Below are positions 1-36,012 of a DNA stretch of 36,012 bases, piece after piece (the first letter of the stretch is position 1; the number at the start of each line of letters is the position of its first letter). The position numbers were made by a program, and so were the translations under genes. This DNA comes from a virus. Location: IMG/VR virus record IMGVR_UViG_3300025889_020517, positions 1 to 36,012 of that record; one strand, written 5' to 3'. The notes beneath the pieces are model-generated. The model did no database searches. It had not been told where the DNA came from and worked only from the letters and a program-made list of their open reading frames with translations.

Positions 1-284
1 CTAAACTCAATCGTATTGTAGAACACTTTGGTCGTAGAGGTGCTATTCAAGAGCAATTGACAGCAGCTATTCACCAAGCAGTAGATAAAGTTTGTGAAGA
101 TAACAAAGGTGTAATTGTTTCAATTGTAGCAACTCATAATTGTGTTTCTTGCCGAGGTGTAAAACACCAAGGTGCTGCTATGGTAACTACTAAAGCATCA
201 GGTGTGTTTATGGATAATGATAACCAAGCACGTAAAGAGTTTTTTGATTCACTTAAAATTAATAATGGTCATGTCTCAATTTAA
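1..284 (+). CDS. folE: GTP cyclohydrolase I, C-terminal part (gene enters from left edge)
   Basis: Reading frame 3 is open from the window edge to the TAA at 282-284, so this is the last ~93 residues of a gene starting upstream. The segment RGAIQEQLT, then THNCVSCRG and the TTKASGVF block match the C-terminal core of GTP cyclohydrolase I, where the His-x-Cys pair lies at the active site and the Cys binds zinc. The enzyme converts GTP to dihydroneopterin triphosphate, feeding folate or, in many phages, queuosine/7-deazaguanine (preQ0) synthesis. The TTG at 57 is internal and not a plausible start. The next gene overlaps its end by 14 nt. Which pathway it serves cannot be seen because upstream genes are outside the window. 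Confidence 0.85.
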   Translation, partial: KLNRIVEHFGRRGAIQEQLTAAIHQAVDKVCEDNKGVIVSIVATHNCVSCRGVKHQGAAMVTTKASGVFMDNDNQARKEFFDSLKINNGHVSI

Positions 285-888
285 AGATATTATTACAATA
301 GAGTTGCTTAATAGTTTAGGCACTCTACACTCACTTCGTGACAGAGACGATATGTCTCGTTACCCAGATGTAGAATGGGCTGAATACACCGCAGAAAAAA
401 TTGTAAAAGCTTTTGAAGGCAAATATGTACCATTCGTCAGTGAGGTAGAAGAATTTAACGATTTAATGAACAAACCAAATAACTATGAGCCAACAATACC
501 AGCCGAAAGTGAATGGGATTTTGTATACAAATTCGTTTTGGAAGAACTTGAAGAGTATAAACAGGCTTGCGAAGAAGGAAACATCGTTGAAGTTCTGGAC
601 GCATTGTGTGACATTGCTTACGTATCCATTGGGAACGGTGCTATGCTTCATGGCCTTAAGGATAAAATTTGGCCCGCTTACATGGAAGTACAGGCGTCGA
701 ATCTTTCAAAGGCTTGCGCTACACAAGAAGAGGCACAGAATACTGTTGAAATACGCTCCAAGGAACAAGGCGAACCTTGTCACTATGAACAGGTTGGTAA
801 CAAGTATGTTGTATATCGTAGCAGGGATCGAAAAGTAATGAAAAACATTAACTATTTTAGACCTAATCTAAAGCAGTTTTTTAAATGA
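271..888 (+). CDS. MazG-like nucleotide pyrophosphohydrolase
   Basis: A 205-residue product from the ATG at 271; the frame extends further upstream but only through folE, so 271 is preferred. Residues ~55-150 look like the all-alpha NTP pyrophosphatase (MazG/HisE-like) fold: an acidic helix with E91, E92 and E94, then D110 and D114 in LDALCDIAYV, the usual Mg-binding arrangement of EExxE followed by ExxD/DxxD. The C-terminal ~50 residues are basic and unassigned. Phage MazG-like enzymes hydrolyse (d)NTPs or alarmone-like nucleotides; the substrate here is not predictable. It overlaps the polymerase gene by 4 nt (ATGA), suggesting coupled translation and a nucleotide-metabolism role next to replication. 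Confidence 0.75.
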   Translation: MSQFKDIITIELLNSLGTLHSLRDRDDMSRYPDVEWAEYTAEKIVKAFEGKYVPFVSEVEEFNDLMNKPNNYEPTIPAESEWDFVYKFVLEELEEYKQACEEGNIVEVLDALCDIAYVSIGNGAMLHGLKDKIWPAYMEVQASNLSKACATQEEAQNTVEIRSKEQGEPCHYEQVGNKYVVYRSRDRKVMKNINYFRPNLKQFFK

Positions 889-2732
889 TCTACAAAACGT
901 GTTACGTAGAGTCTATTGAGGGGAAAAATAATTATCGAGTCCATCTTTGGGCTGATAATGGTTATAAAACCCTAAACTGGTCCTACCCAGCCTTTGAAGA
1001 AACAGATAAAGGTGATTTTATAGGACTACGAGGAGAGACTCTACGTAAAGTAACAGGTTGGGATAAAGAAAATCCCAAACTACACTTTCACGACATGAAA
1101 CCATACCAACGATTCTTAATTGACTTGTATGGTAACAACGATGAGCCATCTAAAACTCATCGTGAAATATTTTTTGATATTGAGATTGAAATGGGAGGAG
1201 CACTTACAGAAGATTATATCCGTAGCGCTCCTAAACCCTGCACCTCAATTGCTTGGTGGGATAAACAAGCGGATGAATGGGCTATTTTGATTTTAGATAT
1301 TAAAAACCAGCTAAAACATACTAAAGCTAAAAACCGTGAAATCATTCCTTGTCGCACCGAAGAAGAACTACTTCGTAGATGGTTAGACAAGTTAGATGAA
1401 ATTCAACCCGATATTTTAGTAGGTTACAATAGTGACTATTTCGATATTCCATATTTGTTTTATCGTATTTCAAATGTGTTAGGCAAAAGTGAAGCATATC
1501 GTTTATCTAAAATTGGTAAAATTAAAGATGAATCTAGTTGGAATCAAGATAATTGGCTTCGAATTGCTGGTGTTGAATCTTTAGACTATATGAAACTCCA
1601 TAAGAAGTTTAGTTTTAAAGATGAACCTTCATTTAAATTAGATGCTTTAGGAGAAAAGTATTGTAACCTAAATAAAGTTGAATACGATGGTTCTTTAGAT
1701 AGATTATTCGAAGAAGACATTCAAAAGTTTATCCAATACAACTTTCGAGACGTTGAAATTTTAAAAGCATTAGACGAAAAATTCCAATACTTGTCTTTAA
1801 CTAAAAACCTAGCCCATAAAGGCAAAATCAACTATAGTGACGTCTACAAAAACAGTATGATTCACGATGGTGCTATCTCAGCTTATCTATTAGAAAAAAA
1901 TATTATCCCACCAGCTCGCGATAGAAATCCTATCACTAAAAAGAACTACGCAGGTGGCTATCTATTCTGTCCTACAGCAGGTATCTTTAAATACATGTTT
2001 GATGAAGATTTGACCTCACTATACCCTTCAATCATTATGTCTTTAAACATTGGTAAAGAGACACTAGTAGGTCGTATTGTAATGCCTGATGAAAAAGTAG
2101 TTGTTGAAGGTAAAGAGATATTTAATTGTCGTTACGCATTAAACGATTTGAAAAAAATGGAACCAGATAGGTTACTATTGATTCAAAACTCAAAACGTAA
2201 AACAGCTAACATTAAAGTAAAAGATGTAATTGCTCTTATCGAAACAGACAATATGTCTATTTCAGCAAATGGAGTCTTATACAGAACTGATTTTGACTCA
2301 GTACTAAAAACTATTCTTTCTAAATGGTTTAAAGAACGAGTTATTTACAAAGACGAAATGAAAAAAGCCTATAAAGCCGGTAATAAAGCTTTAGGCGAAC
2401 AAATGCACTTAAAGCAACATACAATGAAGATTTTGCTAAACAGCTTATATGGTGCTACAGCTCTAGGTAGCTTTAGATATGGTAATGTAATTTTGAGTGA
2501 AAGTATTACCTTAACAGGCCAACGTATCATCCAAGAATCAGCATTATTTGCTAATACTGATATGAATAAAGTAATGAAAGATGATGATGAAGCTACTAAA
2601 ATGAGAAATCGAATTGATGTTTGGTTTAAAGGAATACTTAAAAGACCTTATAAAGAAGAAGAAAGAATGAATGTTACAGGTTATGATGATGGTAAGGGGG
2701 TTACAATCCCTATGAGTCAATCCTTAAGTTAA
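885..2732 (+). CDS. 43: DNA polymerase family B (gp43-like), N-terminal part: exonuclease plus palm motifs A and B
   Basis: This 615-residue ORF carries the 3'-5' exonuclease motifs: Exo I FFDIEIE (D98, E100), Exo II YNSDYFD (N182, D187) and Exo III YNFRD (D289). It also has polymerase motif A DLTSLYPSII (D375) and motif B KILLNSLYG (K515-G523). It ends with a clean TAA after about 90 further residues and lacks motif C (DTDS), which lies in the ORF at 3573. Together the two ORFs give 924 residues against 898 for T4 gp43, so little seems lost. This is therefore a split polymerase whose halves must associate in trans. No intein motif or homing endonuclease is seen at the break. It is the replicative polymerase, partnered with the clamp and loader further along. 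Confidence 0.93.
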   Translation: MIYKTCYVESIEGKNNYRVHLWADNGYKTLNWSYPAFEETDKGDFIGLRGETLRKVTGWDKENPKLHFHDMKPYQRFLIDLYGNNDEPSKTHREIFFDIEIEMGGALTEDYIRSAPKPCTSIAWWDKQADEWAILILDIKNQLKHTKAKNREIIPCRTEEELLRRWLDKLDEIQPDILVGYNSDYFDIPYLFYRISNVLGKSEAYRLSKIGKIKDESSWNQDNWLRIAGVESLDYMKLHKKFSFKDEPSFKLDALGEKYCNLNKVEYDGSLDRLFEEDIQKFIQYNFRDVEILKALDEKFQYLSLTKNLAHKGKINYSDVYKNSMIHDGAISAYLLEKNIIPPARDRNPITKKNYAGGYLFCPTAGIFKYMFDEDLTSLYPSIIMSLNIGKETLVGRIVMPDEKVVVEGKEIFNCRYALNDLKKMEPDRLLLIQNSKRKTANIKVKDVIALIETDNMSISANGVLYRTDFDSVLKTILSKWFKERVIYKDEMKKAYKAGNKALGEQMHLKQHTMKILLNSLYGATALGSFRYGNVILSESITLTGQRIIQESALFANTDMNKVMKDDDEATKMRNRIDVWFKGILKRPYKEEERMNVTGYDDGKGVTIPMSQSLS

Positions 2733-2742
2733 AGTTTAAATA

Positions 2743-3012
2743 ATGGAAGAACAAATTAGAATAACAAAACAATCAATTCGTAGAGGAGTAACTGTTAGTG
2801 ATAGAACTAAAAATCTTACTAAAGACGAAGTAATCGCTATGAGTGAAAAATGGACTGAAAAGGAAATTACTTTCTTTAAAAAGATGCTTAAACAAGGAGG
2901 GCGTTTTAGTATCCAAGGCCAAAAATTTCACATCACAGTTCCTGAGCTTATTTACAATAATAAGGGAGATGTAGAAGCAGTATTACAAGAACATGAAGAA
3001 CAAAATCCTTGA
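2743..3012 (+). CDS. Hypothetical 89-aa protein inside the polymerase split
   Basis: A small charged protein (KEKWTEKEITFFKK-type helices, then a short QGGRFSIQGQKFHI strand region) with no family I recognise. It begins 10 nt after the polymerase N-terminal ORF and overlaps the Smr-like gene by 20 nt. It is not an extension of the polymerase: nothing resembles the palm/thumb, and its lysine/glutamate content differs. The location suggests it arrived with, or is the remnant of, whatever interrupted gene 43. The ORF is well formed and within the unbroken chain of overlapping genes, so it is probably real. Confidence 0.6.
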   Translation: MEEQIRITKQSIRRGVTVSDRTKNLTKDEVIAMSEKWTEKEITFFKKMLKQGGRFSIQGQKFHITVPELIYNNKGDVEAVLQEHEEQNP

Positions 3013-3208
3013 TTTACATGGAGTAAAACATGCTGATGTAGAAGATAGACTAATTGGGTTTTTCTTCTTAAATGGGTATACCCAATGCACTATTATTACA
3101 GGTAACTCTCAACAAATGAAAAATATTGTTCTAGAATTTCTTGACAAACACGATTATAATTACTATATTCCAAGCCACAATTTAGGTGAAATTCAGGTAT
3201 GGGACTAA
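2993..3208 (+). CDS. Smr-domain-like small protein
   Basis: A 71-residue protein that is essentially one minimal Smr-like domain: LDLHG near the N-terminus (residues 6-10), a helix with conserved H/V spacing, then TIITGNS in the middle and a helix with VLEFLDKH. Smr domains are nicking endonuclease or RNA-cleaving modules found in MutS2 and stand-alone proteins. The central motif here is ITGNS rather than the usual TGKG/TGxG, so catalytic ability is uncertain. It sits inside the split DNA polymerase, where mobile nucleases are common, but Smr is not a known homing endonuclease family. It overlaps both neighbours (20 nt and 10 nt). Confidence 0.65.
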   Translation: MKNKILDLHGVKHADVEDRLIGFFFLNGYTQCTIITGNSQQMKNIVLEFLDKHDYNYYIPSHNLGEIQVWD

Positions 3209-3576
3209 AAAAACCAGATAACGTAGCTGATAACCCAGGACTCTTACCTTACGCTAGTAACGTAAGTGCTCCTGCTATTCGTCCTGATAACATAGATGAT
3301 TGGAAACTACGAGGTGTTAATAAAGTAAATAAACAGATTGAAACCAAATTCCTAGAATTAAAAGAAGAATACTTAAAACTAGTTGAAGAATTTCAGTGGA
3401 ATGAATTAGTATATAAAGCTAAATTTAGTTATGAACCTGTAATAGGTGAAACTTATTACCTTTACGTTGGGAATGACGGAAATCCTTTCTTATCTTTAAT
3501 AGCACCAAATGAATGGGACAAAGAACATATTGGTTCTTTTAAATTAAATAGTGAACAAAAATGGATTAAGATATGA
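3199..3576 (+). CDS. DUF2452 family protein
   Basis: A 125-residue protein with the features I associate with DUF2452: an N-terminal KKPDNV segment, then LPYASNVSAPAI, a charged coiled-coil-like helix ETKFLELKEEYLKLVEEF, and a C-terminal beta region with FLSLIAPNEW and GSFKLNSEQKW. The family is common in Bacteroidota chromosomes and phages; its function is unknown. Finding it here supports a Bacteroidota host. It is the third gene in the break between the two polymerase ORFs and overlaps the second polymerase ORF by 4 nt (ATGA), so the inserted genes and polymerase C-terminus are translated as one unit. Confidence 0.8.
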   Translation: MGLKKPDNVADNPGLLPYASNVSAPAIRPDNIDDWKLRGVNKVNKQIETKFLELKEEYLKLVEEFQWNELVYKAKFSYEPVIGETYYLYVGNDGNPFLSLIAPNEWDKEHIGSFKLNSEQKWIKI

Positions 3577-4502
3577 TACAATTAGAAACTACACCTTGGT
3601 TCATCGCTAATAAAGAAGACGAAAACTACTGCGTCTATGTTGATACAGACTCTAACTATTATAATGCTGAACCTTTGCTTAGACGTCTCTATCCTAATTT
3701 TGACAGCATGTCTGAAGAAGAAAAAGACACCTTTCTTGAAGGACTTGCTCTTCAATATCAAAGTTTAATCACTAAGTCTTACGATAAACTAGCTTTAGAA
3801 GCATTTAATATCAAAGAACACAGATTTGATATGAAAACCGAGTGTATGATTCGTGCTGGTTATTTTAGAGCTACCCGCCGTTATGCTCAGTGGATTACTA
3901 AAAAAGAAGGTGTACCTGTAGATGATTTAGATATTAAAGGTCTAGAGTTTATGAAAGCTAACTTCCCTAAAATATTTGGAGATTTCTTTAAAGATGTTCT
4001 ACAACGAGTTATTAAAGGGGCTCCCCAAAAAGAAGTTGATGAATTATTAAAGGAATTTAGAACCAAAGTATTATCTCCTGATATGGACATTACAATTTTA
4101 GGTAATCCTACTCGTGTAAATACTTTAGATAAGTATATTGCTGCTAAACCTAAAGCCGGAGAAATGTTCTCAATTGTAGCTCAAGGTGCTCCTGCACCCG
4201 TAAAAGCAGCTATTAAATATAATGATTTACTTGCATTTTGGAAATTAGACAGACAACACTCTAAAATTGTTCAAGGTGATAAAGTAAAATGGATTTATCT
4301 AAAAGATAATCCATACAAAATTGAAGCATTAGCATTTTTAGATTTTGACATACCAGAAAAAATTCGTACATTATTAGCTGAATATGCTGATAAAAATAAA
4401 TCATTTGAAACAATTTTAGAAAGTAAATTACAAGGATTTTATAGTGACTTAGGATGGGATTTAAATTTAAATCCTTACAGAAATCTATTTTTTAACTTTT
4501 AA
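3573..4502 (+). CDS. 43: DNA polymerase family B (gp43-like), C-terminal part: palm motif C and thumb
   Basis: A 309-residue ORF that opens about 20 residues before polymerase motif C, YVDTDSNYY (D24, D26), followed by the RATRRYAQW segment (R102-Y104) equivalent to the KKRY DNA-contact motif of family B enzymes, then the thumb to the C-terminal clamp-binding region. An in-frame stop lies at 3567-3569, immediately before the start codon at 3573, so it cannot be read as a continuation of an upstream frame. Exonuclease and motifs A/B are in the ORF at 885. It must pair with that fragment to form an active site, since the metal-binding aspartates (D375 there, D24/D26 here) are on separate chains. 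Confidence 0.92.
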   Translation: MIQLETTPWFIANKEDENYCVYVDTDSNYYNAEPLLRRLYPNFDSMSEEEKDTFLEGLALQYQSLITKSYDKLALEAFNIKEHRFDMKTECMIRAGYFRATRRYAQWITKKEGVPVDDLDIKGLEFMKANFPKIFGDFFKDVLQRVIKGAPQKEVDELLKEFRTKVLSPDMDITILGNPTRVNTLDKYIAAKPKAGEMFSIVAQGAPAPVKAAIKYNDLLAFWKLDRQHSKIVQGDKVKWIYLKDNPYKIEALAFLDFDIPEKIRTLLAEYADKNKSFETILESKLQGFYSDLGWDLNLNPYRNLFFNF

Positions 4503-4504
4503 AT

Positions 4505-6136
4505 ATGGCTATAGTATACGGTATATTTTTTGGAGACCATAATTACTCAACTACAGTAATAGTAGATGGGAAAGTTGTATTTGCAGTTGAAGATGAAAAA
4601 ATTACTAGAACTAAAAGCTGTTATGCTCTTCATGAAGGAGGTTTAGCTTCATTACAAGCAGCCGAACAACATACAGGAATAAAAATCTCAGATGCCGATT
4701 TAATTGCTATAACTGATTTAGCTATCATTAGAGATGTAGGTTATAGAGGTCTTACATCTGAACAAAATGTAAAAATTTATTTAGATATCCTTAAAAAAAC
4801 TAATAAACCTATAAAAATTTATTCCCATCATCAATCTCATGCTGCCTCAGCTTATTACCTTTCAGGATTTAAAGATAAAACAGCAATAGTAACTTCTGAT
4901 GGAGGATGTTTTGAAGAAGAGTATGGTAGTATTTGGTTAGCTGAAAATGGACAAATGGATAAATTTAAAGGTTTAGGTAAAACTTCTAATGCTAGTTTAG
5001 CAAATTTATTTAACAATGCTTGTCCTTTTTTTGGTTTTAAAGGTTTAAAAGATGAAGGTAAAATCATGGGAATGGCTCCCGATGGATTTTACAATGATAT
5101 GATTTATCATACTTTTGATATTCTTTGTAAATATACTGGGGAGTTAACCTTTTCCCACATCCCCGAAAATACAACTTTAATGCATTATGCTTATGAAAAA
5201 CTGTATAAAGAAGGGTGGTTTAAAGATCAAAAACATAAAGAAGTAGTAGCATATAACCTACAAAAAGCCTTATCAGATAATTTAGTAGCGTATCTTAAAG
5301 ATGTAAAATTGTATTTTCCAAATTATAATAAACTTTGTTTAGCAGGGGGAATATTTGCTAATGTAAAATCTAATCAACATATAAATGAAGAATGTGGTTT
5401 TGATGAAATTTTTATAGCTCCTCCTATGGGTGATGAAGGTTTATCTTTAGGGGCTGCTATTTTAGGATCCCTAGAATTAGGGGATTGGGAACATAAACCT
5501 ACTAAAGATGTATTTTTTGGTCCAGAATATTCAGACGAAGAATGCTTTAATGAATCTAAAAACTGGGGGGTAAAATTAGTTAAAGATTTTATTGACTATG
5601 ATTTTTTATCTGATCTTATAATTAATAGAAAAGTAATAGCTATTCATAATGGGAAATTAGAATTTGGTCCTCGAGCTTTAGGTAATAGAAGTGTAGTTAT
5701 GGAAACTACAAACGAAAATAATCATTTATATTTAAATAAACGATTTGGTAGAAGTGAAACTATGCCTTTTGCACCTATTGTTTTACAAGACCAAGCAAAA
5801 AAAGTATTTAATATCACTAATTCAGAATTTGCAGCTGAGTTTATGACGCTTTGTTACGATACTAAAGATGAATGGATAGAGAAAATCCCAGCCGTAATCC
5901 AAAAATCAGATAAAACAGCAAGACCCCAAATAGTAAGTCAAGATAAACATCCTATATTTTATAATATTCTTAAGTCTTATTATAATAAAACTAATATACC
6001 TGTATTACTAAATACTTCATTTAATGGGCATGGCGAACCTATAGTTAATACTCCTGCTGAAGCTTTTGCTCACTTAGAAAAAGGTTCTATAGATTATTTA
6101 TTAATAGGAAATAAAATCTATAAAAAAGATGAATAA
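4505..6136 (+). CDS. Carbamoyltransferase, NodU/TobZ/CmcH family (copy 1)
   Basis: 543 residues, the usual length of the family. The N-terminal Kae1-like ASKHA domain starts GIFFGDHNYS and contains HHQSH (H108-H112), the metal-binding motif that supports carbamoyl-adenylate chemistry; LAGGIFANVKSN and APPMGDEG follow at ~300-340. The C-terminal YrdC-like domain has EFGPRALGNRS and NTSFNGHGEPIV. The enzyme uses carbamoyl phosphate and ATP to place a carbamoyl group on a hydroxyl of a sugar or natural product. It begins 2 nt after the polymerase stop and overlaps the next ORF by 8 nt. A second, divergent copy follows at 6815. The acceptor is unknown; a sugar made by the downstream island is a reasonable guess. 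Confidence 0.92.
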   Translation: MAIVYGIFFGDHNYSTTVIVDGKVVFAVEDEKITRTKSCYALHEGGLASLQAAEQHTGIKISDADLIAITDLAIIRDVGYRGLTSEQNVKIYLDILKKTNKPIKIYSHHQSHAASAYYLSGFKDKTAIVTSDGGCFEEEYGSIWLAENGQMDKFKGLGKTSNASLANLFNNACPFFGFKGLKDEGKIMGMAPDGFYNDMIYHTFDILCKYTGELTFSHIPENTTLMHYAYEKLYKEGWFKDQKHKEVVAYNLQKALSDNLVAYLKDVKLYFPNYNKLCLAGGIFANVKSNQHINEECGFDEIFIAPPMGDEGLSLGAAILGSLELGDWEHKPTKDVFFGPEYSDEECFNESKNWGVKLVKDFIDYDFLSDLIINRKVIAIHNGKLEFGPRALGNRSVVMETTNENNHLYLNKRFGRSETMPFAPIVLQDQAKKVFNITNSEFAAEFMTLCYDTKDEWIEKIPAVIQKSDKTARPQIVSQDKHPIFYNILKSYYNKTNIPVLLNTSFNGHGEPIVNTPAEAFAHLEKGSIDYLLIGNKIYKKDE

Positions 6137-6818
6137 AGAAGTAGAAGTCACTTTAACATATTCAACTAAAGGGTTTGGTCCTAGAGTTGATGTATTCTGT
6201 AATGTTGAAGAACAATTTGTTTTAAGATTATATAATTTTTTAGATGGAAAGAAACGATTAATCTATAGTGGATTAATTAATTCTAATGCTTATTATCAAC
6301 CTTGGAGACGTTTTTATACTAATTGGGTAGTTGAAGTATGGGCTTGGGATAATGGATTAAGTAAGATTTATGAAAATTATTTTAATATAAACGGAAAACG
6401 TGTAGTTTTTTTTGTTAATGGAGATAGTGTTAACGAAGTTAAAGAATACGTAGACGAAATTTTAGAGTTTTGTGACCGAAAAAAATGTTTTGGAACTATA
6501 GTTACTCGCTATGATCTTCTTCTTAAAGAAAAATATGCCCACTATAGAGTTAATTATACCTCTCATCTCCCAGATGATGAATTATCTAATTACTATGTTT
6601 CTTATACTGTATCTCGAGAAACTATAAACCAAGATTTTAATATGCTAGATAATAGACTAGCCCAAGAAAAATATGTTTGGGACGATTATATCCCAGTTAA
6701 CTATAAAAAGTATAATTTGTCTAATAGAGAGATAGCTAGAGCTATTTTAAATGGAGTAACTTGGAGAGATGATAAATTATTCCCTAATTATTCACCTTAT
6801 AATATATTAAATTTATGA
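6129..6818 (+). CDS. Unassigned 229-aa protein; start resembles leading domain of autotransporter heptosyltransferases
   Basis: It lies between the two carbamoyltransferases, overlapping the first by 8 nt and the second by 4 nt. Residues ~1-115 (GPRVDVF, FYTNWVVEVW, YFNINGKRVVFF and a following amphipathic helix) recall the beta-rich leading domain plus first Rossmann strand of TibC/BAHT-type autotransporter heptosyltransferases, where a FTNWRI block precedes KGKRV. The rest of that enzyme, the nucleotide-sugar-binding half, is not present; the C-terminal ~110 residues are Tyr/Asn rich and unrecognised. It could be a truncated glycosyltransferase, an acceptor-binding partner of the carbamoyltransferases, or unrelated. 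The similarity is from memory and weak. Confidence 0.45.
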   Translation: MNKEVEVTLTYSTKGFGPRVDVFCNVEEQFVLRLYNFLDGKKRLIYSGLINSNAYYQPWRRFYTNWVVEVWAWDNGLSKIYENYFNINGKRVVFFVNGDSVNEVKEYVDEILEFCDRKKCFGTIVTRYDLLLKEKYAHYRVNYTSHLPDDELSNYYVSYTVSRETINQDFNMLDNRLAQEKYVWDDYIPVNYKKYNLSNREIARAILNGVTWRDDKLFPNYSPYNILNL

Positions 6819-8434
6819 GAGTATTAGGTATAACAGGTGGAATTCATAGTTGTGGTTTAGCATTAGTTGAAAATGGTAAGCCTATATTTGCGTTTGAAGA
6901 AGAACGTTTTTGTAGAATCAAAACTTATAAAGATTTTGAAGCCGATTTTCATCGATACCCTTTAAATAGTTGGAATTGGGCAAAATCAAAATACCCTGAA
7001 TATCTTACCGATATAGATTATATCACAGGCTTTTTTCCTCCTGGCACTAAATTTGTAGAACCAATGCTTGAAGGAATAACTTTAAGAAACACAATTAAAG
7101 CTCCTTATATAGAAGTAAGTCACCATGAATCTCATTGTAACTTAGCATATTACTTAAGTGGATTTCAAGAAGATACTTTAGTTATTTCTATGGATGCTAG
7201 TGGTAATAATCATAGTGCTAAATATTATTTAGGTCAAAATGGTAATTTAATTTATATTGATGGTTTAGATCTTAGTAGGAAATCTTTAGGTCATTATTAT
7301 TCTATGTTAACTGAATTTTTAGGGTTTAAACGCTTAAAAGATGAAGGTAAAGTAGTAGGAATGGCTTCACATGGACATTATGACAGTGTTTTGTATGATA
7401 TATTTAACCAATGCATTACAGTTGATGGATACTTAACTGATTTAGATAATAGTAGTGAAGTAGTTTTAGGTGGGATTTATAAAGATTTTTATAATTTGTT
7501 TTACACTAAAACCGGAAGCAAAGCATTTTGGACTCATAAATCTAATATAGCATTTAATGGTCAGTTAGTATTTGAAGAAAAAATCCTTCAAATAATTGAT
7601 CATCTTCATAATCTTTATCCTAAAGCTAAAAAAATAGCTTTAGCCGGAGGAGTATTTGCTAACATTAAAGTAAATAAAAGAATAAATGAATTACCTTGGG
7701 TAGATGAAGTTTTTGTAGCTCCTCCTATGGGTGATGAAGGTACTCCTTTAGGTTGTGCTTTAGCTACTTATAAAAAATTTAACCCTGATTTTAAACCTTT
7801 TAAATTAAATGATGCATTTTTAGGGGTAGAATTTACAGACCAAGAAACAGAAGAAAATTACTGGGATCAAGAAAAATTTAACAGACGACCCTACACCCCA
7901 GAACAAATCGCTTGGGATTTGAAAGAAGGTAAAATAATAGGATGGTTTCAAGGTCGTTATGAACATGGTCCTAGAGCACTATGTAATAGAAGTATTATTG
8001 CTGATCCAAGTGTACCGGGTACTTATAAAAAAGTAAATGATAGATTACAACGTAATGATTTTATGCCCTTTGCTCCGGTTGTAATTGATAAGTATGCTAA
8101 TGAAGTATTTAACGTTACTAAATCCGCTTACACAGCAGAATTTATGACTATGCTTTATAATACTAGGGAAGAATGGCAAGAAAAAATCCCAGCAGTAGTT
8201 CATCCTATTGATAAAACAGCTCGTATTCAAATTGTAACTGAAAATAGCAATCCTAAGTTTTATAAATTAATAAATAAATTTAATGATATAACTAGTATTC
8301 CCGTACTATTAAATACTTCATTTAATATACATGAAGAACCTATAATTTGTACTCCCAAAGAAGGGTTTGTACATTTAGAGAACAATATAGTAGATGTATT
8401 GGTTATAGGAAATTTTATTTTTACTAAAAAATGA
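6815..8434 (+). CDS. Carbamoyltransferase, NodU/TobZ/CmcH family (copy 2)
   Basis: 539 residues with the same two-domain layout as the gene at 4505: GITGGIHSCG at the start, HHESH (H103-H107), LAGGVFANIKVN and APPMGDEG in the N-terminal domain, and EHGPRALCNRS plus NTSFNIHEEPII in the C-terminal YrdC-like domain. It differs from copy 1 across most of its length and in details (GLGN to ALCN, NGHGEP to NIHEEP), so it is an old duplication or separate acquisition rather than a recent copy. Two paralogues side by side suggest two carbamoylation sites or a hetero-oligomer. It overlaps the clamp gene by 4 nt. Confidence 0.9.
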   Translation: MRVLGITGGIHSCGLALVENGKPIFAFEEERFCRIKTYKDFEADFHRYPLNSWNWAKSKYPEYLTDIDYITGFFPPGTKFVEPMLEGITLRNTIKAPYIEVSHHESHCNLAYYLSGFQEDTLVISMDASGNNHSAKYYLGQNGNLIYIDGLDLSRKSLGHYYSMLTEFLGFKRLKDEGKVVGMASHGHYDSVLYDIFNQCITVDGYLTDLDNSSEVVLGGIYKDFYNLFYTKTGSKAFWTHKSNIAFNGQLVFEEKILQIIDHLHNLYPKAKKIALAGGVFANIKVNKRINELPWVDEVFVAPPMGDEGTPLGCALATYKKFNPDFKPFKLNDAFLGVEFTDQETEENYWDQEKFNRRPYTPEQIAWDLKEGKIIGWFQGRYEHGPRALCNRSIIADPSVPGTYKKVNDRLQRNDFMPFAPVVIDKYANEVFNVTKSAYTAEFMTMLYNTREEWQEKIPAVVHPIDKTARIQIVTENSNPKFYKLINKFNDITSIPVLLNTSFNIHEEPIICTPKEGFVHLENNIVDVLVIGNFIFTKK

Positions 8435-9171
8435 TAAATAAATTAGAGTTACAATCCGTTATCAACAAATATTTCCTGAATGGAATGGTTGAATCAGTAA
8501 AATGGAATACTGAAAGTAACGCGCTAACTATTGACTTCCAATCACCTAACAAGGACATGATTGGATGTGTTAAACACACGAATTTCCCGCTAGAAAACAG
8601 CGAAATCGCGGTGTATGATACATCTAAACTAAATAAGTTGTTAAGTATTGCTAATGGTGATGTAGTATTAGAACTAGAAAAAACCCAAGCAGTTTATACT
8701 AAACTTATTATTTCAGATTCTAATTACACCCTTAACTTCTCCCTTACAGATCTACTACTTATCCAAGATTTAGGTGATGTAACTGATCCTCAAAACTATG
8801 AAATATTTGGTTTTTTAGGTGAAGAAGAAATTAGTGCTATTATTAAAGCACACAACGCACTTGAAAGCGACAATATGATTGTTCGTATTGATCGAGATTT
8901 AGATGGTGAGGATTGTTTAATGCTTACATTTGGTGACAATTCAAACCACACAAACAAAATCGATTACCAATTCCCAGACGCTTCTTTAACAAATGTGCCT
9001 TACGGAACTAAAATCCCATTTAACTCAGCTATGGTTAAAACCATCCTGAACAACAACAAGGATGCTACATCAGCTACATTTAATGTTAATACCCGAGGAT
9101 TGATGAAGTTGCTGTTTCAAGGTGAGAATTGGACAAGTGTTTATTATATTATTAGGAAAGCAGATATTTAA
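8431..9171 (+). CDS. 45: DNA polymerase sliding clamp (gp45-like)
   Basis: 246 residues, close to T4 gp45 (228). The repeated beta-alpha-beta pattern, the YDTSKLNKLLSI segment near residue 65-75, the central IIKAHNAL helix and the C-terminal LLFQGENWTSVYYII strand resemble trimeric T4-type clamps. Such clamps encircle DNA, tether polymerase and, in T4, couple replication to late transcription. The call is strengthened by the clamp loader genes (gp44-like at 12227, gp62-like at 13760). In T4 the order 45-44-62 is contiguous; here chaperone genes and small ORFs are interposed. An 88-nt gap with one arm of an inverted repeat follows it. Confidence 0.82.
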   Translation: MINKLELQSVINKYFLNGMVESVKWNTESNALTIDFQSPNKDMIGCVKHTNFPLENSEIAVYDTSKLNKLLSIANGDVVLELEKTQAVYTKLIISDSNYTLNFSLTDLLLIQDLGDVTDPQNYEIFGFLGEEEISAIIKAHNALESDNMIVRIDRDLDGEDCLMLTFGDNSNHTNKIDYQFPDASLTNVPYGTKIPFNSAMVKTILNNNKDATSATFNVNTRGLMKLLFQGENWTSVYYIIRKADI

Positions 9172-9186
9172 TATATGTATAAATGA

Positions 9187-9204
9187 ATACGAAAGACCCT
9201 AGGG
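9187..9204. repeat. Left arm of inverted repeat flanking the Hsp20 gene
   Basis: The sequence ATACGAAAGACCCTAGGG, which includes the perfect palindrome CCCTAGGG, recurs as its reverse complement at 9689-9707 with a 2-nt insertion. The arms lie just upstream and just downstream of the Hsp20 gene, with about 480 bp between them. I found no other CCTAGGG in the window. A short CACAAATTA also lies inward of each arm (9242-9250 and, inverted, in 9679-9687), though at different spacings. The arms could be mobile-element ends, recombination sites or operators. Confidence 0.7.
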
Positions 9205-9259
9205 CACGTAGTTTATTGTTTAACCGCTGATCTTTAGACAGCACAAATTAAAAAGTGAT

Positions 9260-9673
9260 ATGAGTACACTATTCCCTTATGATCTCTTATTTAGAGATTT
9301 TTTTAAGTCTGAACTAGACTTCCAACCAGCTATACAAGCTAAAATTCAACACCCAGTAGACATTTATGAAAACAAAGACGGACTCCACTTCGAAGTGGCT
9401 TGTACTGGTCTTTTTAAAGAAGATATTGAATTAAATATCGAAGGAGATATTCTCCGTATTTCATATAATAAAAATGATGATGATAAATGTTGCGATATAA
9501 ATGATTGCACTTATCTTCACAAAGGAATTGCTAAGCGTTCCTTTAATTTAGGTTATAAAGTAGCTTCTAAATTTAATCTATTAAAAGCAGAAGCAATGAT
9601 GGAAAATGGATTACTTACAATCCATATTCCTTATGCTGAAGAAGCAAAGCCAAAAACCCTTAAAATTAAATAA
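9260..9673 (+). CDS. Small heat shock protein (Hsp20/alpha-crystallin)
   Basis: A 137-residue protein. It starts like many sHsps with FPYDLLFRDFF, then has an alpha-crystallin domain from ~31 to ~130: HPVDIYENKDGLHFEVA, LFKEDIELNIEGDILRI (strands 2-5), KRSFNLGYKV and ENGLLTIHIPY, and ends with a KTLKIK tail in place of the usual I-x-I/V motif. sHsps hold unfolding proteins for ATP-dependent chaperones; GroES and GroEL are encoded 350 bp downstream. It has its own flanking spacers of 88 and 63 nt and is bracketed by an inverted repeat, unlike its tightly packed neighbours. Such genes occur in many T4-like cyanophages as well. Confidence 0.9.
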   Translation: MSTLFPYDLLFRDFFKSELDFQPAIQAKIQHPVDIYENKDGLHFEVACTGLFKEDIELNIEGDILRISYNKNDDDKCCDINDCTYLHKGIAKRSFNLGYKVASKFNLLKAEAMMENGLLTIHIPYAEEAKPKTLKIK

Positions 9674-9681
9674 GTTATAAT

Positions 9682-9712
9682 TTGTGATCCTAGGGTCTCT
9701 TTCGTATATTTA
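9682..9712 (+). promoter_or_regulatory. Predicted Bacteroidota-type promoter before the chaperonin genes
   Basis: TTG at 9682-9684, a 20-nt spacer and TATATTTA at 9705-9712 fit the Bacteroidota sigma-A pattern (TTG, 19-21 nt, TAnnTTTG) except for the last base. The inverted-repeat arm at 9689-9707 lies within the spacer and overlaps the -7 element, so a protein binding that repeat could control this promoter. The gene at 9737, preceded by AAAGGA, and then groES and groEL follow directly. Confidence 0.5.
9689..9707. repeat. Right arm of inverted repeat flanking the Hsp20 gene
   Basis: CCTAGGGTCTCTTTCGTAT is the reverse complement of the arm at 9187-9204 apart from an extra TC pair in the middle. 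It falls between the -33-like TTG and the -7-like element of the predicted promoter, which makes an operator role plausible. Confidence 0.7.
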
Positions 9713-9736
9713 AGTTATTATAAAATAAAGGAAACT

Positions 9737-10017
9737 ATGGCAAAACCCTCAAAACAATATACTAGGTATATTAAAGATCCTCTTCTAGATCCGTATGTAA
9801 TACAACTAGAAGATCACTGTTTTTCAGTTCATAAAGTAACTATAGCTGAAGAAAGTGGAAAAGAATATAGCCAAAATATTGGTTACTATAATAGTTTTGA
9901 AGCTGCTCTTCAAGCTATTGCCAGAACAGAAGCAAAATCTTACAGTTATGAGAGCATTAAAGATTTTATAGACTCTTATGACAAAATCACTAATAAATTA
10001 AAAAATATAGTAAACAT

Positions 10018-10021
<4 letters not shown>
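9737..10021 (+). CDS. Conserved-looking phage protein, 94 aa, unknown function
   Basis: This small soluble protein opens with a YIKDPLLDPYVIQLEDHCF segment and has a GKEYSQ turn, a helix around FEAALQAIARTEA and a C-terminal helix. The layout (short beta region, then YNSFEAALQAI) recalls small phage proteins of unknown function; I cannot name a family. It is the first gene after a predicted promoter, has a recognisable AAAGGA ribosome-binding site 6-11 nt before the ATG, and overlaps groES by 4 nt (ATGA), so it is likely co-transcribed with the chaperonins. Confidence 0.6.
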
Positions 10022-11982
<1,961 letters not shown>

Positions 11983-11983
<1 letters not shown>

Positions 11984-12240
11984 TGAAAACTGAAAAACAA
12001 GAATTTCTAGAAGTAATTGCTAATCGAGTCCCGCCTGGTGACAGGTGGACATTAGTAGGTGAAAAACAAATCTATAATTCAATTACTGAAACATTAGAAG
12101 CATGGTTTAGTAGAACTGGTGAAAAAGCAGAATTTCGACTTGCTCCTTTACAAAGTAAGTTGTATGTTATCCGCACCGAAGAAATAGAAATTAAACCTGA
12201 ACCACCTAAAAAATATAATATTTACGGTGATTACGAATAA
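11983..12240 (+). CDS. Hypothetical 85-aa protein between groEL and clamp loader
   Basis: Starts at an ATG overlapping the groEL stop (TAATG) and overlaps the clamp loader gene by 14 nt. The product is soluble, with a PPGDRWTLVGE loop near residue 17, a helical middle (YNSITETLEAWFSR) and a proline-rich acidic C-terminus (EIKPEPPKKYNIYGDYE). I do not recognise the family. The tight overlaps and absence of any competing frame support it as a real gene. Confidence 0.6.
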
Positions 12241-13183
12241 AGAACATAGTTTATTAGTTGAAAAATATCGCTCTAAAGGTTTAGACGAGTATGTTGGTAA
12301 TGAAAATATCAAAACCACAGTTGCTCAATACCTAAAACAAAATGATATCCAAAACCTAATATTCTACGGCCCAGCAGGCACAGGTAAAACTACGTTAGCT
12401 AAATTAATTGTAAATAATCTTAATTGTGACTATCTTTACATTAACGCAAGTGATGAAAGAGGCATTGAAACAATTAGAGATAAAGTATCTGGCTTTGCAT
12501 CTACCGCTTCGTTTAAACCGCTTAAAGTAGTAATTTTAGACGAAGCTGATTTTCTCACTATCCAGGCGCAGGCATCTCTTCGAAACGTCATTGAAACGTT
12601 CTCACGTAGTACTAGGTTTATTTTAACCTGTAACTATGTAGAACGTATCATTGACCCACTTCAATCAAGATGTCAAGTCCTGAAAATTATACCACCTTCT
12701 AAAGCCGAAGTAGCAGCACACATTGCTGGTATCATGGAAACTGAAGGTGTTTCATTTCAACGTGATGATCTAAAAACAATCGTAAATCAATTTTATCCAG
12801 ATTTACGTAAATGTCTTAACACTATTCAATTATCAATTGTTCATGATAAAGTAAAAGGTGAAGACGATAAGTGGCTTAAAATCGATAAGTCAGTATTAGT
12901 TTCATCTAATTACATGACACAAGTTCTAAAAGAACTTACCCAAAAGAAACCTAATTTTAACAATATTAGACAAATTATTGCAGATGCAAATGTTCAAGAC
13001 TTTGAAGAACTATATCGTTACCTTTATGATAACGCTTCTATCTATGCTCCTGGGTCCGAAGGTATGGTGGCAGTATACACTAACGAATATTCGTACCAAG
13101 CTAACTTCCGCATTGACAAAGAAATAAACGCAATGGCACTTATTGCTAAGTTAATTGAGCTAGCCAAACCTAAAGTATTGTGA
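12227..13183 (+). CDS. 44: Clamp loader large subunit (gp44-like AAA+ ATPase)
   Basis: A 318-residue AAA+ protein, matching T4 gp44 (319). Walker A GPAGTGKT at 48-55, Walker B VVILDEAD at 101-108, sensor 1 region FILTCNYVERI (~131-141) and the SRC box at 147-149 with the arginine finger. The C-terminal ~90 residues are helical, as in the loader collar. The start is a GTG at 12227, giving MITNKEHSLLVEKYRSK, the usual entry into the domain. With the gp62-like small subunit at 13760 it loads the gp45-like clamp. It overlaps both neighbours. Confidence 0.95.
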   Translation: MITNKEHSLLVEKYRSKGLDEYVGNENIKTTVAQYLKQNDIQNLIFYGPAGTGKTTLAKLIVNNLNCDYLYINASDERGIETIRDKVSGFASTASFKPLKVVILDEADFLTIQAQASLRNVIETFSRSTRFILTCNYVERIIDPLQSRCQVLKIIPPSKAEVAAHIAGIMETEGVSFQRDDLKTIVNQFYPDLRKCLNTIQLSIVHDKVKGEDDKWLKIDKSVLVSSNYMTQVLKELTQKKPNFNNIRQIIADANVQDFEELYRYLYDNASIYAPGSEGMVAVYTNEYSYQANFRIDKEINAMALIAKLIELAKPKVL

Positions 13184-13365
13184 ATTACCAGGTATTAGAT
13201 ATAAATGGGAAACTATTTAAATTAGTTAGAATCTTAAGAGATGATAGACAATGGGATTTAGATATTTTAAGACAACTCTGGTATTGTACTAACACATTTA
13301 AAAAAGAAGGTGCTATATATTTTGTAAGAGAAATAGAAGATGTTGAATTTGAAGAACTTCCTTAA
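13180..13365 (+). CDS. Hypothetical 61-aa protein
   Basis: Begins at a GTG overlapping the gp44 stop by 4 nt (GTGA). The product is small and basic-to-acidic (VLDINGKLFKLVRILRDD, then RQLWYCTNTFKKEG, ending with an acidic VEFEELP tail), probably a compact alpha/beta protein. No family is recognised. It lies between the two clamp loader subunits, where T4-like phages commonly have small unassigned genes. Confidence 0.55.
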   Translation: MNYQVLDINGKLFKLVRILRDDRQWDLDILRQLWYCTNTFKKEGAIYFVREIEDVEFEELP

Positions 13366-13537
13366 ATTTACTGTAATTTGGATTAGCCAAAACTTATCCA
13401 TACCTTTTTGGATGGTTGGACACGTCCACTTAATGACAACAATTTATCAAGACATACATGAGATTATAGCCAGCTTAGGTATGAATATTATAGTATTAAT
13501 TGGCTTTATTTTAGATTATAAATCACAAAACAAATGA
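13340..13537 (+). CDS. Putative small membrane protein
   Basis: Up to 65 residues from the ATG at 13340, which overlaps the previous gene by 26 nt; a TTG at 13349 would reduce the overlap to 17 nt and cannot be excluded. Two hydrophobic stretches are visible, FLKFTVIWISQNLSIPFWMV near the N-terminus and MNIIVLIGFILDY near the C-terminus, so a two-pass membrane peptide is likely. A histidine pair (GHVH) lies between them. No family is recognised. It ends with a 4-nt ATGA overlap with the next ORF, which supports it as real. Confidence 0.5.
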   Translation: MLNLKNFLKFTVIWISQNLSIPFWMVGHVHLMTTIYQDIHEIIASLGMNIIVLIGFILDYKSQNK

Positions 13538-13773
13538 TGAATCAAGAACAACCTAAACTTAACATTGATATTAAAAATACAGAAAAAGTAGAAACCCCAG
13601 ACGGTAACTATGTAGTAGCTGAAGGTCTTATTTTACGTAAAGCATCACGTTTTGCTGTAGGTACTGAACAAGATGCGATTATTCCAATTCCTGTATTTTA
13701 TGATGTAAAAACAGGAAAAATTTTAAAGGAAACTCTACCTAAAGAGATTCAAGACGAATATGACAATATTTGA
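13534..13773 (+). CDS. Hypothetical 79-aa protein before gp62
   Basis: ATG at 13534 (a second ATG at 13537 is equally possible) overlaps the preceding stop. The protein is mainly beta by appearance: KVETPDGNYVVAEGLILRK, then IIPIPVFYDVKTGKIL and a short acidic tail. No family is recognised. It overlaps the gp62-like gene by 14 nt. Confidence 0.6.
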   Translation: MMNQEQPKLNIDIKNTEKVETPDGNYVVAEGLILRKASRFAVGTEQDAIIPIPVFYDVKTGKILKETLPKEIQDEYDNI

Positions 13774-14176
13774 TTGGTTAAATGAAATAACAATCAAAAA
13801 AACTCTTCCTAATAACTTCACGGAAGAGTCATGGGATAAGTTCAATTCTTACATGATACATAGATATTTATCTATGAACATAGATTACATTGATATTGTA
13901 AATTATGTACAAAAGATAAATCCAACCAATAAGAAACAAATTTATTCCATTTACCGAGAAATGATCCCAAAACAAAAAGTTTGGCTTAAATATATTAAGA
14001 GCCAAACACCAAAGAAGAATGACGAACTAGTAAATTATGTAGCTGAATATTTTGAATGCTCACTTGGTGAAGCAGATCATTATATTGACATTTTAAGAGA
14101 AACAGGAGTGCGTAATATACTTTGGCAGATGGGAGTTGATGAAAAAGAACAAAACAAATTGGTAAAAAGCTTATAA
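13760..14176 (+). CDS. 62: Clamp loader small subunit (gp62-like)
   Basis: 138 residues, shorter than T4 gp62 (187) but similar to my recollection of cyanophage versions. The N-terminus FDWLNEITIKK followed by ESWDKFNSYMIHRYLSMN and DIVNYVQK matches the characteristic opening of the T4-type small subunit, where a conserved N-x-(F/Y)-(I/L)-x-(N/H)-R-x-LS block is found. The C-terminal part is helical (ILRETGVRNILWQMG). One copy sits with four gp44 subunits in the T4 complex. It occurs downstream of gp44 as in T4. The family is divergent; context carries part of the call. Confidence 0.75.
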   Translation: MTIFDWLNEITIKKTLPNNFTEESWDKFNSYMIHRYLSMNIDYIDIVNYVQKINPTNKKQIYSIYREMIPKQKVWLKYIKSQTPKKNDELVNYVAEYFECSLGEADHYIDILRETGVRNILWQMGVDEKEQNKLVKSL

Positions 14177-14177
14177 T

Positions 14178-14579
14178 ATGGCTGGAAAAAGTGTTGACGA
14201 TAAAACAATTTGGACTGTAAAAGAAGAACCAAAATTAAGTTACGGCCCTAAAGCAAGTGAAATCCTTAAAAAAGAATACCCTCATATTTACGCTGGCTAT
14301 ATGGCTATCGTGGAAGAGCAGTTTGAGCTATTTAGCAAAAAACATCTTGACTACGGTATGGCTAATATCAGCGCTGGTACTTTACTTGCTACTGAAGAAG
14401 AAAGGGCTTTCGCTCTTACAGGACTTTGGTATCGCATAAGCGATAAGATTAGTAGATGGAAAAATCTACTTATTAATAATAAAAGAATTAACAACGAACC
14501 ACTAACTGATACTTATCAAGACATTGTTAATTATGGTATCATTGCTCAATTAGTAGAGCGTGGTTTGTGGAAAAAATAA
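14178..14579 (+). CDS. Nmad1/DUF1599-like protein
   Basis: 133 residues. Residues ~45-130 fit the nucleotide modification-associated domain 1 (DUF1599) pattern: a helix with FSKKHLDYG, then LTGLWYRISDKISRWKNLL and, near the C-terminus, LTDTYQDIVNYGIIAQLV. The D/K/R-rich helices are all-alpha and MazG-like. The domain is found in phages with modified bases, but its biochemical role is unproven. With FolE at the left edge it hints at altered DNA bases. A 1-nt gap separates it from gp62 and another 1 nt separates it from the first glycosyltransferase. Confidence 0.75.
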   Translation: MAGKSVDDKTIWTVKEEPKLSYGPKASEILKKEYPHIYAGYMAIVEEQFELFSKKHLDYGMANISAGTLLATEEERAFALTGLWYRISDKISRWKNLLINNKRINNEPLTDTYQDIVNYGIIAQLVERGLWKK

Positions 14580-14580
14580 T

Positions 14581-15324
14581 ATGGAATATAAAATTCCTAT
14601 AGTAAGTTTTATTTTACCTACTAAAAATAGAGTAGGTAAACTTAAAAATTCACTTGATTCCTTATTTAATACTTGTTATGATAAGTATAATTTTGAGGTT
14701 TTATGTGGGGTTGATAATGATGATTTTGATACTATTAATTTCCTTTCTCAATATTCTACAACCCACCCTAACGTAAAATATTATGAATTTAGTGAAAAAG
14801 GATATGAAAATATCTATAAAATCCAAAATATTTTAGCCACTAAAGCATCAGGCAATTTTCTTGCTCTTTACACAGATGATGCTGTTTATACTTCTTTAAA
14901 TTGGGATTTAGTTATTAAAGAATATTTAAATAAATTTATAGTTCTAAATCCTATGGTTTCTCATATGGAACATTATGTTAGAGGTACTTATGAACTTTTT
15001 CCTGGATATATGTTTTGCATTTTACCTATAGTTCCTAAAAAATTAGTAGAATTAACTGGAAGAATGGCTAATAATACAGCATCAGATACTTGGATAAGTG
15101 AGCTTGTATTTCATGCTAATATTCCTTATATTCAAGAAGATAATATTATTTTATCCCATTTTAGATTTGATGAAACTCAAAACGAGGATCATATAGATGA
15201 TTTGTATTACGAAGTAGAAAGTAGGAAACAAATTGTTAAAGATAATTTTTACTCAGATTATCAAACTCAAGAAAGAATAAAGGATATAGAAAAAATAAAA
15301 CAATACTTAAGTAGTTTTGCCTAA
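14581..15324 (+). CDS. Glycosyltransferase family 2-like (GT-A)
   Basis: 247 residues from the ATG at 14581; the frame is open 21 nt further up, inside the previous gene. The start IPIVSFILPTKNRVGKLKNS is the GT2 signature strand and nucleotide-binding loop; VLCGVDNDD lies at ~40-48 and ALYTDDAVY at 95-103 supplies the DxD-like acidic cluster for the metal-nucleotide sugar. The C-terminal part has SDTWISELVFH, then helices. It probably transfers a sugar from a nucleotide donor in the cytoplasm. It opens the glycan island and overlaps the nuclease gene by 8 nt. Confidence 0.85.
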   Translation: MEYKIPIVSFILPTKNRVGKLKNSLDSLFNTCYDKYNFEVLCGVDNDDFDTINFLSQYSTTHPNVKYYEFSEKGYENIYKIQNILATKASGNFLALYTDDAVYTSLNWDLVIKEYLNKFIVLNPMVSHMEHYVRGTYELFPGYMFCILPIVPKKLVELTGRMANNTASDTWISELVFHANIPYIQEDNIILSHFRFDETQNEDHIDDLYYEVESRKQIVKDNFYSDYQTQERIKDIEKIKQYLSSFA

Positions 15325-16267
15325 GAAAAAAATACCTTCCATTATTAAGGAAGTAAAATCAACCACGCCCCCAGACGTTGACTATAGCTATCAAAAGCAA
15401 ATCTCATTTAGTCAATTTTCCATGTACGAGCAGTGCCCACATAAATGGGCGCTGCAGTACAGGGATGGGCATCGTAAAACCGAAGTATCAATTCACATGA
15501 CTTTTGGTACTGCTATTCACGAATCATTACAATTGTATTTAACTACAATGTATGAGGAAAGCAAAGCAGCAGCTGATAGGATTGATTTAGTAGAGCATTT
15601 TGAAGATACTCTAAGAAAACAATACAGAATTGACTATGAAAAAAATAATAAAGTACATTTTTCAGATTCTACTCAACTAAGAGAATTTTTTGAAGATGGA
15701 GTTGCTATTATCAATTGGTTCAAAAAGAAAAATGGAGTGTATTTTAGTAAACGTAACTGGTGGATAGTTGGTTGTGAAGTACCCATCCAATTAACGCCTA
15801 ATCCTGCGTTTAAAAACGTTATTTACCGCGGATTTTTAGACGTTGTATTGTATAATGAAGCAACAAAAACGATAAAAATCATTGATATCAAAACCTCTAC
15901 TCGTGGTTGGAAAGACAAAGAAAAAAGTGATGAAGTTAAAAATATGCAATTGATTTTATATAAAAAATTCTTTGCTCAACAATATAACTTTCCAATAGAT
16001 AATATTGATATTGAATATTTTATTGTAAAACGTAAAATCTATGAAGATGGAGATTACCCTGAAAAACGTATTCAAACCCATGTACCAACCTCAGGTAAAG
16101 TAAAAGTAAATAAAGCAACAAAAGCATTAAATGAATTTATTGAACGTGCTTTCCAGAAGGATGGTTCGTATAATCAAGGACCACAATTAAAAAATCCTAG
16201 CAAATGGAATTGTCAATTCTGTCCTTTTAATAATGATATTAATTTATGTGACAAGGGGTTATCTTAA
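15317..16267 (+). CDS. PD-(D/E)XK nuclease, RecB/Cas4-like, with probable 4Fe-4S cluster
   Basis: 316 residues from a TTG at 15317. FSQFSMYEQCPHKWALQY at 31-48, FGTAIHESLQ (H68), GFLDVVLYN (D175), IKIIDIKTS (D190, K192) and MQLILYKKFF (Q211, Y215) are the ordered motifs of the PDDEXK_1 family. C40, C299, C302 and C311 (CQFC at the C-terminus) have the one-plus-three spacing that binds a 4Fe-4S cluster in AddB and Cas4. It should cut or resect DNA, perhaps in recombination-dependent replication. It lies between glycosyltransferase genes, so it is functionally out of place. The TTG start gives an 8-nt overlap and a lysine-rich N-terminus. Confidence 0.88.
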   Translation: MPKKKIPSIIKEVKSTTPPDVDYSYQKQISFSQFSMYEQCPHKWALQYRDGHRKTEVSIHMTFGTAIHESLQLYLTTMYEESKAAADRIDLVEHFEDTLRKQYRIDYEKNNKVHFSDSTQLREFFEDGVAIINWFKKKNGVYFSKRNWWIVGCEVPIQLTPNPAFKNVIYRGFLDVVLYNEATKTIKIIDIKTSTRGWKDKEKSDEVKNMQLILYKKFFAQQYNFPIDNIDIEYFIVKRKIYEDGDYPEKRIQTHVPTSGKVKVNKATKALNEFIERAFQKDGSYNQGPQLKNPSKWNCQFCPFNNDINLCDKGLS

Positions 16268-16313
16268 AGACTCCTAATATATGTATATCAAACAATTAAT
16301 TAAAAATAATGTT

Positions 16314-16499
16314 ATGAATAAAAAAGAAATGACTTTAACTTCTGTAAAGATACAAAGTGAGTTATTTGATGAATTTAAAGTTTCGTGTGTTCGCCACAAA
16401 TTTTCATTCCAAAAACTTGCTGATCGTTCAATTCATTTGTATCTTACAGACGAAAATTTTAGAAAACAAATACATAGTCATAATAATTTAGATATTTAA
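16314..16499 (+). CDS. Ribbon-helix-helix-like small regulator
   Basis: 61 residues from the ATG at 16314, chosen because MNKKEMTLTSVKIQSELFDE puts the beta-strand at the N-terminus; an ATG 33 nt upstream (16281) would add 11 residues. One strand (TLTSVKI) followed by two helices (SELFDEFKVSCVRHK and FSFQKLADRSIHLYL) fits the RHH/CopG-Arc fold, which dimerises and binds DNA through the strand. A 46-nt spacer precedes it, one of few in this region. Targets are unknown; it may regulate the glycan genes that follow. Confidence 0.6.
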   Translation: MNKKEMTLTSVKIQSELFDEFKVSCVRHKFSFQKLADRSIHLYLTDENFRKQIHSHNNLDI

Positions 16500-16502
16500 T
16501 TT

Positions 16503-17933
16503 ATGAAAGAAGGTTACGTACCAAAGGATCAAAGGAAAAAAATTCTTTTGATGTGCGATGATATTAGACTACCATCAGGAATTGGAACGGTAGGACGAGA
16601 GCTAATTTTAGGAACAGCTCATCGCTATAATTGGGTAAACTTAGGAGGAGCAATTGATCACCCTGAATTTGGAAAAAGATTTGACCTTAGTGAAGACACC
16701 AACAAAAACACAGGAATTACAGATGCTTCAGTTGTTGTTATTCCTTATAATGGGTATGGTGATCCTACTACTTTAAGAAAACTTTTAGAAGAAGAACAAC
16801 CTGATGCTATTTTCTTAATTACTGATCCTAGATATTGGGTTTGGTTATTTCAAATTGAAAACGAAATCCGTAAACAAATTCCTATTGCTTACCTTAATAT
16901 TTGGGATGATCTTCCTGCTCCTTATTATAATAAAGCATTTTATGAATCATGTGATGCCTTATTTGGTATTTCTAAACAAACAGTTAACATTAATAAACTT
17001 GTTTTAGATGATAAAGCTAAAGGAAAAATTATTAAGTATGTACCTCATGGTTTAAATCCAAAAATTCTTTACCCTCTTAAAGATAAAGAAAATAATAAAG
17101 AATTTCAAGAATTTAAAAAACATTTACTAAAAGGTAAAGAATATGATTTTGTAGTATTTTTTAATTCACGAAATATTAGACGTAAACAAGTACCTGATAC
17201 TATTTTAGCATTTAAAACTTTTATAGATAAACTACCTAAAGAAAAAGCTAAAAAATGTCTTTTATTACTTCATACTGAAGCGGTTTTAGATCATGGAACT
17301 GATCTTCCTGCTATAATTAAAACTATATGCCCTAAAGATAATATAGTAATCACTAATACCAGATTTAGTGTTGAGCAAATAAATTATCTTCACAACATAG
17401 CAGATGTTCAAATTCTTCTTACTTCAAATGAAGGTTGGGGATTAAGTTTAACTGAAGCCTTACTTGTAGGGAACCCTATTATTGCTAATGTAACAGGTGG
17501 TATGCAAGATCAAATGCGTTTTGAAGATGAAAATGGTAATTGGATTGATTTTAACGCTGATTTCCCTTCTAATCATAGAGGTACTTACAAAAAACATGGT
17601 GAATGGGCATTCCCAGTATACCCAACAAGTCGTTCACTACAAGGTTCTCCTCCTACACCTTATATTTTTGATGATAGATGTAATTGGGAAGATGCTGCTG
17701 ACCAAATTATGGAGGTTTATAATCTTTCTTCTAAAGAACGTAAAGATAAAGGTAATAAAGGTAGAAATTGGGCTCTTTCTAATGAAGCAGGTTTTACTCA
17801 AGAACATCAAGCTCAACGTATTATCGAAGGAATGGATGAATTATTTTCAACTTGGAAACCTAGAGAAAAATTTGAATTTATTAATGCTACTGATTACAAT
17901 CTTCCTGTTTTAAATCATAAATTAATTTATTAA
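16503..17933 (+). CDS. Glycosyltransferase GT4-like (GT-B)
   Basis: 476 residues with a two-Rossmann GT-B layout. N-terminal half: KILLMCDDIRLPSGIGTVGRE at ~13-33 is the acceptor domain start with its glycine loop. C-terminal half: VVFFNSRNIRRKQ, then SNEGWGLSLTEALLVGNPII with the GT4 E-x7-E pattern and NVTGG. The last ~100 residues include a PVYPTSRSLQGSPPTPYIF loop and helices. Retaining GT4 enzymes use UDP-, GDP- or ADP-sugars. It begins 3 nt after the RHH gene stop and ends 1 nt before the next glycosyltransferase gene. Confidence 0.9.
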   Translation: MKEGYVPKDQRKKILLMCDDIRLPSGIGTVGRELILGTAHRYNWVNLGGAIDHPEFGKRFDLSEDTNKNTGITDASVVVIPYNGYGDPTTLRKLLEEEQPDAIFLITDPRYWVWLFQIENEIRKQIPIAYLNIWDDLPAPYYNKAFYESCDALFGISKQTVNINKLVLDDKAKGKIIKYVPHGLNPKILYPLKDKENNKEFQEFKKHLLKGKEYDFVVFFNSRNIRRKQVPDTILAFKTFIDKLPKEKAKKCLLLLHTEAVLDHGTDLPAIIKTICPKDNIVITNTRFSVEQINYLHNIADVQILLTSNEGWGLSLTEALLVGNPIIANVTGGMQDQMRFEDENGNWIDFNADFPSNHRGTYKKHGEWAFPVYPTSRSLQGSPPTPYIFDDRCNWEDAADQIMEVYNLSSKERKDKGNKGRNWALSNEAGFTQEHQAQRIIEGMDELFSTWKPREKFEFINATDYNLPVLNHKLIY

Positions 17934-17934
17934 T

Positions 17935-19230
17935 ATGAGCAAAAATACGTTTTATATAAGCAGCCCTTTTGACACTTATAGTGGTTATGGTGCTCGTTCT
18001 AGAGATTTAATTAAAGCTATTATAGAATTAGATAAATATGATGTAAAATTATTATCTCAACGCTGGGGAAATACACCCTTTGGATTCTGTACAAATAATC
18101 CTGAGTGGGGATTTCTTTTAGATTTAATAGTCCCTAACAATAATCTTACTGAGCAACCAGATATTTGGGCTCAAGTTACTGTACCTAATGAATTTCAACC
18201 TGTAGGAAAGTATAATATTGGTTTTACTGCTGGTATGGAAACTACTTTAGTACATGGTAGTTGGGTAGAAGGAATAAATAGAATGGATATTACTTTTGCT
18301 TCATCTGAGCATTCTAAACAATCTTTTCTTAACTCAGTTTATGAAAAAAGAAATAATCAAAACCAAAAAGTAGGAGAAGTAAAAGTAGAAAAACCTATTG
18401 AAGTATTATTTGAAGGTGCTAACTTAGACGTTTATAAACCTACTACTGAACCTTGTTTGATTGATTTTAATATTCCTGAATCATTTGCTTACTTATTTGT
18501 AGGTCATTGGATGCAAGGAGAGATAGGTGAAGATAGAAAAAATGTAGGTTTATTAATTAAAGCATTTTTAGAAACTTTTAAAAATAAAAAAAACAAACCT
18601 GCTTTAATTCTTAAAACTTCTCAAGTTGGGGCTTCTTATATGGATAGAGATGAAATTCTTAAAAAAATTTCATATATTAAGGAAACAGTAAATTCTGAAA
18701 ATTTACCTAATATTTATCTTCTTCATGGTGAATTTACTGATGAAGAAATGAATTCACTTTATAACCATTCTAAAATTAAAGCAATGGTTAGTTTAACTAA
18801 AGGTGAAGGCTTTGGTCGTCCATTACTTGAATTTAGTTTATCACAAAAACCTATCATTACTACTTCATGGTCCGGCCATACAGATTTTTTACATAAAGAA
18901 TTTAGTATTTTAATAGGAGGAACCCTTACAAATGTTCATAAATCAGCAGTAGTTAAAGATATGATTTTACCTGAATCTCAATGGTTTTCCCCTGATCATG
19001 GACAAATTGGATATTTTTTAAATGATATGTTCGAAAATTATAAAAAATATATCAGTGGGGGTAAACGACAAGCTTACTATAGTAAAACTAACTTTAGTAA
19101 AGACAAAATGAAAGAAAAACTAGATCTTCTTTTAACCCAAAATATCCCAGACTTACCTAAAAAAGTAGAACTTAAATTACCCCAAATTAAAAAAATTGAA
19201 CTTCCTAAAAAACCTATACTAAATGGATAA
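17935..19230 (+). CDS. Glycosyltransferase GT4-like (GT-B), second
   Basis: 431 residues. N-terminus FYISSPFDTYSGYGARSRD has the Gly-rich acceptor loop; middle has VLFEGANLDVYKP and FVGHWMQGE; C-terminal donor site is KGEGFGRPLLEFSLSQKPII followed by TTSWSGHTDFL, the GT4 E-x7-E motif. The end is Lys/Pro/Leu rich (LPKKVELKLPQIKKIELPKK), probably a flexible tail. It differs from the enzyme at 16503 in sequence so is not a tandem duplicate. It overlaps the zinc-ribbon gene by 8 nt. Confidence 0.88.
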   Translation: MSKNTFYISSPFDTYSGYGARSRDLIKAIIELDKYDVKLLSQRWGNTPFGFCTNNPEWGFLLDLIVPNNNLTEQPDIWAQVTVPNEFQPVGKYNIGFTAGMETTLVHGSWVEGINRMDITFASSEHSKQSFLNSVYEKRNNQNQKVGEVKVEKPIEVLFEGANLDVYKPTTEPCLIDFNIPESFAYLFVGHWMQGEIGEDRKNVGLLIKAFLETFKNKKNKPALILKTSQVGASYMDRDEILKKISYIKETVNSENLPNIYLLHGEFTDEEMNSLYNHSKIKAMVSLTKGEGFGRPLLEFSLSQKPIITTSWSGHTDFLHKEFSILIGGTLTNVHKSAVVKDMILPESQWFSPDHGQIGYFLNDMFENYKKYISGGKRQAYYSKTNFSKDKMKEKLDLLLTQNIPDLPKKVELKLPQIKKIELPKKPILNG

Positions 19231-19669
19231 TTTAATTACTTGTAATCGTTGCAGTTCAGATGCGTGTTATGTTCAAGAAGTAAGTGCTGATATTAAGCTA
19301 TATTATTGTTATGGTTGTGGTTTCCAAGCTAATACTGCTATGAACTCAGGCTCTAAATTTTTAAATGAACAACTAGAAATCCTTCCAGAGCTATATAAAG
19401 AATTAATGGGTGAAGATGAAAATGGATTAATTTGGATGCCTTCTACGGTTAATATTCCTGATAAAGGTATGGTGTTTGCTGATGGAGGTACTTCTTTAAA
19501 TTGGTATTGGTCTGCTGTTAAAGCAATCCCTATGCCTGAAGAAGAAAAAGCTAAATTTGCTGAAAAAGGTAAAGATTATAAATGGAAAATGGACATGACT
19601 ACTTTACAACATTTCCCAGAACGTGATTATATAGAAGCTCTTGATTATATTGGAGTGTTTGAAAAATAA
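19223..19669 (+). CDS. Zinc-ribbon phage protein, unknown function
   Basis: 148 residues. CNRC (8-11) and CYGC (29-32) make a CxxC-x17-CxxC zinc ribbon at the N-terminus. The rest has GLIWMPSTVNIPDKGMVF and an EDGN-free, lysine-rich helix ending with ALDYIGVFEK. This combination of ribbon plus short globular domain is familiar from T4-like phages, where it lacks an assigned role. It lies between glycosyltransferases but no sugar-related motif is seen. Confidence 0.7.
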   Translation: MDNLITCNRCSSDACYVQEVSADIKLYYCYGCGFQANTAMNSGSKFLNEQLEILPELYKELMGEDENGLIWMPSTVNIPDKGMVFADGGTSLNWYWSAVKAIPMPEEEKAKFAEKGKDYKWKMDMTTLQHFPERDYIEALDYIGVFEK

Positions 19670-19675
19670 ACCAAA

Positions 19676-20299
19676 ATGAAAATAAGTTACGCAATTACAG
19701 TTTGTAATGAGTTATTAGAAATTCAACGTTTACTTCCTTTTTTAATTGAGAACAAAAGGAAAGAAGATGAAATTGTAGTATTTTATGATACTAACAATGG
19801 TTCTAAATCTGTAGAAGATTATTTAAGAGCTCAAAGTGTAAATACAGTTCCCTTTAGATGGTTTGGTTATCATTTTAATGGTCACTTTGCTCATATGAAA
19901 AATGCTCTCACAGAAGCATGTTTAGGAGACTACATCTACCAAATCGATGCTGATGAAATGATCTCAGAGTATGTAATGCGTTTACTCCCTCAAGTATTAG
20001 AAATGAATACAGTAGATGTTGTTAGAGTGCCTCGTATTAATACAGTAGAAGGATTAACTCAAGAACATATTGATAAGTGGAAGTGGTACGTTAATGAACG
20101 TGGCTGGATTAACTTCCCAGACTATCAATGGAGAATTTATAAACGTGTTCCTGAAATACGATGGGAAAATAAAGTACATGAAGTTCTTAATGGTTATGAA
20201 ACTATGGCAGTTCTTCCTCCTGAGGAAGAATGGTGTTTAATTCACCATAAGGATATTAAACGCCAAGAAAAACAAAATGAATATTATAGTAAGTTATGA
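19676..20299 (+). CDS. Glycosyltransferase family 2-like (short GT-A)
   Basis: 207 residues. ISYAITVCNELLEIQRLLPF opens the GT2 Rossmann-like domain; DEIVVFYDTNNG at 31-42, YIYQIDADE with DAD at 91-93 for the metal/nucleotide site, and a later WRIYKRVPEIRWENKVHEVL block that resembles the acceptor side of WaaE/KdtX-type GT2 proteins. It lacks a membrane anchor and is cytosolic by appearance. The next gene overlaps its stop by 4 nt. Confidence 0.88.
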   Translation: MKISYAITVCNELLEIQRLLPFLIENKRKEDEIVVFYDTNNGSKSVEDYLRAQSVNTVPFRWFGYHFNGHFAHMKNALTEACLGDYIYQIDADEMISEYVMRLLPQVLEMNTVDVVRVPRINTVEGLTQEHIDKWKWYVNERGWINFPDYQWRIYKRVPEIRWENKVHEVLNGYETMAVLPPEEEWCLIHHKDIKRQEKQNEYYSKL

Positions 20300-20520
20300 A
20301 AGATAAATACCCTAATATGAAATCTACAGTTAATACTCAAGGTGAAGTAGTAACTCAAATAATTCATTTTGTAGGAGGAATTAAAAGAACATACCATGGT
20401 ATTTTAAGTTCTTCTATTAAACAAGGACAATTTACTAAATTTAAGTGTACTGATGGTAGCATGGTTATGATTAACGATGTTAATGTTTTATGTATTGAAG
20501 TTTTTACTGAAAAGTTTTAA
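20296..20520 (+). CDS. Hypothetical 74-aa beta-rich protein
   Basis: Starts in a 4-nt ATGA overlap with the glycosyltransferase. It appears to be a small beta barrel (VVTQIIHFVGGIKRTYHGIL, then FTKFKCTDGSMVMIN, VNVLCIEVF), about the size of an SH3- or LSm-like fold. I cannot place it in a family. It is 3 nt before the next gene. Confidence 0.6.
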   Translation: MKDKYPNMKSTVNTQGEVVTQIIHFVGGIKRTYHGILSSSIKQGQFTKFKCTDGSMVMINDVNVLCIEVFTEKF

Positions 20521-20523
20521 ATT

Positions 20524-21027
20524 ATGATTATAGGTAATGGTAGCATTGCTCGAGTATTAGAAGATAGAGATGATTTAGTATTTTTCGCTTCAGGAGTTAG
20601 TAATAGCTCTTGTAAAGATGAAAGCGAATATCAACGTGAGTTAAACTTACTTAAAACAGTCCCTACAGATCAACATGTAGTGTATTTTTCTAATTTAGGA
20701 ATTTACTATAAAGAAGATCGTTATACTCAACATAAAATAGATATGGAAGAGTATATTAGAACTCATTATAAAAGTTATACTATAGTTAGAATTGAAGTTT
20801 GTGAATGGGTTACTACCCCTCATACTATACTAAACTTTTTTAAAACCCAATTAAACCAAGGTATTGAACCCACAATCCAGGATACTACTAGATATGTTTT
20901 AAGTGTAGACGAGTTTATCTATTGGATTAAAATGATTAAGTCTGGAGTAAAAAATGAAATGAACATTCTAGGAAGAAAAATGACTATTGCTGAGATAGTA
21001 GAAGCTATAAAGCAAAATAAGTTATGA
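20524..21027 (+). CDS. SDR-like (NAD-dependent epimerase-type) short protein
   Basis: 167 residues. MIIGNGSIARVLEDRDDLVFFASG looks like a reduced Rossmann start (GNGSIA in place of GxxGxxG), with VVYFSNLGIYY then TQHKIDMEEYI where an S-x-n-YxxxK-like site would be, and TIVRIEVCEWV as the post-active-site strand. This is half the size of extended SDRs (~310), lacking most of the substrate domain. It may be a sugar oxidoreductase relative, or a phage-adapted member with another role. The nucleotide loop is atypical, so activity is uncertain. Confidence 0.5.
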   Translation: MIIGNGSIARVLEDRDDLVFFASGVSNSSCKDESEYQRELNLLKTVPTDQHVVYFSNLGIYYKEDRYTQHKIDMEEYIRTHYKSYTIVRIEVCEWVTTPHTILNFFKTQLNQGIEPTIQDTTRYVLSVDEFIYWIKMIKSGVKNEMNILGRKMTIAEIVEAIKQNKL

Positions 21028-21944
21028 TAAAAATTAAATTATTTTACCTTATTATGCCTTGGCAAATTGATTATGCCTTGCTTTCTTATACTCAATTTAA
21101 AAAATCAAAATATTATCTTCCTAAAGATGTTGAAATAACTATTGATACTCATCTTAATTTATCTAATTATTTAATTGATTGGGATAATAGTAAATTACCT
21201 AAAGAGTTTTTTATTAAAAAATATAATGATTTAGCTATTCTTTTAAAAGATTATAAACATAATTCCATAGTATATGATGGAGATGAAAATTATGGTCTTT
21301 TAGATATGCAAAAACAAGCATATGGAGATGAATTTGATTATTACATCTCAGTTTGCCCTGATATGTACTTTAGTGAGACTGCTTTATATTCTTTAATTGA
21401 GGCAGCTAAAATAATTAAAAATGATTATTTTGTAATTACTCCTGAAATTTCTAAAATGTGGGATTGGACTTGGGATGAAATAACTAATAAAAAATATCTA
21501 AACGTACCTTATAATGATTGGGATAAAGCTGATATTTTTGATATTAGGTATGATTTAAAATCTTCTAATGAGGATATTTACTTAGATCCTGTTTCTAAAA
21601 GTAAATTTGCAATATGGTTTGATCTTTATAGTAAATCATTTTATGAAAACTTATGCCGTGTGCATGATGATTGGACTGGATATGGTCCTTGGGATTGGTA
21701 TTCAATGATGCTTTCTGATCACGTTAAAAGTTTAGGAGTAGATTACCAACAATACATTTTAAGAGGACAAACTATATTTGAATATTCAATTGGCCCTTTA
21801 AAAGATAGAGGTTATACTGAATATTATAAAGATTTTCTTAAAATTAAAATAGGAGCTAAAGAACAAAGAGACAAATTTGAAGCAAGAATGAATGAATATC
21901 TAAATAAAGGTGTACAAATGATTAAAAACCAAAATATTATATGA
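21024..21944 (+). CDS. Probable glycosyltransferase-like protein (GT-A style), unassigned family
   Basis: 306 residues. The N-terminus IKLFYLIMPWQIDYALLSYTQ resembles a GT-A first strand and helix. DEFDYYISVCPDMYFSETAL at ~102-121 is laid out like the acidic donor-site strand with a D-containing turn. Tryptophan-rich motifs (MWDWTWDEI, YGPWDWYS) follow in the C-terminal half. I cannot assign a CAZy family. The call depends on this layout and its position among other glycosyltransferases; it overlaps both neighbours by 4 nt. Confidence 0.55.
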   Translation: MIKIKLFYLIMPWQIDYALLSYTQFKKSKYYLPKDVEITIDTHLNLSNYLIDWDNSKLPKEFFIKKYNDLAILLKDYKHNSIVYDGDENYGLLDMQKQAYGDEFDYYISVCPDMYFSETALYSLIEAAKIIKNDYFVITPEISKMWDWTWDEITNKKYLNVPYNDWDKADIFDIRYDLKSSNEDIYLDPVSKSKFAIWFDLYSKSFYENLCRVHDDWTGYGPWDWYSMMLSDHVKSLGVDYQQYILRGQTIFEYSIGPLKDRGYTEYYKDFLKIKIGAKEQRDKFEARMNEYLNKGVQMIKNQNII

Positions 21945-22339
21945 GAAAATATCTTCCAACACTAAGTGAACTAGTTGATCGTTTATCAATCGTCCAACTT
22001 AAAGAAGTATTCATCCCAGAACATAAAGATGAATATGCCCAAGAAATTGCTGATATTACACACGACATCCAAATGTTATTAGATGAACAAGATGGTAAAG
22101 TAACAGCTGAAACAATTAGAGCTATCGTGGTATTATCGCAGATGAATCTTCATATATGGCACAACGAATCTAATTATCGTAAGGGCATTAAAGACGGAAA
22201 TAACCTGGAATTAACACATGGTTTAAATGGTATTCGCAATACAGCTAAAAATAGAATTCAAGAAGTTGTAGGCGGAAGAAAAGATTATAAAATCGATTGT
22301 TTAGCAGCCGAGTTTAAAGACTGGGAAATTAGTTGGTAA
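21941..22339 (+). CDS. Conserved-looking helical phage protein, unknown function
   Basis: 132 residues, almost all helical: PTLSELVDRLSIVQLKE at the start, EYAQEIADITHDIQMLLDEQ, AIVVLSQMNLHIWHNES, then LTHGLNGIRNTAKNRIQ. The opening LSELVDRLSIVQLK pattern is one I associate with small proteins next to glycosyltransferases in T4-like phages, but the function is unknown to me. It may be a scaffold or partner protein for a neighbouring enzyme. The following gene starts on the A of its TAA stop (TAATG). Confidence 0.6.
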   Translation: MRKYLPTLSELVDRLSIVQLKEVFIPEHKDEYAQEIADITHDIQMLLDEQDGKVTAETIRAIVVLSQMNLHIWHNESNYRKGIKDGNNLELTHGLNGIRNTAKNRIQEVVGGRKDYKIDCLAAEFKDWEISW

Positions 22340-23223
22340 TGGAAATATTTGCTAATTTTAGAGATATTAATACTGATCCTTACTTACTTTATATTAAAGC
22401 AAAGTATGGAGACAAACCTATTACTTTTTGGTATGATAAATTACCTACATCTCTTAATGAGCTAAATATAAACCCTTATAATTTTTTATTTTTACATGAA
22501 CCTGATGAGTTTTTTGGTTTACATTCTTATGCTTCTCGAACCCACTCCCAATTTACAGCTATATTAACTTGGAATGATAAATTATTAAGTAATTTATCTA
22601 ATGCTGTAAATTTTACTTACAGTGGCCAAACTTTAGATAATGATTATATTAATTCACTAAGTAAAAAAGAATTTAATATTTCATTTTTATGTGGAACTAA
22701 ATCTTCTGTTGAAGGACACAAATTACGACATAGTGTTTATTCTTTAGAGTCTAAAATTCAAATTCCTAAAAAATGGTTTTATGTTTTAGATGATTATGAC
22801 CATAAAACTAATACCAGACCTGGTTATACTGAATATTCTAGAGACCTATCCCACATTCCAGAAGGTATTGATCCTATTAGTTATGGCCGAAGAGTTTTAT
22901 TTGATGATTCAATGTTTAACATCGTAATTGAGAATGTTAAATATAATAATTGGTATAATAAGATTGGGGATGCGTTTGTAACTAAAACTATCCCATTATA
23001 TTGGGGTTGCCCTAATATTAGTGAATTTGGTTATGATGAAAAAGGAATTATTAGATTTAACACCAAAGAAGAATTATTAGATATAATAAATAATCTAACC
23101 CCAGAAAAATATAATGAAATGCTTCCATATATTGAATATAATTATGAATTAGCACTTCAAGACACATTTGAAAACAACATCAGTCAATTTTTTGATAATA
23201 TTTTTGAACTTAATAATATATGA
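22339..23223 (+). CDS. Alpha-1,3-fucosyltransferase-like glycosyltransferase (GT10 / exostosin-like)
   Basis: 294 residues from the ATG at 22339, which shares a base with the preceding stop. The C-terminal block FNIVIENVKYNNWYNKIGDA then TIPLYWGCPNISEF matches the donor-binding signature of GT10 fucosyltransferases (F-x-EN-x-x-Y-x-T/N-E/K-K-I ... P-Y-G/W-G-x-P-N), though the canonical TEK is NKI here. GT10 enzymes use GDP-fucose. This fits the GDP-mannose 4,6-dehydratase at 28653 and the GDP-fucose-synthase-like SDR at 26033, so the donor may be GDP-fucose or a 3-deoxy relative. The RmlC-like gene overlaps by 4 nt. Confidence 0.75.
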   Translation: MEIFANFRDINTDPYLLYIKAKYGDKPITFWYDKLPTSLNELNINPYNFLFLHEPDEFFGLHSYASRTHSQFTAILTWNDKLLSNLSNAVNFTYSGQTLDNDYINSLSKKEFNISFLCGTKSSVEGHKLRHSVYSLESKIQIPKKWFYVLDDYDHKTNTRPGYTEYSRDLSHIPEGIDPISYGRRVLFDDSMFNIVIENVKYNNWYNKIGDAFVTKTIPLYWGCPNISEFGYDEKGIIRFNTKEELLDIINNLTPEKYNEMLPYIEYNYELALQDTFENNISQFFDNIFELNNI

Positions 23224-23696
23224 TATTTCCAGAAGTAAGAATCTATCAACCAGATTCATTTGAAGATTTTAGAGGTGAATTATATACCTTATTTAAACAA
23301 GATGATCATGAATTAGTTTTTAACCATGATAAAGTATCTATTTCGCGCAAACATGTGTTAAGAGGATTACACGGTGATTCTAAATCATGGAAATATATTT
23401 CTTGTTTAGCAGGTGAAGTATTATTAGTAGTAGTTGATAATCGTCCTGAATCTAAAAACTATTTAAAATGGGATTCTATTGTTTTATCCTCTAAAAATAA
23501 GAAAGCAGTTTTAATCCCACCTATGTTTGCTAATGGTCATTTTGTTTTAAGTGATGAAGCAACATTCTTCTACAAATGGGCTTACCCAGGATCATATCCA
23601 GATGTTCAAGATCAATTTACATTAAAATGGAATGATCCCCGTATAGGAATTCACTGGCCTGTTTCTAATCCTATTTTATCTAAACGTGACGCTTAA
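23220..23696 (+). CDS. RmlC-like nucleotide-sugar 3,5-epimerase (cupin)
   Basis: 158 residues, slightly shorter than RmlC (~180). FEDFRGELYTLF at 14-25, FNHDKVSISRKHVLRGLHGD with the catalytic-type H51 in RGLHGD, LAGEVLLVVVDNRPES, IPPMFANGHFVLSD and IHWPV follow the order of the dTDP-4-dehydrorhamnose 3,5-epimerase fold. The motif is RGLHGD rather than RGLHYQ, typical of a side branch whose substrate need not be dTDP-linked. It probably epimerises a 4-keto-6-deoxy nucleotide sugar. A 24-nt AT-rich gap follows it. Confidence 0.83.
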   Translation: MIFPEVRIYQPDSFEDFRGELYTLFKQDDHELVFNHDKVSISRKHVLRGLHGDSKSWKYISCLAGEVLLVVVDNRPESKNYLKWDSIVLSSKNKKAVLIPPMFANGHFVLSDEATFFYKWAYPGSYPDVQDQFTLKWNDPRIGIHWPVSNPILSKRDA

Positions 23697-23720
23697 AAGT
23701 TTTTTTATTATATTAATGTT

Positions 23721-24347
23721 ATGAATATACCCAGACACTATACTAAAGTTCGCGACGTAAACATTACGCCTGAAGAACTAATTGCATTCGAAGATCGAGT
23801 AAAGGATGCATATGAAAATGCCAAGGTAAAAGGACCAGTGCATTTATCTAAAAATAACGAAGAACAACTTATTGAATTGTTTCAATACATCCATAAAGAT
23901 GATTGGGTACTTTCAGCTTGGAGAAATCATTACCATGCCCTATTACACGGTGTAGACCCAGAAAAATTATTTTCATGGATTAGTGAAGGTAGAAGTATGG
24001 GCACAAATAATCTTAAACCTAACTTTTATGCTTCATCTATTGTAGGTGGTATTATTCCTCTTTCTTTAGGCATTGCTGCTGGTTTAAAGCGTTCTAATTC
24101 ACCTCGTCGTGTATGGTGTTTTGTAGGTGATATGACAATGGAAACTGGTGTATTCCATGAAGCCTACAAATATTCTCAAAACTTCAATCTACCACTTCAA
24201 TTTGTAGTTGAAGATAATAATTTGAGTGTTCACACACCCACTGATTTAGCTTGGGGTAAGCGTATGGACGTTCCTGAAAATGTTATTTATTATCAATATA
24301 AAATGTCTTACCCCCACCACGGAACAGGCAAATGGGTTAATTTCTAA
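23721..24347 (+). CDS. TPP-dependent enzyme, E1-alpha/transketolase N-like subunit
   Basis: 208 residues. YIHKDDWVLSAWRNHYHALLHG at 56-77 matches the substrate-side region of pyruvate dehydrogenase E1-alpha; GGIIPLSLGIAAGLKR at 109-124 and the TPP motif GD (136-137) with NN at 166-167, 28 residues between D137 and N166, place it in the TPP superfamily. The third residue of GDG is Met. It is far shorter than an E1-alpha (~330-360), lacking the C-terminal part. It pairs with the pyrimidine-binding subunit 3 nt downstream. Sited among nucleotide-sugar genes, it may transfer a C2 unit to a keto sugar rather than feed a lipoyl E2, since no E2 is seen. Confidence 0.82.
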   Translation: MNIPRHYTKVRDVNITPEELIAFEDRVKDAYENAKVKGPVHLSKNNEEQLIELFQYIHKDDWVLSAWRNHYHALLHGVDPEKLFSWISEGRSMGTNNLKPNFYASSIVGGIIPLSLGIAAGLKRSNSPRRVWCFVGDMTMETGVFHEAYKYSQNFNLPLQFVVEDNNLSVHTPTDLAWGKRMDVPENVIYYQYKMSYPHHGTGKWVNF

Positions 24348-24350
24348 ATT

Positions 24351-24881
24351 ATGGGTTACAAAAACGAATTAGACAGAGCAATGGAATGGCTTGCTTCAAA
24401 GCCAGATACCGTATTTACAGGACAAGCTATTGGAATGAGCGGACACGCTATTTCAAATACAATGGTTAATGTCCCACAAGACAAACGAGTTGAATTACCC
24501 GTATTTGAAGAAACCCAATTGGGAATGGCCACAGGTATGGCATTAACAGGTTGGGTACCCATTACTTGTTACCCACGATTTGATTTCTTTATTTTATCAC
24601 TTAACCAATTGGTTAATCATTTAGACAAAATGCAAGACATGTCTAAAGGTGAAATGAAACCTAAAGTTATTATTCGTGTAGCTGTAGGTTCTAAAGTACC
24701 ATTTAGTGCAGGTCCCCAACATACTCAAAACCATACTGAAGCAATGCGTAAAATGCTTACTGAAGTAGAAGTTGTTGAATTAATGGAACCAGAAGAAATC
24801 TTTCCAGCATTTGAAAAAGCATATAATAGTGATAAATCAACCTTAATTATTGAACACAGCGAGTTTTATGGCAGCAAATAA
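24351..24881 (+). CDS. TPP-dependent enzyme, E1-beta/transketolase pyrimidine-domain subunit
   Basis: 176 residues forming a single transketolase pyrimidine-binding domain. PVFEETQLGMATGMALTGWV at 50-69 contains the conserved Glu (E53) that activates TPP; PRFDFFILSLNQLVNHLDKM and VPFSAGPQHTQNH follow as in E1-beta. It lacks the C-terminal transketolase-C domain that E1-beta (~325 residues) carries for dimer and E2 contacts. With the alpha-like subunit immediately upstream it completes a TPP site across the chains. It overlaps the aminotransferase-fold gene by 14 nt, coupling it to the 3-dehydratase-like protein. Confidence 0.85.
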   Translation: MGYKNELDRAMEWLASKPDTVFTGQAIGMSGHAISNTMVNVPQDKRVELPVFEETQLGMATGMALTGWVPITCYPRFDFFILSLNQLVNHLDKMQDMSKGEMKPKVIIRVAVGSKVPFSAGPQHTQNHTEAMRKMLTEVEVVELMEPEEIFPAFEKAYNSDKSTLIIEHSEFYGSK

Positions 24882-26040
24882 TTTTACATGGCCTCTTATT
24901 AATGATAATATCACCCAAGGTGATAGAGAAATCCTAGCTGATTTCTGTTTAAATGGTGAACGTTTTACTAACGGACCTAAAGTTAAAGAATTTGAAAGTA
25001 TATGGTCTGAATGGTTAGGTGTAAATCATTCTGTAATGGTTAACTCTGGTGCTTCAGCTAACTATATTTCTATTGCTATGGTAAAAGAATTAGTAGGTGA
25101 AGGTGAAATAATTGTACCCCCAATTGGTTGGGTTAGCGACATATCTTCAGTTGTTCAATTAGGAATGACCCCTGTATTTGTAGATGTATCACTTAGTGAT
25201 TTTAACATTACTTCTAGAAACATTAAGGATGCTATTACTCCTAAAACCAAAGCAATTGTATTAGTACATACACTAGGATTCCCAGCAATTAATGATGAAA
25301 TTATTCAAATTGCTAAAGATAATAATTTAATTCTAATTGAGGATTGTTGTGAAGCTCATGGTGCTACTTACAATGGTAAACGTGTAGGTTCATTTGGTGA
25401 TATTTCATTGTTCTCATTTTATTTTGGTCATCATATTACTACTATTGAAGGAGGAATGGTTTGTACAAACAACCCAGGCCTATATGATTTAGCTAAACTA
25501 TTCCGCTCACATGGAATGACACGAGAAGCTTCTTTAGGATTACAAGAACTTTATCAAAATGTTTATCCTGATTTAAATCCATTATTTACTTTTGCAGTAG
25601 CTGGATTTAACATGCGTTCAACTGAGCTAAATGCTGTTTTGGGTATTGAACAAATGAAACGTTTAGATTACAATATAAAATGTAGGCAAGATAATTTAGA
25701 TACTTGGTTAAGTAATCTTAACCCTGCAATGTTTATTACTAGATTTAATATTCAAGGTAATAGCAATTTTGCTTTACCTTTAATGATGCAAGGAGCTACT
25801 ATAAATAAATTAAAAGAAGTTTGCCGTATTTTAGAAGAAGAAGGAGTAGAATATCGTTTAGGTACAGCAGGAGGTGGAAACCAATCTCGTCAACCTTATT
25901 TAAAAAAATTCCCACACCGTATAAATGGAACATTAGTACAAGCTGATTATATCCATAAAAATGCTCTTTATGTAGGTAACCATCCTGAATTAACTGAAGA
26001 ACAAATTATTAATCTTTGTAAAAAATTAAATAATGTTTAA
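24868..26040 (+). CDS. DegT-fold, ColD/E1-like nucleotide-sugar 3-dehydratase (His replaces PLP lysine)
   Basis: 390 residues from the ATG at 24868 (a TTG 18 nt up is less likely). The DegT/DnrJ/EryC1 fold is clear: GERFTNGPKVKEFE, NSGASANYISI, VLVHTLGFPAI, IEDCCEAHGA. The PLP-lysine position reads SFYFGHHITTIEGG, so His188 stands where aminotransferases have Lys. This is the hallmark of ColD (GDP-4-keto-6-deoxymannose 3-dehydratase, 388 residues, His188) and the CDP-sugar E1/RfbH enzymes, which remove the 3-hydroxyl using PMP. It is therefore predicted to make a 3,6-dideoxy-4-keto sugar, not an amino sugar. No iron-sulfur motif is seen, favouring ColD over E1. GDP-linked substrate fits the GMD at 28653. 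Confidence 0.87.
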   Translation: MAANNFTWPLINDNITQGDREILADFCLNGERFTNGPKVKEFESIWSEWLGVNHSVMVNSGASANYISIAMVKELVGEGEIIVPPIGWVSDISSVVQLGMTPVFVDVSLSDFNITSRNIKDAITPKTKAIVLVHTLGFPAINDEIIQIAKDNNLILIEDCCEAHGATYNGKRVGSFGDISLFSFYFGHHITTIEGGMVCTNNPGLYDLAKLFRSHGMTREASLGLQELYQNVYPDLNPLFTFAVAGFNMRSTELNAVLGIEQMKRLDYNIKCRQDNLDTWLSNLNPAMFITRFNIQGNSNFALPLMMQGATINKLKEVCRILEEEGVEYRLGTAGGGNQSRQPYLKKFPHRINGTLVQADYIHKNALYVGNHPELTEEQIINLCKKLNNV

Positions 26041-27004
26041 TAACCAAAAAGTTTTAGTAACTGGGGGCGGTGGTATGATTGGCCGTTCACTAGTTAAATT
26101 CCTCCTAGAAAAAGGAGCTCAAGTTACAATTGCTGACCTTACTGAACCCTCAGACTTACCTAAAGGTGTAGGCTATGTTAAAGCTGATTTGCGTTATTTT
26201 GATCAATGTGAAGCTATTTGTAATGGTCAAGATTATGTTTTTAACTTAGTAGGTGTTAAAGGATCACCTAAAATGTGTGCTGAACAACCAGCTGATTTTA
26301 TGGTTCCAATGCTTCAATTTAATACAAACATGATGGAAGCTGCTCGTAGAGCAAATGTAAAATGGTATCTGTATACAAGCTCAGTTGGTGTTTATGCGCC
26401 TGCAGAAGTATTTGTTGAAGATAGCGTTTGGAAAACTGTTCCATCCCCAAATGATCGTTTTGCTGGTTGGGCTAAGCGTATGGGCGAATTACAAGCCGAA
26501 GCATATGCTATTCAATATGGTTTGAATAATGTTTCTATTGTTCGTCCTGCTAACGTTTATGGTAACTACGATAACTTCAACCCAGCGAACGCAATGGTAG
26601 TTCCTTCACTTATTCGTAAAGCACAAGAAAATGATGTGCTTGAAGTTTGGGGTGATGGTTCAACAATTCGTGATTTTATTCATGCTGATGATGTTGCTTT
26701 AGGAATGTTGTTTGCTGTTGAAAATAAAATTACCCAACCAATTAACTTAGGTTCAGGTAAAGGTTATTCAATCAAAGAAGTAGTTGACATGGTAGTTAAA
26801 CATTCAGGTAAAGATCTTGAAGTAAAATGGCTAACAGATAAACCCGGCGGTGATGCTATTCGTTTATTTGATATGACTCGAGCTAGATCTTATGGATTTG
26901 ATATTTCAGTATCATTAGAAGAGGGCATTCAACGAACTACAGAATGGTTTATGAATAATAAAGAAATTTTAGATAAACGTTATAATGCATTTGTAGATCA
27001 CTAA
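26033..27004 (+). CDS. Extended SDR, GDP-L-fucose-synthase/epimerase-like
   Basis: 323 residues. Rossmann GGGGMIG at 11-17, YLYTSSVGVYAP around 113-123, then RFAGWAKRMGELQAE, and RPANVYGNYDNFNPANAMVVPSLI as the substrate domain, all as in the GDP-fucose synthase branch. The usual catalytic Tyr of YxxxK is Ala144 while Lys148 is kept; see findings. It overlaps the ColD-like gene by 8 nt, so it is a candidate for the 4-keto reduction/5-epimerisation that ColC performs in colitose synthesis. The missing Tyr could mean a subfamily with another acid or a scaffold role. Confidence 0.82.
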   Translation: MFNNQKVLVTGGGGMIGRSLVKFLLEKGAQVTIADLTEPSDLPKGVGYVKADLRYFDQCEAICNGQDYVFNLVGVKGSPKMCAEQPADFMVPMLQFNTNMMEAARRANVKWYLYTSSVGVYAPAEVFVEDSVWKTVPSPNDRFAGWAKRMGELQAEAYAIQYGLNNVSIVRPANVYGNYDNFNPANAMVVPSLIRKAQENDVLEVWGDGSTIRDFIHADDVALGMLFAVENKITQPINLGSGKGYSIKEVVDMVVKHSGKDLEVKWLTDKPGGDAIRLFDMTRARSYGFDISVSLEEGIQRTTEWFMNNKEILDKRYNAFVDH

Positions 27005-27702
27005 TGGCAGAGTATTTAATTTCAGGAAATAAAAGTGGATTAGGTAAGTATTTAAATGATAATTTACCTGATTCCCTTGGTTTTGGGAGAAATGAATTAA
27101 ATCTAGTTAAAAGAGAAGATTTTAATACAATTATTCATTGTGCCTTTAATAAAGAACAATACCAAATTCAAGATTATTACAAATATTTACAAGACAATAT
27201 TTTTCTAACTCAAGATCTTTTAAATTTAAGTCATCATAAGTTTGTTTATATTTCAACAGTAGATGTTTATCAAGACAATCCTAATTATTATGGGTTATTT
27301 AAACGATTTGCAGAATCGATTGTAGAAAAAAATCCAAATGCTCTTATTTTAAGATGTTCTATGATGTTAGGTCCTGATATGAAGCCTAACCATGTTACTA
27401 AATTAAAAGATAATGTAGATAAATTAGGTTTATCTAGTGATTCTACTTTTAATTATATCTTAATGAGTGATATTCTTGAATTTTTTTCTAGTGGTGACTA
27501 TTTAGAATACAGTGGAGTAGTTGATTTTATTTCAAATGAAGTAATTAAATTGTCTCAAGTAAAATCTTATTTTAATTCTACCACAGAACTAGGAAATTAT
27601 ACTTATGAATCTTATAATTTATATTCAATGTTTCCAATTTATACTCTAAATAAAAAATATAATAAATCATCTCTAAAAAATTTAAAAACATATTATGAAT
27701 AA
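27004..27702 (+). CDS. Short SDR (NAD-dependent epimerase-like)
   Basis: 232 residues. MAEYLISGNKSGLGKYL is a reduced dinucleotide loop (GNKSGLGKYL), IIHCAFNKEQ stands for the NNA region, FVYISTVDVYQD precedes YYGLFKRFAE with a proper Y-x-x-x-K, and LILRCSMMLGPDMKPNH follows. It is about 80 residues shorter than extended SDRs at the C-terminal substrate-binding side. It is preceded by a 1-nt overlap and overlaps the next SDR by 8 nt. It probably reduces or epimerises a nucleotide sugar. Confidence 0.68.
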   Translation: MAEYLISGNKSGLGKYLNDNLPDSLGFGRNELNLVKREDFNTIIHCAFNKEQYQIQDYYKYLQDNIFLTQDLLNLSHHKFVYISTVDVYQDNPNYYGLFKRFAESIVEKNPNALILRCSMMLGPDMKPNHVTKLKDNVDKLGLSSDSTFNYILMSDILEFFSSGDYLEYSGVVDFISNEVIKLSQVKSYFNSTTELGNYTYESYNLYSMFPIYTLNKKYNKSSLKNLKTYYE

Positions 27703-28651
27703 TTTCTTTAAAGACAAATTAGTAGTAGTCACAGGAGGTAGTGGTTTTATTGGAACCCATTATCTTAAGGCTTTAGTAGAAAAAGGAGCAAAAGTTAGAA
27801 CGTATGTTCATGAAACACCTCTTCAATATACCCATGAAAATATTGAAGTTTTAGATTATATTAATCTAAATAATTTAGAAGATTGCCTTCGCCTTACAGA
27901 AGGGGCAGACTATGTAATACATTCAGGAGGTAAAATTGCTCACCCATCAACAGTTCCTACCGATATTCAAATATCTATGCAGAATATTATGGTATTAGGA
28001 AATATTTTAGATGCATCACAACGTAATGGAGTAAAACGTTTCCTTGATTTAAATAGCTCCACAGGTTATCCTGATCGTAGATATCCTATTAAAGAAGAAG
28101 AATTTTGGGATGAAGAACCATTTGCTAAGTATTTTGGTTATGGTTGGATGCGTCGCTATAGAGAAAAACTTATGGAACACGTTTATAAATTCTCAGGAAT
28201 GGAAATTATGTTAGGCCGTGGAACCGCTATTTATGGTCCTTATGATAACTTTGATCCTAAAACATGTCACGTTGTTCCTGCTCTTATTAAACGAGTTTTA
28301 GATGATGAAAATCCTTTTATTGTTTGGGGCACTTCTGATGTAGTTCGTGATTTTCTTTATGTTAAAGATGTAGTTAAAGCATGTTTACTTATTTTAGAAA
28401 AAGGTGAACCTATGCGTCCTTATAATGTTGGTTCTGGAATCGCTCTTACAGTAGGTGATATTGTAGAAGCTGTTCTTAAAGCTACAGGTAAAACTCCTGA
28501 AGTAGTTTGGGATGAGACTAAACCAACAACTATTCCATTTAGAATGGCTAGCACAGAGCGTATCCAAAGCGAATTAGGATTTGAACCTACTTACACATTT
28601 GAAGAAGGTATCAAAGAAACAGTTGAATGGTATATTGCAAATAAGCTTTAA
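27695..28651 (+). CDS. Extended SDR, nucleotide-sugar epimerase/dehydratase-like
   Basis: 318 residues. GGSGFIGTHYLKALVEKGA at 14-32 is the nucleotide-binding strand-loop-helix; VIHSGGKIAHPS and FLDLNSSTGYPD follow, then FGYGWMRRYREKLMEH where YxxxK reads Y149-G-W-M-R153, Lys to Arg. GRGTAIYGPYDNFDPKTCHVVPALI closely parallels the substrate loop of the SDR at 26033, so the two are related. It ends with KPTTIPFRMAST and ETVEWYIAN. Likely a sugar-nucleotide epimerase or reductase; the Arg substitution may slow or alter chemistry. The GMD-like gene starts 1 nt after its stop. Confidence 0.82.
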   Translation: MNNFFKDKLVVVTGGSGFIGTHYLKALVEKGAKVRTYVHETPLQYTHENIEVLDYINLNNLEDCLRLTEGADYVIHSGGKIAHPSTVPTDIQISMQNIMVLGNILDASQRNGVKRFLDLNSSTGYPDRRYPIKEEEFWDEEPFAKYFGYGWMRRYREKLMEHVYKFSGMEIMLGRGTAIYGPYDNFDPKTCHVVPALIKRVLDDENPFIVWGTSDVVRDFLYVKDVVKACLLILEKGEPMRPYNVGSGIALTVGDIVEAVLKATGKTPEVVWDETKPTTIPFRMASTERIQSELGFEPTYTFEEGIKETVEWYIANKL

Positions 28652-28652
28652 T

Positions 28653-29660
28653 ATGAATGCATTTATTACGGGTATAACAGGGATGGTAGGAAGTCATTTA
28701 ACAGACTACCTCCTTAAAAATACAGATTGGAAAATTTATGGGTTTGCTCGTTGGTATGATTCATTAGATAATCTTGAGCATTTAGTAAGTGAAATTGATA
28801 AAAAAGATCGTATTGAACTTATTTATGGTGATTTAAATGATTTACCTTCATTAAGTAAAGCAATAGATAAAGCAAAACCTAATTATGTTTTTCATTTAGC
28901 TGCTCAATCTTATCCTATGCCTAGTTTTGATGCGCCTATAGAAACTCTCCAAACAAATATATTGGGAACCGCTAATTTATTAGAGGCATTGCGTAATTCC
29001 GCGTATAAAAACGCTATAACGCATGTATGTGCATCGAGTGAGGTATTTGGCCGTGTTCCTAAAGAAAAATTACCAATTAATGAAGAATGTGGTTTCCACC
29101 CAGCTTCACCTTATGCTATATCTAAGGTTGGAACTGATTTAGTAGGTCGTTATTATGCCGAGGCATATGGAATGACTATTATGACTACTCGTATGTTTAC
29201 TCATACAGGCCCTAGACGAGGCGATGTATTCTCAGAATCAACATTCGCTAAACAAATTGCTATGATTGAAGCTGGCTTACAAGAACCTAAAATTTATGTA
29301 GGTAATTTAGAATCACTTCGTACTTATGCTGATGTTAGAGATGCTGTAAAAGCTTATTATATGTTAGTTACTCATAATCCTATTGCAGGTGAGTATTACA
29401 ATATTGGTGGTACTTATACTTGTAAAATTGTTGATATGCTTAACTATTTAATCAGCCAGTCTACAGTAGATAATATTGAGGTTGTAATTGATCCTGAGCG
29501 TTTGCGTCCAATTGATGCTGATTTACAAGTACCTGATACTACTAAATTCCAAAACCATACAGGTTGGAAACCAGAATATACTTTTGAACAAACTATGAAT
29601 GATCTCCTCCAATACTGGAGAGACAGAGTAAGCTCAGGACGTAAATTTTTAAGACGATGA
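28653..29660 (+). CDS. gmd: GDP-mannose 4,6-dehydratase-like SDR
   Basis: 335 residues from the ATG at 28653; the upstream extension lies inside the previous gene. FITGITGMVGSHLTDYL at 4-20, HLAAQSYPMPSF, the catalytic SSE at 128-130 (Ser/Glu of the 4,6-dehydratase motif), Y154-x3-K158 in SPYAISKVG, then TRMFTHTGPRRGDVF and VGNLESLRTYADVRD match the GMD branch. It converts GDP-mannose (or a GDP-heptose) to the 4-keto-6-deoxy form, the entry substrate for ColD and GDP-fucose synthase. The neighbouring HldE-like kinase leaves a GDP-heptose substrate open. It overlaps the kinase gene by 4 nt. Confidence 0.88.
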   Translation: MNAFITGITGMVGSHLTDYLLKNTDWKIYGFARWYDSLDNLEHLVSEIDKKDRIELIYGDLNDLPSLSKAIDKAKPNYVFHLAAQSYPMPSFDAPIETLQTNILGTANLLEALRNSAYKNAITHVCASSEVFGRVPKEKLPINEECGFHPASPYAISKVGTDLVGRYYAEAYGMTIMTTRMFTHTGPRRGDVFSESTFAKQIAMIEAGLQEPKIYVGNLESLRTYADVRDAVKAYYMLVTHNPIAGEYYNIGGTYTCKIVDMLNYLISQSTVDNIEVVIDPERLRPIDADLQVPDTTKFQNHTGWKPEYTFEQTMNDLLQYWRDRVSSGRKFLRR

Positions 29661-30388
29661 AAATATTAGTTATAGGAGATAGTTGTACAGATATTTTTAG
29701 ATATGGTAAAGTAGAAAGAATAGCCCCAGAAGCACCTGTACCCATTATCGTACCTGAAAGAGAAACATCTAACCCTGGTATGGCCGGTAATGTAGTAGCT
29801 AATCTAAAAGCTTTAGGAGCTGAAGTGGATTTTGTTACTAATAAAACTGAAATTCGTAAAATAAGATATGTTTGTTCTAAGTATAATCATTTACTTTTAA
29901 GAGTAGATGAAAATGATAAATGTGAACAAATTGATTCTACTTATCTCCCTGAAGAAGAGTATAACGCTATTGTAATCTCAGACTACTGTAAAGGATTTTT
30001 GTCTGAAAATGATATTGAATTTATTACTCAAAATACATCAATTCCTACATTTTTAGATACTAAAAAAATATTAGGTGAATGGGCTCATTATGTTGATTTT
30101 ATTAAAATTAATTATCATGAGTATGAACGTAACTTAGAGATATTACTTAATGATAGTATTCTTCAAAATAAAACCATAGTTACAAGAGGTAAATACGGTT
30201 GTGACTACCAAGGTAAAAATTATCCAACCCAAGAAGTACCTGTAAAAGATGTTTCAGGTGCTGGAGATACATTTTTAGCTGGATTAGTAGTAGAATATGC
30301 TCGTTCTAATGATATAGATAAAGCAATTGAGTTTGCTCAAGAATGTACAACTATAGTAGTCCAAAAATCAGGGGTATCAACAATATGA
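29657..30388 (+). CDS. PfkB-family sugar kinase, HldE/RfaE N-terminal-like (short)
   Basis: 243 residues. ILVIGDSCTDIFRYGKVERI then APEAPVPII at 3-31 and NPGMAGNVVANLKALGAEV at 39-57 are the substrate motifs of D-glycero-beta-D-manno-heptose-7-phosphate kinase, the first domain of HldE; VSGAGDTFLAGL near 199-210 carries the catalytic D204 of the ribokinase family. Normal HldE kinase domains have ~315 residues, so about 70 are missing, mostly in the middle region (a compact lid and shorter core). No cytidylyl/adenylyltransferase domain follows. It points to a phosphorylated heptose or related sugar in the pathway. It overlaps the next gene by 4 nt. Confidence 0.85.
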   Translation: MKILVIGDSCTDIFRYGKVERIAPEAPVPIIVPERETSNPGMAGNVVANLKALGAEVDFVTNKTEIRKIRYVCSKYNHLLLRVDENDKCEQIDSTYLPEEEYNAIVISDYCKGFLSENDIEFITQNTSIPTFLDTKKILGEWAHYVDFIKINYHEYERNLEILLNDSILQNKTIVTRGKYGCDYQGKNYPTQEVPVKDVSGAGDTFLAGLVVEYARSNDIDKAIEFAQECTTIVVQKSGVSTI

Positions 30389-31239
30389 AAACAGCAGCTT
30401 TACTTTATGGAAGAAATGATGGCTATAAAGAAGATAATAGAATAGTTGTATGTTTAGAATCAATGTTAGAAACATTTGATGAAGTGTGGTTTTTAGATTG
30501 GAATACCCCTGAAAATAATAATCCTATATTATGGGATATAATAGATAAAATACCTAAAACTGGAAGACTTAAACATATGGTTATCCCTCCAGATGCTGCT
30601 TATGCTCTAACTAATAATAACCCGGATGCTCAAGCTTGTCTTCAAGTATTAGCTAGTAATATTATGATGCGTAGATGTGATGCAGATTGGATTGTAGCTA
30701 CAACTATTGATATTTTAGCTCCTAAAAAAGAAGTATTAAATAATTTTTTATCTAAAGCTGATGAAAATACTTTTTATACTTTTTCAAGACGAGATGTTGA
30801 AATGGTAGAGTTAGAAAAGTTAGGATTTGATAAATGGAAAGAATTTAGAGATAATTTAGATCAAATTTCTCAAGAAAGACGTTTTTATGCTAAAGTTTCT
30901 CCTAATGATACTTATAGTATTATTAACTGTTGTGGTGATTTTCAACTAGCCCATAAAAACCTTTGGTATAACATTAAAGGATTTGAAGAAAATATGCTTT
31001 ATGCCTGTTTTCAAGATACTAACGTACAGAAAAAGGCTGTATTAAATGGTTATAATTTAGTCCCTATATATGATATACCTTTATATCATCTGTCTCATAA
31101 AGGTATGGGAAATGATGGGTCATCTCCTTCAAAACAAGTTTATAATGACGTTTGGAAATGGGTAGAACATTTTACCCAATCAGAAAATCCTAATACTTGG
31201 GGATTTTCAGAGATTGAAATTGAATTTGAAATAATTTAA
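30385..31239 (+). CDS. Probable glycosyltransferase (GT-A, GT2/GT7-like)
   Basis: 284 residues from the ATG at 30385 (upstream frame runs through the kinase). It opens ALLYGRNDGYKEDNRIVVCLE, has FDEVWFLDWNTPEN as the strand and DWIVATTIDIL at ~108-118 as an acidic donor site. The C-terminal part CGDFQLAHKNLWYNIKGFEE then CFQDTNVQKKAVLNGY and PLYHLSHKG resembles the acceptor/galactosyltransferase-like domain of GT2/GT7 enzymes. It closes the glycan island; a 47-nt spacer with a promoter follows. Confidence 0.75.
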   Translation: MKTAALLYGRNDGYKEDNRIVVCLESMLETFDEVWFLDWNTPENNNPILWDIIDKIPKTGRLKHMVIPPDAAYALTNNNPDAQACLQVLASNIMMRRCDADWIVATTIDILAPKKEVLNNFLSKADENTFYTFSRRDVEMVELEKLGFDKWKEFRDNLDQISQERRFYAKVSPNDTYSIINCCGDFQLAHKNLWYNIKGFEENMLYACFQDTNVQKKAVLNGYNLVPIYDIPLYHLSHKGMGNDGSSPSKQVYNDVWKWVEHFTQSENPNTWGFSEIEIEFEII

Positions 31240-31240
31240 T

Positions 31241-31271
31241 TTGGTTACCTAAAATATTTTTCTTATATTTA
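31241..31271 (+). promoter_or_regulatory. Predicted Bacteroidota-type promoter
   Basis: TTG at 31241-31243, a 20-nt spacer, and TATATTTA at 31264-31271, the same spacing and -7 octamer as the promoter at 9682. It lies in one of the few real intergenic gaps, after the last glycan gene and 15 nt before the next start codon (ATG 31287, preceded by AAAAAGGGAAAA). TTTGGT at 31240-31245 and ACCAAA at 31271-31276 form an inverted pair enclosing the promoter, perhaps an operator. Confidence 0.55.
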
Positions 31272-31286
31272 CCAAAAAGGGAAAAA

Positions 31287-31442
31287 ATGAAAGTATACTA
31301 TTTTTATAACCGCGCAGATAGTTCTAAGGAACCTATTTTTTATTGTAAAGCTAAATCTCGTTTATACGCAGCTGAACATTTTGCTGAAGGCAAACGAATG
31401 ACTCTAAAACAATTTTTATCATTATTCTCAATATCTAAATGA
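31287..31442 (+). CDS. Small 51-aa protein
   Basis: ATG at 31287 with an AAGGG purine leader, 51 codons to the TGA at 31440-31442, overlapping the next gene by 4 nt (ATGA). The product has an N-terminal MKVYYFYNRADSSKEP strand-turn and a helical basic C-terminus (SRLYAAEHFAEGKRM, then KQFLSLFSI). It is the first gene behind the predicted promoter. I recognise no family; the overlap and leader support it as real. Confidence 0.55.
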   Translation: MKVYYFYNRADSSKEPIFYCKAKSRLYAAEHFAEGKRMTLKQFLSLFSISK

Positions 31443-31819
31443 AGGATCTAAAACATCTTCTTGAGGAACTTGTTGGTGCTGAGGTAAATATAAATGAATC
31501 TCCTAAATCAGTTGAACAAAAAGAAGAAAAATTGTTTATTGAATTAGTAGAAACCATTGAAATTGCTTGGAAACAAGAGCATGAGATGTATGAAAATTAC
31601 GGAATTGATTTTCAAGGTTTTTTACAATACTTATATCATGCAATTGAAACACTTGTGATGCTTAAATATGGAGCATTTAAAGCAGAAGTATTTTGGTGGT
31701 ATGTATTAGAACGATTTGATGAAGAAGGTAATATACTAGGTCTTGAAGACGAAAATGGTAAAGTATATCATTTTAAAACTCACAAACAATTTTATAAATT
31801 TTTTAAAACACTTAAATAA
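31439..31819 (+). CDS. Hypothetical 126-aa acidic protein
   Basis: Starts in a 4-nt overlap with the preceding ORF. It is helical and acidic in the first half (LKHLLEELVGAEVN, LFIELVETIEIAWKQE) with an aromatic-rich centre (YLYHAIETLVML, EVFWWYVLERF) and a basic end (HKQFYKFFKTLK). It has no motif I can tie to an enzyme. Probably a phage-specific protein of unknown function. Confidence 0.6.
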   Translation: MKDLKHLLEELVGAEVNINESPKSVEQKEEKLFIELVETIEIAWKQEHEMYENYGIDFQGFLQYLYHAIETLVMLKYGAFKAEVFWWYVLERFDEEGNILGLEDENGKVYHFKTHKQFYKFFKTLK

Positions 31820-31827
31820 AGGTTATA

Positions 31828-32178
31828 ATGTATTTAGAAACTATCCCTATGAAAAAAACAACCCCTAAGTTTGAAATGATGGAGTGCTCATGCTGTGGTA
31901 ACCCAATGCCTAAGCTTCGCCTCGAACTTTATGGTTATGATTTTTGTGTTGACTGTAGTGCTGTAGGCCGTAAAAAAGGACTTAGTATTCAAGTTGGTGA
32001 AGGTGATCATGCACTTACTAAAGTAGTAATTATAGGAGAACAAGAATATCGTAATTATATGTTCTCAGAGAATAAAATGCGTAAAAAATCTACTGGTGAA
32101 TCTAAAGCTGAGTTTATTCACTTTGATAATGAAGATAATAAGCTTGATAATATCAAGTTTGATGATTCCGAAGAATAA
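31828..32178 (+). CDS. Zinc-finger protein, TraR/DksA-like motif
   Basis: 116 residues from an ATG with an AAAGG leader. CSCCG at 20-24 and CVDC at 40-43 form a CxxC-x17-CxxC zinc finger around KLRLELYGYDF, like the TraR/DksA finger. The C-terminal part is charged and helical with a run of Asp/Asn (HFDNEDNKLDN). DksA/TraR proteins modulate RNA polymerase through the secondary channel, but the coiled-coil with its acidic tip is absent, so that role is not assured. It overlaps the next gene by 1 nt. Confidence 0.55.
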   Translation: MYLETIPMKKTTPKFEMMECSCCGNPMPKLRLELYGYDFCVDCSAVGRKKGLSIQVGEGDHALTKVVIIGEQEYRNYMFSENKMRKKSTGESKAEFIHFDNEDNKLDNIKFDDSEE

Positions 32179-32819
32179 TGCCTAAAGCAAAACCACTAGG
32201 AAAAGAACTTATTTTAGCTGCTATGGCTAAAACTAAATCAAATAAAGCTGCTGCACGTTATTTGAATTGCTCTTATATTCATTACAAAAAGTGGGCTAAA
32301 ACTTATGATGCAACTGAAAAGGGTTATTCTAATTTATTCGAACAACATAAAAACCAATCAGGCAAAGGCATACCCAAATTTTTAAGCAACTCTGGTAAAG
32401 AACCAGCATTGCTTGATATTATTGAAGGTAGAGTTCCTATGACTAACTTTTCTCCTGATAAAGTTAAAAAAAAGCTATTTCAAGAAGGTTATTTAAAAGA
32501 AGAATGTGGTATGTGTAAGTTTAATGAACGTAGAGTATTAGATTATAAAAGTCCATTATTACTTAACTTTAAAGACAAAAATAAAAGAAATTATAGATTA
32601 GAAAATTTAGAAGTACTTTGTTATAATCACTATTTTCTAACTGTTGGGGATATATTTAGTGATAAACAAATTGAACAAATTGAAGATTATAAACCTGTAA
32701 ACGAAGGAGAAACAACCTGGGAACTAGATGAATACCAGATGCAACGTTTAAAAGAACTAGGATTATATGATCTTCCTTCTAATATAGAAGATGGCTCAGA
32801 ATTTATTTCTAGAATATGA
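32178..32819 (+). CDS. HTH plus degenerate HNH-like zinc protein
   Basis: 213 residues. N-terminal helix-turn-helix (NKAAARYLNCSYIHYKKWAK, ~22-41), then an HNH-like block at ~110-155: CGMC, LDYKSPLLLNF, YRLENLEVLCYNHYFL. In active HNH enzymes the middle contains an H-H or D-H pair at the PL-x-L-x-x-x-D region; here the first catalytic His is absent and the terminal NCH is NHY. So it is either inactive, a DNA-binding relative, or uses a variant site. It overlaps the next ORF by 4 nt. Confidence 0.65.
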   Translation: MPKAKPLGKELILAAMAKTKSNKAAARYLNCSYIHYKKWAKTYDATEKGYSNLFEQHKNQSGKGIPKFLSNSGKEPALLDIIEGRVPMTNFSPDKVKKKLFQEGYLKEECGMCKFNERRVLDYKSPLLLNFKDKNKRNYRLENLEVLCYNHYFLTVGDIFSDKQIEQIEDYKPVNEGETTWELDEYQMQRLKELGLYDLPSNIEDGSEFISRI

Positions 32820-32971
32820 AAAAACGTAAACACGATAAAATAGTAAACGATTATGCTAATCAAAAATCGTCTCATCTTGAAAAACTAGCTACAAAAATGT
32901 TGGAGGACCAAGAGAAGCTTAGTAAATTACGTGAAAAGAAAAGTACCGGAAAGTTTTTAGACTTATTCTAA
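32816..32971 (+). CDS. Small 51-aa charged helical protein
   Basis: ATG at 32816 overlaps the previous stop (ATGA); TAA at 32969-32971 shares one base with the next ATG. The sequence is Lys/Glu rich (KKRKHDKIVNDYANQ, LEKLATKMLEDQEKLSK) and reads as a single coiled-coil-like helix ending in FLDLF. No family recognised; the perfect chain of start/stop overlaps makes it likely to be translated. Confidence 0.55.
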   Translation: MKKRKHDKIVNDYANQKSSHLEKLATKMLEDQEKLSKLREKKSTGKFLDLF

Positions 32972-33273
32972 TGGTAAAGAAAATTGTAGTAAAAACACAA
33001 GAGGAGTTTGAAGAAATGCTCCAACAAAAAGATATTAAAATATCTAAGGCTATTGTTGAAACTGCTTTAGCTAACCTAACTAATAAAAAACGTTTTATTC
33101 CTATCTTAGAAATTCACGTTCAAGATGAAGGTAATATTTTTGATATTACTTTAGATAGAAAAGACATGATGCAAACACTTAAACAAAATCTTGAAATTCA
33201 TGAGTTACATGAAGAATATGAAGGTTGCGCTCGCATCGCTGCTGCGATCAAGTCACTCGAAAGTCGAACCTAA
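32971..33273 (+). CDS. Hypothetical 100-aa protein
   Basis: Starts on the last base of the preceding stop. TQEEFEEMLQQKDIKISKAIVE suggests a helix pair, followed by a strand segment FIPILEIHVQDEGNIFDI and a C-terminal helix (QNLEIHELHEEYEGCARIAAA). No recognised family. It ends 10 nt before the probable lysin start. Unknown function. Confidence 0.6.
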   Translation: MVKKIVVKTQEEFEEMLQQKDIKISKAIVETALANLTNKKRFIPILEIHVQDEGNIFDITLDRKDMMQTLKQNLEIHELHEEYEGCARIAAAIKSLESRT

Positions 33274-33283
33274 AACTTCACCT

Positions 33284-33829
33284 ATGCTTTACAAATACAA
33301 CAAACACGAACTCAAATTCGAACCAATATTAAGATTAAAATATTTTCGATGGGTTGTGATAGGAATAGCTCTTATGTCTTTTGTATCAATCAACACAATG
33401 GAGTTAAAAGATTATGAACGTATCCTAGAAATCAATATAAATGGTGAACGTGAATTTACTGAAGAAAAACTCGTTCGTAAACTTAAAGAATTAAATATTA
33501 AATATCCACACATCGTTTTAGCACAAGCTAAGTTAGAATCGAATAACTATTCTTCTCGAATATTTATCGATAACAATAACTTGTTTGGTATGAAGGAAGC
33601 CCAAGTGCGAATTAACACAGCCAAAGGCACCCAATACAGACATGCTTATTATAATACTTGGCAGGAAAGTGTTTTGGATTACGCGTTTTGGATGGCAACA
33701 TATGGTTCCAAATGTAAAACAGAACAGCAATACTATAATTTGCTAAACGGCTATGCCGAAGACCCAAATTACCAGGCTAAGTTGAAAAATATAATTGTAA
33801 GAGATAACTTAAAAGAATTATTCAACTAA
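33284..33829 (+). CDS. Glucosaminidase (GH73/FlgJ-like) with N-terminal membrane segment, candidate lysin
   Basis: 181 residues from the ATG at 33284; the longer frame up to 33191 overlaps the preceding gene in a second frame and is not supported. YFRWVVIGIALMSFVSI near residues 20-36 is a single TM or signal anchor. The catalytic domain has HIVLAQAKLESNNYSS with the catalytic-type Glu, then IDNNNLFGMKEAQVR, YYNTWQESVLDYAFWMA, and a C-terminal YAEDPNYQAKLKNII, the typical GH73 order seen in Bacteroidota proteins. It should cut peptidoglycan. A signal-anchor lysin would need pinholin or similar release. Confidence 0.8.
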   Translation: MLYKYNKHELKFEPILRLKYFRWVVIGIALMSFVSINTMELKDYERILEININGEREFTEEKLVRKLKELNIKYPHIVLAQAKLESNNYSSRIFIDNNNLFGMKEAQVRINTAKGTQYRHAYYNTWQESVLDYAFWMATYGSKCKTEQQYYNLLNGYAEDPNYQAKLKNIIVRDNLKELFN

Positions 33830-33967
33830 ATGGCTAAAGGACAAACAACCGCTATAAAATTAGAAAAACCAAAAGTATCAAGACCAGGCATCCACGCTAA
33901 AACAAAAACGTCCCAACTTAAGTCAAGTAAAAATTATACTAAACAATATAGAGGACAAGGACGATAA
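33830..33967 (+). CDS. Very small, highly basic protein (45 aa)
   Basis: ATG at 33830 follows the lysin stop directly (TAAATGG), 45 codons to TAA at 33965-33967. MAKGQTTAIKLEKPKVSR, then PGIHAKTKTSQLKSSKNY and a QYRGQGR end give a net strongly positive, disordered-looking peptide. The pattern MxKGxTTAIKLxKPK, RPGxHAK and YRGQG is one I recognise in small proteins of T4-like phages, where it is conserved but unassigned. It may bind nucleic acid. Confidence 0.6.
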   Translation: MAKGQTTAIKLEKPKVSRPGIHAKTKTSQLKSSKNYTKQYRGQGR

Positions 33968-34086
33968 TGGCACAATCAGCTAAAAAACGTATTAAGTTTA
34001 CTAGTAAACCTAAAAGTAAAAGCAGCAGTGCTAAGCAGGCTGCTCGTATAAAATCTAACACAGAAATCCTAAATAAATTAAAATGA
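33967..34086 (+). CDS. Tiny basic protein (39 aa)
   Basis: ATG at 33967 shares one base with the preceding stop (TAATG) and its TGA overlaps the lipoprotein start by 4 nt. The sequence is Lys/Ser rich (AQSAKKRIKFTSKPKSKSS) with a helical tail (TEILNKLK). No family recognised. Like its upstream neighbour it could bind nucleic acid; confidence rests on the perfect overlaps. Confidence 0.5.
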   Translation: MAQSAKKRIKFTSKPKSKSSSAKQAARIKSNTEILNKLK

Positions 34087-34772
34087 AAAAAATGTTATTC
34101 GCAATGGTTGCAGCTGCAATGTTATTCAGCTGTTCTAAACCACACCCTGAAAAAAATATCCTACAAATCCACCAAGGTGCTTACGCATTCTGTGGAGCAT
34201 CAGGAGCAGTCCCAACAGGTAAAAAGATTATTGTTCAAGGAGTAGAGTATGACGAGGGTTGTGCTATTTGTCCTGTATTAACTGGTCCTTCAATTGCTAA
34301 TTTAGCTATGGAAGGTGTAAGTGGAACTTGGGGCAAATTCTATGTTAAAGACAATCCACAAACACCAGACGGAACTGATCAAACAGTATGGTCATTCTTT
34401 TGGTATTTTGATTCAACAACAGTTGTACCACAATTCAACCCTGAAACACAAGGTTGGGAATGGATGACTCCAAACAACAGAGCATTTATTGTAAACACAG
34501 ATTCAGCAAGCACAAGCATGAGTAACATGTTTGCTATGCCTGGTCGTATCATTGACACATTAGATAATGGTATTATTTTAGCTGAATGTTTTGGTCCGCT
34601 CAATGAAGCAGCTGTTCCATTACGTAAAGCAATCCCTGTAAAATCAGGTATGAAATCAATTACTGCAGCTAAAAAAGGTGCTCCATACCCAGTTGGAACA
34701 CCTATCCCAGTAATGGGTGTAAAGGAAGATGGATGTCCTTGTCCATTTACTGATCCTTGTATTTGCCCTTAA
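34083..34772 (+). CDS. Probable lipoprotein with Cys-rich tail
   Basis: 229 residues. MKKMLFAMVAAAMLFSC is a signal peptide with lipobox LFSC (C17), directing Lgt/LspA processing and membrane anchoring; Ser-Lys follows. The mature part has CGASGAVPTG, YDEGCAICPVLTGPSIANLA, then FFWYFDSTTVVPQF and a C-terminal cluster CPCPFTDPCICP. The cysteines suggest disulphide or metal-binding in the envelope. No enzymatic family is recognised. Between the lysin and holin-like gene it may be a spanin-type or superinfection-exclusion protein; that is inference. Confidence 0.65.
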   Translation: MKKMLFAMVAAAMLFSCSKPHPEKNILQIHQGAYAFCGASGAVPTGKKIIVQGVEYDEGCAICPVLTGPSIANLAMEGVSGTWGKFYVKDNPQTPDGTDQTVWSFFWYFDSTTVVPQFNPETQGWEWMTPNNRAFIVNTDSASTSMSNMFAMPGRIIDTLDNGIILAECFGPLNEAAVPLRKAIPVKSGMKSITAAKKGAPYPVGTPIPVMGVKEDGCPCPFTDPCICP

Positions 34773-34782
34773 TAAATAAACT

Positions 34783-34998
34783 GTGACTGAAGTAAGGCAT
34801 AGAATCATTCTAAGTATTGTTATAGTATTAAGTTTCTTATTTACTATACACGCTATTAGTTTAGCTATGCATTATCAATCCACAGTAGATAGTGAATGGA
34901 AAGAATTACTTCTCCTAGTTTTAGGTGCTATGATCGGTAATTTTACTAAAGTTGTAGATTATTGGTTTAACGCACACAAAAAAGAAAAAGATGAGTGA
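34783..34998 (+). CDS. Two-TM holin-like protein
   Basis: 71 residues from a GTG at 34783. Two clear membrane segments, IILSIVIVLSFLFTIHAISL (~8-27) and ELLLLVLGAMIGNFTKVVDY (~40-59), and a charged C-terminal tail (AHKKEKDE) give the topology of class II or pinholin-type proteins. The lysin at 33284 and lipoprotein at 34083 lie upstream, so a lysis role is plausible. No holin-specific motif is known to be diagnostic, so the call is from topology and context. It overlaps the next gene by 8 nt. Confidence 0.55.
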   Translation: MTEVRHRIILSIVIVLSFLFTIHAISLAMHYQSTVDSEWKELLLLVLGAMIGNFTKVVDYWFNAHKKEKDE

Positions 34999-35821
34999 AG
35001 AAGTAAACGTAAGCGTAGGTAACGATAACGCTGGAGCATCTGCAGGAGCATCTGCTGGAACTGAAGTAACAGATACATCAGTAAGTGCTGGTGTAGAAGC
35101 AGGAGCCGAGGTTCATGCTGGAGTAGAAAATACAAATCAAGTTGGTGATGTAACCATCTCACAAGAAGCTCATGCTGAAGCTGAGGTTCATGCTGAAGCT
35201 GGAGCCGATGCTGGTTGGGATGGTAGAAATGCTTCCGTTAACGCTGGTGCTGAAGTTGGAACATCGGTAGAAGTTGGAGCATCTAATTCAGTAGAATATG
35301 GTAACGTAACCAACACAACTGAAGTTCACGCCGGAGCTCAAGCAAGTGCTGGAGTAGGAGCAGGTGGACAAATTGGTATGGATGGTGCTGAAGGTCATGC
35401 TGGTGCAATGGCTGGAGCATCTGTAGGTGTTGGAGCTTCTACTGGAGTATACGACAAAGATGGTAATGGAGCTCAAGCAGGTGCTGGTGTATCCGTTGGA
35501 GCACAAGTAGGTGCTGAAGTAGGCGGAGGCGCTACTATGGATAATGGTGTTGCAACCGTTGGAGTAGATGGTAAAGTTGCCTTATTAGCCGGGGTTGATG
35601 TAGATGCTTCAGTTAGCGTTGATACTAAACCAGCTCAAGAAGCAGTCGTTGATACAGCAAACACCGTAGCTAAAGAAACTACCAAGGTAGTAGATAAAGT
35701 AGCAGAACCTGTAAACAATGCCGGTAACGCAGTTGTAGGAGGAGCTAAAGATGCCGGTAATGCGGTAGTTGGTGGAGCTAAGGATACTGGTAAAAAAATG
35801 AAAAAAGCATTTAAGTTCTAA
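34991..35821 (+). CDS. Ala/Gly/Val-rich repetitive protein
   Basis: 276 residues, low complexity: alternating small and branched residues such as VHAGVENTNQ, AHAEAEVHAEAGADAG, SVGVGASTGVYDKDGNG and AQAGAGVSVGAQVGAEVGGG. The two-residue period, with Ala/Gly/Ser alternating with Val/Glu/His, suggests a beta-solenoid, fibre or gel-like structure. The C-terminal 60 residues switch to helical 11-mers (NAVVGGAKDAG twice) and end with basic KKMKKAFKF, like LEA-type repeats. No signal peptide. Possible decoration, tail-fibre-associated or membrane-interacting protein; function unknown. Composition is GC-richer than neighbours. Confidence 0.65.
   Translation: MSEEVNVSVGNDNAGASAGASAGTEVTDTSVSAGVEAGAEVHAGVENTNQVGDVTISQEAHAEAEVHAEAGADAGWDGRNASVNAGAEVGTSVEVGASNSVEYGNVTNTTEVHAGAQASAGVGAGGQIGMDGAEGHAGAMAGASVGVGASTGVYDKDGNGAQAGAGVSVGAQVGAEVGGGATMDNGVATVGVDGKVALLAGVDVDASVSVDTKPAQEAVVDTANTVAKETTKVVDKVAEPVNNAGNAVVGGAKDAGNAVVGGAKDTGKKMKKAFKF
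35726..35791 (+). repeat. Tandem 33-bp repeat, two copies, within the Ala/Gly protein gene
   Basis: Two consecutive 33-bp units (35726-35758 and 35759-35791) encode NAVVGGAKDAG then NAVVGGAKDTG, with synonymous differences (AAC/AAT, GCA/GCG, GTT/GTA). The silent divergence shows selection for the peptide and an older duplication. Confidence 0.8.
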
Positions 35822-35950
35822 ATGATACAAGTACTAGAAGCAGCAGCAAGTATAGCAGTCCTAATTTGGGCGTGCTATACACTGCTCTTCTCCGTATATT
35901 CATGTTCTAATCCAAAAAAGTGTAATAAAAATTGTAAATGTTATGAGTAA
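35822..35950 (+). CDS. Small membrane peptide with Cys-rich tail (42 aa)
   Basis: ATG at 35822 follows the preceding TAA directly; 42 codons to TAA at 35948-35950. One TM helix (AASIAVLIWACYTLLFSVYS) is followed by a CSNPKKCNKNCKCYE tail with four Cys. Topology suggests N-out or N-in single-pass with a disulphide or metal-binding knot. Next to the lysin, lipoprotein and holin-like genes it may be part of the lysis set. It overlaps the next ORF by 8 nt. Confidence 0.5.
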   Translation: MIQVLEAAASIAVLIWACYTLLFSVYSCSNPKKCNKNCKCYE

Positions 35951-36012
35951 AATGTCAGCTAAGACGCGTTATGAAGCATTCATGGAGTGGCATAAATGGG
36001 CACAACACAAGT
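35943..36012 (+). CDS. Start of a gene running off the right edge
   Basis: ATG at 35943 overlaps the preceding stop by 8 nt and the frame is open to the window end: MSKMSAKTRYEAFMEWHKWA then QHK. Too short to classify; tryptophan/histidine-bearing basic N-terminus only. Confidence 0.45.
   Translation, partial: MSKMSAKTRYEAFMEWHKWAQHK

Follow-up and report, generated by a model that had tools for sequence, protein, structure and literature searches.

A gp43-type phage DNA polymerase divided between motifs B and C in a large clade of uncultivated phages

The polymerase locus and its cargo genes

The window (the whole stretch of DNA analysed, 36,012 nucleotides) encodes on its plus strand one family B DNA polymerase (PolB) of the T4 gp43 type as two separate open reading frames (ORFs), located at 885..2732 and 3573..4502, both exact in frame and coordinates. 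The N half, of 615 residues, matches the PHROG 262 profile ("DNA polymerase") with E=1e-109 over columns 74-573 of 856, as well as the Pfam families DNA_pol_B_exo1 (PF03104) and DNA_pol_B (PF00136) as far as motif B, and comprises the 3'-5' exonuclease domain, palm motif A, the fingers and motif B. The C half, of 309 residues, matches the same profile with E=1e-44 over columns 566-843 of 856 and comprises motif C, the remaining palm and the thumb. The two column ranges indicate that the halves tile one protein, and jointly they span the whole profile, with exonuclease motifs I to III and palm motifs A, B and C all present together with their catalytic residues.

Specifically, the N chain carries exonuclease motif I (FDIEIE, residues 97-102, 1173..1190), palm motif A (DLTSLYPS, residues 375-382, 2007..2030) and the essentially invariant motif B (KILLNSLYGA, residues 515-524, 2427..2456). 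The C chain begins at an ATGA overlap with the stop codon of the preceding ORF (3573..3576), continues with the conserved head LETTPWFIANKEDEN (3582..3626; consensus LExTPW[WF]ICDxxDxN), and reaches motif C (YVDTDS, residues 22-27, 3636..3653) with the catalytic D24 and D26. The metal aspartates are consequently distributed over two chains, D375 of motif A on the N chain and D24/D26 of motif C on the C chain, as a preliminary description of this DNA had proposed and as the motif alignment of the split pairs described below confirms; those pairs and the PHROG 262 tiling likewise bear out its placement of the break between motifs B and C. Its total of 924 residues agrees exactly with the ORF lengths but overstates the conserved enzyme, since the N chain closes with 48 contig-specific residues (568-615, 2586..2732) that lack a counterpart in the first 161 loci, and in most relatives the N half ends 4-7 codons past residue 567, which sets the conserved two-chain enzyme at about 876 residues.

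Three ORFs lie between the halves and correspond to those described earlier: P3, an 89-residue family of unknown function (2743..3012), P4, an Smr-like ORF whose Pfam match (E=2.9e-4) falls under the curated cut-off (2993..3208), and P5, a DUF2452 ORF (3199..3576, E=2.7e-10). P4 is conserved between the halves in about 30 relatives, while P5 is found downstream of the C half in some of them. No match to P3 was found in 50,697 phage records, and for its AlphaFold model (pLDDT 78) neither Foldseek (E<=0.001) nor VIA-align (Z>=2) retrieved a PDB match. Throughout the operon, successive ORFs overlap or lie almost end to end; promoter and terminator signals inside it show no excess over shuffled sequences, and the coding strand holds no terminator-like site. 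A clamp loader gene is also present in the window.

Conservation of the split across related phages

The same break position occurs in 157 distinct pairs of N and C polymerase genes from uncultivated phages, on well over 100 independent contigs, which excludes a chance or assembly artefact, the latter having been named beforehand as an observation that would undo the finding. At one extreme the two halves share a 4-nt ATGA overlap, and at the other they are separated by about 2.8 kb of cargo, which varies among the relatives. No inserted gene is required for the split, since 24 relatives have cargo-free halves that overlap or abut out of frame, and one more has them adjacent, 16 nt apart.

The catalytic D, E, K, N and Y residues of exonuclease motifs I to III and of motifs A and B, including D98, E100, E102 and D375, are invariant in all 157 pairs, as are T25, D26 and S27 of motif C, whose D24 is present in 156, one truncated row being the exception. 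Between close pairs, dN/dS lies at 0.03-0.14 for both halves, and both are under purifying selection. The C chain starts with ATG in 142 of the 157 pairs, and its head is similarly conserved (P8 in 156, W9 in 143, I11 in 155 and N18 in 156), while intact relatives carry TTPRQRYEDC at the corresponding position. Far from being the oddity of one phage, the split is the usual condition across a large clade.

Single-chain members of the family are also known. The intact relatives L076 and L071 share 57-58% identity with the N half, and the polymerase of Microcystis phage Mel-JY01, an uninterrupted chain of 34% identity to the N half, has no extra linker matching the C-chain head. The host is uncultured; one distant intact relative (57%) lies in a contig of a metagenome-assembled genome labelled Pelagibacter, a label too weak for host assignment.

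Comparison with known split polymerases

The closest precedent, brought up in the preliminary description, is that of Aeromonas phages 25 and 44RR, in which a T4 gp43-type PolB is likewise carried on two chains, 43A and 43B, and the gap may hold a homing endonuclease; for phage 25, the two proteins are reported to co-purify and to show polymerase activity (PMC2988022). In aligned gp43, however, SLYPS lies at position 400 of 43A, NSLYG at position 51 of 43B and, in 44RR, DTDS at position 108 of 43B, which places the Aeromonas break in the fingers between motifs A and B, in agreement with that description; such a break is absent in the window, where the chain is interrupted between B and C. The Aeromonas gap consists of 49 nt (44RR) or one homing endonuclease (25), whereas here it extends up to 2.8 kb with varied cargo, and the intron in 43B of phage 25 has no counterpart found in the window gap, which is also free of homing endonucleases, although some relatives have them. 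The view that position and cargo differ from those in Aeromonas is upheld; the break is, on the other hand, not peculiar to this DNA, as it recurs across a large clade.

Other systems resemble the present one in part. PolB3 of Methanobacteriales (M. thermautotrophicus) is reported as a natural two-chain PolB that lacks a functional intein (PMC4104785, citing Kelman 1999), but it is archaeal and ascribed to erratic intein excision. Split-intein PolB (Aes123 of Aeromonas T4-like phages; Nanoarchaeum equitans) is also encoded by two genes, but trans-splicing ligates its chains. nrdA of Aeromonas phage Aeh1 (mobE) and gene 60 of T4 (mobA) are essential genes split at a homing endonuclease site (PMC2988022); they encode different enzymes, and the passages of that source devoted to them describe neither recurrence nor re-fusion.

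A putative two-chain enzyme

The structural model of the intact relative L076 (pLDDT 89) matches RB69 gp43 at TM 0.8, a match obtained on this single chain only. In L076, the split site corresponds to residues 571-590, which have a pLDDT of 60-70 and lie between a helix (539-568) and a strand (592-596). The break would hence fall where the fold would tolerate it, in a poorly ordered loop on the surface that connects the post-motif B helix to the motif C hairpin. We infer from these data that the products of 885-2732 and 3573-4502 very probably assemble into one functional replicative PolB, a non-covalent heterodimer with its active site across the interface. The N chain would contribute the exonuclease, the fingers and the motif A aspartate, while the C chain would supply the aspartates of motif C together with the thumb; only the docking of the motif C hairpin next to motif A would complete the active site. 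The split-specific C-chain head LExTPW[WF]ICD probably helps this docking.

Among the alternatives, it is improbable that the split serves adaptively as a means of regulation, with the cargo, above all P3, controlling or bridging chain assembly. Of the 157 distinct pairs, 124 have P3 in the gap, in an operon of overlapping or nearly abutting ORFs; in the others it is outside the gap or was not found. However, P3 was not found in three contigs of 95-110 kb with adjacent halves (G001-G003), it adjoins a membrane-protein gene away from the polymerase in intact and other lineages, and the remaining cargo consists of unrelated metabolic and sugar genes. An obligatory bridging role for P3, considered as a candidate, is weakened by the same contigs and by its other location in intact lineages, and the cargo proteins, P3 included, look like passengers rather than subunits.

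A decaying relic, with the genome replicated by another polymerase, is a very unlikely reading: the genome fragment is incomplete (36 kb) and the activity of the split pair putative, but the low dN/dS of both halves, the invariant catalytic residues and the clamp loader gene in the same window speak against it. Slightly less likely still is RNA splicing by a group I intron that would rejoin the frames into one polypeptide, an objection anticipated in the preliminary description. Phage polymerase genes often host introns, 43B of phage 25 among them, and GIY-YIG/NUMOD genes are present at the split site in some relatives. Nevertheless, no Rfam group I intron was found in the window gap, either at the gathering threshold or at E<=1, nor any Rfam intron at 18 other loci (9 further clade relatives, a huge phage and 8 sister-lineage loci); moreover, the gap is filled with overlapping ORFs under selection, conservation extends to the start codon and head of the C chain, and the halves that overlap or abut do so out of frame. 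Lastly, ligation by a split intein, as in Aes123 PolB1 or Nanoarchaeum PolB, is scarcely credible despite its precedents in T4-like PolB (PMC11923092) and archaea (PMC4104785), since neither chain of the window matches a Hint or intein domain, most N chains end 4-7 residues past the conserved helix and the C chains open with a 20-residue non-intein head. In contrast, LR756508 does carry intein domains, with separate intein-like inserts in motif B of its N ORF and in motif C of its C ORF; LR756508 was itself considered as a split intein, a reading that was rejected, as its full ORFs show a split in the same linker.

Recurrence, endonucleases and possible re-fusion

Outside this clade, the motif B-C linker has also been broken independently in a phage of 484 kb and, on repeated occasions, in a sister lineage, in which the count of split and intact genes called for earlier gives 12 split and 57 intact, with about 10 state changes in the same linker and 74-90% identity between split and intact genes. 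Family searches of relatives detect GIY-YIG, HNH/DUF723 and endonuclease VII-like genes in this linker (the L050 family and L021 in the present clade; L411/L415/L446, L395 and L419 in the sister lineage). The absence of a homing endonuclease noted from the first therefore stands for the window but not for the site in its relatives, the absence of an intein signature stands for the window as well, and the broader supposition that no gap holds an endonuclease is overturned.

The split thus likely originated from endonuclease invasion followed by cargo turnover, a cause read from a minority of gaps, as most of them, the window's included, hold no endonuclease today. Homing endonuclease genes may have invaded the conserved coding region between motifs B and C and divided it; the endonuclease would later have been lost, and other phage genes would have gathered where they no longer came at the cost of polymerase function. 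An intact clade, to which L071 and L076 belong, is nested among split ones, which suggests that a split polymerase has been re-fused, apparently once, although the AU test (p 0.025-0.115) is not decisive.

On an even balance of probabilities, the motif B-C linker may be an evolutionary hinge of phage PolB, recut by homing endonucleases in at least three lineages, with perhaps about 10 events in one of them, the two-chain enzyme surviving, the gap serving as a landing site and the chains remaining rejoinable, while the largest clade keeps two chains through deep divergence with a C-chain docking peptide of its own.

Significance

Split gp43 is already known; the position of the break, its recurrence and its lability are new. 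The break point is a naturally tested site for split-polymerase tools, and the sister lineage, in which the two states are found at 74-90% identity, provides matched pairs to address the cost of the break, the choice of site by endonucleases and the rejoining of the chains. A clade this large and diverse, in which the sets of metal-binding aspartates lie on different proteins throughout, shows that a replicative polymerase can have even its core divided over two chains.

The split polymerase in the window

In this viral record of 36,012 bases, the N half (885-2732; 615 aa), with the exonuclease domain plus an initial section of the family B polymerase domain, matches PHROG 262 at columns 74-573 (of 856), and the C half (3573-4502; 309 aa), with the remainder of the polymerase domain, matches columns 566-843; the halves cover successive columns and are therefore consecutive parts of one gp43-type protein, in agreement with every testable sequence feature of the gp43 family. 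This confirms the preliminary description of a polymerase divided over two ORFs with three others between them, namely P3 (2743-3012; 89 aa), P4 (2993-3208; 71 aa, Smr-like), and P5 (3199-3576; 125 aa, DUF2452). P3 and P4, P4 and P5, and P5 and the C half overlap, an ATGA being common to the stop of P5 and the start of the C half. The N half ends in a tail of 48 residues (2586-2732) without a homologue, and different tails occur at the same point in two relatives (L058, L128).

Downstream of the polymerase lie directly two NodU/Nol-like carbamoyltransferase genes (4505-6136 and 6815-8434), with a 229-aa ORF without a PHROG match between them. The window also encodes a GroEL-type chaperonin (10370-11983; PHROG 5725, E=2e-155) and a cluster of glycosyltransferases, an aminotransferase, and nucleotide-sugar epimerases (16503-28651).

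Distribution, selection, and break position

Searches of IMG/VR with each half, an intact relative, and P3 as queries recover, in the main clade, 157 distinct split pairs versus 8 distinct intact genes, a ratio that is not a frequency because the search seeds are mostly split genes. A literature search found no description of this clade. Conservation of the N chain stops at residue 565-567 nearly everywhere, the C chain starts about 20 residues ahead of YxDTDS, and the gap ranges from -4 nt (the ATGA overlap) to 2,769 nt, with a median of 461. The halves are adjacent and cargo-free in 25 distinct pairs, 24 of which overlap or abut within 2 nt and out of frame; this excludes a recent assembly slip and means that no inserted gene is needed.

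None of the 157 pairs varies at the key residues of ExoI-III, motif A, or motif B, or at T25-D26-S27 of motif C, while D24 is found in 156 (one row is truncated ahead of it). Both halves show a dN/dS of 0.03-0.14 (Nei-Gojobori, close pairs); pN/pS is 0.13-0.26 between the window N half and its nearest relatives, and 0.37-0.57 in most P3 and P4 comparisons. Judging from these sequences, polymerase function is probably kept in the split pairs.

On the AlphaFold model of the intact relative L076 (pLDDT 89, pTM 0.78; RB69 gp43 match at TM ~0.8), the break falls at residues ~571-574, within a stretch (569-591) that separates the helix after motif B from the motif C hairpin, and the blocks of 571-590 have a pLDDT of 60-70, among the lowest of the model. 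The C chain opens with a split-specific head, LExTPW[WF]ICDxxDxN (P8 in 156/157, W9 in 143/157, I11 in 155/157, N18 in 156/157), which would help the two chains dock. Intact main-clade relatives have a linker of similar length at this position, reading VYEIRTTPRQRYEDC, which is absent from more distant intact phages.

Alternative explanations

Among the rival explanations (ALTERNATIVES), a programmed -1 frameshift could bring the two frames together in relatives with adjacent halves, but it is impossible in the window, because other genes fill 840 nt between the halves and a stop just upstream of the C start codon closes the C frame. RNA splicing of a group I intron that rejoins the frames, singled out for scrutiny in the preliminary description, is very improbable, as searches of the window (E<=1) and of 18 other loci detect no intron. 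Joining of the chains by an intein is more improbable still, no match being present in the window, as anticipated. The reading of the split gene as a relic is contradicted by selection and motifs.

Cargo turnover and the putative role of homing endonucleases

P3 lies within the gap in 124/157 pairs, and P4, P5, or both in some. Other gap genes are of many kinds (DAHP synthetase-type, transaldolase, PLP-dependent enzyme, cupin, methyltransferases, dTDP-sugar isomerase, cytidylyltransferase, glycosyltransferases, phosphomannomutase-like, and unknowns). The tree requires ~13 changes between adjacent and cargo-bearing states, so the cargo turns over; P5 likewise moves around the polymerase locus, since it sits directly downstream of the C half in three adjacent-split relatives (L190, L193, L195).

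No P3 is detected in 95-110 kb contigs whose halves are adjacent, and outside the split site P3 adjoins a membrane-protein gene, including at ~7 kb from an intact polymerase: it is no obligate partner of the polymerase chains. Its family has no match in Pfam, PHROG, PDB, or 50,697 phage records, and its predicted model is a helix pair plus a hairpin. The membrane-protein neighbour is conserved for the homologues off the split site (L253, L262, L268, L291, L317, L387), and, judged by eye, ribonucleotide reductase-like and QueC-like genes are often nearby.

The absence of a homing endonuclease, proposed earlier, holds for the window gap today but not for the site, as the same linker holds GIY-YIG/NUMOD genes (the L050 family, L411, L415, L446), a homing endonuclease of HNH/DUF723 type (L395), or genes resembling endonuclease VII (L021, L419) in relatives. 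As PMC2988022 describes, homing endonucleases aim at regions that are conserved and essential, polymerase genes among them, and split genes; for Aeromonas phage 25, the two chains 43A and 43B of the split polymerase are reported there to co-purify and to be active. The simplest history, conjectural for the window itself, is that an endonuclease would have invaded the linker and then been lost, after which cargo would be exchanged at a site that had ceased to matter.

Recurrence and possible re-fusion

Split gp43 also occurs in Aeromonas 25/44RR, although the break there lies between motifs A and B, unlike that of the window, in keeping with the preliminary description; split PolB3 of Methanobacteriales (PMC4104785) is another precedent, alike in the split itself. 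In LR756508, a 484-kb uncultured phage, PolB is broken in the same linker: the N ORF ends past the helix that follows motif B, whereas the C ORF starts ~24 residues before motif C and 3 kb away. Intein-like inserts lie in motif B of the former and motif C of the latter (YTD|S...HN|TDS), making three interruptions in one PolB (LR756508.1 250363-270165, ORFs 9001-12054 and 15060-16925).

The sister lineage (L389-L462), ~40% identical to the window, comprises 12 split and 57 intact genes, and its tree has ~10 state changes, 9 of them forced by well-supported branches. Its split and intact versions occur at 74-90% identity with differing cargo, which in L389 is a 1037-aa collagen-like tail-fibre ORF. 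A constrained tree uniting the split genes of the main clade with one representative each of LR756508 and the sister lineage in a single split clade is rejected (p 1e-60).

Within the main clade, intact genes branch off inside groups of split genes (support 98-100%), and one split from an intact ancestor yields AU p values of 0.115, 0.049, 0.025, and 0.025 as outgroups and models vary; re-fusion is favoured, as a hypothesis post hoc to a tree with long branches. On sequence evidence, the two-chain replicative polymerase is real, widespread, and recurrently formed.
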